Assembly (NCBI GenBank): GCA_030278955.1
Contig: JAOANR010000015.1
Coordinates: 38,658,487-38,722,486 of the forward strand
Direction of reading: 5' to 3'
From: Hygrophila difformis
Taxonomy: Eukaryota; Streptophyta; Magnoliopsida; Lamiales; Acanthaceae
DNA length: 64,000 nucleotides
The notes beneath the pieces are model-generated. The model was not told the origin of the DNA, did no database searches, and saw nothing but the letters and a program-made list of their open reading frames with translations. Position 1 is the stretch's first letter. Every line of letters begins with the position of its first letter. Shown one piece after another: positions 1-64,000 of this stretch. Made by a program: the position numbers and the translations under genes.

Positions 1-26
1 AGGATCTAAGGGACCGATTCTACCCC

Positions 27-683
27 ATGAGCACCAAGGCGGCAATGTACGAAGAGTTTTTATCACTGAAGCAAGAGGGACGGACGGTGCAGGAGTATTA
101 CACCCGGTTTAAGGAATTGGTACGATTTGCTACTAGGATAGTACCAACCGACTCTGACAAGGCTCAGAAATTTGATATGGGTCTGAACCTTAGTATCCGG
201 GAGATACTTGCAGTAGGACAATTCACGAACCTGCAGACGGTTTATGATCGTGCGGTAGCGGTTGCACGAGTCCAAGGACTGAAACAGAAACCGGTAGATG
301 AGGCTAACCAAGGACCACAAGGAGAGTACAAGGTGGATAAGGACCATTTCGGTGGAAACTCGAAAGGACAACATCAAAATGACAATGGGGAGAAAAAGGG
401 AATAGTCTTCAACCATGGTGACTATGCGTCACCATGTCCAAAGTGTGGTAAACCGCATTATGCGAGAGGATGCCCTCAGCCTGGAGCATGCCTTCGATAT
501 GGTCGACATGGTCATCAGCTGCGTGATTGCCGGACACGTAAAGAGAATATCGACAAGAGAGAGGATGTGACTACTCGACCTAAGCAACCACGAAACCCAG
601 ACGGTCAAGGTGGCAACAACCAACGGAACCAGTACCATCAGAATAAAGACCAAAACCCGAAACCTCGCGAGAGTACTGAATAG
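27..683 (+). pseudogene. gag: Ty3/gypsy gag fragment (C-terminal part)
   Basis: The reading frame encodes the C-terminal part of a plant gypsy Gag, the capsid/nucleocapsid protein of the retrotransposon particle. It is already open at the left window edge, so the N-terminus lies outside. Residues 1-90 resemble the retrotransposon gag domain, with a typical 'EYYTRFKELVRFA' helix. Residues 130-170 hold zinc-knuckle material: CPKC...H...C, then a second knuckle whose second cysteine is replaced by tyrosine (CLRYGRHGH). The tail is basic and rich in Q/N/P. Gag stops with TAG at 681-683 and a polypurine tract follows about 30 bp later, with no protease or reverse transcriptase between. The source was therefore either a gag-only non-autonomous element or a recombinant. 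Confidence 0.8.
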
Positions 684-944
684 GCAGTTATGGGGACATA
701 ACTGGAGTCCTAAGGGGGAGAGGATGTGATACCCCGTAATAAAGTAGTTGCATTATTTTTTTTAGTTGGCTCGACAATATGTATCCCAAATAAATTTTTA
801 AACTACGTTATGGCTTGATCCCTTCACCGGGTACGTAGGCAGCTTAGAAGTTTTAATTCTAAGTTCAGTCACAAAAAAGACCTTAGCACGAGGAAAGACG
901 AAACACAACTTCGAGGACGAAGTTGATTCTTAAGGAGGGTAGAC
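684..944 (+). mobile_element. Joined 3' ends of two gypsy elements (two polypurine tracts)
   Basis: A first polypurine tract (CTAAGGGGGAGAGGA, about 710-724) is followed at 725 by TGTGATACCCC, which looks like an LTR start. Only a short piece of that LTR can be present. A second internal-region end follows at about 840-944: 'cgaggacgaagtt' is typical of the last codons and 3' UTR of plant gypsy pol, and AAGGAGGGTAGAC precedes the next LTR at 945. The breakpoint between the two pieces, somewhere in 760-840, cannot be placed by eye. Confidence 0.55.
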
Positions 945-3402
945 TGTAATACCCAGAAATTTTCCAACATAAAATAAATGCAATAAATAAAATAAATATA
1001 ATAAATAAAGAAATAAATGTAGAGGAAATGAGAAATGGAATTTAAATTAAAACGGAAACAAAATTCCGAGAACCCGGAAAGCTGAAGACAATTTAATCGA
1101 ATAAATGGTTACACGGGGACCCGACACCGATAGACTCAATAACTCGAGTCCAAATATAAATTTAGATTCGAATAAAATTAAGATAGGAAATCGGAACCCG
1201 AAGATACCCCGAAGATCATAAAACGGGAGCATAGAAGGATAGAAGTCCGAAAGAGAGGAGGAAAAGCACGACGGATCGCACGACCCGCCCGGACCGAAGC
1301 TCAGGCGAGTTCGGCGCGGTGGCCGCGCGGTCACAAGGGGAAGGGCGCGCCACGGCCGCGCCAAGCGACAGATTTGCCCGTTGCGTGAATCTCTCGCCCG
1401 AACGCGGATTTTTCGACTTTCGGTTGAACATCTCTCGACCCAAGACCCTTGGGGTCAGATTTTGGACGCCCTAGGTCTTAGATATCTATAAATAAGACCT
1501 TCTAGGAGCTCCGAATAATCTTACAAAACCCTACAACTTTCTACACATTCGAAACCCTAAATCCGGAGTCGTCGGAGGCACGAAACCAAGACGAACGTTG
1601 TTGGACGAAAATTCTAAGATCTCCATAGTCGTGGTAAGTCTCGATCCAATCCTTGTTCAATAAACGATTCGAAAACGAATCCTAATCTTCTTCTTTTCTC
1701 TTCTACACCTCGTATTGGATCTAGATCGTAGAACCCGACGAACGGAGAGGAGAAACGGTGGACGGGAAGCCACGCCTTCGAAATAGATGATCCCGGACAT
1801 TCATAACTCAGTAAGTTAACTCTTACATGGTTTTGGGATGAATTAAAACATTCAAAACTAAAAGATTAACAAGAAATCGAAAATCTGTCAATTTATACTT
1901 TCTACCGACGCAACAGATTTGAAGAATTTTTCCGAACCTTAAAACGAACTCAAACGGAAAAACTTAAAACACGAAAAACGTTCCTAAGGCTTAGATCTAG
2001 CTACTGTAAATTTTTGAGAATTTTTAGAGACGATTTGATATGTGAAAACCCACCGAAACCGAACTGCTCGAATCTAGATCTTGAAATTCTTGACGGAACT
2101 CAGGAATGACCTTGATCACGTTTTTGACATAGGATCTAGACTGTTTTAGATCTTTGGCCGAACATGAAAGTCGTAGATAATTGTCTTAAGATGATCTCTG
2201 TAAAATTTCATCAAATTTGGAGTTGAATTGCTATGGTAGAATTCGAAATCTTTAAACTGTGATACATTAAATTCGGACAGAATTATTCTTCTACAAAAAT
2301 TGGTGATTTTGACCTGTTTAGGTATCTCGGATTGAAAAAGTTAAAACACGAAAGTTGTAGATCTCGGAGTTTCTGAGTCATTCGTGAAATTTCGGAATTT
2401 TTGAAATTAAATCTGAATTTAGATGAATTTTAGAGTAAACAGTGGTTTACCGTAAGTCAAATCTTGAAATCTTGTTGAAACATGAAATTAGCATTTAAGG
2501 TTTAAATGATTGGGAATTCCTTTGAAATAAAATACACATGAAATATCCTGCTTGCCGAAAGGCAATTGAAATATCCTGCTTGCCGAAAGGCAATTGAAAT
2601 ATCCTGCTTGCCGAAAGGCAATTGAAATATAGTGCTTGCCGAAAGGCAATTGAAATATAATGCTTGCCGAAAGGCAATTGAGATATAACGCTTGCCGGAA
2701 GGCAATTGATAAATAAAACCTGTCGAGTGGCGATTGAAATATAAACTTGAAACATGAGACATGAGATATGAAACTAGGAGACTCGAAAATTGTTCCTTTT
2801 GGATTATGCTTTTAAATTATGTCCTATAATTATAGTGTTTTGCAAATTATATTTATGATCTTATGAAATCTCTATCCTTTAAATTATGCCATTTAATTAT
2901 TGTTAGATAAATAAGTTAAATTATGTGGTGTTGTGCACATGTTTTCTTTAAATATTAAATAATGGCTTTGAAACCCCATAGTTATGTATGTGTTAACTTA
3001 CTCAGCACGTAGTGCTGACCAAAACCATATTTTCTTTTTCTTTTCCTTCCAGAGTTGAGAATTATGCATCGTCATATGCATACACGGGAAGCTTGGGATG
3101 ATATATTATATTTGAATTTTTGTATTAGACTAGATCTTGCATGAACGGGCCTGTTTAACCCGTGATTAGGCCATGTTGGCCCTATATTTAAATTCCGCTG
3201 CGATACATATATGTAAATATTTTTTTCCGCTGCAATTTTGATGTATTATTTTTAAATTATATGTGAATGGGCTGTTTGAATATTTTAAATTCTGAAAAAC
3301 CATAGCCTTGCATCTCTTTAGTAAGCTCGGAGAAACCGTGTCTTGCTAGGGAGGTGTGGCGGTGATATCCCGACCTGGGTGACCAAAAACCGGGGTGTTA
3401 CA
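945..3402 (+). mobile_element. Ty3/gypsy LTR, 2458 bp
   Basis: The LTR begins TGTAATACCC and ends GGGTGTTACA, an imperfect terminal inverted repeat with TG...CA ends. It directly follows a polypurine tract, which fixes it as the 3' LTR of a plus-strand element whose body lies off the left edge, or as a recombined remnant. A GC-rich leader-like segment lies at 1280-1390. A 28-bp tandem array (2539-2734) sits inside. The short ORFs in it are not genes. The partner LTR and target duplication cannot be checked in this window. Confidence 0.75.
2539..2734 (+). repeat. 28-bp minisatellite, seven copies, inside the gypsy LTR
   Basis: Seven head-to-tail 28-bp units begin at 2539, 2567, 2595, 2623, 2651, 2679 and 2707. 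Each contains GCTTGCCGAAAGGCAAT. The first three units are almost identical, and the last one or two are diverged. Each unit contains a small hairpin (TTGCC...GGCAA). Confidence 0.9.
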
Positions 3403-3776
3403 CTTGTGTTGATGTTTCAAAGTTTTGTGGTGAAATATGGAGTGAAAATGGAGTTGGGTAGGATAAAATTGGGGATTTAGGGCGGCGGTTAAGTGAAAAA
3501 CCGCCAGGTAAGCAAGCAGTTTGGTTTACCTCACATCCCACACTAATCCAGCCGCCGCATCAGCTTGAACCGGGATTAAGAAGGGTATGGGATGGATTTA
3601 GCGCGGATTAGCACTTATTGGATGGATTAGACTAATTCAATAAATATGGGATGATTTAAGAAATTTAAAAAAAAATTATGGGACTATACTAGTTTTTTTC
3701 CCAAATACGGAGGTAGTATTAAGACAAAGTGGTCCATATACTAAAATTTTGAAATCATTGTATAAACGCGGCATAC
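3403..3776. mobile_element. MITE-like relic of the 355-bp MULE-MITE family, plus flank
   Basis: The stretch 'tatgggatggattta...gatgatttaagaaatt...ttatgggactatactag' (about 3588-3695) matches the right half of the MITE at 43058-43412 and the intron insertion at 32168-32284. Intact termini and a target duplication were not found. From 3719 runs 'attaagacaaagtggtcc', a terminal-type motif that recurs at 8404, 9107, 16150 and 16855. No gene is visible here. Confidence 0.45.
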
Positions 3777-4037
3777 TTATGTATTGCGGAGCCAAGTAAG
3801 AATCTGATGATTTTTACTATCCCAATCTTCTTGCTTTTCACAATAAGCATGATCCCCAATATCGGATGGAGGAGCCGACGGACTAATATCTCCAGTAACA
3901 ATTCTCCACAATTTCTGACCAATCAAGAAACTTTTTACAGATTGTCTCCAAAGATCATAATTATCAACATAGAAAATAACTCCAATACGCGTGTGAACAT
4001 CCATTTTCTTCATAGCCATGAGAAAACAAGAACACAA
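3777..4037 (-). pseudogene. gag: Ty1/copia gag N-terminal fragment
   Basis: The minus-strand frame encodes about 86 aa resembling the N-terminal domain of plant copia Gag: '...YDLWRQSVKSFLIGQKLW', an acidic/proline spacer, then 'EDWDSKNHQILTWLRNT'. The rest of the gag, the zinc knuckle and pol are absent. It abuts the segment duplicated at 31141 onwards. It is an orphan retroelement scrap with no sign of function. Confidence 0.65.
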
Positions 4038-4746
4038 AATATGTAATTATATATGCGAAACCAACACACAAGAGCGAACACTTCGGATGGACAATCGGAC
4101 CATACCACGAGACCGGAACAGTGCAGACCTAGGATGCGTGGGAAAATCACGGCGGAATATGACGGGACGCGTAACCGGGAGAAACGACCTCAAAAATGGC
4201 CGGGAAGCATCTATCCGCACGTGTAGGGCCCATGCGCCGCCGATGGCCACCACCTTGACACGAGGGAGCTGATTGTACGGGCGGTGATGGCCGGCGACCC
4301 CCGGAGAGCAGAGGCGGCAGCTAGGGTTTTGCTTTGAAATTTGGAAGAATTTTTGGGTTATTTTTCTTATTTTTCTGTCCGTTGTTGCATCTGTTATAAC
4401 AATTCTATTTGTTGATGATCTTCAATCTTTCTATCTCCCATTATTTCAAATATATTTTATATTTTGTCCTGGGAATGCTTTATTATTATGTTATATACTA
4501 CAAGACTAATTAACACTCAAGAGCAAAGATACATACATAAAACATTAAAGGATGAGATACAATATGGGAAGACAGAAAGGGCAAAGGTACAACATGCATG
4601 ATGCATCCTCCAAACAAGTTGGATTTGCATTTTTTTTCAAACGTCTATATATGAACAAACCCATCAGCAACAACACTCATACATAGGTGTATATTGCCTT
4701 AAAATAGGTTTGAATCTTATTCAACATTGCAATTAACACACATTCA

Positions 4747-5189
4747 TCAGATCCCGAGGCGGAGGTTGGAGGTCGAGTAAGGACCACAATAACCTTGCGC
4801 TAAGAAAAAGACGTCGTCAACATTACAAAATCGACAACCACGCTGTGTGCACTCTGAATCGTACGAGCATCGCTCCCCACAATAAGCTTTTACGCTACTT
4901 TCGGTTGCCTCAGTTGTCTCCAGCACTGTCACTGTACGAATATAGGCACATATGGATGGATCATGCGTCATCATCATATCCCATGCATGTTTGATTTAAT
5001 TACTACTCTTAATTGCAACAAGTACGAGAGATGTTCATTGCAATGCAACATTATTGTAATTTTATAACAGAAAAGATTGAACATTAGTCGTTAGGTTTTA
5101 AGAAATGAAATGGAAAGTAAATCCAACATTTATGACATACCAGAAGCGACGAGCCAGACGAAAGCCAAAATGGTGAACTTATTAGCCAT
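4747..5189 (-). CDS. Metallocarboxypeptidase-inhibitor-like (PCI-type knottin) precursor, two exons
   Basis: The predicted product is a secreted 77-aa cysteine-knot peptide of the plant carboxypeptidase A inhibitor type. Exon 1 (5189-5141) encodes a signal peptide, MANKFTILAFVWLVAS. The intron (5140-4932) starts GTATGTCA and ends TTCGTACAG, and exon 2 (4931-4747) follows in phase. A second AG six bases downstream would shorten the product by two residues. Six cysteines are spaced C-X3-C-X5-C-X4-C-X2-C-X12-C, and the last is followed by GPY. In potato carboxypeptidase inhibitor the CGPY tail enters the enzyme's active site. The C-terminus continues to NLRLGI. A TATA box lies upstream. The family call rests on the cysteine pattern and CGPY; the target enzyme is inferred. 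An intact, more diverged paralogue lies at 31871-32393. Confidence 0.8.
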
Positions 5190-5265
5190 ATCTTTTCAAG
5201 ACTTTTAGTTTGTTGAGATTATTTTTCGTTTGTAGAGTGTGAATGATCTCATGCCTAGCATCCTC

Positions 5266-5273
5266 AATTTATA
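5266..5273 (-). promoter_or_regulatory. TATA box of the first inhibitor gene
   Basis: On the minus strand the sequence reads CCTATAAATTG, about 80 bp before the ATG at 5189. The same box at the same distance precedes the paralogue (32470-32477), so it is conserved between the copies. Confidence 0.7.
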
Positions 5274-5975
5274 GGGCTTCAGCTTTGGCATCCTTTTCGG
5301 AAATAAAAAATAAATAAATAAAGTAATATTGGCTTACTAAATTGTGCACGTTGTTTTTATAAATATTGTAATAATATATTTAATCCCCCTATCCATTTTG
5401 GTTGTTGAGCAATTAAACACAGAATTGAATTACCCGATCTAATTGGCAGTTGGCATGTCATTGTAAGAGGGTGTGGTCCTTGTACTATGGGAGAATAAGT
5501 CACGAACAAGAGCATGTGGCAACTAGGCAAAAAAGATGAGTGCCGTTCCTGTGGTGTCTTTGCATTAATTATTAAAAACTTGGTTGGGGAGGAGGGTCCA
5601 GTTACTTGTTAATTGTAAGATATTCACGTTTTGAATTGTTACGTAAAAGTGTTGAATTGTCACTAAAAATATAGAATCTATATTTACAACATCAATTATT
5701 AGTTAATAATGGAAAAATTTATTCAATATTTTTAGTGATAATTCAGCTCTTACGAATAGCAATCCAGTACATTTGTCCAGATTATTATTGGGTCCCCTTT
5801 AATTAAATTCATTTTATGTATACTTACATTATTATGGGGAATCAATTGTATGATATGAAGTCTAGGCCAAGCTTGAATATAGGCTCTCTTTATTATATAC
5901 TCCGATCCGTTTATAGGACTTATGATCAATACCAAAATTTTATATGTCTATACCTTGATCAATCATATGTTATTA

Positions 5976-6272
5976 ATAAGTGAATGTATATTATTGTGCT
6001 TTACCATCACTTGGACCTTCAAATAATTCTCTCAAGAGCCTCTTCTTCTTCCTTTTTTTTTTTTTTTTTGCCGCGCAGGAGTTATAACAGCAAAAGAAAC
6101 GATTCTTTTTTCTTTCTTTTTTTTCAATTTCCTAGTTTATATAATTATGATATACTTAGTATAATTAATTTTGGAATGATCGATGCTTTGGGGCTGATTT
6201 TAATGCTCTTTTATTTCATTGCCGCTAAATTGTTTTTATAGCTTTTCAACGAGTCTTCCAAGGGAAATATAA
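5976..6272. other. AT-rich intergenic sequence, no gene seen
   Basis: The stretch contains a long T-run (about 6050-6069) and T-rich low-complexity sequence. The only ORF here is low complexity and unconvincing. Confidence 0.6.
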
Positions 6273-6535
6273 GGGTCGTTCTGCACGTCAAGTTGTAGCT
6301 GCCTCTGTAGCTATGAGCTGTAGCTGCTGGCTATCAGTTTTTGCATAAGTGTTCGGTACAAGTAGTTGTAGCTGTCAAAAATTATAATTTGAAGATAAAA
6401 ATTAATTAAATCTAGAAAGTAGCTTCTGAAAGCTCCCAAAAGCTAGTGTACAGAACGGAGCTTTTGTTTGGAAATAAAAGCTAAAACTATCAAAAGCTAA
6501 CAAAAGCTCCCAAAATCTGCGTGCAGGAGAGACCC
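6273..6535. mobile_element. Tourist-like (PIF/Harbinger) MITE, 263 bp
   Basis: The termini are GGGTCGTTCTGCACG on the left and its near reverse complement, CGTGCAGGAGAGACCC, on the right. The element is flanked by TAA on both sides (6270-6272 and 6536-6538), the 3-bp target duplication typical of Harbinger elements. The interior is AT-rich with repeated 'agctcc/agctgta' words and has no coding capacity. Confidence 0.75.
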
Positions 6536-6978
6536 TAATTCTATTAGTCCTGTTAGTATGCATAATTATTAATTTCATCCTTTAATTTTGCTTATTACTA
6601 AAATTCTTCGCCAAGTATCCTAATCTAACCGATTTTGTCATTTGGCCCGCTAAATAGCTTAAGTAAATGATTAGACAATAATTCAGATGAATAATTACTC
6701 TTTTAGTCCAATAAGTATCATTAATTACTAATTTAATCATTTAAGTTTCCTAATTACCAATTTAGTTCCCTAACTTTTGTTATCTTAACCGATTTGGTCA
6801 TTATCATTAATTGGCACCACTTACAAATCCTTGAGAAAAATAAGGGAGCCCCAGCTCAATTGTAATACCCTATAAAACGATTTAAAATGAGTGCAATAAG
6901 TTATTCACAATAATAAGGTTTTTTTTTTTTCCTTGATACTAATCCCATAAGAATTTCACAGAATTTCACAACTAAGCG
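6536..6978. other. AT-rich intergenic sequence, no gene seen
   Basis: The sequence contains 'ttagtcctgttagtatgcataattattaa' and 'ccgatttggtcatt' type words that repeat imperfectly within about 150 bp. It is probably old repeat DNA. No coding or RNA signal was recognised. Confidence 0.5.
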
Positions 6979-7415
6979 CAGGGCTCATTTGATTGACATT
7001 TTAAAAAAAAAAACAGAAGTAGAAGAGAAAGCCAAAAGCAGAAGAATGTAATTTTTGTGTTTGGATGGAATAGTTGAAAAACAGCTTTTCTTCAAAAATG
7101 TGTTTGGATATGTGAAAATAAAAAGTGCTTTTGGAATGCTATAATTACCAAAAAGTGCATGTTATTTATGATAATAGAACATATTTATATATTAGTGGGG
7201 GGCATTTAAGATTTTGCACAAATTATTATGTGCTTTTGGCTTATGTTTTTCGGAGAAGCACTCCTAGGCTGCTTCTCCCAGAAGCACTTTTGCAGCTTTT
7301 CGAGGTGCTTTTATTTTTTCTAAAAAGCCAAAACAAACAATATTTTTCAGCAAAATTGCTTTTAGCAAAAGCAAAAGCCAAAAGCACCTTAAAAAAAGTC
7401 ATTCCAAACGCTCCC
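6979..7415. mobile_element. Terminal-inverted-repeat MITE-like element
   Basis: The left end GGGCTCATTTGATTGACATTTT and the right end, read in reverse as GGGAGCGTTTGGAATGACTTTT, are imperfect inverted copies. The interior is full of 'aaaagc/gcttttgg' words in both orientations. I could not find a convincing target duplication, so the superfamily (hAT or Harbinger) is open. Confidence 0.5.
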
Positions 7416-8002
7416 TAATTATACGTTGGGTGATATCCTAGGAAGTCTCCAATGATGTGCATGAGTGAGACCAGAGCGCACTGAAAAGATCTCATTTTGA
7501 TATGTTGGGTTACTCTTCAATCCCAAGTCGTGACAACATTTATAATAACACTCTATCTTTTCACTGCGATAAAAATTGGGGTACTACAATTATTGGTACA
7601 AAAATTTTGAATGATATATCATTTTCGAAAAATGAACAAAAAGAAATATATAAAAAAAGGAACACCCAACTCAATTATTTCTTATTGGTACAAATAATTT
7701 TAAAGGATATTATCATTTTCCTAAAATAATTAGGTGACGTTATATATAGTATATATTATTATTGAGTTAAAAGTAATTTATGAATAGGATGTTAATAATT
7801 GTATTAAAATTTTCAGGCAGTAAATAAATCCTTCCCATGGATGAGAGACAGGCAGAAGGTATCGCCGGAGCAAAATAAAGGGAAAAAAAACCCTAAATAG
7901 TCCCTTAATTTTAGACAATTCTCCAAACAAACTCATATTTATTGAATTAGCTAAATCAATCCACTAGGTAGCTTAATTATGGCCCAATCCGTCTCTAACC
8001 CC
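7416..8002. other. Intergenic sequence, no gene seen
   Basis: AT-rich sequence. A 75-aa ORF at 7502-7729 has no recognisable domain and biased composition. No repeat boundary was found. Confidence 0.5.
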
Positions 8003-8231
8003 TTAATGATGGTCCAATCTGATCATCTCCGACACTGAATAAGGTCTTACATTACATAGCACTTTCGTGGAACAATTGTGGCCACTAGGCCGAAAAAAAT
8101 ATAAAAATAGAATAAGCAATAAGTGCATAATATACTCACAACTATGTGGACACCATTATATACTCACAAATCAACTCTAACTTAATTCTCGTGCCCAACA
8201 ATAATAAGACACTTCTAATGGGACGGAGGGA
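8003..8231 (-). mobile_element. Stowaway-type element with an inverted partial copy at 8471-8622
   Basis: Read on the minus strand from 8231, the sequence starts CTCCCTCCGTCCCATT, the Stowaway terminal signature, next to a TA. It shares the internal words 'gggcacgagaattaag' with the intact Stowaway MITE at 33063-33251. The stretch 8003-8127 is an inverted copy of about 8471-8622 (shared: 'tttcggcctagtggccaca', 'gaaagtgctatgtaatg'), so the locus forms a large foldback with the SINE in its loop. Confidence 0.55.
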
Positions 8232-8242
8232 GTAATATATAT

Positions 8243-8395
8243 GGAGATGAGGACTTAGCCCAAGTGGTTAAGTCACTTGAATATTCGATTCCCCACCGGG
8301 CCCCCTATCCCTCTTTTTTATTCCTTTTGTAATTTGTGTGGCATGAGCTCTCACCATTCCTTTCTTAGGCCTTCAACGGCTCTCAAAAAAATATT
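8243..8395 (+). mobile_element. tRNA-derived SINE
   Basis: A polymerase III A-box-like motif, TAGCCCAAGTGG (8256-8267), is followed 15-20 bp later by a B-box-like motif, ATTCGATTCC (8283-8292). A T-rich/pyrimidine body and an A-run (about 8385) come after. This spacing and these words are typical of plant tRNA-related SINEs. The 3' part is present again at 16045 but lacks the A and B boxes there, because a CACTA end abuts it. Confidence 0.65.
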
Positions 8396-8399
8396 AATA

Positions 8400-9132
8400 T
8401 ATGGACCACTTTGTCTTAATAATAAATTGCTAGAAATATTAATGCTGAGACCAGCCAAAAATGAGTCTGTACGCACTTATTGGTTATTCTATTTTTATAA
8501 TTTTTTCGGCCTAGTGGCCACATATTACCTGTGTCCTAGCTCCACGAAACCAAATTATTGTTCCACGAAAGTGCTATGTAATGTAAGACCTTAATGAGTG
8601 TCCGAGATGATCATATTGGACCAAGTAGGGTCGTTCCTGAGATTTTAGGGGCCTGGGTAAAGTATAACATTCATTAAATATAAAATCAAAATCATTCGGT
8701 TATTCCCTACCCGACAATTTTGGAATCCGGTTGGCAATATCTTGATCGCTAATGAATTTCAGTTACAAATTTGGTCAGAGTTGAATTTTAGGATTTTCTT
8801 CCAAAAATTTTAGGTTATAATTAACATAAAAAATTCTTTAATAAATTTTCAAATAGTATTTTGTGATTTTCTAAGCTTTTACCATGTTTTCTCCTTATTT
8901 TACATCCACAAAATAATTCTTGGAAGAATAATTTAGGTCATATTTGCCAAGAATCCCCAAGAACTTGTCGGGTGGAGGAACTTTTCCAGTTGAGTAGAGG
9001 CAAAGATTTCTCATTTTTGTGAATTTTTAATGGATAATAACTAGGTTTTTGAAAGAAGACATTTGTAATGGGACATTCAAAAATGGTAAATAGGACAATT
9101 TGTTATTAAGACAAAGTGGTCCGTTATTAAAA
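8400..9132. mobile_element. Possible TIR element with 'GGACCACTTTGTCTTAATAA' ends
   Basis: The left end ATATGGACCACTTTGTCTTA (about 8400) and the right end, 'TTATTAAGACAAAGTGGTCC' (about 9105-9124), are inverted copies extending about 30 bp with few mismatches. A single copy of the same motif is at 3719. The interior (8640-9100) is AT-rich without coding potential. No target duplication was identified. Confidence 0.4.
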
Positions 9133-9471
9133 TTTTTGAAATCATTGTATAAACGCTGAATACTTGTTAAATTTTATTCATATTATATTTAAATAATCGT
9201 ATACCACATGATGATCAGGAATAAACTCAATTAACATGCAGTACAAATTATCTTAAATTGAACTCTTGGGGAGTCTTGAAGAAGTCTTTCAAGGTGTGCG
9301 CAGTGAGGCCAACACGTACTGGAAGAGTTTATGTTAGTTTGTAGGATCACTCTCCAATTCTGAAATTGAGAGACAATATCTAAAGTAACACCGTGTTTTT
9401 TCGTACGTCAAAATTGAGGGTGTGGACTACCCTGATGTATTAAATCTAGAATTTCACTGATGTACCATTAC

Positions 9472-12400
9472 CCCATCTTTGTTTTCCATGGCCTTGGCAA
9501 GCTCTACTGCACGATCCTTCACCTGAAAGAAATTGAACTGAGCTTGCATTTGATAATATTGTCCCAAGAATTGTTTGAACACTGGACTTTGAACAAAGAA
9601 ATCTTGAAAGCTTTTCAAATGTGCTAAACTGCTAATTACCCGCTGTAGTAAAAGGAAATGAATTTAGGTCGGAGTGCCTTTTCATCTAGCATAAATTTAA
9701 TTGCGTCAACCAGCTTTTCAAGTGAAAATTCATCTACTGGAATTGGAGGCGGTCCTATGCCTCTGGCATGGACACTCTCCCAACAAAAAGGTTGGTCACT
9801 GAAGAAAAGAATGGTAGCAGTTGTACACTGTATAGCAAAAAATAGAAATGAATTATACTGCGTACTTGAGTACGTGTGCATGATGCAAGTAAAAATGAGC
9901 TAGAGCAACTGTTTGTTTATGTGATTGATTACCGCAGCTTTGAGACCCGCAGTTGTTGTACCGGCAACACCATGATGTACCTAAAGTGAAAATAAATTAT
10001 AATTATAGTTCAAGCTTTAAATAGAAATGAAGAGCTTGTAAATTCTTGATTTCACACACTGATACCAATTTTGTAAATTCCTTTGATATCACACACTGAT
10101 ACCAATTTGTGGATTTAATATCTCACACACAAGACACTTTACACTCTTCATATCTAAATGGATAAACAAGAGCGGAGAGCAGATTGCTTCGTTTCTGTGC
10201 GTCGCTATTTGCTCTGCTATGAGGATTACAACAATATGAGTACATATTTATAGAATTAAAAACATACAACTGACAATCAACATATGCTTATACTGTATGG
10301 ATGATGGCTTCAATCTTTTCGGCGTGGTAGATGAGCCTCCTTATTCGACTTCGGCGATTCATGTTACTTTTACGGCATTTGAATTTATCAACAAAACTTC
10401 CCCCATAAACTTCAAATGCTTCTTCAGCTTCACTTTGGAATCTCGGTTGTCATCTTTACAACTTCCTTGACCGGTTCTTGAATACACTCATCAATGCACT
10501 CCACATCAAGAGCACTCTCAATTTGCTTCTTCTCATCAATTTTCTTTTCTCAGGCATCTCAAGAGCCTTTTCTTCTACCAAAGGCTCAACTAGCTTGTTT
10601 TCAAGCTTATCACAAGTGTGTTCTGCCAATAGATCAACATCAACCTTTCATAGGCTCCTGGACCACTACAGGTTCAACAGGTATTGGCTTCATCTTCTAC
10701 AACTACATTGGTTGATTGGAAGTGGTTGTCTTTTTCACTCGATTGTCGCTTCGACAATCCTTTGCAAAGTCTCCACTTTGCATCTATCAAAGTTGCAATC
10801 CTTAACATGATGTCCATTGTTGACATTCCATGTCGAATAAACTTTATTCGCCAAATTGTTATTGGCATGATTGTACTTTCTCCTTCTGATATCCTTCATA
10901 ACTATTGCCTGGACTTTTTTTTTTCATCATGGCTAGTTTGACTTTCTTGAACTCGGTCAGCTCCTTTGAACATTTTAGATTCCAAAATAATTTGAACTAT
11001 ATCTCCTTTCTGATGCACAGTTTTCTTCTTGTATTCCAAAATCTGCAATTTGACAATTCTTTCCCCACTAGCCTTTTTTTTTAATGTACCGCACTAACTC
11101 CTCTTTTCCTTCTTCTTTTTTTTCTTTTTCATTTTTTTTTAATTTCCCAACCACAAAATTTAATCTCTACCTACCCAATTTAATTCCCAAGCATTAACAT
11201 TGCCTTTAATTTCTCCAAGGCAGACACGACACTTCCTCTCAATTGGATTTTTTTAAATCCCAAGCAATTGACTTTGGCAAGAGAGAGCAGCAGCAGATTG
11301 TGAGCAAATCTGCACAGCTGCAACAGATCGCACAATGGCAGGGTCCGAGCAGCAGCGGCGACAACACAGACTTCGTGGTGGCTGGAGAGGAGCAGCGGTG
11401 GGGGCTGGCTCGTAGGAGGTGTGGGTGGCAGCAGGCGGCGCTCGGCGGTGCGAGTTCGCCGGAACAGGTTGTAGCCGGTGCTCGCGGTGGTGACTGCTGG
11501 GCAGCGGCTCTGTGAGGTGGTTCGAGAGACTTACTTGTGACAGCTTCTCACGAAGAGCCGGCGGTGCTGGAGGCCAACGGTGGAGCAGCTGGAATTGGAA
11601 GGCTTTACAGCAGGAAGAAATTGGTAATTGATCCCAATTCTTTAATTTTAATTCTCTCAATTGGGTTATAACTTTTGAGACCCAATTAGTTGACTCTGAG
11701 GTTCGGATCACTCAGGCTCTGGGCTTCTACCCAGCTTCTCTTTGCTCTGAGATTGGATCACTCAGGATCACTCAGGCTCTGATACCAATTTGTAAATTCT
11801 TGATTTCGCACACTGATACCAATTTTGTAAATTCCTTTGATATCACACACTGATACCTATTTGTGGATTTGACATCTCACACACAAGACACTTTACACTC
11901 TTGATATCTAAATGGATAAATAAGAGCGGAGAGCAGATTGCTTCGTTTCTGTGCGTCGCTATTCGCTCTGCTCTGAGGATTACAACAATTTGAGTACATA
12001 TTTATAGAATTGAAAACATACAACTGACAATCAACATATGCTTATACTGTATGGATGATGGCTTCAATCTTTTTGGCGTGGTAGATGAGCCTCCTTATTG
12101 GACTTCGGCGATTCCTGTTACTTTTACGGCATATGAATTTATCAACAGAGCTTAAGTTAGGTGTCCAATGATAACAATTTTTCAAAGTTATCTTGGGGTA
12201 CTCTTAAGGTTTAGAGTATGACAACTGACTAGCAACCTCTACTTCATCACCAAAATGAAGAAATATACAGTAAGAATAATTTCTATTCAAGGAAGCAAAA
12301 TCCAACAACATCAATCTTTCGTCCCCATTCTGAAAGATCATAAGTTTTTCAAGGATTGACTAGAGAATTTAACATAGATGAGAAAGTGAGGAAAAGTTGC

Positions 12401-13530
12401 TAAGGTTTAAGCCAAAAATAAAAATCACAATCCCAAAGAAAATTAAAATAACAGGCTACAAGTTTGCATAATGATTTAAATATGGTAATGGTACTTTGCC
12501 AGTTCACCCGAGCAAAGTCGTAACTTTTGCTTCTTATAATAATATGATAACAGAAAATGAATACCTTTTGGTTTAGGAACAAGGTGTGGACTCCAGATGT
12601 ATCCATGAAGAATATCGGACTCTGACCCTGTGATCCACTCAAATAATTGACAGGTCGTAGCTTCAAGTTTTTTTTTTCCTGACATCATTTATCATGTCTC
12701 TTATTCCTAGCCAAATCAAGGAATCAACTATCTGATATGATAAACTGCAAGTTCATTCAAAAGCATTTAGTGAGCAAAATAAAATATGCATTCAAAATTT
12801 AAAAAAAATAGGAAAATATGAAAAAAATATTTGAGCGCACTCTATATCCAGTTGATTGCTTGACATGTGATGAAGGATGCTGAAATTCAATGGTTGGCCT
12901 GAAAGAAAATACACTCATTTAGAAAGATAAGGTGATCAACAAAAGGTAAATTTTAATTTCAACATTTTCAATCATAATGTATTTGCCACAGCATAAATAA
13001 CAAGAAAATACAGATCCGCTGATGAGCTCAAAGATCCAAATAAATCTTACGTCTATGGCATTGTGATAAATATACGAATTGGTATTCCCAATGATTCTAC
13101 ATCTGTATGCCCTGTATTATGAATCAATAAAAGATCAGTCAAATTCATGGGTAAACGGCATTCATATCACATATAACCATTCTGCCTTATCCAAAATTCT
13201 GGACCTGGTTTCTATATGTTTTACAAAGCCCGCAATTCACAAATCATATTGGATACATGATTTAAATAAGTTTCTACACAATTCCTAAGCAAAATCTTTT
13301 CATCATTGGGAATATTTGACCATCCAACCATCCAAGCAATAAAATCCCAATAAAGGTATGAAGTGCAGATAAACAAGAAGATATAAATCAGATTCTTTAA
13401 TCATGCAGTCTAACCATATGATGGACGATTAGCAATAATTGCATCAGCAATGAAAGGAATCCCAGAATCCATATCAGAATCCATATCAGGATATCCTTGC
13501 AAGTCGGAAGTGAAGAATAAATTTGTTTGG
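9472..13530 (-). pseudogene. UGT80: Sterol 3-beta-glucosyltransferase (UGT80) pseudogene, copy 1
   Basis: The intact enzyme transfers glucose from UDP-glucose to sterols at membranes. Exons run right to left, most with GT-AG borders and matching phase: about 13530-13415 (...IIANRPSYG), 13111-13051 (GHTDVESLG...IFITMP-stop-T), 12898-12841 (PTIEFQHPSSHVKQ), 12744-12565 (LSYQIVDSLIWLGIRD...HGYIWSPHLVPKPK), 12329-12283 (WGRKIDVVGFCFLE), 9980-9933 (VHHGVAGTTTAGLKAA), 9827-9678 (ARGIGPPPIPVDEFSLEKLV) and 9522-9472 (VKDRAVELAKAMENKDG). Defects are a Trp-to-stop change, a frameshift at a 10-A run, a second frameshift before the IWSPHL block, loss of the catalytic-domain exons between WGRK and VHHG, a GC donor at 9677, and a 2.1 kb LTR insertion. 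The first and last exons were not found. Family identity is clear; the product must be non-functional. Confidence 0.85.
10037..12147 (-). mobile_element. Non-autonomous LTR retrotransposon, 2.1 kb, complete, in the UGT80 pseudogene
   Basis: Two 357-bp LTRs (10037-10393 and 11791-12147) begin TGTAAATTC and end TTATCAACA on the plus strand. They are flanked by a perfect 5-bp target duplication, GAGCT (10032-10036 and 12148-12152). On the minus strand the primer-binding site TGGTATCAGAGC (11787-11776, initiator tRNA-Met type) follows the 5' LTR by 3 bp. A polypurine tract (ATGGGGGAAGTTT) precedes the 3' LTR. The 1.4 kb interior has no recognisable gag or pol; a 152-aa ORF near 11253-11711 is not conserved as protein between the two copies. 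It resembles a TRIM/SMART-like parasite of copia-type elements. Confidence 0.9.
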
Positions 13531-13739
13531 CCTCCGCTGGCCAATGACCTTTTTCTCAAGGGAGGCTATCGAAAAATGATCAAACCGATTACATGTCCGA
13601 AATTATGATAATGCACCCAGACTTGACTGAATTTCACTAGAATTGCAATGGCAAAGTTGGTTACAATGGAAACTCTACCAGTTTTTGAGAAACAACGGCT
13701 GATAAACCGGAAAAAGGGATACCAAACTACCAGTTATTA

Positions 13740-14142
13740 AGAAACAACGGCGGACTTAGAGGAATAACCACTAACAACTAAGCTAAAATCTAGGAAAGCT
13801 TGTAAATGAAAGCTGTAAAGAAAGCAGTAAAATATATAAAGAATTAAATTGCATAAAGGAATTTTGGGGTGGATTGGTCTCTCTTGACTTTGAGCTTGGC
13901 ATCCCCTATTTATAGCCGGAGCTGCCTGGTAACCGCTCCCCGGCTGATCCGATGAGCCGATTCTGACTTTCCCTTTTCGGCTATCTCTTGGCCGAACATT
14001 TCGGCCCCGAGGTTTTGGCTTTTCTCGATACTTTCTCTCCTTTTCCTCACCCATCTCCTATTAGGCTTCTTCTAGCCCTATCCTTTGGCCCAACCTGGCC
14101 CAATTACTTTTTCCTCGGCCCAGTACCTTGGTGGCCACAACA
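13740..14142 (-). mobile_element. Gypsy-type LTR fragment or solo LTR at the right end of copy 1
   Basis: Read on the minus strand it starts TGTTGTGGCCACC. A TATA box (GGCTATAAATAG, about 13908-13919) is followed by a leader. In copy 2 the same end is followed by a polypurine tract (GGAGGGCATC, minus strand), which fixes the LTR boundary at 14142/21888. The other end, near 13690-13740, is uncertain. In copy 1 the LTR abuts CACTA sequence directly. Confidence 0.6.
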
Positions 14143-14143
14143 G

Positions 14144-16043
14144 TACCTCGGCGACGGAATCCGCGACGGAAATCGTTCCGTTGCAGAAGTCCTTGTAGGT
14201 GTTCGTATTACGACAGAAAAAGTGGTTGTCGCCAGCTTTGGCGACGGAATCAGCGACAGAAATCGATTCCGTCGCTAATGGCAGCGACAGAAATTCCGTC
14301 GCCGACTGGGGGTCAAATTGCAAAATTTTGATTTTTTTCGGGGACAGAAAATTTCCGTCGTCGATTCCGTCGCTAATTCAGGTATTAGCTGACCATTTCA
14401 GCTGTTCTCTCTTTTCCACATCTGCTAGGCTGTTACTACTTACTATACATACAAATACCAAAATATCTATGAAATACACAACCATTATTGCTCAAAATGT
14501 GAATTATTATATATAAGAAAATCATAGTATTCACAACATCTTTACGACCATCCGCATATTTGTAATACGAAAATGTGATTTAATAGTCAAAACTAAACAT
14601 ACTTAAGAAATAAACAACCATTATTGCTCAAAATCTGAATCATTATGGCTACTGTCGAACCATGACGGCATAACTTCAAACTTACCATATTACTCATAGA
14701 TAAGCAATAAAAGTGTCGAGTAAAAACTGTCGGAGATGGCTGAAACCACTTCCAATCTCTCTATCCAACTAATATGCAGATCTCATCTGAATCAATCAAG
14801 CATTGGATCATATAAGTAACATTGCACTGTCATATTTTAAAAAGACATTATCCACACCCATTCAAACATCTTGCAAAATGAACACCATATCAAGAAAAAA
14901 AAATGATTGGTAATATCGGTTAGTATATCTCAAAATGGCTAGTGCAGGAGAACTAAAATACCAGCAAATTAGACTGCTGTCAATTACTACTCAAACTCTA
15001 CCCTTAGTAAAAGACTTCTGCTGGACTATAATCTTATTGGTATGCATTAGTCAATACCTAGCATGGATCTTGAACTCAAAATTTATAATACAGTATGAGT
15101 TACTAAGTCATGACTATGAATGAAAAATGCAACCTTCATAGCAACGGCCAGCTCTTCTCAAAAACTGTGATTAATTCTTGCTTCCAGTCCTGAGATAGAT
15201 AATTTTTTCCAACCTGCAAGCAACGGCCAGCTCTTCTCAAAGACGAAAATAAAGTAGGAAATATGAATTTTCTCATCTAAAATAGTCTGCTTCACAACCC
15301 TTCTTAGATGACAGCGTTCAAGAAAATATGAAGCTTCATAGAGAATTTCTACAACAAAAGCGTTAATCTGAATGGGAAATGTTGATGCCTCTAAACGGAT
15401 GCGTGCATAAGAGAGAACAGTCATGAAACTCGATTATATTTGGGAAAAAAAGAAAAAGAAAAAAAAATGATATACCTCAACTGGAACTGTGCGACGGCCT
15501 GCAACCCCTGTAAAGGTTGAACAGAAAAATCGCCGATTGTGAATCCACAAAACACAAATTTCAAGTAAAAGCATATCATACGAATTTGTTGAAAGGGCGA
15601 AAATTAGGGCAGATGAGATGCGGGAACCACGTTGAGACCGAGGCAGAGCTGTGTGAGTCGAGGGGCGCCGGATGTGCAGCGTGGGCGAGGGTTTTGTGAT
15701 GAAACGCGGCGCCGTTGTGGGTGGAAGGGAGAACGCCACGAGAGAGAGAGAGAGCGGAGACGGATGGGAAGATTTGTTGTAATGGAATTCGATCGACATG
15801 AAAAGGGTTAAAAGCCCTAATTTCACCGGCGACGGATTATTCTGTTGGTCGTTCCATCAGCTACTCCGACTGACTTACAATCGGTTGCTATTTTCGTCGC
15901 CAACTCGCGACCACGGTATTCCGTTGCCAAAGTCGGTCGCCGAACGGGGACTCCTTCGTGTCAGTCGCTGTGTCCTTCGCACTCGGCGACAGATTTAAAT
16001 CCGTCCCCAAATTCCGTCGCCAAATTGAGATTTTCTTGTAGTG
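14144..16043 (-). mobile_element. CACTA (En/Spm) element remnant at the duplication junction
   Basis: The right end, read on the minus strand, is CACTACAAGAAAA (16043-16031), the plant CACTA terminus. Both ends carry the many short subterminal repeats typical of this superfamily (GGCGACGGAAT and variants at 14150-14380 and 15828-16025). The left terminal repeat is missing: copy 1 ends and subterminal repeats start at once, so the left tip is deleted. The interior 14400-15800 has no transposase. A minus-strand open segment at 15434-15826 ends in a good splice-donor context (GTTGAG|GTATAT at about 15477-15472), and another lies at 15158-15424. These could be captured exons that I do not recognise. 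Confidence 0.75.
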
Positions 16044-17217
16044 CGGCCCCCTATCCCTCTCTTTTATTCCTTTTGTAATTTGTGTGGCATGGGCTCTCAC
16101 CATTCCTTTCTTAGGCCTTCAACGACTCTCAAAAAAATATTAATATATGGACCACTTTGTCTTAATAATAAATTGCTAGAAATATTAATGCTGAGACCAG
16201 CCAAAAATGAGTCTGTACGCACTTATTGGTTATTCTATTTTTATAATTTTTTCGGCCTAGTGGCCACATATTACCTGTGTCCTAGCTCCACGAAACCAAA
16301 TTATTGTTCCACGAAAGTGCTATGTAATGTAAGACCTTAATGAGTGTCCGAGATGATCATATTGGACCAAGTAGGGCCGTTCCTGAGATTTTAGGGGTCT
16401 GGGTAAAGTATAACATTCATTAAATATAAAATCAAAATCATTCGGTTATTCCCTACCCGACAATTTTGGAATCCGGTTGGCAATATCTTGATCGCTAATG
16501 AATTTCAGTTACAAATTTGGTCAGAGTTGAATTTTAGGATTTTCTTCCAAAAATTTTAGGTTATAATTAACATAAAAAATTCTTTAATAAATTTTCAAAT
16601 AGTATTTTGTGATTTTCTAAGCTTTTACCATGTTTTCTCCCTTTTTTACATCCACAAAATAATTCTTGGAAGAATTATTTAGGTCATATTTGCCAAGAAT
16701 CCCCAAAAACTTGTCGGGTGGAGGAACTTTTCCAGTTGAGTAGAGGCAAAGATTTCTCATTTTTGTGAATTTTTAATGGATAATAACTAGGTTTTTTAAA
16801 GAAGACATTTGTAATGGGACATTCAAAAAAGATAAATAGGACAATTTGTTATTAAGACAAAGTGGTCCGTTATTAAAATTTTTGAAATCATTGTATAAAC
16901 GCTGAATACTTGTTAAATTTTATTCATATTATATTTAAATAATCGTATACCACATGATGATCAGGAATAAACTCAATTAACATGCAGTACAAATTATCTT
17001 AAATTGAACTCTTGGGGAGTCTTGAAGAAGTCTTTCAAGGTGTGCGCAGTGAGGCCAACACGTACTGGAAGAGTTTATGTTAGTTTGTAGGATCACTCTC
17101 CAATTCTGAAATTGAGAGACAAAATCTAAAGTAACACCGTGTTTTTTCGTACGTCAAAATTGAGGGTGTGGACTACCCTGATGTATTAAATCTAGAATTT
17201 CACTGATGTACCATTAC

Positions 17218-20200
17218 CCCATCTTCGTTTTCCATGGCCTTGGCAAGCTCTACTGCACGATCCTTCACCTGAAAGAAATTGAACTGAGCTTGCATTTGAT
17301 AATATTGTCCCAAGAATTGTTTGAACACTGGACTTTGAACAAAGAAATCTTGAAAGCTTTTCAAATGTGCTAAACTGCTAATTACCCGCTGTAGTAAAAG
17401 GAAATAAATTTAGGTCGGAGTACCTTTTCATCTAGCATAAATTTAATTGCGTCAACCAGCTTTTCAAGTGAAAATTCATGTACTGGAATTGGAGGCGGTC
17501 CTACGCCTCTGGCGTGGACACTCTCCCAACAAAAAGGTTGGTCACTGAAGAAAAGAATGGTAGCAGTTGGACACTGTATAGCAAAAAATAGAAATGAATT
17601 ATACTGCGTACTTGAGTACGCGTGCATGATGCAAGTAAAAATGAGCTAGAGCAACTGTTTGTTTATGTGATTGATTACCGCAGCTTTGAGACCCGCAGTT
17701 GTTGTACCGGCAACACCATGATGCACCTAAAGTGAAAATAATTCAAATTATAGTTCAAGCTTTAAATAGAAATGAAGAGCTTGTAAATTCTTGATTTCAC
17801 ACACTGATACCAATTTTGTAAATTCCTTTGATATCACACACTGATACCAATTTGTGGATTTAATCTCCCACACACAAGACACTTTACACTCTTCATATCT
17901 AAATGGATAAACAAGAGCGGAGAGCAGATTGCTTCGTTTCTGTGCGTCGCTATTTGCTCTGCTCTGAGGATTACAACAATATGAGTACATATTTATAGAA
18001 TTGAAAACATACAACTGACAATCAACATATGCTTATACTGTATGGATGATGGCTTCAATCTTTTCGGCGTGGTAGATAAGCCTCCTTATTGGACTTCGGC
18101 GATTCATGTTACTTTTACGGCATTTGAATTTATCAACAAAACTTCCCCCATAAACTTCAAATGCTTCTTCAGCTTCACTTTGGAATCTCGGTTGTCATCT
18201 TTACAACTTCCTTGACCGGTTCTTGAATACACTCATCAATGCACTCCACATCAAGAGCACTCTCAATTTGCTTCTTCTCATCAATTTTCTTTTCTCAGGC
18301 ATCTCAAGAGCCTTTTCTTCTACCAAAGGCTCAACTAGCTTGTTTTCAAGCTTATCACAAGTGTGTTCTGCCAATAGATCAACATCAACCTTTCATAGGC
18401 TCCTGGACCACTACAGGTTCAACAGGTATTGGCTTCATCTTCTACAACTACATTGGTTGATTGGAAGTGGTTGTCTCTTTCACTCGATTGTCGCTTCGAC
18501 AATCCTTTGCAAAGTCTCCACTTTGCATCTATCAAAGTTGCAATCCTTAATATGATGTCCATTGTTGACATTCCATGTCGAATAAACTTGATTCGCCAAA
18601 TTGTTATTGGCATGATTGTACTTTCTCCTTCTGATATCCTTCATAACTATTGCATGGACTTTTCTTTTTATCATGGCTAGTTTGACTTTCTTGAACTCGG
18701 CCAGCTCATTTGAACGTTTTAGATTCCAAAATAATTTGAACTATATCTCCTTTCTGATGCACAGCTTTCTTCTTGTATTCCAAAATCTGCAATTTGACAA
18801 TTCTTTCCCCACTAACCTTTTTTTAATGTACCGCACTAACTCCTCTTTTCCTTCTTCTTTTTTCTCTTTTTCATTTTTTTTTTAATTTCCCAACCACAAA
18901 ATTTAATCTCTACCTACCCAATTTAATTCCCAAGCATTAACATTGCCTATAATTTCTCCGAGACACGACACTTCCTCTCAATTGGATTTTTTTAAATCCC
19001 AAGCAATTGACTTTGGCAAGAGAGAGCAGCAGCAGATTGTGAGCAAATCAGCACAGCTGCAACAGATCGCACAACGACAGGGTCCGAGCAGCAGCGGCGA
19101 CAACGCAGACTTCGTGGTGGCTGGAGAGGAGCAGCGGTGGGGGCTGGCTCGTAGGAGGTGTGGGTGGCAGCAGGCGGCGCTCGGCGGTGCGAGTTCGCCG
19201 GAACAGTTGTAGGCGGTGCTCGCGGTGGTGACTGCTGGGCAGCGGCTCTGTGAGGTGGTTCGAGAGACTGTACTTGTGACAGCTTCTCACGAAGAGCCGG
19301 CGGTGCTGGAGGCCAACGGTGGAGCAGCTGGAATTGGAAGGCTTTACAGCAGGAAGAAATTGGTAATTGAACCCAATTCTTCAATTTTAATTCTCTCAAT
19401 TGGGTTATAACTTGTGAGACCCAATTAGTTGACTCTAAGGTTCGGATCACTCAGGCTCTGGGCTTCTACCCAACTTCTCTTTGCTCTGAGATTGGATCAC
19501 TCAGGATCACTCAGGCTCTGATACCATTTTGTAAATTTTTGATTTCACACACTGATACCAATTTTGTAAATTTTTTTGATATCACACACTGATACCAATT
19601 TGTGGATTTGACATCTCACACACAAGACACTTTACACTCTTGATATCTAAATGGATAAACAAGAGCGGAGAGCAGATTGCTTCGTTTCTGTGCGTCGCTA
19701 TTTGCTCTGCTCTGAGGATTACAACAATTTGAGTACATATTTATTGAATTGAAAACATACAACTGACAATCAACATATGCTTATACTGTATGGATGATGG
19801 CTTCAATCTTTTCGGCGTGGTAGATGAGCCTCCTTATTGGACTTCGGCGATTCCTGTTACTTTTACGGCATTTGAATTTATCAACAGAGCTTAGGTTAGG
19901 TGTCCAATGATAACAATTTTTCAAAGTTATCTTGGGGTACTCTTAAGGCTTAGAGTATGACAACTCACTAGCAACCTCTACTTCATCACCAAAATGTAGA
20001 AATATACAATAAGAATAATTTCTATTCAAGGAAGCAAAATCCAACAACATCAATCTTTCGTCCCCATTCTGAAAGAACATAAGTTTTTCAAGGATTGACT
20101 AGAGAATTTAACATAGATGAGAAAGTGAGGAAAAGTTGCTAAGGTTTAAGCCAAAAATAAAAATCACAATCCCAAAGAAAATTAAAATAACAGGCTACAA

Positions 20201-21276
20201 GTTTGCATAATGGTTTAAATATGGTAATGGTACTTTGCCAGTTCACCCGAACAAAGTCGTAACTTTTGCTTCTTATAATAATATGATAACAGAAAATGAA
20301 TACCTTTTTGTTTAGGAACAAGGTGAGGACTCCAGATGTATCCATGAAGAATATCGGACTCTAACCCTGTGATCCACTCAAATAATTGACAGGTCGTAGC
20401 TTCAAGTTTTTTTTTTCCCTGACATCATTTATCATGTCTCTTATTCCTAGCCAAATCAAGGAATCAACTATCTGATATGATAAACTGCAAGTTCATTCAA
20501 AAGCATTTAGTGAGCAAAATAAAATATGCATTCAAAATTATAAAAAAAAATTAGGAAAATCTGAAAAAAATATTTGAGCGCACTATATATCCAGTTGATT
20601 GCTTGACATGTGATGAAGGATGCTGAAATTCAATGGTCGGCCTGAAAGAAAATACACTCATTTAGAGAGATAAGGTGATGTACAAAAGGTACATAATTTT
20701 AATTTCACCATTTTCAATCATAATGTATTTGCCACAGCATAAATAACAAGAAAATACAGATCCGCAGATAAGCTCAAAGATCCAAATAAATCTTACGTCT
20801 ATGGCATTGTGATAAATATACGAATTGGTATTCCCAATGATTCTGCATCTGTATGCCCTGTATTATGAATCAATAAAAGATCAGTCAAAATCATGGGTAA
20901 ACGGCATTCATATCACATATAACCATTCTGCCTTATCCAAAATTCTGGACCTGGTTTCTATATGTTTTACAAAGCCCGCAATTCACAAATCATATTGGAT
21001 ACATGATTTAAATAAGTTTCTACACAATTCCTAAGCAAAATCTTTTCATCATTGGGAATATTTGACCATCCAACCATCCAAGCAATAAAATCCCAAAAAA
21101 GGTATGAAGTGCAGATAAACAAGAAGATATAAATCAGATTCATTAATCATGCAGTCTAACCATATGATGGACGATTAGCAATAATTGCATCAGCAATGAA
21201 AGGAATTCCGGAATCCATATCGGAATCCATATCAGGATATCTTTGCAAGCCGGAAGTGAAGAATAAATTTGCTTGG
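17218..21276 (-). pseudogene. UGT80: Sterol 3-beta-glucosyltransferase (UGT80) pseudogene, copy 2
   Basis: The exon layout is the same as in copy 1: the last three recognisable exons are at 17726-17679, 17573-17424 and 17268-17218, and the upstream exons lie about 7746 bp from their copy 1 counterparts. This copy retains a normal GT donor after the DEK codon (17424/17423) where copy 1 has GC. The homopolymer frameshift in the IWLGIRD exon is present, with one extra G next to the A-run. The catalytic-domain exons between WGRK and VHHG are missing and the same LTR element is inserted. Both copies were therefore already broken before the duplication. Confidence 0.85.
17782..19886 (-). mobile_element. 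Non-autonomous LTR retrotransposon, copy 2
   Basis: The LTRs are 17782-18138 and 19530-19886, 357 bp each, with GAGCT on both sides (17777-17781 and 19887-19891). The primer-binding site on the minus strand again reads TGGTATCAGAGC. The identical insertion site in both duplicate copies shows that insertion came before duplication. Confidence 0.9.
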
Positions 21277-21485
21277 CCTCCGCTGGCCAATGACATTTTT
21301 CTCAAGGGAGGCTATCGAAAAATGATCAAATCGATTACATGTCCGAAATTATGATAATGCACCCAGACTTGAATGAATTTCACTAGAATTGCAATGGCAA
21401 AGTTGGTTACAATGGAAACTCTACCAGTTTTTGAGAAACAACGGCTGATAAACCGGAAAAAGGGATACCGAACTACCAGTTATTA

Positions 21486-21888
21486 AGAAACAACGGCGGA
21501 CTTAGAGGAATAACCACTAACAACTAAGCTAAAACCTAGGTAAGCTTGTAAAAGAAAGCTGTAAAGAAAGCAGTAAAATATATAAAGAATTAAATTGCAT
21601 AAAGGAATTTTGGGGTGGATTGGTCTCTCTTGACTTTGAGCTTGGCATCCCCTATTTATAGCCGGAGCTGCCTGGTAGCCGCTCCCCGGCTGATCCGATG
21701 AGCCGATTCTGACCTTCCCTTTTCGGCAATCTCTTGGCCGAACATTTCGGCCCCGAGGTTTTGGCTTTTCTCGATACTTTCTCTCCTTTTCCTCACCCAT
21801 CTCCTATTAGGCTTCTTCTAGCCCTATCCTTTGGCCCAACCTGGCCCAATTACTTTTTCCTCGGCCCAGTACCTTGGTGGCCACAACA
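21486..21888 (-). mobile_element. Gypsy-type LTR with adjoining internal sequence
   Basis: This is the copy 2 counterpart of 13740-14142. On the plus strand the LTR end ...GGCCACAACA is followed by GATGCCCTCC, the reverse complement of a polypurine tract. About 240 bp of pyrimidine-rich internal sequence (to about 22130) follow before the copia element. The left boundary is approximate. Confidence 0.55.
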
Positions 21889-22131
21889 GATGCCCTCCTT
21901 TACTTGGGTGTGTTTCCATTTGGAAGGAACCCAAGTAAACCTGATTTTTCCCTTTCCCCCCTTTTCTCGTGATAACTCCCCCTGGGAATCCGACCACGAT
22001 CTTTCATATCCCTCGGGTCTTGTTATTTCTTCATTTCTCATCTTTACATGCCTCCTCCTCTTCTTCCCTCTTCGCTATCTCCTCTTGTGCTCCTCTCTGC
22101 TCTTTTCCCCTTTGCCTTCGGTATTTCTCAA

Positions 22132-22521
22132 ATGGAACAACTAACTCTTTCTCCATGCTCCTCTAAAATCAAGAACATTGAAGAATCTGTGAGTGGTGGT
22201 TTTCTCCAGCAGACTCCGAAGGCTAATGCACAGGTTTCAGAATCAGAATCTAAGAGCAGAGATTGTGCGTACTGCAGACTACCTGGTCACAACGCAGATA
22301 CTTGTTTGAGAATTCTCAGAAACTTAATGCGTGGTAATGCTGTAGTTTGGCCATTGGATGAATTACAGAAGAAAATTCAGTTACAGAAAGTTTGGGTTAG
22401 AAAGCGAATTCAGTCGAAATGTCTTGTGGTTCTTTCACTTCGGAAAGGAATGCATATTGAACAGTGGTACTTTGACTCAGGGTGTTCACGTCACACGACA
22501 GGTCAGAGGGAGCTTTTTTAA
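22132..22521 (+). pseudogene. gag: Copia gag C-terminus and protease start
   Basis: From the ATG at 22132 the frame contains a CCHC zinc knuckle (CAYCRLPGHNADTC) that binds genomic RNA. Further on comes the retropepsin active-site region WYFDSGCSRHTTG, where copia proteases usually have D-S/T-G and here read DSG. The frame ends at TAA 22519-22521. The protease continues in another frame (about 22530-22650, 'GDG...SGFGNV'), so there is a frameshift near 22510. The N-terminal gag domain is absent. Confidence 0.7.
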
Positions 22522-22689
22522 ACAAACTTTGAAGATAGTGATTGTGGAGATGTTGTTTTTGGTGATGGAGTTCGAAGTAGAATTTCAGGCTTTGGCAATG
22601 TTAAAGATGATAGCTTATCTCAGTTATCTTCAGTCTACTTTGTTGAAGGATTGACAACAAATCTCATCTCGATAAGTCAACTTTGATGA

Positions 22690-24016
22690 TGATTATCGTG
22701 TGGAATTTACAAAGAATTTTTGTAGGCTTTTCAATGAAGCAAGTGCATGCGTGATGATTGGAAATAGGTCAAAGAACAACTGCTATGTTCTGAAGAAGGA
22801 AGTTCAACTTGCTCTATTATCAAAGAATGATTTAACAACTCTTTGGCATCAAAGACTTGGACACAAGAATTTTAGAAATTTGCAGAAGACTAGTTGTCCA
22901 GGGGTTGTCAGAGGTATGCCCCGACTACCCAGTAACATGGATATGATCTGTGGTGGTTGTTCGAAGGGAAAACAGACTAAGGCACAACATAAGAGAATTG
23001 ATGAGCTGCTTACTTCATGATGTTTGGAACTTCTTCATATGGATCTAATGGGTCCATCTGAAATTGAGAGCTTAGCGGGAAGGAAGTACATCTTTGTGTG
23101 TGTAGACGATTTCTCACGTTACACTTGGGTAGAGTTCTTGAGATCGAACGATGAAACTTTTGATGTGTTTGAGAAGTTATGTCTGAGACTGATGACAGAG
23201 AAACAACAGAAAATCATCAGAATTAGAACCGATCATGGAAGAGAATTTGAGAATTCGAGGTTTGTAGATTTTTGCAAAATGCATGGAATTGGACATGAGT
23301 TTTCATCTCCCAAAACACCACAACAAAATGGTGTGGCAGAGAGGAAGAATAGAACTTTGCAAGAAATGACTAGGTCGATGCTGCATGCATCTACACTATC
23401 TAAGGGTTTTTGGGCTAAAGCTATGAATACTGGATGTCACATTGTTAACAGGGTGTATCTACGACCACAGACTAACTTCACTTCTTATCAAATTTGGAAT
23501 GGAAGGAGTCCAAGTGTTAAATACTTTCATATCTTTGGATGCAAGTGTCATGTTCTAAAGGATAGAATACCATTGAAGAAATTTGATTCTAAATCCGAAG
23601 AAGGATGGTTCCTTGGATATTCTTCAAACTCTAGAGCTTTTAGAGTATATTTGAAGGATTCAAAGAAGGTTATTGAGTCCATCAATGTTGTCTTTGAGGA
23701 TGTTGGACCACTTGGGAAAGACAAAGATAATGATGATGAATTGATTGTGAGACATCACATTGATCAACAAGAAAGTAATCTTGATGAAGTTGATCAAGAT
23801 ATCAATAATGATAGAGAAGTTGAGGATGGTAATACAGAGGTTGCTGAACCATTGGATCAACAACCATCTCAGGATGAAACAGAAAGAAGACGAGGTCCAA
23901 AGCCTGGACCAAGAACTCTTAATCATCATTCATCACAGGATATTATTGGTGATCCAACACCTCAGAGGCAAACTCGAAATAAGCAAATTGATTTTCAGAG
24001 ATCTTGCTGGATTTAA
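22690..24016 (+). pseudogene. pol: Copia integrase
   Basis: The GAG-pre-integrase HHCC zinc-binding segment (LWHQRLGHKN...CGGCSKGK, 22840-22970) is followed by a TGA at 23018-23020. The catalytic core then runs in the same frame: MDLMGP at 23039 (first Asp), RTDHGREFEN at 23223 (second Asp) and TPQQNGVAERKN at 23308 (Glu). The D,D,E residues are all present. A C-terminal acidic linker follows until a frameshift near 24000. Confidence 0.8.
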
Positions 24017-25504
24017 TTGTTTTATATCAAAGATTGAACCCAAAGATGTAAAGGAGGCTTTACAAGATGAATATTGGGTTGCTGCTATGTAGGATGAACT
24101 ACTACAATTTGAGCGGAACGAAGTTTGGGAGTTAGTGGAACAACCTGCTGACATCAATGTGATTGGCACAAAATGGGTTTATAAGAATAAATCTGATGAG
24201 AAAGGGAACATTGTTCGTAACAAGGCTAGATTGATTGCACAGGGTTTTACTCAAATTGAGGTCTTGCTTATGATGAGACATTTGCACCGGTAGCTAGGAT
24301 GGAGGCTGTACGAATGATGTTGGCCATAGCTTGCTCCATGAATTTCAAGCTGTTCCAAATGGATATTAAAACAACATTCTTGAATGGAAGGATCAAAGAA
24401 GAGATATATGTTGCTCAACCAAAATGATTCGAAGATCCAAAATATCCTCAGTATGTGTATAGAGTTAAAAGGGCTTTATATGGGTTAAAACAGGCACCAC
24501 GTGCGTGGTATGAACGTCTGGCGAACTACCTATTAGAAAATGAGTATATGAGAGGCTCGGTTGACAAAACGTTGTTTGTGAAACACAGGAACGACGATAT
24601 TTTGGTAGCCCAAATCTACGTTGAGAAGCTAAAGACATAATTTGTGGAAGCCATGAACCCTGAGTTTGAGATGAATATGCTCGGTGAGTTACATTACTTC
24701 TTAGGACTTCAAGTTCATCACAAGGAAGATGGAATTTTTCTATGTCAAGAAAAGTATGTTGGGAACATGATAAAGAAGTTTAATATGGAGGATTACAAGG
24801 AGATTCGAACACCTATGGCACAACAGGCCAAACTCTCAAAGGAAGATGTTGGAGCTAATGTCGATCAAAAATTATATCGAAGCATGATTGGAAGTTTGCT
24901 TTACTTGACAGCTTCATGGCCGGATATCTCCTTTAGCATTGGAGTTTGTGCACACTTTCAATGTGATCCTAATGAAACTCATTTAAAGGCAGTTAAAAGG
25001 ATCATGCGGTATGTGAAAGGCACAGTTGGATTAGGTGTTTGGTACTCGAAGAGATCAACATTGGACCTAATTGGTTTCGCTGATTCAGATTGGGCAGGCT
25101 GTTGTGATGACCTCATATCAACACCGGGAGGTTGTTGTTATGTAGGAAATAACTTGGTGAGTTGGTACTCATGCAAACAAAACATTGTTGCTTTGTCCAC
25201 AGCAGAGGCAGAATATGTTGCTGCAACTTCTTGTTTCACGCAATTGTTATGGATGAGACAAATGCTAGAAGACTATGGAATAATCAAGAGGGAATTCAAA
25301 GTTCTTTGTGATAATACAAGTGCTATATGCATTTCAAAGAATCATGTTTACCACAGTCGTAGTAAACACATCGATATTCGATATCACTTCATAAGAGATT
25401 TAGTGGAGGATGAAGTTTGTAACATTGAACATGTTGGGTCATCAGAACAACTGGCTGACATCCTGACTAAATCATTAGATGCGGATAAGTTTGAAGGGCT
25501 CTGA
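24017..25504 (+). pseudogene. pol: Copia reverse transcriptase and RNase H, catalytic motif deleted
   Basis: The RT N-terminal part (DELLQFERNEVWELVE...GTKWVYKNK) lies in another frame up to a frameshift near 24260. DETFAPVARMEAVR and LFQMDIKTTFLNG follow, and then RVKRALYGLKQAPRAWYERL in the original frame. At 24614-24628 the protein reads IYV-EKLK where copia RTs have IYVDD...: the two catalytic aspartates and about ten neighbours are deleted. RNase H follows (GLGVWY, GFADSDWAG, STAEAEYVAA, ADILTKSLD). The enzyme cannot be active. Confidence 0.85.
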
Positions 25505-25822
25505 CGGGATTTGGGCCTTTGCAATCAAAATGAAAGATCAAAAATCACATGGGCCGGTGATTTGAAAGGAATTGGCCCAAAGAGAAGCTGCTACGGATTT
25601 CAAATTGAGATTTGGATAGAATTTTATAACTGATGGGACTGTTATAGCTCTGCACGTCGTCATGATTGCATAGAAACTGCAGAGGCGCTGCAGAACATGT
25701 TGTTTGATTTGATCTCTTTTTAGACGGTTTTCACTATGATAAGAGAGAGTATTCAGAAAGGTTTTTAAACACTTTCTTCTTCCCTATTGAAAGTTCACAT
25801 TTCTGAGAAATTTGAAGGGAAA

Positions 25823-27169
25823 ATGGGCGATCAACATGCTGGTAGAGAAGGAGTTTCAGAGGAAGCCATACCCTTGCAGGCTGTTGAACCTGCGTTGCCA
25901 CTACCCGCACCCACTGGTGTTACTGAAAATGTTGGAGAAAATGTTGAACAAACACTTGATGGTGTTGAGGATCAACAATCTCAGGAAAATGAGACTCAAG
26001 GCGAGGGAGAGTATGAAGGAAATGCTACTGATACTGAAGTAAATCCTAAAGGAGGTAACTCTGAAGCTGCGGTTGGTGAGTCGTCCAAACGACCCAGTAA
26101 GAAGAAGAGGACTAAGAGGAGCTCACACGGTTCTGGTCTCCCTCGTCCTAAGCGATCTAAAACCAAAACTGCTGAGTTGTTGGCTGAGGATGCTTACAGT
26201 CCAACATACTATACCAGGGAGATGAAGCGCTATGGTACTCGTGATCTTAGCCAGAGAAAGATCAAACCCGAGGATGTATTCTTTCACCCTCTTTACAATG
26301 AACTAGGGTTTAAAGAGTATTTGGAATCTAAACATCTGATGCATTGGGCTTCTAAACTGAAAAAGTATTCGCCTAACTTGGTTTATGAGTTTTATGCAAA
26401 TCTTCATGAGGATGTTATGAATCCTACTAGCCAGTGGTATGGAAAGGTGTTCATTCGTGGCAAGTTTATTTAATTAAAACCGACTGTGATCAATGAGGTG
26501 TTAAAGGTTCCTGCCAACGACGATGATACTAATCCTTTCAACTATTTGAATGAGGAAACGATGAAAATTGCTTAGACCATTTCTGGAGAGAAGTGTATTG
26601 CATTTGGGAGAAATCAGCTTAGTCTACATGAGCTCACACTCAAATACACTTGCTTATTCCGTTTCTACTCATCCAATGTGTTTCCAACCAAAAATGCTTC
26701 TCAACTGAGTTCTGCTATGGGTAAACTTTTGTTCTCTATTGATAAATATTTTGAGATTCTTAACTTTGGATGGATTGTGCTTGATAAGATGATAGGTTAC
26801 GCACCGGACAAGATTAAGAAGGGTGTTGTCTTACCTTATCCCGCACTGATCACTGCACTCCTTGAGAAACAAGGTGTTCATTCGAAATAAGGTGAACCAA
26901 TTGAGCTTATTAAGGCTCATGCCTCCGCTGGTAATATTATTGACATGTAAAATGACATTAAGAAAGGACCGCCTATGTCTGGTGAACAATTGGTTGTCCA
27001 TCTGCGCGGTATACTACGTGGCTTAAATGACAAAGTGTCCGTTGTTGTTGACAATGCCATTGCCATTCGTCGTGCTCACACTCAAATCCTTGGTCTTTTG
27101 CCAAGAAATTTTCATCCAGATGCTGCCGTTCCTGATGAACAGGTTGACACTGATGATGGTGATGCTTAG
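25823..27169 (+). pseudogene. Third ORF after copia pol (putative plant transposon protein / Sirevirus env-like position)
   Basis: One frame (ATG 25823 to TAG 27167-27169) is interrupted by four stops, near 26471, 26573, 26888 and 26947. The N-terminal 120 residues are acidic and low complexity, followed by a basic stretch (KKKRTKRSS...PRPKRSKTK) that could be a nuclear localisation signal. The next 250 residues (FHPLYNELGFKEYL, VYEFYANLHEDV, GKVFIRGKFI, LSLHELTLKYTCLFRF, YALITALL-like) resemble the domain that annotators call 'putative plant transposon protein'. It lies in the position of the Sirevirus env-like gene. I see no signal peptide or clear transmembrane segment. Its function is unknown. 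Confidence 0.6.
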
Positions 27170-27439
27170 TTTTTGTGTCGATGCAAACAAACAGGGGGAG
27201 TAAGTTCAGATATTTGATTCAGGGGGAGTCTTGATGTTTTTTATGACTGACTGACTACTATGGTTTTTCTGGTCTGTAAAACTTTAACTGTGATTGGTGT
27301 TTGGTGATGACTGCTGGCCGATGACTGCTTTTGATGGTTTTTAATATTGCTGCTCTCTTTTGATGACTATTATTTACTTGTTGTTTTCTGACCCTCTGAA
27401 CTACAGGTTTGTATGCCCTCTCCACAAAAAGGGGGAGAT

Positions 27440-28169
27440 TGTTAGGGTTATTTTGTGCAGAGTTGTTGTTTGACTGTTGTTCAGACTATTCATCAACTAC
27501 GAAGCTTATCTGAGTAGGTGCCAGCTGGAGTTTGTTACAACTTAGTGGTGAACGGTTATTTGAGAATCTTTCTAGAAGATTCCCGTACCTTCTGAAGATA
27601 TAACCGCCTCACATGCTTTATATTGTTATATATATGTGAGATCATCTATTGTACTTAGTTTTAGAGAGTTCATTCATAGATTTCACATATATCATTCTTC
27701 ATGTGTTGCATAGTGGTTACTTGTTCAGAGTAATTTCTGTGTAATTTTGTATTCGAATTGCTTGTAAATGAAGAGCCATTGAGATGCTCTTCATCTTCAT
27801 TGGATGCATTGCGATGCTCTATACTGGAGAAGGATCGTCGAGATGATCGAAGGAGCTGGAGATTGAATGGAAGCAGATGCAGCAAGTAGAATCATTCTCA
27901 GGTTGAATAAGGTGAAGTCGCAGCGGTTGAAGGGTGGTTGATACACTTGCCGGACTACTGGTCGTGTTCCAGTAACCAAGTTTAACTTGTGTTGAGGTTT
28001 GAATGCTCTTGTGCTTTGGTTGTCCATTGGTTTATTCAGTATTGATGATTAGTGAGATGAACCTGGCTTGGTATGCCCCCAGATGTAGATCTTATGATCG
28101 AACTGGGAAAACAACTTATTGTGTTAATTTGTTTGCTGCTTCAGTTAATTCCGCGTAGTTAATACAACA
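27440..28169 (+). mobile_element. 3' LTR of the Sirevirus-like element (right end uncertain)
   Basis: It starts TGTTAGGGTT directly after the polypurine tract. It contains a TATA-rich promoter segment (about 27626-27650, 'atattgttatatatatg'). A plausible end is AATACAACA at 28161-28169, which complements the TGTT start. No 5' LTR is available for comparison. Confidence 0.5.
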
Positions 28170-29172
28170 CACAAACTACGTTTGCTTATAAGAACAGATT
28201 AGACTGGGACAAACAATGTGGATTTTAGTTGCTACCAAATTGTGTTGTTGATATGGTCTTTTGTTAAATTATCAAAAGCATTACCCGCGCCCTCAAATTC
28301 CGGCTCCATTTCTTTCTTTTGGGTTTTGCAAATCATGCCTTGTAATTGTGGTTTTCATAGTAAGAAATGTTTTATGGAGATTTTAATTTAGGTTTATTAT
28401 TAGCTTGTCTGTTGGTCCGTGCTAGCTATTTTCTTGAAGCCATTCTTCTCTGTGAGCATCAGGATATATTATCCCTCTTCTACTGGTTTGGTTAATACCT
28501 TTTTTTAATACTGTACTTATTATCAAAAAAATGTTCTGTGAAAATTCCATCTCAATCTCGACTAGATTTCTTCCTAGGAAGGCTTATAATTTCGTTGAGC
28601 TGTATGCTACAGACTCACTAAATTGTCTTTGATTCTCTCTTGTGTTACACTCTTGGATCTTGAAATATTATGATTCTATTTCCAAAAAACAGTGTTTTGC
28701 ATTTCAAGCACCAATGCCATTCTTCTCAGTTCTCTATGAGTATTAGATATATTTTTCCTTTTCTGCTGGTTTCATTAATACCTTTTTTTCTACTTAGTAT
28801 CAAACAAAATGTTTTGTGCTCACCCAAAATATATATATATATATATATATATTTTGTGGAAATTCCATCTCAATTTCGGCTAGATTTCTTCCCCGGAAGG
28901 CTTATAATTTTATTGAGTTTTATGCTACATACTCATTAATTTTCCTTTGATTCTCTCTTGTGTTGCATTGTTGGATCTTGAAATATTATGCTTCTAATTC
29001 CAAAAAGTAGTCTCCAGGTTTTGGCTTCCAATTCCAAAAAGTAGTCTCCAGGTTTTGCTAGATTTCTGTACTTCTGTAACTTAGAGTGCATTTTTTAATT
29101 AGTTCAAGAAGTATACTCATTCATGTAGCAAGTTTTTTTATGTCAAACAGTTGATAGTTTTTGCTTATGCAG
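28170..29172. repeat. Internally duplicated intergenic or intron-like sequence with (AT)n
   Basis: Two imperfect copies of about 280 bp are seen (about 28440-28690 and 28715-28985): 'tactggtttggttaatacctttttt', 'ttccatctcaat', 'ggaaggcttataatt', 'ttgattctctcttgtgtt', 'ttggatcttgaaatattatg'. An (AT)12 run is at 28829-28852. A 31-bp direct repeat, 'ccaattccaaaaagtagtct...', is at about 28996-29057. No gene is visible. Confidence 0.65.
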
Positions 29173-29259
29173 GAACTTATTAAATTTGCAATAACTCATG
29201 AAGGAGCAAGCCATTTGAATGTCGATGGCATCATAGCTTGTGTCATTTCACCTTTGGAG
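29173..29259 (+). pseudogene. Isolated exon-like segment, 87 bp, gene unknown
   Basis: The segment is preceded by a pyrimidine-rich tract and TATGCAG and followed by GAG|GTTGG. It is open and exactly 29 codons long in phase 0 (starts ELIKFAITHEGASHLNVDGI). No neighbouring exon was found. It lies about 200 bp inside a Helitron-like 3' terminus, so it may be a captured host exon. I do not recognise the gene. The ORF might be chance, but the splice borders, length and protein-like composition argue against that. Confidence 0.4.
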
Positions 29260-29420
29260 GTTGGAATTTCTCATGTCAATTGTCTTTGGTTGCATTATTA
29301 GTACCATGTTACATTTCGTAATCACCATATCCGATTTCTCATTTTCTTCAGACTCAATTTTCATGCATATTATCATACTTATCAGACCATAACAAACTTC
29401 AACTTATTTTCTTCTCACTG

Positions 29421-29457
29421 TCGCGCGCAGCGTAGCGTGCGATAGGATGAGTTCTAG
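29421..29457 (+). mobile_element. Helitron-like 3' terminus
   Basis: A hairpin, TCGCGCGC-AGCGTA-GCGTGCGA (29421-29442, 8-bp stem with one G-T pair), is followed 11 nt later by CTAG (29454-29457) and then T. Plant Helitrons end in a short GC-rich hairpin about 10-12 nt before CTRR and insert between A and T. The 5' TC end was not found, so the element length is open. Confidence 0.55.
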
Positions 29458-29477
29458 TATATGTATAGATAGATATA

Positions 29478-30035
29478 GTCATCAATTATCCAGCGTAGCC
29501 ATAAGAGCTCAGTAGTGGAGTCAGAGAGGGCACGATATTCAGATTCGACACTGAAACTCACAACCGACGTCTGTTTCTTGCTACGCCAAGAAACAAGATA
29601 ATCACCAAAAAAGAAGTAATACCCGGTGTTAGAGTGACGATCAGTAGGATCACCAGCTCAATCAACATCGGAGTAGCAAGTAAGAATCAAAGAAGACTGA
29701 GCCGAAAAGTGTAAACCATGCAGAAATATACCCTTTTTACATATCGGAGAATATACAGCACAACAGAATAATGAACAGTTCGAGGGGCATCCATGAATTG
29801 ACCGACAATGTGAACAGCATGAGCGATGTCATGCCGAGTAACAGTCAAATAGATGAAACTCCCAACAAGCTGGCGGTCTAATATCGATCCTCAAGTAAAT
29901 TACCATCAAAAGGCGTAAGAAGACAATCATAATCAAGAGGGATGGACGTCGTCTTACAATCAGAGAGACCATCACGAGCTTGAAGATCTGCTACATACTT
30001 AGCCTGAGACATAAAGTATCCATCAGGTGAGTCAA
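29478..30035 (-). pseudogene. pol: Copia RT C-terminus / RNase H fragment
   Basis: In translation on the minus strand, with frame changes, I read QLVGSLIYLTVTRPDIAHAV, QFMDAPRTVHYSVVLYILRY, YSDVDWAGDPTDR, GDYLVSWRSKKQTSV, EYRALSDSTTELLWLRW. These are in the correct order for the copia RT thumb and RNase H. It is short, 5'-truncated and not open over its length. It probably belongs with the gag-protease fragment at 30742-31110. Confidence 0.8.
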
Positions 30036-30386
30036 AAATCAAATCTCAATTCAGAATCAAACACACCTAACCTGGGCACCATACCTCTGATACCATATAG
30101 AAATCCATGGACGGTAGGCTTACACCTAAAACCAATTAGTAATACATGGAGCTGCTCAAACCATATAAGGTAATAAGAGGGCCACATCACACATGATATA
30201 GGATATCAACACCCTCCCTTCAAAATGATATCCATCCCGAAATCAAATCCTAAATTTAGAATCAAACACACCTAACTCGGCCACCATAGCTCTGATACAA
30301 TGTAGAAATCAATGGATGAGAGGCTCACACCTAAAACCAATTGATTTTGGGTTGGAATACCAAGTCCATCTTCTTTCTAACATGAT
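30036..30386 (-). mobile_element. Copia LTR/leader fragments with two primer-binding-site-like motifs
   Basis: The text 'ctctgatacca...agaaatccatgga...ggcttacacctaaaaccaatt' occurs at 30085-30143 and again, slightly changed, at 30290-30345. On the minus strand the first reads TGGTATCAGAG, an initiator-tRNA-Met primer-binding site; the second reads TTGTATCAGAGC. It appears to be a duplicated LTR-leader junction. The boundaries are not defined. Confidence 0.45.
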
Positions 30387-30741
30387 GAGAAAAAACCCAA
30401 AACAATCCCACAACTTTCATGTGTTTCTTAAATGGTCCCATAATTGTGCACTTCACTTAATCCATCCAATATGTTTGCTAATCATCATCCAAATGATCCC
30501 ATCGGAGGTTAATTGCGAGGATTAACGGGTTAAGCATCCCATAACTTTCGTACTTTTTTCAAATGGTCCCATAATTAAGCCCTTAATCCTTGCGACACGT
30601 CAGCCTGTGAGATCATTAACCTCGGATGGGATCATTTGGGCGAGGATTACCAAACATATTGGATGGATTAAGTGAAGTGCACAATTATGGGACCATTTGA
30701 GAAACACACGAAAGCTGTGGGATTGTTTTGGCTTTTCTTCC
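30387..30741. mobile_element. MULE-type MITE, 355 bp, 10-bp target duplication
   Basis: Terminal inverted repeats (left GAGAAAAAACCCAAAACAAT, right in reverse GGAAGAAAAGCCAAAACAAT) extend inward as a near-complete foldback ('tggtcccataattgtgcac' and its complement). It is flanked by CTAACATGAT on both sides (30377-30386 and 30742-30751). A 10-bp duplication is typical of Mutator-like elements. It interrupts a copia gag-protease fragment. It has the same length as the MITE at 43058-43412. Confidence 0.85.
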
Positions 30742-31110
30742 CTAACATGATAACATGTAGGAATCCATGGAGAGTCACCTAAGGTAGCAGATAAGGCTAA
30801 ATTAAAACTAAAAACTAGTTTGATAAGGGCTTCAATATCCTGAATGGGAGGTGAGGGAAGTGACTCAAGGGTGATAGCAGCAGCAATGACAGAGGGAAGT
30901 CCCAGGAGGCCTGACACCTCAAGATCTCTGAGATTTGGAAGGACAATGTGGAACAATGCCAAACGATGACAAATGTGACATTCTATCTTAGGGCATGTGA
31001 CAAACGGCAAAGGACGATGAGAAAATCGCAAAGGACGATGAGAAACTGCTAATGCGATCTTAAGGGCCAATGTTTGACCCAATTTCAGGCGGATCTCCTC
31101 AAATATAATC
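30742..31110 (-). pseudogene. gag: Copia gag-protease fragment interrupted by a MITE
   Basis: The minus-strand frame contains a degenerate zinc-knuckle region (CPKIECHICHRLALFH), a linker and ALSATLGDSPWI, the usual lead-in to the copia protease active site (normally followed by D-S/T-A/G). The frame then runs into the MITE at 30741. Gag N-terminal sequence was not recognised to the right, where the segmental duplication starts (31141). Confidence 0.55.
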
Positions 31111-31870
31111 AACTGTATAGATGCATCAAACTGCTAATGTTGATGGTGATGCAAAAGAGAAAACAATAACACAAAATATGTAACCATATGAGAAACCAAC
31201 ACACAAGCTAATACAGGTTGGATGGAAAATTGGACCACATCATGATGACCGGAACAATGACAGAACTAGGAGGCTGGAAAATTGTGTCGGAATATGACCG
31301 AGCGCGCCACCGGAAAAAACAACCACAAAAATGGTAGCAAAGCATCTATCCGCGCATGTAGGGCCCATGCCCCGCTAATGGGCACCAAATTTGGTGGTCG
31401 AGGTTGCCTTGACACGATGGATCTGATGGTGTTGGCATGGCGGCCGGTGACCACTGGAGAGCGGCAAACAGAGGCAGCAGCGGCGGCTAGGGTTTTAGTT
31501 TTGAAATTTGGAAAAATTTTAGGTTTATGGCTCTGATATTTAATGCATGTATTAATTGAATTATGAAATTGTGACAAGAGTATATATTTAATTACAATAT
31601 ATGGCGGACCACTTGGTGTGGCTGGGAATGCTTTATTATGTTATACTACGACACTAATTAACACTCAAGAGCAAAGATAGATTCATAAAACATTAAAGGG
31701 CGACATACAACATGCATGATGCATCCTCCAAACCAGTTGGATTCATATTTTTCACAACGCCTATATATGAACAAACCCATCAGCAAAAACACACATACAT
31801 AGGTGTATATTGCCTTCAAATAGGTTTGAATCTTAAAATGGCAATTAATTAACACACATACATACATTCA

Positions 31871-32393
31871 TCACAACCCGAGGCGGAGGTTGGAGTTTAA
31901 GCCACTAATACAATAACCTTTATGACCCGGAATGGGGGGAATAACACACACTCCACAACCAGGCTCTGTGCACTCTTCATCTCCCCAGCATAGCTTCAAC
32001 ACACAATTTTTTACGCTTTCGGTTGCCTCAGTTGTCTCCAGCACTGTCACTGTACGAATATAGGATGGATATCATGCATCATCATCATCATATCCTATGC
32101 ATGTTTAATTCAATTACTACTCTTAATTGCAAAAATTAAGAGAGTTGTTCATTGCACTGCAACATTTGTGGGATATTTATGGGATATTTAAATAGTTATG
32201 GGATGGATTTGTATAATTCGATATTTGTGGGATGATTTTAGAAATTGAAAAAACTTATGGGACTAAATAAGTTTTTTTTTTCTTAGGTTTTAAGAAATGA
32301 AATGAAATGGAAAGTAAAATCCAACATTTATGAAACTGACATACCAGAAGCGATGAGCAAAACGAAAGCCAAAATGATGAACTTATTAGCCAT
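31871..32393 (-). CDS. Diverged carboxypeptidase-inhibitor-like cysteine-knot precursor, two exons
   Basis: This is a paralogue of the gene at 4747-5189 and is uninterrupted. Exon 1 (32393-32345) encodes MANKFIILAFVLLIAS, a signal peptide. The intron is 32344-32050 (GTATGTCA...TTCGTACAG). Exon 2 (32049-31871) ends ...NLRLGL-stop, giving 75 aa. Signal peptide, pro-region (VTVLETTEATES) and C-terminus are nearly unchanged, but the mature domain is strongly altered. Six cysteines remain (C-X4-C-X5-C-X4-C-X2-C-X11-C), while CGPY has become CISG. As GPY is the inhibitory tail in the known family, carboxypeptidase inhibition is probably lost or changed. Conservation of the flanks and divergence of the core suggests a secreted peptide with a new target, not simple decay. 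The TATA box is conserved upstream. Confidence 0.75.
32168..32284. mobile_element. MULE-MITE fragment in the intron of the inhibitor paralogue
   Basis: 'gttatgggatggatttg...attcgatatttgtgggatgatttt...aaaaaacttatgggac' matches the right half of the 43058-43412 element. Copy A of the gene lacks it. The intron stays spliceable by eye, with both borders kept. Confidence 0.65.
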
Positions 32394-32469
32394 ATCATTT
32401 CAAGACTTTTATTTTGAAGAGATTGTTTTTCGTTTGTAGTGAGTGAATGATCTCATGCCTAGCATCCGC

Positions 32470-32477
32470 AATTTATA
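32470..32477 (-). promoter_or_regulatory. TATA box of the second inhibitor gene
   Basis: On the minus strand the sequence reads CCTATAAATTG, at the same distance from the ATG as in the first gene. Confidence 0.7.
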
Positions 32478-33062
32478 GGGCTTCAGTTTCGGCTTACTAA
32501 ATTTGGCAAGATGTTTTTATATTTAATCCTCTTATCCATGTTTGTTGTTGAGCAATTAAATATACTAAATTCGGCTTATAAATGTCGTAATATATTTAAT
32601 CCTCTTATCCATGTTTGTTGTTGAGCAATTAAATACAGAATTGAATTACCGGATCTAATTGGCAGTTGGCATGTCATTGTAAGAGGGTGCGGTCCTTATT
32701 GTATGGCAGAAGAACGGCTTAATTATTAAAATAATATAGATAAATTATTCCATTCCCAAAATAATACCAAATCGCCTGTTCAACAGGCGACTAAAAAAAT
32801 TTATTTTTTATTGAGTGATCGCCTGTTGAACAGGGAGTAATAAAAAAAAATTAATAAACAGTACAAATTGCCTGTTCAACTGGCGATTTTGCACTGTTCA
32901 TAGGGAATTCACACAACCCTATTATCCATGTTCAGAGATGTCAGAACATATACAGAACTGCAGCATTTTAAAGAAGATAAAAAGGAAAGGTGATGAAAAA
33001 ACAAGTGGCGTACTGCATGCACTTTTTAATGGATATAAATTAAACCCATCACTTATAAACTA

Positions 33063-33251
33063 CTCCCTCCGTCCCATTTATATTGTCATGTTAATATTGG
33101 GCACGAGAATTAAGGTAAAGCTGCTTTGTAAGTATATGACGGGGTCCATGTAGTTATTAAAGGAGAAAATTATTTCTATTTATGAAAAGAAGACATTTAT
33201 GATGAGACATCCAAAATAAAAATTAAGACATTTGAGGTGAGACGGAGAGAG
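33063..33251. mobile_element. Stowaway MITE, 189 bp
   Basis: The left end CTCCCTCCGTCCC and right end GACGGAGAGAG are inverted, with TA on both sides (33061-33062 and 33252-33253). There is no coding capacity. Confidence 0.85.
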
Positions 33252-35042
33252 TATAATACTCCCTCGTCTCACGAAGTTTCGCAACTATTTTTTTTTGGAG
33301 TGTCCCACGATGTATGGCCATTTTTTATTTTTCAATAAATTAAACTAATATAAGTTTCATTAAAATCTTAATTGTTCTCAAATTCATTAAAAGTGTTCAC
33401 TTTTACTATTCTGCACAAATTTTAATGTACTTTTATTTTTCTACATAATTTTCCTTGTATTTCTCTAATTTTAATAGTTCAAAATTGGTACAAAATAATC
33501 ATGTAAAATATATATTATGAAACTACACGATTAGACAATTCTAACAAGATCACACTTTGGTGTGTGGAATATTTTCCAACACAACCCGCAGTGTACGGTT
33601 CAAGTAATAACCGGTGAAACCGGGTCGAATCCACAGGGAATAATAAATTGCTATAATTTATTAAATTTAAGTAGCGACAGAAATTAAATTGCAAATAAAG
33701 GTTTATCTAAATTCCTAAAATTGCAATTAAAATAAAACAATAAAAAGTTCCAATGAATGAACAAGAGAGAGGATTGATTTATGCACTAGATGATGAATAG
33801 GGATCCCTAGATCTTTCAATTGTTAACAAACTTTGCAATTGCATATAAAAATCCAATTTTAATTAATTAATATGCCTACTTAGAATTATCACAATTCAGA
33901 AACCTCCCGGTTTTAATGACATGCAATTCCTCCGGCTAGTGATTATCCTAAGTTTGGTTCTAACAATTTTGGCTCTTTTTCAAGTTACCAATTTTTAGAA
34001 TTAATTCGTTCAATTATTTTTGTTTAAGTATTTTTCAACCACTTAAATAATATAAAACCCTAGTTCGGATCTCCTTTCAGTCTCACAAAACAAACATAAG
34101 AATTGAACAAATTAACATATAATTAAAGAAATTCATAAAACAAAAGCAAAAATCAACAATGTCTCGATCTAGGTTTCCCCAAACGATGGGTATAGCCTAG
34201 CACAATGTCACAAGAACACAAAAGAATATTAAAAGAAAACGTAGTCTGTGACAGAATTGGTGAAGAAATTCCGGTGTAGATCTCCACTGGATTGCCTTCA
34301 ACTTGCTCTTCTCTTTTCCCAGATGATGGATGAAAAAGATATGGAAGTATTATGAGATTATTGAATGATTCGGAACCCCTCAATTGGTTTGAAGTCGTGT
34401 TATTTATAGACCAGTTGCAGAAGATATGAATCAACCAGAAGATTTGCACGATATCCCAAGATTCAACAAGATTTGGGCATCCAGCACTATGGCACGCTTT
34501 TTGTTCGGATTATGAATGAGAAAAATTTGGACAGTAAGATGTTTAGATGGGGAACGAAATTCTGAGCGTTTTGATAGGTGGAACTCCCAAATCGGCTAAG
34601 AAACGAGCTATTTATGGCCCAAAACGCAAAATCCAAAAATGCAGGTGCGGGGAGCGCGCGGTATCCGCGTGGTGTGGGCGAAAAGCGCGCCACGAGCGCG
34701 CGTTATCGTCAAACGGCGCGCTCTCTGCGCGCTCGACCTTCGCACCGCGCCACCAGCGCGCGTTTCGGACTGTTTTCTCCATTTTTCTTCAGTTTTCCGA
34801 GTTTTAGAGCTCCAATTGACTTCTTCTTGGTCCCTTTAGCCCTTGGCTTGCTAAAAACACCAAAAAATATGCAATCTAAACACAAAATACATTAAAATGC
34901 ATAGAATCATGGAATGAGATCACAATTTTACATTTTTATTCAAAATCATTGTTTTTAGCAACTAATTCCATCATTTCCACCAATTAAACCTTTAATTCAT
35001 TATTTAAACACAAGTAAATGTCGCACTTTGTGCAAGACATCA

Positions 35043-36454
35043 ACATCCTCACATAAGTCTTGTTCGTTCCCGAACAAAGTAGAACTAAGACCTAGCAATG
35101 TCCAACACACATAATAGCCACCAAAATGTCTAAAAGTCAAACTACAACCAATCACAAACTCAAGCAGATGTCAAAACCAAATTCTCATTTGTCCCCTCAA
35201 TACTAACACTCCCACTTAGCTCAACCCTCACCAAGATCGCACAAGGAAATATGTATATAAGTGTATGAAGTGCACTCATATGAACAGGGTAAAAATTCAC
35301 TCAATACCAATGCAATGCAAGTATCAGTATAAATTTGTAACACAATCACATAATCACCACACTTAGGATTTCTCATAAGGAATCAATAGGTCTTTAAAAT
35401 GTTTGTAACGGGGCTAGGGTCATGAGGTATGAAAATATGGATAAAGTAGGCTAATAAAAATGGAACAAGTTCTTCAACTTCCAATACTCCTCCAAAAATA
35501 ATCTCACATACCCAAATATGACAAATATGATGCCCCATAACATTGCATCAAGAGCTCAACTCAGACCATAAAATGTAGTAGTATGTGCCCAACAAAAATT
35601 GCTATAATTTTTCTTTTTTTTTTCTTCTCTTTTTTTTTCTTTTATTTATATAGCAAAATGTAGGCACTATATTATTCTCAAGAAAAATTTCCTTCTATTC
35701 TTCCTCTCTTTCAAATAATTCTTCTTCAGAGACTTCCCTAAAAATTACCATACGCCAAATGTACCACTTAAAAGAAAAATTCACTTGTTCCACGGGTTTA
35801 AATTCTGAAGGCTTATAAAAATGCATGGCTAGTGGAAAATATAGTGGGTTATCAAAGAAAATAGGCTAATAGGCTCAGAGGGGCTTCCCTAAAGATAAAT
35901 GTGAAAGGTAGGAAGTGTTTAGGCTATAAGGTTCTAGGTGCCTATATCATATTGCTCATCAAAATCCCAGATAGTAATCACATGCATTATAATCACAAAT
36001 AAATAATTCTAAAAGCATGCCTAGTTCACACAGTTAAGAAAAAGTAAAGCAAAAAAAAAAAAAAAAAATCTCACCCAAGGGCTTTTTGGTTGAACCTAAT
36101 GGTTATGTAGCATGAGGGGACTCATTTAAACTCAATTAATCATTCTACTCTCACAAGTTCTTAGTCAAGTTCAATTCATAGACAAAAATACAACTACTAG
36201 TGGTGACGTGCAGTGAGCAATGTATCATGAAATTGGGGCGTGCCCCATCCTCACACTAAAGATTGACATTGTCCTCAATGTCTAAACAACAAGCTAAAGC
36301 ATAGACCAATCCAGTGATACTACCTAACCGACATGACACGACACAAAAAGATAGGCATGGATTATATGACATGTCAAAGCATAAAGATCTAGAATATCAG
36401 ATTATATAACCCAAACCTAAAAAGAAGAAATAAAAGACTCAAAGAAAGAAAGAA

Positions 36455-36528
<74 letters not shown>

Positions 36529-36768
36529 GAAGACACTCAAACCGGTATCACTGGTTAGGCGGTGAAAACTTAGACCATGAATCCCTTCTAATTCTTCATC
36601 TCCTTGCTTTTCCAAGCCATTTGTCTACACTGAAAAATCACCAATTAAATCACATTAATTAAAAAAAACTAGCAAAATAAACTAATAACTAAAAATTGAA
36701 AAAACACTCGGGTTGCCTCCCGGAAGCACTGCATTTAACGTCGACAGCCGGACATCCTTTGTAGCTCC
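35043..36768. other. Non-coding 3' internal region of the gypsy element
   Basis: No pol is present. The region contains T-rich tracts (35608-35645), an (AAT)n microsatellite at 36455-36528 (about 25 units) and, next to the 3' LTR, the polypurine-type text 'tgtgaggatgt' on the minus strand. Confidence 0.75.
36455..36528 (+). repeat. (AAT)n microsatellite
   Basis: About 25 uninterrupted AAT units lie inside the gypsy internal region. Confidence 0.95.
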
Positions 36769-37416
36769 TCAAATGACTCCTCTAACTGGTGGAGATGATA
36801 GTTCCTTTAATTGCTGTTTTGGACTACTTTTTGCACGATTTTGGCTCCTTGGTGGCAATTTTGACATCCTATGCTCCATTTTAGGTGCCTCAAAGTGATC
36901 CTCTGGTTCCTGCAACCAATTTTTACACTCCTCCAAACAAACATCATTAAATTTACTATCATAGTCATCATAAACACAGTCAATTAAATTCATACCAAAA
37001 GTATGAGAAGATTGTTTAAGCATATTGTTCACATTAAAAGTTACTTTATCTTCTCCAATTCTCAGAGTTACCACTCCTTCCTTATAATCAATTAATGCAT
37101 GACAAGTGGCTAAGAATGGACTACCCAAAATAAGTGGTACCTCTCCATCCTCATCCATGTCAAGCACTACAAAATCAACTGGCAAAATGAATTTGTCTAC
37201 CTTTACCAACACATCCTCTAAAATACCAAAAGGGGATTTTTGAGAACGGTCCGCCAGTTGTAAAATCATCTTTGTCGGCTTTACTTCTCCCAAGCCAAGC
37301 TTCTTGTACAATAACATGGGCATCAAGTTGATGCTAGCTCCCAAATCACACAGTGCAACCTTGCACACTTCTCCTCCAATGGTGCAAGGTATGGTGAACC
37401 TCCCTGGATCCTTCAA
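36769..37416 (-). pseudogene. Gypsy protease
   Basis: The aspartic protease domain carries the Athila-type active site LCDLGASINLMP near residue 25. It continues with LQLADRS...GILEDVLVKVDKF and VPLILGSPFLATCHALIDY. It is open for 215 aa. It is linked by a frameshift near 37420 to the preceding gag-linker frame (37663-37346). After ...PPVRGVI the frame stops where pol would continue. There is no RT, so the processing role is probably vestigial. Confidence 0.85.
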
Positions 37417-37419
37417 CTT

Positions 37420-38914
37420 CCATTTTTTCCGTTAAAGCATTGCACTCCCCTGAAATAGAAACCAAACCTTGATCAAGTCTTCTCTTTCGAGACACAATAT
37501 CTTTAAGAAATTTTATATATTTAGACATATTCATTAAAGCATCAACAAATGGAATATTAATTTCTAATTTGCTAAAAATATTGCAAAACTTCCTGAAACT
37601 CTCATCCTCAGCAGACAATTGTGCACGACGTGGAAAAGGTAGTTTGGGAAGTTGAGCTTCCACAACCGTTTTCTTCTTCTTAGGCTCCTAGTCTGCATGA
37701 TCCACTCGTGTCTCCTCAGGCTCCTTCTCCTTAGCTCGATCAACCTGCACAAGTTTAGGCACATGATCAGTAGTAGAAAATCCAGACCGAGTAGTAATGG
37801 CATTACATCGCTCCCTTGGAATCAGTTCAGTGTTGCTAGGCAATGCACCCGGGGTTCTTTGTGTTAACTGTGTAGCCAAATTACCCACTTGCTGCTCCAA
37901 ATTTCTCTGCCCAGCTTTGATGTTGGCCAACTCTGCCTCATTCCTCACCATGTAATCCTCAGTACGGACCACAAATGTATCCAAGTTCTTGGATGTCTGA
38001 GTTTGGTTATCCAGGAACTGCTGAAGAAGTCCAAGAATTGGATCAGAAGATGGTGCAGGAGTCGAAATTGGCCTATTCTGCTGAAAGAAGCCTGAAGGTC
38101 CCTGCTGAAAAGGTAGATTGTTTGTATGTGGGTTCATAGGCCTCCTTTGATTCTGCACATACTAAACATCCTGCACTCCCCCATATCCTTGATTTTCAGA
38201 AGCGGTTGCAGTCGGACATATGTAGGACTGATGAGGTCCTGCACAATACTGACATGTAACAGTCTGAACTGCTTTAAATGTCTGTATAGGCTTCCCAGGA
38301 ACTGGAACTATCACCATATTGAGGGCAATCTCCATACATCCCAATCTGTCTACTACCATTGCCAACTCATCCTTAACCTCCTTCAGTGCTCCAACCTCTG
38401 TTGCTTTAGTAGGGACATTCCTTTCTCCATTACCCCATCACTCCTCATCCTCCACTAAAGCGCCCAAAATCCTCCTTCAATCCTCTGCAGTCCTATCCAA
38501 TGAAAAGGGAAACAACTGCATCATGTTTACTGTACTGCATAGGTACCTAAAGTGATAAAGGTGGATATTGGGGTTCTCATTGGCACCTCCCCCAAACTGC
38601 TCCTGCCGAACCATGGTTATGAAGGAAGAATTAATGGCGAAAGGTATGTTTGGCCTAGGCCTCACCATTGGATCATTTATAATCTGACCGGCTGGTTGCA
38701 TCTGCTGCCTGAGAGTCAAAGGTGCTGGTCGGGGAGCATTCTCACCAACACCTTCCGGAACAATCGGCACATCCCCTCCCCGCGGTTCCTGCCGCTCACG
38801 CTCATTCTCGCCCCCGTTCATGGTGAACACTAGTTTTCTCCTTGCCCTAATTCTATGTTCAGTCTTAGCAATTTCTGGATCAAACTCAAATTCTGACGGA
38901 GCACCTCTGGGCAT
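37420..38914 (-). pseudogene. gag: Gypsy gag, core-deleted
   Basis: The frame starts MPRGAPSEFEFDPEIAKTEH, the N-terminus of an Athila-like Gag. It reaches LFPFSLDRTAEDW and then jumps to ...KEVKDELAMVVDRLG, so most of the capsid core is deleted. A zinc-knuckle-like CQYCAGPHQSYIC follows, then a stop at 38159-38161, a Q/N/P-rich region (NLPFQQGPSGFFQQN) and the pre-protease linker. At least one internal stop is present. It cannot make normal particles. Confidence 0.8.
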
Positions 38915-41689
38915 AAACTAGAGCCTGAAACAACAGAAAATCAGGGAGTGAGTGAAAATAAAAATACAAAAAAGAAAAAAAGAAAATAAGGAAGAAACTG
39001 CGAAAACTCAATAAGCTATAGCAAAAATCACCGTTCCCCGACAACGGCGCTAAAAACTTGGTGTGTGGAATATTTTCCAACACAACCCGCAGTGTACGGT
39101 CCAAGTAATAATCGGTGAAACCGGGTCGAATCCACAGGGAATAATGAATTGCTATAATTTATTAAATTTAAGTAGCGACGGAAATTAAATTGCAAATAAA
39201 GTTGGTTTATCTAAATTCCTAAAATTGCAATTAAAATAAAACAATAAAGAGTTCCAATGAATGAACAAGAGAGAGAGGATTGATTTATGCACTAGATGAT
39301 GAATGGGGATCCCTAGATCTTTCAATTGTTGACAAACTTTGCAATTGCATATAAAAATCCAATTTTTAATTAATTAATATGCCTACTTAGAATTATCACA
39401 ATTTAGAAACCTCCCGGTTTTAATGACATGCAATTCCTCCGGCTAGTGATTATCCTAAATTTGGTTCTAACAATTTTGGCTCTTTTTCAAGTTACCAATT
39501 TTTAGAATTAATTCGTTCAATTATTCTTGTTTAAGTATTTTTCAACCACTTAAATAATATAAAGACCTAGTTCGGATCTCCTTTCGGTCTCACCAAACAA
39601 ACATAAGAATTGAACAAATTAACATATAATTAACGAAATTTATAAAACAAAAGCAAAAATCAACAATGTCTCGATCTAGGTTTCCCCAAACGATGGGTTT
39701 AGCCTAGCATAATGTCACAAGAACACAAAAGAATATTAAAAGAAAACATAGTCTGTGACAGAATTGGTGAAGAAATTCCGGTGTAGATCTCCACTGGATT
39801 GCCTTCAACTTGCTCTTCTCTTTTCCCATATGACGGATGAAAAAGATATGGAAGTATTATGAGATTATTGAATGATTCGGAACTCCTCAATTGGCTTGAA
39901 GTCGTGTTATTTATAGACCAGTTGCAGAAGATCTGAATCAACCAGAAGATTTGCACGATATCCCAAGATTCAACAAGATTTGGGCATCCAGCACTATGGA
40001 ACGCTTTTTGTCCGGATTATGAATGAGAAAAATTTGGAGAGTAAGATATTTAGACGGAGAACGAAATTCTGAGCATTTTGATAGGTGGAACTCCCAAATC
40101 GGCCAAGAAACGAGCTATTTATGCCCAAAACGCGAAATCCAAAAATGCAGGTGCGGGGAGCGCGCGGTATCCGCGCGGTCTGGGCGAAAAGTGCGCCACT
40201 AGCGCGCGTTATCGTCAACGGCGCGCTCTCTGCGCGCTCGACCCTCGCACCGCGCCACCAGCGCGCGTTTCGGACTGTTTTCTCCAGTTTTCTTTAGTTT
40301 TCCGAGTCATGACTTCTTCTTGGTCCCTTTAGCCCTTGGCTTTCTAAAAACACCCAAAAATATGCAATCTCAATACAAAATACATTAAAATGCATAGAAT
40401 AATGGAATGAGATCACAATTTTACATTTTTATTAAAAATCATTATTTTTAGCAATTAATTCCATCATTTCCACCAATTAAACTTTAACTCATTATTTAAA
40501 CACAAGTAAATGTCGCACTTTGTGCAAGACATCACACTTGAATATTTTTCTCTAATTATATCATTTTACATAATATTAAATCAAAGTTAAACAATAAATA
40601 TTATTAAAATTTATTATAATCTTAAACACAAATAACTACACTACTTTAATTACTAAACCCCACTACCTATATTATCATGCCCAAAAGAAATGGACCAAAT
40701 TTCACGGGAGTATCACTCATGAAATAATGAGGACTTTGTCTCACCAGTTTTGTCCCATTCGTCCATATGAGTTAATATGGACTTTATCCTGTTCGTCCAA
40801 TGTGCAAATATCTACTTGTTCATCTTCTTTCCTCATTCACAGTAAACAATTTGATTAGGAAACCTATGAACAGTGCAAAATCACCAGTTGAACAGGCGAT
40901 TTGCCTGTTCGTTAATTTTTTATTTTATTTTACTACTCGTCAGTTGATGCGAGTACTACTGTACATGATTTTTTTTCTTTTAATGTAATCGCCTGTTCAA
41001 CAGGCGATCACTCAATAAAAAATATTTTTTTTTCAGTCGTCTGTTGAACAGGCGATTTGGTATTATTTTGGGAATGAAATAATTTATCTACATTATTTTA
41101 ATAATTAAGCCGCAGAAGAACTCACAAACAAGAGCATGTTGCAACTAGGCAAAAAAGATAAGTGTCGTTTTTCCTGTGTTGTTTTGCATTTATTATAAAC
41201 GTGGTCGGGGAGGAGGGTCCAGTTATGTGTTAAATATAAGAGATTCTGCATATGCATACGCGTTGAATTTTCGCTTAAAAGTGTTAAATTATCACTCAAA
41301 AGTATCAAATTTATATTTACAACAACAATTAGTTAATTTTGAAAAAAATTATTCGTATTTTTAAGTCATAATTCAGCTCTTATGAATAAAAAATTATAAT
41401 TCAGCTCTTATGAATATCAATTCAGTATGTTTATCTGTTTATCCAGAATCACCATACAAACCACTTCACAGAAAGTAACAGGTGGTCCAGATTATCACCG
41501 GGTCCCCTTTAAATTCATTTTCTGTACATCTTTCATTCTTATCCTCTATGGGGGAATGATCAATTGTATGATATGAAGTCTAGGCCAAACTCCAATGTAG
41601 GCACGTGTGGCTCTCTTTATTATATACCCCATTTATAGGACTCTTATGAATAAATTTTATATGTCTATACCTCGACCAATCATATATAT

Positions 41690-42159
41690 CATATACAATT
41701 TTACGATCATCTCTAAAACGATTGTGATCCTTGTAGGATTGTAAAATTAGTAAGATCTGTATAACATCCCGATCATGATCGTAGAATATTACGATCTTAT
41801 GGTCATATTCCCTTAAACGCTTCTACGAGCTTACAATCATACCCTCGTAAATGCATAAAAGTTTTGTAGAATTTTATGATTTGGAATCAAAGTAATTTTT
41901 TTTCTTGAATTTTGAACTTAAGAATTTGTATTCCTTATGTATAATGTGTAAAAAAAGAAAAACATAATTTGCATATATGTGGAAATATTTTATGTTTAAT
42001 TGTGATGTTTTTGTCCTGTATTGTATCAATTAACTTTCAAGATTCATGAACACGCGATTAATGTTTTTATTTGTTAGTATGCATGATTGAGTTTATCCAT
42101 TATTGTAATTTCATAACATCTTAGGATCCCGATTCGATCATACGTCACCACCATACCCC
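41690..42159. other. AT-rich sequence with GATC-type words, no gene seen
   Basis: Words such as 'gatcgtaga', 'acgatctta' and 'tacgatcat' are repeated in both orientations. The same kind of sequence is at 42880-42960 and 43490-43660. It may be fragments of one old repeat; the boundaries are not defined. Confidence 0.4.
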
Positions 42160-42396
42160 AAGGTGGTGATTGATGCCACGGCTTATGCGATAGCCGAGCA
42201 CAACAGGGAACAGAAAACTTCATTAGTGCTCGTGAAAATCACCTAGGCCGAGAGCCAAGTGGTTAAAGGAATTAATTACAGAATGACCATCACTGCCAGG
42301 CATAGCGTGACTAAAATAACACGCGCCTATTTGACTGTCGTTAACCAGTTTCAGCAAGTTTTCCTTCTCGTCTCTTTTGGCACACTCGTGAGTTGA
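42160..42396 (+). pseudogene. Phytocystatin (cysteine protease inhibitor) pseudogene or fragment
   Basis: The 79-codon frame contains KVVIDATAYAIAEHNRE, which matches the alpha-helical segment of plant cystatins, then TSLVLVKIT, a TAG stop (42244-42246), AESQVVKGINYRMTITA and a tail AYLTVVNQFQQVFLLVSF, ending TGA 42394-42396. QVVKG is the cystatin inhibitory loop (Q-x-V-x-G), conserved here. Cystatins block papain-type proteases. There is no visible signal peptide or ATG, the upstream GWxPI-type segment is reduced to 'IPKV', and the conserved C-terminal tryptophan hairpin is missing. With the internal stop it is best called a pseudogene. Confidence 0.7.
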
Positions 42397-43057
42397 AATG
42401 ATGATGAAAGGTAATGTGTGCGGTGTGGCTGAGATGTACTAGTGTTGTGTAATAATAAAATGTGCAGTAAGTGCAGGCTTGGTGTTTGATGCTTTGCATC
42501 TCCTACTTTGTGTCAACTCTTTATGTAGAATAGAGTTGGCCATGCTGTCTCGTTGATTGTCCACGTGGTCGCAATTGGATAAATATGAATGATCGCGAAT
42601 GTATTATATTGTGTATGTGCTCCTATTATAATGTGGTTTTACCGTTTGCTAAATAATTTCAAGTGTTTAATTGGATAGATAGGTTTAGAAAGTCATTTAA
42701 AATGAACAATAACAAATTACTCCTGTGCTTGGATTAATTAATGAGAGGATTTGAGATTGATTTTGAAATTCACCTCATTCACTTAATACGTAATTCACAT
42801 GGATTTGAATTAAAATGACTCTTTAAATGGGGTAATTTGAAATTCGTGGTCCAATTTCCCTGAATAGTTAATATTTAGAATCGAGGTTATCCAAATCGAC
42901 ATCTTAGTTTGGATCGTTTTTGTCATTACAATATGGTGATCGTATGATCGAATTTAGATCCTAAAATGCTACCAAATTGCAACAATATATAAATATATTT
43001 ATACATGTTAACAAGCATCACACAAAATATTTTTAGGTAAATGGAGAGATAAAGCAC
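42397..43057. other. Intergenic sequence, no gene seen
   Basis: AT-rich. The first 150 bp could be former 3' UTR of the cystatin gene. No coding or repeat boundary was recognised. Confidence 0.5.
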
Positions 43058-43412
43058 GGAAAAAAAAACTCTATCATCCCATAATTTAAATAAATATCCA
43101 AAACAATCCTACAAATATCGAATTAGACGAATTTGTCCCATAACTACCCTAATCATAGCCGAACCCGTCCATGAACCAGGTTTTTTCACTAATCATCGCC
43201 GAACTCGTCCCATAACTACCCTAATCATCGTCGAACCTATCCCTCCATTAGAGAAGTTATAGGACGGGTTCGGCAATGATTAGTGAAAAACCGGTTCATG
43301 GACGGGTTCGGCGATAATTAGGATAGTTATGGGACGGATTCGCCTGATTCGATATTTGTGGGATAGTTTTGGAAATTGAAAAAACTTATGGGCCTAAATT
43401 GGTTATTTTTCC
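43058..43412. mobile_element. MULE-type MITE, 355 bp, 10-bp target duplication
   Basis: Ends GGAAAAAAAAAC and, in reverse, GGAAAAATAACC. The interior is a foldback: 'ctaatcatcgccgaac' against 'gttcggcgataattag', and 'tcccataac' against 'gttatggga'. The target duplication is GATAAAGCAC (43048-43057 and 43413-43422). It has the same length and end type as 30387-30741; fragments of it are at 3588-3695 and 32168-32284. Confidence 0.9.
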
Positions 43413-44222
43413 GATAAAGCACAATAAACAGTGAAAAATAAAATTCAAAACTGATTTTATAATAAACATGAGATTATGAGATAATATTTCAAATTTTGGT
43501 AGGATCAGATCATATAGGATCATGAGATCCCATACTTAAGATCGGGATCAAGATCGAAATCCTACTAAATTTATTTCTTACAAAGATCTTGATCGTTTTT
43601 GAGGAGTGGGATTGTAGAATTGTAAAATCCTAAGATCAAGATCGAAATCTTAATAACTGTGTTTAGAATAAATGTTTTTTCTTGGATTAACCAAACGAAT
43701 TTTTTTGTCCTCTAACTAAGTTCTTGTTTAAGGAATTATAGCTTCATGATCACTCCAACCAACTGTCGTTACTAATTTTAGAATAAATAAGTGCACTCTT
43801 ATTATTTCTATGTTAGCCTTTTCTAAATCATAATAAGGTTGTATTGATAAAAATTGATAGTATTTAACTCTTAAAAATATAAAAACTATTATAAATATTA
43901 AATATTTTATATTATAATCGCTGAACTCTAAACTCTACCATTAAATTCTGAACGTTATTCATCTTCTGCTTTTAATTTTTCACTCCGATCTAATATCTAA
44001 TTTCTAATACGAAATGTCATTAATTACCAAAACTATCTGATTTTCAAATCATTTTTCATAATTAATTCCAAAGTCTAAAATGTAATTATTACTCAAACAT
44101 TGTCTAAACTCTAAACCTAATATGAAAACATTCCGTATATTATTCTTTTGAAGACTACATTTTTTAAAAATTATTTTAAATTTATTCTGTTATTTAGAGT
44201 TATTTATTAAATATCTTTTTCT
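43413..44222. other. Intergenic sequence, no gene seen
   Basis: AT-rich with more GATC-type words (43490-43660). No ORF of interest and no clear repeat boundary. Confidence 0.5.
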
Positions 44223-44488
44223 GTTGAATGTAAACATAAAGGGATGAGCAATAAAACTCAAATATTATCACTTCAACACAAACACAAAAACACTGCATAC
44301 GATACTCCCTCATCAAGTAGGGATATAAATGGAGAACAAATACATGACGTTACAAAGAAATTGAAACTGAAACTTAAAAACGAATTAAAAGACATTACAC
44401 ATCCAAACAAAAACTGACAGCATTAACTAAAATTAACTCTAAATAGATAAGACCAATTCAAACGGTAAGATTGCACTAATTTGTGACA
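44223..44488 (-). mobile_element. Probable 3' LTR of the minus-strand copia element
   Basis: On the minus strand a polypurine tract (AAGGGGGAG) is followed at 44488 by TGTCACAAATTAG, an LTR start. A possible end, ...CATTCAACA, is at 44223. The other LTR is not in the window, so the left limit is a guess. Confidence 0.4.
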
Positions 44489-47400
44489 CTCCCCCTTAGT
44501 GCAAACGTGCCGCTGACAACACCAAGAGCTTCACGGAATTCATCAAACTTTGCTTTAGCAAGCGGTTTAGTAAAGATATCCGCGACTTGTTCTTCACTTT
44601 GAACCTTGAGTAGCTCGACCTCTCCGTTGAGAACCTTTTCCCAAACAAAATGATGATGGACTTCAATGTGTTTTGTGCGAGCATGGAACACTGGATTGTC
44701 AGCAAGCTTCATGGCACTCTCATTATCGCAATACATAGGAATTGGTTTGTTAGAGGGTGAATAAACTTCTTGAACAAGGCGTTTCAGCCACACCTTCTTG
44801 AGCAGCCATAGTAGCGGCCATATACTCTGCTTCACAGTGGGAAAGAGCCACAGAATTTTGCTTTTTACTACACCATGAAATTGCAGCAGATCCTAAGGTA
44901 AAACAATACCCTATTGTGGAGCGCCGATCATTAACATCACCCGCCCAATTAGCATCAACAAAACCACTTAGAGAAACTTTTCCAGATTCCTTGTACATCA
45001 ATCCATATTCCAGAGTTCCTTTTACATAACGTAAGACTCTCTTTGCAGCAACCAAATGGCTGTCACATGGTTGATCCATAAATTGAGAAATGACTCCAAC
45101 TGAATATGCAATGTCCGGCCTTATAATAGTCAGGTAGAATAAGCTACCAACAATTTGTCGAAAAACCTTCGGATCCGCCTGTAACTTGCCTTCAAATCTG
45201 ACCAACTTCAGACCAGGTTCCATAGGAGTATTCATTATTTTCGAATCTTCCAAACGAAAACGTTTTAGTAAACTTGCTGCATAACTTTTTTGAATCACAA
45301 AGTAGCCATCAGATTTATCAATTTCCAGGCCAAGAAAACACTTAGCTTCACCTAAACTTTTCATCTCAAAACGAATGGACAATGAATCACGAAGAGAGTT
45401 AATTTCAACCTCATTGTTTCCAGTTATGATCATGCCATCCACATATAACAGAAGTATAATGCATAAGGTAGATGTTTTCTTGACAAACAAGCTTGGATCA
45501 GCATCAGAGGGTGTAAAACCACAATAAGTAAGATATTGAGCGATCTTACCAAACCATGCACGCGGAGCTTGTTTGATGCCATACAACGCCTTCTTGAGTC
45601 GACACATATAATTTGGAAATTCCTTGGAGACAAAACCAGGGGGCTGTTGCATATAAATGTCACGATCAAGCTCCCCATAAAGGAATGCATTTTTAACATC
45701 TAATTGCCACAATTTCCAGCCTTCCTTTGCTACCACTGAAATAATTATCCGAAGCGTGACCATTCGAGCAACAGGGCTAAAGGTTTCCTCGTAATCTTGA
45801 TTGTATTTTTGAGAAAAACCACGAGCCACGAGACGAGCCTTAAACCTGTCAATTTTGCCATTAGGTTTCTTTTTCAACTTGTAAACCCATTTACAAGTAA
45901 TTGGATCAACACCCTTCGGTTTGGGAACAAGTTCCCAAGTATCATTCTTTATCAGGGCAGAAAATTCCTCTTTCACTGCATCTTCCCATTGAGAAATTTC
46001 TTTAGCCTCATGGAAATTTTACGGCTCATCACCACTGAAGAAATCAACATTGAAACAAGATAAAACTGAAAAGTGATTCAACTAAACTTCATAATCAGTG
46101 AGATAGTGTGGTTGTCTCCTTTCTTGATTGGATTTCCGCAAAAAATTTTCAGGAACAACATTAGTTTGGTTGTCACCTGCCAAAATAACTTCCTGATGTG
46201 ATGACTCAACAAGAGTAGGGGACTCATCACTACCTCCTGGAAATGTACCTGAAACTCCCTCATTCAATGACTCATTATTTTCGTCAGATAATACATCAGG
46301 GAAGATTAGTACAACATCTGTGGTTTGAGCTCCATCTTTATCAAACCCGAATGATGATATTTCATCGAAAACCACATCCCGGGATACCAAAACCTTCTTT
46401 GTTTGAGGATCCATGCATCTCCACCCTTTTCGATGTGTATCATAACCAACGGAAATACAACATCTGGCTTTCGGATCAAGTTTTGATCGTTTATTCTTCA
46501 TTATATGAACATAACAAATGGATCCAAAAAATTGAAAATAACTTACATCAGGTTTCTGGCGATACAACCGCTCAAATGGAGAAAATTCTTTCCCAGGCCA
46601 TGGAGGTAGTCGATTTACTACATGACATGCAGTATGAAATGCAGCAGCCCACAATTCCGCTGGCAAATTTTTCGAATGTATCCAAGACAAAGTGACCGAC
46701 ATTAGGTGTGCTAGCTTTCGTTCCGCAACTCCATTCTGTTGTGGGGTATCCGGGTAAGTCATTTTTCGTTGAATACAATGTTGCCTGCAATAATCCATGA
46801 TTTCAATGGACAAAAATTCTCCACCATTATCTGTATGTAAGCATTTGATTTGAACTCCCAACTCTTTCTCTACAGGACTCTAGAACTCATCAAATTTAGA
46901 GAAAGCTTCACTTTTATACTCCATAAAATATACCCAAATGAAGCGCGAGAAATCATCCACAATTACCATGACATAGCGGAAGCCATTGTAGCTCGAGATT
47001 TTTGTCGGCCCCAAAATATCAGCATAAAGTAATTGTAATGGAGTAGATGTTCTACTCTTAGATCTGGAGAAAGGTAACCGATGTGATTTACCATATTGGC
47101 AACCTGGACAAAATTCATCTGAAACTTCTTTAAAAACTGGAATCCCACCAATAAGTTGCTTCCTGGAGATTTGCTGCAGCAATTGATAACCAACATGACC
47201 CAAGCAAGCATGCCAAAGACTAAGACCTTCAGCTTGACTTGTTCTCTTAATATATGCATCACTAGCAGATAATACATGTAATGACTCTTTCCTTATTCCA
47301 ACAGAATGGACATCAGCATCAATATGTTTAACACTTGAAAGAATCTTCACATCTTTTGGGCCGAATAGGACATACCTTCCCGTGTTAGTTATCTGTGCAG

Positions 47401-47530
47401 CGGAAGCAAGATTCTTCTTTAAACCCGGAACATGGTACACATTGTTGAGGAAGACACATCTTTCGGTTGAGTTATCTCCTTTAAAGTTCCTTCATTTGTC
47501 ACTGGGTGTAAGGTATTATCCGCTATCTGA
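44476..47530 (-). pseudogene. pol: Copia pol (integrase, RT, RNase H), 5'-truncated
   Basis: The order on the minus strand begins with pre-integrase (NNVYHVPGLKKNLASA, LWHACLGHVG, CPGCQYGKSHRLPFSRS; 47440-46880). Integrase core follows (ADILGP, LHTDNGGEFLS, TPQQNGVAERKL; to 46082), then RT (45976-44750: RVTLRIIISVVA, WQLDVKNAFLYGEL, KKALYGIKQAPRAWFG) and RNase H (VDANWAGDVNDRRST, EAEYMAA, ADIFTKPL). The RT catalytic YVDD is YVDG here (45445-45431), so the second catalytic Asp is lost. There are stops or frameshifts at about 46880, 46082-45976 and 44750-44835. Gag and protease are missing; the left part of pol breaks off near 47530. Confidence 0.85.
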
Positions 47531-48053
47531 CAGCTTGTCGTATAGCTGCAAAAGATAATTTAATTCATGTGTCACCAAGCACAAAATAAATATAGTATAG
47601 CAGTGACAAGGGTCGAGTCCTCAGGGATTGGAATACCACATTCTCATAATATATACAATATTTAAAGGGGGGGGGGTTTCGAATTTTGAGAACAAGAAAA
47701 AGATAAGAACTAAAAAGCTAATTAATTCTACAAACTATGAAAATGATAAGTGAGATCAAGAACATAAATTTAAAACAAAGTATTGGAATTAAAAACCTCT
47801 AGTTCACAGATTGATTAGGAATGGCATTTGGGTAAGATCATCGATGCATAAACATTGTGCTAATTGATAAACCAGTTATAGTTGTCATGTCCGCTTAGAC
47901 AACCAACTTTTCCTTTCAGTTTAGACAATTAAGGTACGCCCGTTAATTGCCCCTAATCAAACTAACACTTCTAAGTATGCCCGTAGAAGATGTTTTCCAA
48001 TTGCATTATAATCTAGAAAAGCCTGATTCAAACCAATTACTACCTACGCGGAG
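47531..48053 (-). mobile_element. LTR-like fragment interrupted by the giant gypsy element
   Basis: It contains 'agggtcgagtcctcagggat', similar in wording and place to 'ccgggtcgaatccacaggga' near the plus-left ends of the Athila-like LTRs at 33558 and 39059. It is probably an LTR of another gypsy element on the minus strand. It ends where the giant element starts, so it is probably its insertion target; the rest should lie beyond the right edge. A 10-G tract is at about 47668-47677. Confidence 0.45.
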
Positions 48054-51000
48054 TGATAATGGCCAGAAATGACCATTATTTTCAATCCATTTCCGTGTCT
48101 GAAACGGGCATTTGATCGCATTCCGGTCTTATATTAAATAAGAAAGCAGTAGAATTGGACTGATTTATGCATAATTGTAAAAATATTGAGCTGGTATGAA
48201 AAATGCATAAATATGTAATTTTACTACATATTTATGTTAGAAAAATCCAAAAACATGAGAAAAAGAAAAGAAAAGAAAAAGGAATGAAAAAGATGGGCAA
48301 AAGAATAAACAAGCCCACAAAAATACAAAAAGATGGGAAAAGATAGAAAAGCCCACAAAAATAATAACTTCGGCCCATCTGGCCCATTCAGCTCTGTCTG
48401 GGAACACCTGTCGAGGAACCCTGGTCGAGGACCATGGTTCCGCGACACAGGAGAGATTCGCGACCAGCATGCGAAATGAAGAAGAAGACCAGTCTGGGAA
48501 CTCCAGTCGAGGAACCCTGGTCGAGGACCATGGTTCCGCGACACGAACAAGCTCCGCGCCACCAAAACCTTGGAGGCCAAGCCACAGACCAGTCGAGGAA
48601 CCCCTGTCGCGGTCCATGCTTCCGCGACACGGATACGGATAAAGACATAAGACCCAGTCGAGAAGCCTTGCCACATGCAACCCAGTTCCGCGACAAAGTT
48701 GTGATGTGTGTGATGTCTTGAGACACAGTGGGCCTCAGATCAAGCCCATGGGCCTAGGGCTCCACTCCTATAAATATGAGGAGACCCCCATGAGCTCAGT
48801 AGTGTGGAGAATTCATTCTTGAAGACAAATTGGAGAGCTGAGTTCTTAGGTAGCTTTAGCTTAGTTTTATTCTTTTTTTTTGTATTATTTAATTCTTGCA
48901 CCAGTTTAGTTTAGATTAGTTACATTTAATGTTGGTTTTACTGTTCCAGTTGCTAGGTAGCCAGCTTTTCATCTTGTTTTTCCTTCTAAACTTTTGATCT
49001 AGGGTTTGAAATGTCCAAAATCATGGATATTATCAAACTCACTAAATAATATGGGAAAATATTCACCAAATGTGTCCCAAATCATGAAATGGGTCTCACA
49101 CCCCATGGATTCTTTGCTTTAATTTTCCTTTTTGGGTTCTTTTGACCCCCATTTCTCCTATTGTGCTTCCTGTTGTTATTTTCATGGATAATGGTATGGA
49201 TGTGTGTGATCGATCCCTAGAGTAGGATGTTGCCTTATTTTAATTATTGTTCTAGATAGGTTCATTTCGGTTCAAGCATGTTCTTGTTATTTTAAATATT
49301 GTTTGGTTGCTTTTGGTTTAGAATAGCTTTTAAATCCGAAATGGGTTGAGATCACACTTTTTGCATGCTACTGTTCAACTTTGCTTTTACTGACTTGGGT
49401 CCTGAACCACCCTTGTCGCCAACCGACCCCTGTCGACAAGCCATGTTTGTCGACAGGAGGTTTTTCCGCGACATGGATGTCTAAGGACACTTGTCTCCAT
49501 TATCTGAAAATTCCTGGTCGCTAAACACCTAGTCGCGGACCCACGGTCCTCGACTCAACCATGCTTAGCGATCAGGAGCCAAACTCTTGTTATTTTCACC
49601 TGGATGGCTCTTGTCGCGGAACACCCTAGTCGTGGACCCATGGTCCGCGACTCAACCTTTACTCCAAGACAGGAAATTATGCCATGCACATTTATTTTGA
49701 AAACCCCAGTCGCTAAACATCCTGTCGCGGAGCCATGCTCTGCGACACAATTCCAGGATAGCGACTGGGAACCAAAATACTTAGAAATTTCCAGAGGTAA
49801 CTCTGTGTCGCTAAACACCTGTCGCGGACCCACGGTCCGCGACACAACTTTTACTTAGTGACACAAGGTGAAACTCTGCCCAAATCTCTGAAAACCTGTC
49901 GTCCCAAAATTCTGATCTTCTACCTTCCACTATATTGCAAACACTCACATCTGAATCCCACGGATTAAGATGTAATACTCTAGAATTGCAGTATAAGGCG
50001 TTATGCTGCCAAAATTTTGATTCTCCATTTCCACCCATTAATTAATTGAACCCTCTAGTCATTAATGATTCATGAGTCTAATTACCAATAATTAAATCAC
50101 TAATTGTTGTGATTAGAGGATCTTTGTTCAATTGCCATTAAAATAATTTTCTATAAACAAAATCATGATGTCTTAAACAGATAATCCGGACTGTAATCAC
50201 TTATGGTAGGAGGGATTATTTAAGCCATCAATTATGGATTAATTCCATCACCTCGTATGAGAAACCAATGTCTCTCATGCAGGTTCCTCTCTTTATTTCA
50301 CTCTATTTTGTCTTTTGTGTATTGTGTGTAACAATTAGTAAAGACTACATCAGACTAATGTTGGCGGGTATTCCCTCATGGATAACTAGCTCGTATTCTG
50401 GGTATTAATTACTAAGAGTTATTTTGCATGATCTGGATAGCAATCTGTGGAAGTCTTGGCGGTTCGTCCATCCGGGGCTATAATAGCTGCTCAACTGATT
50501 CCCATCAAGATACAGTTTTATTTTTCTTATCTTAATTTCCAAACCCAAATTCCAATCTGTAGTGAAACTCTGTCACTGTCTGTCAACATTAGCTGATAAG
50601 TACTACAGAGAGGAAGCGTGTAGGTTTTTATCCGAATTCACAGACAGTGGAGACCCAACTGGCATTGACACTACCATTATAGGGTCTAAGCTGTCTAAAT
50701 TCGCTTCATCCGAATGATTGGGAAATTGGACAGTAGATGTTTACAGTCCACCAGATTATTCTGCCATTACTTCGGTCTCCCGACCACTTCATTTCTGTGT
50801 TTCACCTTCTGTCTAGACCCGCATTTATATTTTGGGTCAATCGATTTTACACTTCCATATATCCTTATGCATGCTATTATTATGTATTATTGTGGTCTGC
50901 AATATTTTGGGATCCTTCCCATGGACAACAGAAGTCTAGATCTTAAATAGATGTTGCGTATTAAATTTCCGACAAAAATTCCTTTGTAAATCCGGATCTG

Positions 51001-52794
51001 AGTAAGGGATAAATTCTTCAGTTATGACTAATTCATATTCTACCGGGGGTTGATTTTGGGAGATTAGAAGCAGAGTCAGCGATTAGGTCTCATCTAGACT
51101 GAAAGGATCTGTGTTTTAATTGAGAGTCTAGTACCTGTTTAGGGAATGATTTTCAAATCCATTATTTTCCAAAATTGCTGTTTGTTAGGAATCTAAGATT
51201 AAATATTACACCGAGATGGGGTCCACTTGGACTCAAATATAGTGTAGTAAATAATTTTAGAGGAACATCATCCAGGCCTTGGTTATTTTCTAAGATAGGG
51301 TTGAGTTTTCTCTCAACTGTTATCCTCTTCTGCCAAAGCCTATTTTTGAGTCCTGAGTGAGTGCATCCGGAACAAACTAATTTATTAGTTCGTTTCATTA
51401 GTTTGTATCTCATAATCACCCGGAAGGAAGTGAACACACAAGTGGTTCACCAAGAGCCGGGAATTCTTGATCCATACCCCTTCATCCTGATGGGGAGCTG
51501 TCTTTTACTACCAGGGTCAGACCTTCAAAACCTCCGAGTGATAGGTTTTAAATGCTTTCTTTAACGCTTTCTTTTACCGCTTTCTTTTAAATGCTTTCAT
51601 TAGAGGTCACTCGGTTGTATTGAGAGTTGCGTAACTGCTACTAGGATTGATAGTTAAGGAATAGTTTAGGGCTTGATTAGAATCTTTGGGTGTGACATAG
51701 GGGAATGATAGCAGTACTTGGCATTTCAATAAATGATTTGTCAGGTGTTGCTTGTCCACCACAGATGAAGTAACACACCCAGGCCAGGGCAGTTACGAAT
51801 CTGTGGTATCTTAGAATCTGCGGTCTTAAGAACATGTAAACTCACACTGTAAGTACCTATCTGTTAAAGGGAAAGCTGTACTGAGAGCATGAGAATTAGC
51901 TATCTGATAGGATTATCCCAAACCAAGATCTGTGTATAAAAATGGAAGTTTAATACTGCTATATCTAAATCTTGTCCAAATTTCATTCTTTTCTTCCTGT
52001 CCCTTCTGTCTGCATTATGATTCAGCTTCATAGCTAGCATAATGTAAATTTTCACTGCTTTCTCAAATAGTGTTTATCGCATTTTTAGAGTAACTTTACC
52101 CGCTTTCTAGAATAGACTTATTTGCTTGTAGAATAGATTTAAACGCTTTTATAGTTTAGTTTAAATTCATACCAGTAGTTGTTAATCACTTTTCAAACCA
52201 ATTGGAGCAATACGAATGGAAAATCTAGTAAAACGACGTGGGCCCTGCTTCTATCGCACATCCTCTAGTGAACGATCCGGTCTTACTATAAATTACTGCA
52301 ATTTTTGACACCGTGCGCTTTCGGGGGCACAGTTTCTTAACACGAGTAATAAAAACGTGACAACCTATAAATATATCCCTAATCCCAACTTCGCCATCAT
52401 AAATTGGTTTCATTAAATAAAATTGAAAACCAGGATTATTGTTTTTCAGAAAATACTCATATAATGGGAAATGTGTTAAAAGTTTCATGGCAAAGGATCC
52501 TCATGACGCGAAACTATGATAAATTTCATGATGTTTATGGCCGGGGACCTTCAGTGTGACAGACTGAAGGTCAAGATTACACTATTTGTCCCGGCTGCAC
52601 CGTGAAAGTTGTCAAAAGTTTCATGCCAGGGAGGTCCATAGCGCCGTTTGAAATCAAAGTTTCCCACATGAGTAATAAAAAAGTGAAATATATCCTTAAC
52701 CCCTTACTCGTGAATCATAACTCTTTTCTTTTAATAAATCCAAACCTGGGATATTTTAGAAAATACTCGTGTGCGGAAATTGTCAAAAGTTTCA
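48054..52794 (+). mobile_element. 5' LTR of the giant gypsy element (about 4.7 kb)
   Basis: The start is fixed by the match with 63383 onward; the end is inferred from TTTCA|TGGCGCC at the primer-binding site. A TATA box, CTATAAATA, is at 48769-48776. Upstream and downstream of it lie clusters of GTCGCGG...CCGCGAC palindromes (48420-48690, 49420-49860). The stretch 50000-52300 holds no gene; it is AT-rich with scattered weak internal repetition. Only 617 bp can be confirmed against the 3' LTR, so a nested insertion within this LTR is not excluded. Confidence 0.65.
48769..48776 (+). promoter_or_regulatory. LTR promoter TATA box
   Basis: TATAAATA in a GC-richer context (ctccactcc before it, gaggagacc after), about 715 bp into the LTR and directly after a palindrome cluster. 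Confidence 0.6.
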
Positions 52795-52830
52795 TGGCGC
52801 CGTTGCCGGGGAGGATGCAGCGCCGTTTTA
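52330..52830 (+). repeat. Imperfect tandem duplication around the LTR end and primer-binding site
   Basis: The text 'gagtaataaaaa.gtga...atatatcc.taa...aaaatactc...gtyaaaagtttcatg' occurs at about 52343-52500 and 52670-52796. A third 'ttgtcaaaagtttcatgcc...agcgccgtt' is at about 52608-52650. Only the last copy has the intact primer-binding site. Confidence 0.65.
52795..52812 (+). promoter_or_regulatory. Primer-binding site, tRNA-Asp type
   Basis: TGGCGCCGTTGCCGGGGA matches the complement of the 3' end of plant tRNA-Asp, as in Athila-type elements. It directly follows the CA at 52793-52794. Confidence 0.85.
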
Positions 52831-52952
52831 TTAGAGAATTACCTTCCTTATTGCTCCTAGTTAGCTTATACGTATAAATATAAATATTCACCCCAAAACC
52901 GATTCTAACCTGGGGAATGTGCAGGTACTGTCATAGCTAAGACCTCTGTTCT

Positions 52953-54371
52953 ATGCAAAAGAGAAAGGAGACTCCAGCCGAGATCCCGTTCAATGCAGAA
53001 ATCGAGAAAACAGCTCGTCGTCTGAGGGCGGAAGCTAGACAAAGAAAGGAACGGGAAAGACAGGCTCTACTCTCTCCAAGCACAAGCAGTGACATCTCAG
53101 ACATGGCAGATAACCATGGCAATCCCCTAAATATTCCACCTAACCCACCACTCCAAAACATCCAAGAGGACCCAGAAGACGTTGACGTTGAGAACTTGGA
53201 GGATCTTCCCCCTCAGGTCATTCAAGGAGGTGAGAACCCCCCAAATCTCGACCAGCAACCCTTCGAGGTGCCTCCACCCAACCCAAACCACCAAAACCCC
53301 CAAAACAACCCACTTAACCAAAACAATCCAAATAACCAAAATTTTCAGAATCCTCAATTTCCAAACCCCCAGTTTAACCAAAACCAGAATCATCCTAACC
53401 CTAACGATTTCAATGATCCCGGAAATTACTATCCAAATCAGAACTTTTACCCACAGCAATACCAAGGAGGGCCAGGGAACAATCAACAGGCAGCCGCAGC
53501 TGACTATATGCAGCCCATTCTAGAACCATATTTGAATATTCTTGGACAAGCTCCATTCTTGGCCAGGAATTTCGAATTGAAACCGGCACTCATCAATCTT
53601 GTTCAGAGCAACCAGTTCGCAGGAGCAAATCATGAAGATCCGCATGACCATTTGCAAACATTCTTGGAGCTATGTGACACCATTAAGAACCAGAATGTAT
53701 CTGCTAATACCATTCGATTGAGGCAGTTTCCTTTCTCTCTGACTAGCGGGGCGAGAACATGGTACAAATCACTGCCCGTGAATCAGAAGTCTGCATGGGA
53801 GGACGTTATCAGAAACTTCTTGACAAAGTACTTCCCGGAGTCCAAGGTGGATGAATGCCGCTCTAAGATTGCGGAATTCAAGATGAAATCAGACGAGTCC
53901 CTGTATGATGCAAAGGAACGGTTCTTCAACTTGCTCAGGAAATGCCCCCAGCATGGTATCCATGAGTGGGAGAAATTGAGAAAGTTTTATAGCGGTTTGA
54001 CCCCAGCATGGAAGAACATGCTTGATGCTGCCGGTGGTCAACACCTGCTATACATTCCCATGGACCAAGCTTGGGCCAAGATTGAAGCAATGAGTGTAAA
54101 CAGAACTGTACTTTCTGATGATGTTAATTCCCCTCCCCCTCGTGGTTTATGTGCTGTAGGTACAGTAGGGAAATCTGAACTGGACAAACTGAAAGACCAA
54201 GTGGTCGTCTTGGCCTTGAATCAGGAAGCTGGGAGCTCTACACAGGCTCAAAATGCTGAAGCTGTTTGCGGGACGTGCCAAGGCCCGCATTCTACTGAAT
54301 CCTGTCAGCAAGTGGCAAACGAAAGCTGTAACTATGCAGGTGGATTCCAAAACCGGCATCCGAACCTTTAA
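52953..54371 (+). pseudogene. gag: Athila-like Gag
   Basis: The ATG at 52953 opens a 472-aa frame. It begins with a basic N-terminus (KTARRLRAEARQRKERERQ) and a long N/P/Q-rich spacer (residues 50-190). The capsid domain follows (about 200-390: FELKPALINLVQSNQFAG, FPFSLTSGARTWYKSL, FLTKYFPESKVDECR, ESLYDAKERFFNLLRKCPQH). A zinc-knuckle-like CGTCQGPHSTESC lies near residue 445. A single in-frame TAA at 54369-54371 separates it from the rest; the same frame continues directly afterwards, so Gag and protease were once one reading frame, as in other plant gypsy elements. Confidence 0.85.
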
Positions 54372-55466
54372 TATTCCAACAACAATGCTTTGAATTCCCA
54401 CTTGTTGACCCAGCCTCAACAGTTCAACCAACCAAGGCCCCAGCATTTTAACCCAGGTTTTCAGCCTCAGATTCTAGCCAGACCACCCCAAAACCAAAAT
54501 TTCCAAAACTTTCAACAGCCACAAAATCAGTTTGCCCCAAATCAGAATCAGTTTGTTCAAAACCAAGGTCAGAACCAGAATTGGAACCAGAACCAGCAGA
54601 AACCCCCTTCCAGATTAGAGACCCTCATGACTGACTTCATTACCAGTCAAAAGGAAATCAACACTCAGTTGCAGTGCTCTATCCGGAATGTGGAGACGCA
54701 GGTCACACAAATGGCCAAGGAAATGCAGAAAAGAGACCAAGGAACCCTACCCAGCACTGCTGAGAAAAATCCTCAGTGTAAGGCCATCACACTGAAGTTT
54801 GGTAGAGTTTTGGAAGGACCCAAGGGCAAGGAGAAACTGGTACAAGGAAATGAACTAGAAAGTGACATTGAGGAGAATGAAAAGGAAGCCGAGAAAGAGA
54901 CAGCCGATCTGCAGACTGACGCTGCACCTGAAACGGCAGAAAAAGATAAGGGTACAGGTGGAGGTACAACTTCCTTCCCTTTACCACAAAAACAAGTAGA
55001 TAATAACAAGTACATGCCTAGGATTCCTTATCCTGCACGTCTTAAAAATAAGGAACATGATCTTAAATTCAAGAAATTTCTGGAACGATTAAAGTCTGTA
55101 GAGATAACCATTCCTCTCACAGAAATGATTTCCGAAATGCCCATCTATGCTAAGTTCTTGAAAGAATTAATTTTAGGAAAAAGGCAGGTCGAGCAAGAGG
55201 AGGTGATTATTCTCAACAGCACATGCAGTGCCATCGTTCAGAGGAGATTTCCTGAAAAGAAAGAGGACCCCGGATGTTGCACACTTCCAGTACAATTCGG
55301 AAAGGCCAAAGTGAGTATGGGGCTTTGTGATCTAGGATCGAGCATCAATGTGATGCCACTAGCTATGGCAATCCGCCTTAAGCTTGGAGAGATTCAACCA
55401 ATCAAGATGAGACTGCAGCTCGCAGACAGATCAATCACTCAGCCCGTATGAATCCTTAAGGATGTT
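54372..55466 (+). pseudogene. Gag tail and protease, first part
   Basis: In the same frame as gag there is another Q/N/F-rich stretch, then a coiled, charged linker (KGKEKLVQGNELESDIEENE). The pre-protease helix follows (FLERLKSVEITIPLTEMISE), and then the aspartic protease with LCDLGSSINVMPLAMAIRL. TGA at 55449-55451 (GTATGAATC, where related proteases have GIL) interrupts it. Confidence 0.8.
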
Positions 55467-57152
55467 GTGGTTAAAACCGGCCAGGTTCTCTTCCCGGTTG
55501 ACTTCATTATCCTCGACATTGAAGAAGATTCTGAAATGCCACTTATCCTTGGACGCCCATTCCTGGCCACTGGTGGTGCACTAATTGATGCTAAATCTGG
55601 AAAGGTCACATTGAGGGTCGATGGCGAGGAAATCACCTTTGATATGGAGCAGCTGCAGAAGTTTCCAAATGAAGGAGCTTGTTCCATGTTTTCTGTAATA
55701 GATAGTGGAGAGAAAATTGATTGTGAGGAGAGAGAGCTTGACTCTGGACTTGATCATAAAATGATGCTGGATGAGATTTCAAAGCAGGTACTGAAGCCTG
55801 CTGGCGTGGAGCACAAAGGATGCAAGGCCGTTCACTTTGCCGATCCCGAAACAGGGGATTTGGAGGAGTTTGACGGCACAGACTTCCATGACGACGCCGA
55901 CCAAGAGGAGGCGGATCCTGTACTGATGCAGGGTCCGGAAGGTAAAATTGATCTTCTCCCATCTAATTCTCGCAAATTACTCCCTTCCGTTGAATGCCCA
56001 CCAGAGCTTGAACTTAAAACATTACCCGATCATCTCAAGTACGCGTTTCTCGCAGAACATAAAAAATTACATGTGATTGTTTCGGCTAAGCTCTCCCAAG
56101 AGCAAGAAAGTGCTCTGGTGGTCGTTCTTAAAAATTATGTGCGTGCAATCGGTTGGACCATTTCTGATATCAAAGGAATAAGCCCTTCTCTTTGTATGCA
56201 CAGGATTTTAATGGAGGAGAATTTCAAGGCCTCTCGCCAGCCCCAACGAAGATTGAACCCACCCATGCAAGAAGTGGTAAGAAAGGAAGTGATCAAGCTG
56301 TTAGACGCCGGTATTATATACCCGATTTCTGATAGCAAATGGTTCAGCCCTGTGCAGGTTGTTCCGAAGCGGGGTGGGATGTGCATTACGCAGAATAAAC
56401 AAGGGGAGGAAATTGCCACGCGCCCAGTCACCGGATGGAGAGTCTGCATAGACTACCGGAAGTTGAACGAGGCAACTCGCAAGGACCATTTCCCTTTACC
56501 TTTTATCGATCAAATGTTGGAACGATTGGCGGGAAGGGCATTTTATTGTTTTTTAGATGGTTATTCTGGATACAATCAAATAGTGATCGCCAGTGAGGAT
56601 CACGAAAAAACTACCTTTACATGCCCCTATGGCACTTTTGCCTATAGGCGCATGCCTTTTGGTCTTTGCAATGCACCTGCTACTTTTCAAAGATGCATGA
56701 TGTCTATATTCTCTGAATTTATCGAAAAATGCATTGAGGTCTTCATGGATGACTTCTCTGTATATGGAGATACGTTTGATGAATGTTTGACTAATCTTGC
56801 TAAGATTTTAAAGAGGTGTGAGGACACTAACCTTGTTTTAAATTGGGAAAAGTGCCATTTTATGGTCACTGAGGGCATAGTGTTAGGTCATCGGATTTCT
56901 CGTGCAGGCATTGAAGTTGATCCAGCCAAAGTTTCCATCATTTCCAATCTCCCTATCCCTAACTCGATCAAAGCAGTTAGGAGCTTCTTAGGGCATGCCG
57001 GTTTTTACCGGAGATTCATTAAGGATTTCTCTAAAATTGTCAAGCCGCTCACTAACTTGCTTTGTAAAGAAAATCCCTTCTTAATAAATGAAGCGTGTGT
57101 CCAAGCCTTTGACACGCTCAAGAAGATGTTGGTTTCTGCACCGATAGTGTAG
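55467..57152 (+). pseudogene. pol: Protease C-terminus and reverse transcriptase
   Basis: Still the same frame. The protease continues (PVDFIILDIEEDSEMPLILG). The RT follows: WTISDIKGISPSLCMHRI, WRVCIDYRKLNEATRKDHFP, FLDGYSGYNQI (first catalytic Asp, residue about 363), YRRMPFGLCNAPATFQRCM, and VFMDDFSVYG at 56740-56769 with both catalytic aspartates intact. The RT connection (FLGHAGFYRRFIKDFSKI) follows. It ends at TAG 57150-57152 in PIV-stop-PPDW, where a Gln codon is expected (CAG to TAG). Confidence 0.9.
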
Positions 57153-58906
57153 CCACCCGATTGGTCAATACCTTTCGAGGTAATGTGCGATGCTAGTGGT
57201 CTCGCCGTGGGCGCAGTTCTTGGACAACATAAGGATGGGAGACATTGCGTAATTCATTACGCAAGTCATGCCCTGAATGAGGCCCAAGTTAACTACACCA
57301 CAACAGAGAAAGAGATGTATGCTGTAGTCTTCGCGTTTGACAAGTTCAGACAGTATCTGATAGGTACGAAGACCATAGTATACACCGATCATACAGCATT
57401 GAGATACTTGTTTAGCAAGCAAGATGCAAAACCTCGATTAATCAGGTGGGTACTTCTGTTGCAAGAATTCGACATCATAATAAAAGATAGGCGAGGTCGA
57501 GATAATAGTGCTGCTGACCACTTATCTCGATTAGATAATGATAAAAAGGAAAAAGCCGTTAATGAAGAGTTTCCGGACGAACAGTTGTTCGCGTTGCATC
57601 TGCATAATCAAGCTTGTCCATGGTTTTCCGACATCGCTAACTTCTTGGCGTGCGGAATAACCCCACAGTTTTCGAACTATCATCAGAAGAATAAGTTCAA
57701 ACGAGATGTATTAAGTTACTTCTGGGAAGAACCTTATCTCTTCAAACACTGCGCCGATTCAATAATCAGGCGATGTGTGACCGAGCATGAAGCCTATCAA
57801 ATTGTCAGAAAATGCCATGAATCAGAATATGGAGGTCACCATGGTCCCGCTCGAACGGCCCACAAGGTCCTCGAATGTGGATTTTATTGGCCTCACATCT
57901 ATGAGGATTGCAGGACATTTGTGAAAGGTTGCGACAAATGCCAAAGATTAGGAAACCTCTCCAAGAGGGATGAGATGCCGCAAAAGGGAATTCTCACACT
58001 TGAGATTTTCGATGTATGGGGCATTGACTTCATGGGACCGTTTCCGCCATCTGGTGGAAACTACTATATCTTGGTAGCTGTTGATTACGTGTCCAAATGG
58101 GTCTAGGCTGTCGCATTACCGACCAATGATGGTAGCCAAGTCATCAAGTTCCTCAAGAACAACATTTTCAGTCGATTTGGCATACCTAGGGTGGTGATAT
58201 CTGATGGAGGAACACACTTTATTAATAAAGCTTTTGAAACTTTAATGAATAAAAATGGAATCCTCCATAAGATAGGCACGCCTTATCATCCTCAGACTAG
58301 TGGTCAAGTCGAAGTATCCAATCGCGAGATCAAACACATACTCGAAGCCACTGTTGGGATAACCCGTAAGGATTGGGCACGAAGCTCAATGATGCTCTAT
58401 GGGCATATCGCAAAGCATTTAAGACTCCCATTGGGATGTCCCCTTACAGACTTGTCTTCGGAAAAGCCTGTCATTTGCCTGTAGAGTTAGAGCATAAAGC
58501 TTACTGGGCCGTTAAGACGCTTAACTTCGATCCGAAAGTTGCTCAGAGCAAACGTAAGTTGGATCTCAATGAAATTGAGGAAATACGAGCGCTAGCTTAT
58601 CAAAGCTCTCGAATTTATAAGGAGCGGACCCAGAAGTTGCACGATCGCAGGATTAAGCCTAAGCATTTTTATGTTGGTCAAAATGTGTTATTATTCAATT
58701 TTAAGTTGAAGCTGTTCCCTGGGAAGCTTAAATCCAGATGGGAAGGACCACATGAAGTGCTGGAAGTGTTCCAAAATGGAGCTGTCAGGATCCGAACTGA
58801 CAAGGGCAACATAGTGGTGAATGGACAACGATTGAAGGAGTACATCGGACAGTTCGATCCAGAAAAAGAAAGCCAAACAGTGGCAGACCCGGCTTACACC
58901 CAATAA
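57153..58906 (+). pseudogene. pol: RNase H and integrase
   Basis: RNase [57 protein letters not shown]. Integrase zinc finger: [10 protein letters not shown]...CDKCQRLG. Integrase core: [11 protein letters not shown], then TAG at 58104-58106 (KWV-stop-AVALP, Glu expected), VVISDGGTHFINKAF, and HPQTSGQVEVSNREIK; the D,D,E residues are all present. A frameshift near 58375-58390 moves the rest ([40 protein letters not shown]) to another frame, ending TAA 58904-58906. Apart from three stops (with the one at 57150) and the frameshift the sequence is well conserved. Confidence 0.9.
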
Positions 58907-59004
58907 GAAACAGCATTAAAAGCATAAAAATTTCAGTTTACATATATGTATAATCTTATAGTATACTTTTCTCATAACAAGAAAGTACCCAAAAATCAAT
59001 TGAA

Positions 59005-59085
59005 CATTTAGAGTACTAAGACTCTAAATGTGAGGATGTTGATATTTGGAGAAAATCTAATGCGTTTTATTTATCTGTCTTGCAG
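59005..59085 (+). promoter_or_regulatory. Hairpin, polypurine-like motif and splice-acceptor-like site (module 1)
   Basis: CATTTAGAGT (59005-59014) and ACTCTAAATG (59021-59030) form a 10-bp stem, followed directly by TGAGGATGTTG, the same text that precedes the 3' LTR at 63383. A pyrimidine-rich tract ending TTGCAG (59085) comes 45 bp later. A second such module is at 60970-61074. It may mark the original 3' end of the element. Confidence 0.55.
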
Positions 59086-59399
59086 AAAGTTCGGAACCAT
59101 CAAAAAGAGGAACAGTGGAGCAACACGGAAAACCAGGTTCTTGGTTGGATTAATTCCATGAATCTAAGAAAATATTTCCGGAAATTAAAGCAATTTAAAT
59201 CCGGAATAATTTTTGCAAACAAATGGAATTAACCCAACCTAATTTATGCAAGTAGATTTTACTTTAATTTCAGCCCAGTGCGTTTTTGAATAATTGGACT
59301 GAATTTATTCAGGCCCAAATCAAATAAAATGAACTCAAGCCCAACATCACACTCGGGCCCAGTTCACAAAAATTTGAAAATTTCAAAATTTGTGTCACG

Positions 59400-59700
59400 G
59401 AACCAACAACTGTGTCGCGGAGCAATGGTTCCGCGACCAGGCCTAGATTCCGCGACACAGTCGCACATGTTCCCCCTCTCGATGTCGCGGAACATCTGTC
59501 GCGGTCCATGGGTCCGCGACCGACCCTTCATTCCGCGACACCATTCCCCGTTGACTTTTTCCATTCCAGAACTTGGTCGCGAAACTCCTGTCGCAGACCA
59601 TGGTTCCGCGACCAGACTCAGATTCCTCGACTCGTGTAATGTCGCCATGCCCTGGTCGAAGAACCCTGTTCTGCGACATGGTCTGGTTCCCGCGACCAGT
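59400..59700 (+). repeat. Cluster of GTCGCGG/CCGCGAC palindromes upstream of the F-box promoter
   Basis: Several units of the form GTCGCGG-N9-CCGCGAC occur (59412, 59496, 59589 and partial ones between). The spacer is often a variant of accatggtt. The same units occur in the LTR at 48420-48690, 49600-49860 and 63740-63965, in each case near a TATA box. Confidence 0.8.
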
Positions 59701-59708
59701 GTTTTTAG

Positions 59709-59717
59709 TATTTATAA
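59709..59717 (+). promoter_or_regulatory. Predicted TATA box of the F-box gene
   Basis: TATTTATAA lies about 150 bp before the ATG at 59870, followed by a run of 16 C (59718-59733) and a pyrimidine-rich leader. This is the standard arrangement for a plant polymerase II promoter; activity is inferred. Confidence 0.55.
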
Positions 59718-59869
59718 CCCCCCCCCCCCCCCCTCACCTCATTTCCCTGCATACACATCAGTTTCTTTCTAACTCCATCTTTTCACCTTCCTCTGCTCCC
59801 TCTTCTCTCTACCGAACGAACACCACTGTGTTCTTCGCACCCAATACTCTCCAAAACCAAGGGGAAACT

Positions 59870-61720
59870 ATGGCCAGATTTTTCAGACTTGCTCCAAACT
59901 TGGGACCGATGCCTCCCTCTCCCCCAAGAGTGGAGTAAGATGGCCCATTTTTTTTTCTCACCCATTCTTTCTTTTCCCCCGTCCATAACCCCTTCGGTTC
60001 TTCCTTGTTCTTTTGTCTCTATTTTGATTTTTGAGAAGCATATTGCGATTTGTGTGTGCACCCTCATTTTAGTTTTTGAGATTTTGAGTGCTCTCGGTTT
60101 CGAGCAGTGTTTTGAGATCTTTTTGGACTCTTTCATAAACCCATTTTCAAAACTGTCAAGAGTAAAATTTTGGGAAGAGTTTAAAACTTGAGAAAGTAAA
60201 CTGATGAATGTTGGGGTGTTGTTGCGAGCACCATAATATTATTGGTTTTTATCCTTGAGCTTAGGGTTTGTGTTTGATTCTTCTTTCCTGTGTAGTTAGT
60301 GTTTTTGAAATAAATGTTTCTGGAGTGTTATCCGGGAACATTAAAATGGAAAGATCTTTTTGGCATATTTGTTCCCACATGTTACAATCTTGTGGGAATA
60401 AATGTTTGTTTGTTTATGGAAACATAGTACAAACACCCAATGAGAAACTTCCACTCTTTAATAAAGGTGACCTTTTGGAAAAAGACAAAAAGAGTTAATA
60501 GATTTAATATTTGACTTGTGTTCTTTTTGTTCCCAATGGAACTGCAGTGTGAGTAAATAGCAGTATGTTTGTCACCCAACTGCTGTCTTTTTCAAAAATC
60601 CAAATTGGGACCACTCACATCCCACTTTCCTTAAATAAAACAAGTCAAACCTTTAAAATTGAAAATAGTGTTTGCAAATTCTTGGGGACGTTTCAACTGT
60701 TCAATGCAGTCCAAACAAACCGAGAATAGCAAATCCATTACGCCACGTCTCCATTGCACATTCCAAAATTCGAGCATTTCATCTTCATCCGTCCATCTCA
60801 TTCCATTTTCAGCAAGTGTCTCGGACTTGTTTAATAACATTGGAAAATCAAACTTTCGGACCCAATGGTCCATTAAAAATACATAGGGGCCCAATGACCC
60901 CTATCATTTCATAAAAATCTATTTTACCCATGCTTTAAATCAAAATTCAAGTCAAGAACTTAATAATTTCACATTTAGAGCAAAACTCTAAATGTGAGGA
61001 TGTTGGTTGCTGAACTTGAATAAATTCTAAGAAAATATCATAAAAGTTGGATTCATCCCTTCTTATCTTTTCAGGATCCCGGACCCAGTGCCCGGAGGGA
61101 CCCAGCTGCTGGATTTGCCACTGGAATTAGTAGGGGAAATCCTCTCCCGAATCGGAGAGGATGACATCAAGAAAGTGTTCACAGTTAGGGAAACTTGTAC
61201 AAAACTGAGAGACGCAGGTGATCTCACCATTGTCTACAAACGGTGCGAGCTGGAGACCTCAAATGTGAAAATCTGGCAACAACACGTCCAAGAAGAAAAG
61301 GAAGAATTTCTGCAGAGGTGTATGGAAGCAGAAAACTTCAATCTCCAGATCATCCCAGCAATACAAGCATTCGTAGACGAGGACGAAGAGCAAGCATGCA
61401 AGCTGCTACGGCCAGGCATCGAAGACAATCATAAAGCATCAATCCTCACCCGCGGACTGATGCTCATAAGCAAGATGGATGAAGGCCAGGTCAATCAGGG
61501 GATCGCAATGATCGAGAGGATGGTGACCAATCGAGAGGTTTTCACCTACACATCCACCAACACCCTCGCGTGGATGGCAAACAATCATGCTCCCTACTTG
61601 TTTGCAGGACAACCACCCCGAGTTTTCTGCAGAAGGAGGCATGCACCCCTGAGAAACCGCGACTGGTGCCTGCGCTGTGAGCTGACCAGCTACGTCCACC
61701 GGCTCCGATACATGTTCTGA
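59870..61720 (+). CDS. F-box protein gene carried by the retrotransposon, two exons
   Basis: F-box proteins link substrates to SCF ubiquitin ligases through Skp1. Exon 1 (59870-59934) encodes MARFFRLAPNLGPMPPSPPR plus V and two bases. The intron runs 59935-61074 (GTAAGA...CTTATCTTTTCAG). Exon 2 (61075-61720) completes the split GAG codon in phase. The spliced product is 236 aa with no interruption. The F-box (about residues 34-80) reads LLDLPLELVGEILSRIGEDD...VRETCTKLRDAG. It is followed by a helical segment (EEFLQRCMEAENFNLQI, ACKLLRPGI, ILTRGLMLISKMDEGQ) like the Sel1-like half of the plant F-box group typified by At2g35280/At1g67623, and a C-terminal Cys/His segment (CRRRH...DWCLRCELTSY). 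It lies between integrase and the 3' LTR in the same orientation. Exon 2 has no ATG before the F-box, so the exon 1 assignment matters; splicing is predicted only. Confidence 0.7.
60970..61074 (+). promoter_or_regulatory. Hairpin, polypurine-like motif and splice acceptor (module 2)
   Basis: CACATTTAGAG (60970-60980) and CTCTAAATGTG (60986-60996) form a perfect 11-bp stem with a 5-nt loop, then AGGATGTTG. The acceptor CTTCTTATCTTTTCAG follows at 61059-61074. It is a diverged second copy of the module at 59005-59085, and its acceptor is the one used in the F-box gene model. Confidence 0.6.
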
Positions 61721-63368
61721 GGAAAGGAAGAAGGAGAGATGAATCCTACTATGCTCTAGCTCTTTTTGAGCCCTAGTATCGGCAGTATGTAAGGGATTTC
61801 CTCTTTTGTATGCAGGTTTGTATCAACTGCATAGGAATCCCTTAAAATTATTGTACTTTACCGCTTTCCACAAAAATTGAACTCAAGTTTGAGATCTGCA
61901 ATAATCTTTATTTGCTTCCTTTGAAAAGATGTCTGACAGTCCAAGATGAATAAGTGACTGTCAGGCCAAAAATATGCTGTTGACATGCTCTGTATGTCAG
62001 CAGTGCCTCTTTACTGCTTTAAATTAAATAACCAGCAAAAATATGCATAAACCTGTTCTGAATTCACATGTTGAATTTAGGCTTATGATTAAATTTTCAA
62101 ACTTTTAAATTGGGATAACATAATTGAGAGCATGCATGACATGAATTCCTAAGGTTTTGAGCTATAAAAATTTAATGATGCGATCAGCTTATTGGGTAAT
62201 AAATCTGCATGTTAGAGATTTAGATTGAATAAATTGTTAGAATTAAGCTTTGATTAAATTTGAGAATATTGTATGACATGAATCAACCCAACCTTGTGAG
62301 ATTCGAGCCATGAGTCATTTTTACTCATTCTTTTCTTTGATGTGTGACTCATTTTGATTAAAGGAAACTAGAACTTGCAATTGGGACCGATTCAAGACCA
62401 TGCCATATTCCCGAAATCGAGCATATGTTCGAGGCACTTAGAAAACCCAAATTTTTGGCCTTCGTTTGAATTCCAAACCAAAAATATTTTCCCTTTAGGA
62501 TTAACCACTTTGAGCCTTAAGCCTAATTTTTCTTTGAAACCCTCTATATTTTTCCTAACCTACAAAAAGACCCAAAAAAAATTCAAACCCAAGTGTGCAA
62601 GAATAAATTTTATCAAGGCATTAAAATTATGATCATCAATTCATCAGATTGGTATTCAATAAACCGATTCAAAAAAAAATATATTTTGTTGAGATCCATT
62701 CAACATCAAATAAATTGCAAATAACAAAGCAAATTAGACATAGTCTAATGTCATGCAATAGAAAAGAAAAGCAAAAGAAAGAAAAAATATTGATGATCAT
62801 AAACTTCAAATAAATGTGCCAAGTTATGATAAAATAAATTCCTGCCACTTCTTAAGCCAATAATTTTCCTTTCATACCAAATGTTACAACCGTACGCCCC
62901 ATTACAACCCTTAAATAAGACCTCGAGATCTCAATTTGAGGAAATGAGCCGGTGGCGAGTTGGTCTGATTGCAAGCTTATGGGATAATTTAATTGAATTG
63001 ATTTGGAGCGTTCATGATTAAACCCCAATTGAGAGTGAGTGAATTTTCCGATTTTCCTATATGTGAGGTTCTGTTTCATGAATTGCGAAATGTTCATGTC
63101 ATCCCTTAATTCTAATTTTTAATCTCTGCATCTTTCAAACATGATATTCATGAAGGGTTGATAATAATGTTGATTTGTAGGCCCGATGTAGTGAGCAAGT
63201 ATCATTTCATTAAACACTGCAATCAAGAGAACTTAATACTTGTAGTTTTTTATTATCTTATCCCAATCCAAAAAGAATGTGATCTATGAAGCCACGAAAA
63301 TGAATTGAATATGTAGAGTCCGTGTTCTTAGGAACATTGACTCTGACTGCTCGGGGACGATCAGTATT
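61721..63368 (+). other. Non-coding 3' region of the giant element
   Basis: The first 150 bp may be the F-box 3' UTR. The remainder is AT-rich and contains text typical of the 3' ends of Athila-like elements (e.g. 'cgccccattacaaccctta' at 62896) and, just before the polypurine tract, 'tgctcggggacgatcag'. I see no env-like ORF. Confidence 0.6.
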
Positions 63369-63382
63369 AAATGTGAGGATGT
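63369..63382 (+). promoter_or_regulatory. Polypurine tract before the 3' LTR
   Basis: AAATGTGAGGATGT directly precedes the LTR start TGATAATGG. The purine run is short but the position is exact. Confidence 0.7.
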
Positions 63383-64000
63383 TGATAATGGCCAGAAATG
63401 ACCATTATTTTCAATCCATTTCCGTGTCTGAAACGGGCATTTGATCGCATTCCGGTCTTATATTAAATAAGAAAGCAGTAGAATTGGACTGATTTATGCA
63501 TAATTGTAAAAATATTGAGCTGGTATGAAAAATGCATAAATATGTAATTTTACTACATATTTATGTTAGAAAAATCCAAAAACATGAGAAAAAGAAAAGA
63601 AAAGAAAAAGGAATGAAAAAGATGGGCAAAAAGAATAAACAAGCCCACAAAAATACAAAAAGATGGGAAAAGATAGAAAAGCCCACAAAAATAATAACTT
63701 CGGCCCATCTGGCCCATTCAGCTCTGTCTGGGAACACCTGTCGAGGAACCCTGGTCGAGGACCATGGTTCCGCGACACAGGAGAGATTCGCGACCAGCAT
63801 GCGAAATGAAGAAGAAGACCAATCTGGGAACTCCAGTCGAGGAACCCTGGTCGAGGACCATGGTTCCGCGACACGAACAAGCTCCGCGCCACCAAAACCT
63901 TGGAGGCCAAGCCACAGACCAGTCGAGGAACCCCTGTCGCGGTCCATGCTTCCGCGACACGGATACGGATAAAGACACAAGACCCAGTCGAGAAGCCTTG
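63383..64000 (+). mobile_element. 3' LTR of the giant gypsy element (first 618 bp; cut by window edge)
   Basis: It matches 48054-48670 with one 1-bp insertion (A-run near 63630) and two substitutions (near 63822 and 63978). The palindrome cluster is present; the TATA box would lie just beyond the edge. Confidence 0.95.

Follow-up and report, generated by a model that had tools for sequence, protein, structure and literature searches.

An F-box/TPR_27-type reading frame between pol and the 3′ LTR of an Athila/Diaspora-type retrotransposon, most likely captured behind a fossil LTR

Introduction

How does an intron-bearing reading frame of plant F-box type come to lie, in the sense direction, between the integrase and the 3′ LTR of a retrotransposon? 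Extra ORFs are common in plant gypsy elements, the origin of most of them being unknown (PMC7264820), and captured genes are common in plant LTR elements as well, with 672 counted in rice and 1343 in the sorghum genome (PMC3726574). Across 121 angiosperm genomes, 15 frequent extra domains were described, all in gypsy elements (PMC9289625), and an LTR-gene of the F-box family has been reported from Thlaspi (PMC8764390). Judged by titles and the opening lines of abstracts, none of the papers surveyed deals with an extra ORF of F-box type in Athila, and the word "F-box" is absent from the main texts of PMC9289625 and PMC6317226. The locus analyzed here lies in a window of 64,000 nt of plant-type DNA, dense in transposable elements, whose main element extends from position 48054 to beyond the window end.

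Results

Structure and class of the carrier element

Positions 48054–48670 (617 nt) match 63383–64000 (618 nt) with three differences, comprising two substitutions and one indel. The former stretch opens the 5′ LTR (48054–52794, plus strand, ~4.7 kb), and the latter constitutes the 3′ LTR (63383–64000, plus strand), which continues beyond the last position of the window. Position 52794 is the probable end of the 5′ LTR, as an exact match to an 18-mer primer site, the PBS TGGCGCCGTTGCCGGGGA (52795–52812, plus strand), starts at 52795; this far end is thus placed from the PBS. By chance, a mean of 0.01 matches to the 18-mer is expected at up to three mismatches (100 shuffles). We take it to be a tRNA-Asp-type primer site. 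Calypso and Diaspora use a tRNA-Asp PBS (PMC1142308), and LTRs of up to ~5 kb are found in non-chromovirus elements (PMC6317226). Over 52480–52840, the end of the LTR together with the PBS region appears to recur in degenerate form, with AAGTTTCATG at ~52480, 52616 and 52787.

The gag-protease-RT-RNaseH-integrase region (52953–58906, plus strand), delineated by ORFs and Pfam matches, is broken by four in-frame stops (54369, 55449, 57150 and 58104) and by one frameshift between 58367 and 58484, as the original prediction had reported for pol. Gag, RVT_1, RT_RNaseH and Integrase_H2C2 scored above their Pfam cut-offs, and RT, RNase H and integrase follow one another across adjacent ORFs in the gypsy order. 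The rve integrase core remained at 14 bits against a cut-off of 32.6, because its ORF is cut. The protease is assigned indirectly, from the resemblance of its piece to an Athila-type element recovered from another assembly (L001), whose own Pfam protease match is below the cut-off. Against L001, the RT, RH-INT and INT-C pieces give collinear alignments at 52–57%. Pfam gave no match to a second RNase H in the carrier, where 104 residues separate RNase H from H2C2; an additional RNase H is the criterion that defines Tat versus Athila (PMC6317226). The carrier resembles Calypso and Diaspora in its presumed tRNA-Asp-type PBS, and Diaspora, Calypso and Athila4 in an RT-RH-INT arrangement without room for an additional RNase H. 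Judged by its sequence, it is a young Athila/Diaspora-type Ty3/gypsy element.

L001:1-9848 and L002:1-9030 represent an Athila-type element in two assemblies that bear the names Solirubrobacter sp. CPCC 204708 and Geminicoccus harenae CPCC 101083. The two are 99.66% identical over 9013 nt, with an uninterrupted gag-pol ORF of 2001 codons in L001, and are most likely plant contamination of both bacterial assemblies. The window holds a second, diverged Athila-like element on the minus strand (33.5–40.5 kb), with LTRs at 39058–40534 and 33557–35042 (1.49 kb, 95.3% identical), a PBS-like site at 39035–39052, and a coding region that comprises gag/protease and only the start of RT, pol being truncated. 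An F-box frame is present in one of the three Athila-like elements examined, namely the main element, the second element of the window, and L001/L002 counted once.

Elsewhere in the window, Copia-type pieces of other LTR elements, an RVT_2 RT and an integrase with an SH3 domain, lie at 44753–46018 (minus strand) and 23021–24013 (plus strand). A direct duplication of 5.85 kb (8299–14143 and 16045–21889, 97.9% identical) holds two copies of a ~360-nt repeat in each half. Rfam (gathering) and tRNA scans of the window yielded no matches.

A two-exon frame with F-box-like and TPR_27 regions

Between the integrase, which ends at 58906, and the 3′ LTR at 63383, the two-exon model of the original prediction was confirmed. 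Exon 1 (59870–59934, plus strand), which is inferred, supplies 21 full codons and the first two bases of a split GAG; exon 2 (61075–61720, plus strand) encodes an F-box-like motif followed by TPR_27, with the stop at 61718–61720. Joined in phase through the split GAG, they give 236 codons and the stop. The intervening intron (59935–61074, plus strand; 1140 nt, GC 0.35) has the canonical borders ascribed to it, GTAAG...TTTTCAG. Downstream, an AT-rich non-coding spacer (61721–63368, plus strand) extends from the F-box gene to the true PPT, with a GC of 0.335 over 61721–63382.

The frame of exon 2 is open from 61031, and none of 20,000 mononucleotide shuffles of exon 2 was stop-free. In Pfam, the whole frame matched TPR_27 with 32.6 bits (cut-off 27) and F-box with 17.2 bits, below the cut-off of 20.5; exon 2 alone gave 32.9 and 17.5 bits, respectively. 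TPR_27 lies directly behind the F-box match, so that the two are adjacent and in order. Plant F-box proteins with PF23310 (TPR_27), for example the At2g35280-like family, likewise have an F-box-like motif and then TPR_27, whereas the present frame is retrotransposon-borne and its F-box score falls below the cut-off. The GC of exon 2 is 0.51, versus 0.34–0.35 in the 3′ spacer and the intron, and its GC3 is 0.60, versus 0.45–0.48 in four gag-pol pieces; the higher GC3 fits a captured gene. By the measures used (open frame, GC, GC3 and Pfam), exon 2 looks coding. A single-sequence fold of exon 2 was uninformative (pLDDT 40), and the exon-1 frame (59555–59934) had no Pfam match. No env-like or Athila ORF-1 family appeared in Pfam at E ≤1, where only TPR_27, F-box and DUF5902 were listed. 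The ORF lies in sense between pol and the 3′ LTR, that is, in the aORF-3S / eORF-3′F position, and its 236 codons fall just below the 250-codon limit for extra ORFs in PMC6317226. The proposal of an open, intron-bearing frame of plant F-box type at the env position of an Athila-like element stands, with TPR_27 above and F-box below the cut-off.

Splice sites over 58900–61720 were scored with approximate, rounded plant frequencies. Acceptor 61074 ranked first of 149 AGs in this range, and donor 59935 ranked tenth of 139 GTs, at 0.44 bits. Seven ATG/donor combinations at or above 0 bits join acceptor 61074 in phase, the original model included; donor 59935 is common to five of them, and of the remaining two, one uses donor 59137, which scores better. 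Exon 1, with its 21 full codons and weak donor, appears less secure than exon 2, and other first exons are possible. The F-box gene is probably spliced.

Copies of the PPT/LTR junction and a putative fossil LTR

The motif AAATGTGAGGATGTTG has three exact matches in the window, at 59026, 60990 and 63369, and AATTGAACATTTAGAG-like sequence lies ahead of all three. The last copy belongs to module C (63303–63384, plus strand), the true pre-PPT/PPT and its junction with the 3′ LTR. Module A (58998–59041, plus strand) consists of pre-PPT, PPT and LTR-start-like sequence with repeats D2 and D3, and shares 20 identical nt with the true 3′ junction. Its motif starts 119 nt after the pol stop, a short pol-to-PPT distance that resembles envelope-less Diaspora, in which the pol stop lies 128 bp ahead of the PPT (PMC1142308). 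Directly behind module A we noted an acceptor-like site, TTTTATTTATCTGTCTTGCAG (59065–59085), the third best of the 149 AGs in 58900–61720. Module B (60965–61005, plus strand), the second internal pre-PPT/PPT/LTR-start copy, is located within the intron. This copy lies in the last ~130 nt of the intron, which, having been described as that of a host gene, is not purely host. The similarity of B to A ends at 61030, and the open F-box frame begins at 61031. Modules A and B are closer to each other than to C (96% versus 71% for D2). The second Athila-like element carries AAATGTGAGGATGTTG with two mismatches at its own 3′ LTR junction, indicating that the motif marks element ends.

Module A is followed by a fossil LTR-like stretch (U3/R; 59040–59869, plus strand), a putative F-box promoter with a CGCGAC-type repeat cluster at ~59394–59700 and a TATA-like box at ~59709, ~160 nt upstream of the exon 1 ATG. 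The repeat cores span +375 to +652 behind A, versus +356 to +635 in the real LTR, and the TATA-like box is at +670 versus +715. Within the window, the repeat core occurs outside the element as isolated copies only. The clusters of this stretch (LTR-A) and of the LTR are 67.7% identical in the best match and 65–68% over the three best. Given an upstream stretch made up of a PPT/LTR junction copy, a repeat cluster and an LTR-like layout, it is unlikely that a whole gene with its promoter came from the host, as originally proposed. The feature itself is real; as to its origin, the likeliest reading is an exon that was captured and lies behind a fossil LTR, in place of a complete host gene that brought its promoter along.

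Age and integrity of the frame

The two substitutions over 617 LTR sites correspond to an insertion age of ~0.12 My, with an upper 95% limit of 0.45 My, at an assumed substitution rate of 1.3e-8. Over this time, ~1.15 substitutions are expected in the F-box frame, and the probability that a neutral frame acquires no new stop is 0.91–0.96, or 0.72–0.85 at the upper age limit, counting stops only and no indels. At the carrier's rate of five disablements per 1984 codons, 0.59 are expected in 236 codons, with P(0) = 0.55. Because of this P(0) and the high neutral probability of no new stop since insertion, the difference by which the F-box frame had been called better preserved than its carrier is not significant. 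The four gag-pol stops, in turn, exceed the number that the age predicts (P 0.0007–0.008; 0.05–0.31 at the upper age limit), a hint, short of proof, that this copy moved in an already defective state. Supposing that LTR-A and the LTR were alike at capture, their 67.7% identity would give K ~0.42 and ~150 substitutions in 711 nt, and the probability of no stop without selection would be 0.0045; this calculation of constraint since an old capture rests on the premise of LTR-A/LTR likeness and is an argument, not a result.

Searches for relatives

In a set of 5.8 billion proteins, none of 125 candidates for F-box relatives reached E ≤10; as the search needed shared 5-residue words and the set may lack the source genome, this negative outcome extends to close relatives only. 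With the integrase piece, 6981 of 7007 candidates were recovered from the same set (best 120 listed), which does hold plant proteins. No F-box relative was found in the viral contigs, and the plasmids gave one match at E 0.7. Scans of the viral contigs with RH-INT, INT-C and the PPT motif found nothing. The F-box protein had four weak PPR matches in the PDB (best E 0.012), and NCBIfam returned 0 families.

Discussion

It appears that the retrotransposon acquired an adjacent plant gene behind its own apparent old 3′ end. To the fuller reading, an Athila/Diaspora-type element that gained a plant F-box/TPR_27 gene as a sense extra ORF by stepwise 3′ capture, we give about an even chance. Its ancestor would have been envelope-less and would have ended at module A, just after pol. 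Transcription through or out of the old 3′ LTR may then have taken in the downstream F-box exon with its splice acceptor, and recombination during reverse transcription with the RNA of a related element would have added the new PPT and LTR (C). Module B would be the scar of an intermediate step, with the F-box exon and acceptor directly behind it, where the frame opens. The old LTR (A) would drive a short transcript in which exon 1 is joined to exon 2, and the intron would survive transposition in unspliced genomic RNA from the 5′ LTR. In principle the intron does not stand in the way, because reverse transcription uses unspliced genomic RNA. With its broken pol, this copy was probably mobilised in trans; for Arabidopsis Athila, both recombination between families and trans mobilisation of defective copies have been argued (PMC2410132).

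Expression could also take a different route that is compatible with the same capture history: RNA from the 5′ LTR, spliced env-like from a leader donor to acceptor 61074 and leaving exon 1 unused. We consider this route unlikely; it is nonetheless a serious rival, because leader donors at 49797 (4.19 bits) and 49194 (3.48 bits) outscore donor 59935. The top-ranked acceptor beside that weak donor, the second acceptor-like site at 59085 behind module A, and the spliced env-like transcripts reported for barley Bagy2 (PMC7264820) also agree with it. Against it, the exon-2 frame has no ATG ahead of the F-box motif, so the leader would have to supply a start codon, and the TATA-like box sits ~160 nt upstream of the exon 1 ATG. 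A functional role for modules A and B as internal PPTs, comparable to the lentiviral central PPT, instead of scars of old ends, is distinctly unlikely: module A is followed by an LTR-like layout, more than a PPT, and the LTR-start letters are kept as well. A G-rich tract ~145 nt after the pol stop of the distant L001, with 3.6 kb of contig beyond it, may point in that direction.

As to how the frame arrived, it might be a functionless passenger, a host gene fragment captured by or inserted into a single copy by chance, which we regard as doubtful. The time since insertion is too short a test, as the expected substitutions and the neutral no-stop probability indicate, no F-box was seen in the two other Athila-like elements examined, and PMC11963269 has also been cited in support. 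The three PPT/LTR modules, however, imply more than one event in the 3′ end of the element, and the P of 0.0045 for a stop-free neutral frame speaks against a passenger if LTR-A and LTR were alike at capture. Alternatively, the F-box, spacer, PPT-C and LTR-C could have come as a unit from another F-box-bearing retrotransposon family, making the element a recombinant. At least 4 of 13 Arabidopsis Athila lineages are of recombinant origin (PMC2410132), and the closer likeness of A and B to each other than to C is in keeping with such an exchange; protein and viral-contig searches, which scarcely cover plant genomes, found no such donor family, and we judge this origin improbable.

The element has ~4.3 kb of additional sequence at its 3′ end, F-box gene included, where Diaspora has nothing and Athila and Calypso have an env-like ORF. 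For DNA acquired between pol and the 3′ LTR, the closest precedent that we found is poplar Tpb1-1 (Athila clade AIc; PMC1142308). The apparent acquisition there is 1479 bp with a 47-base poly(A), interpreted by its authors as integrated cDNA, and has no extended ORF, whereas an open frame and an apparent intron are present here. The extra ORF of orchid Gypsy 2-ODD (AlkB-like) elements is likewise a captured cellular domain in Ty3/gypsy, retained over several replication rounds (PMC9289625). In contrast to the single copy here, those elements have a dual RNase H (Tat-like), a demethylase active in vitro, and 38 and 23 consensus sequences in two species.

The predicted protein would be a SKP1-binding adaptor of an SCF ubiquitin ligase. 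By analogy with F-box-like viral suppressors such as polerovirus P0, the frame might be a working accessory gene of a mobile retrotransposon lineage, encoding an SCF adaptor through which the host destroys a protein that restricts the element, such as a silencing factor, with the intron removed for expression and kept in genomic RNA; this we consider very unlikely. F-box-like viral silencing suppressors do exist in plant viruses, and according to one abstract on them, autophagy, rather than the F-box route, was found to play a part in the degradation of AGO1.

Gene capture by plant LTR elements is already known; what is new is an F-box/TPR_27 ORF with PPT/LTR scars. From the copies of the PPT/LTR junction ahead of the putative promoter, in the intron and at the true end, one can read how sequence downstream of a former 3′ LTR may have turned into internal sequence, a transition that can rarely be seen. 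If sibling elements share the insert and it is constrained, the element would encode a ubiquitin-ligase adaptor of its own, and such counter-defence genes are known in plant viruses.
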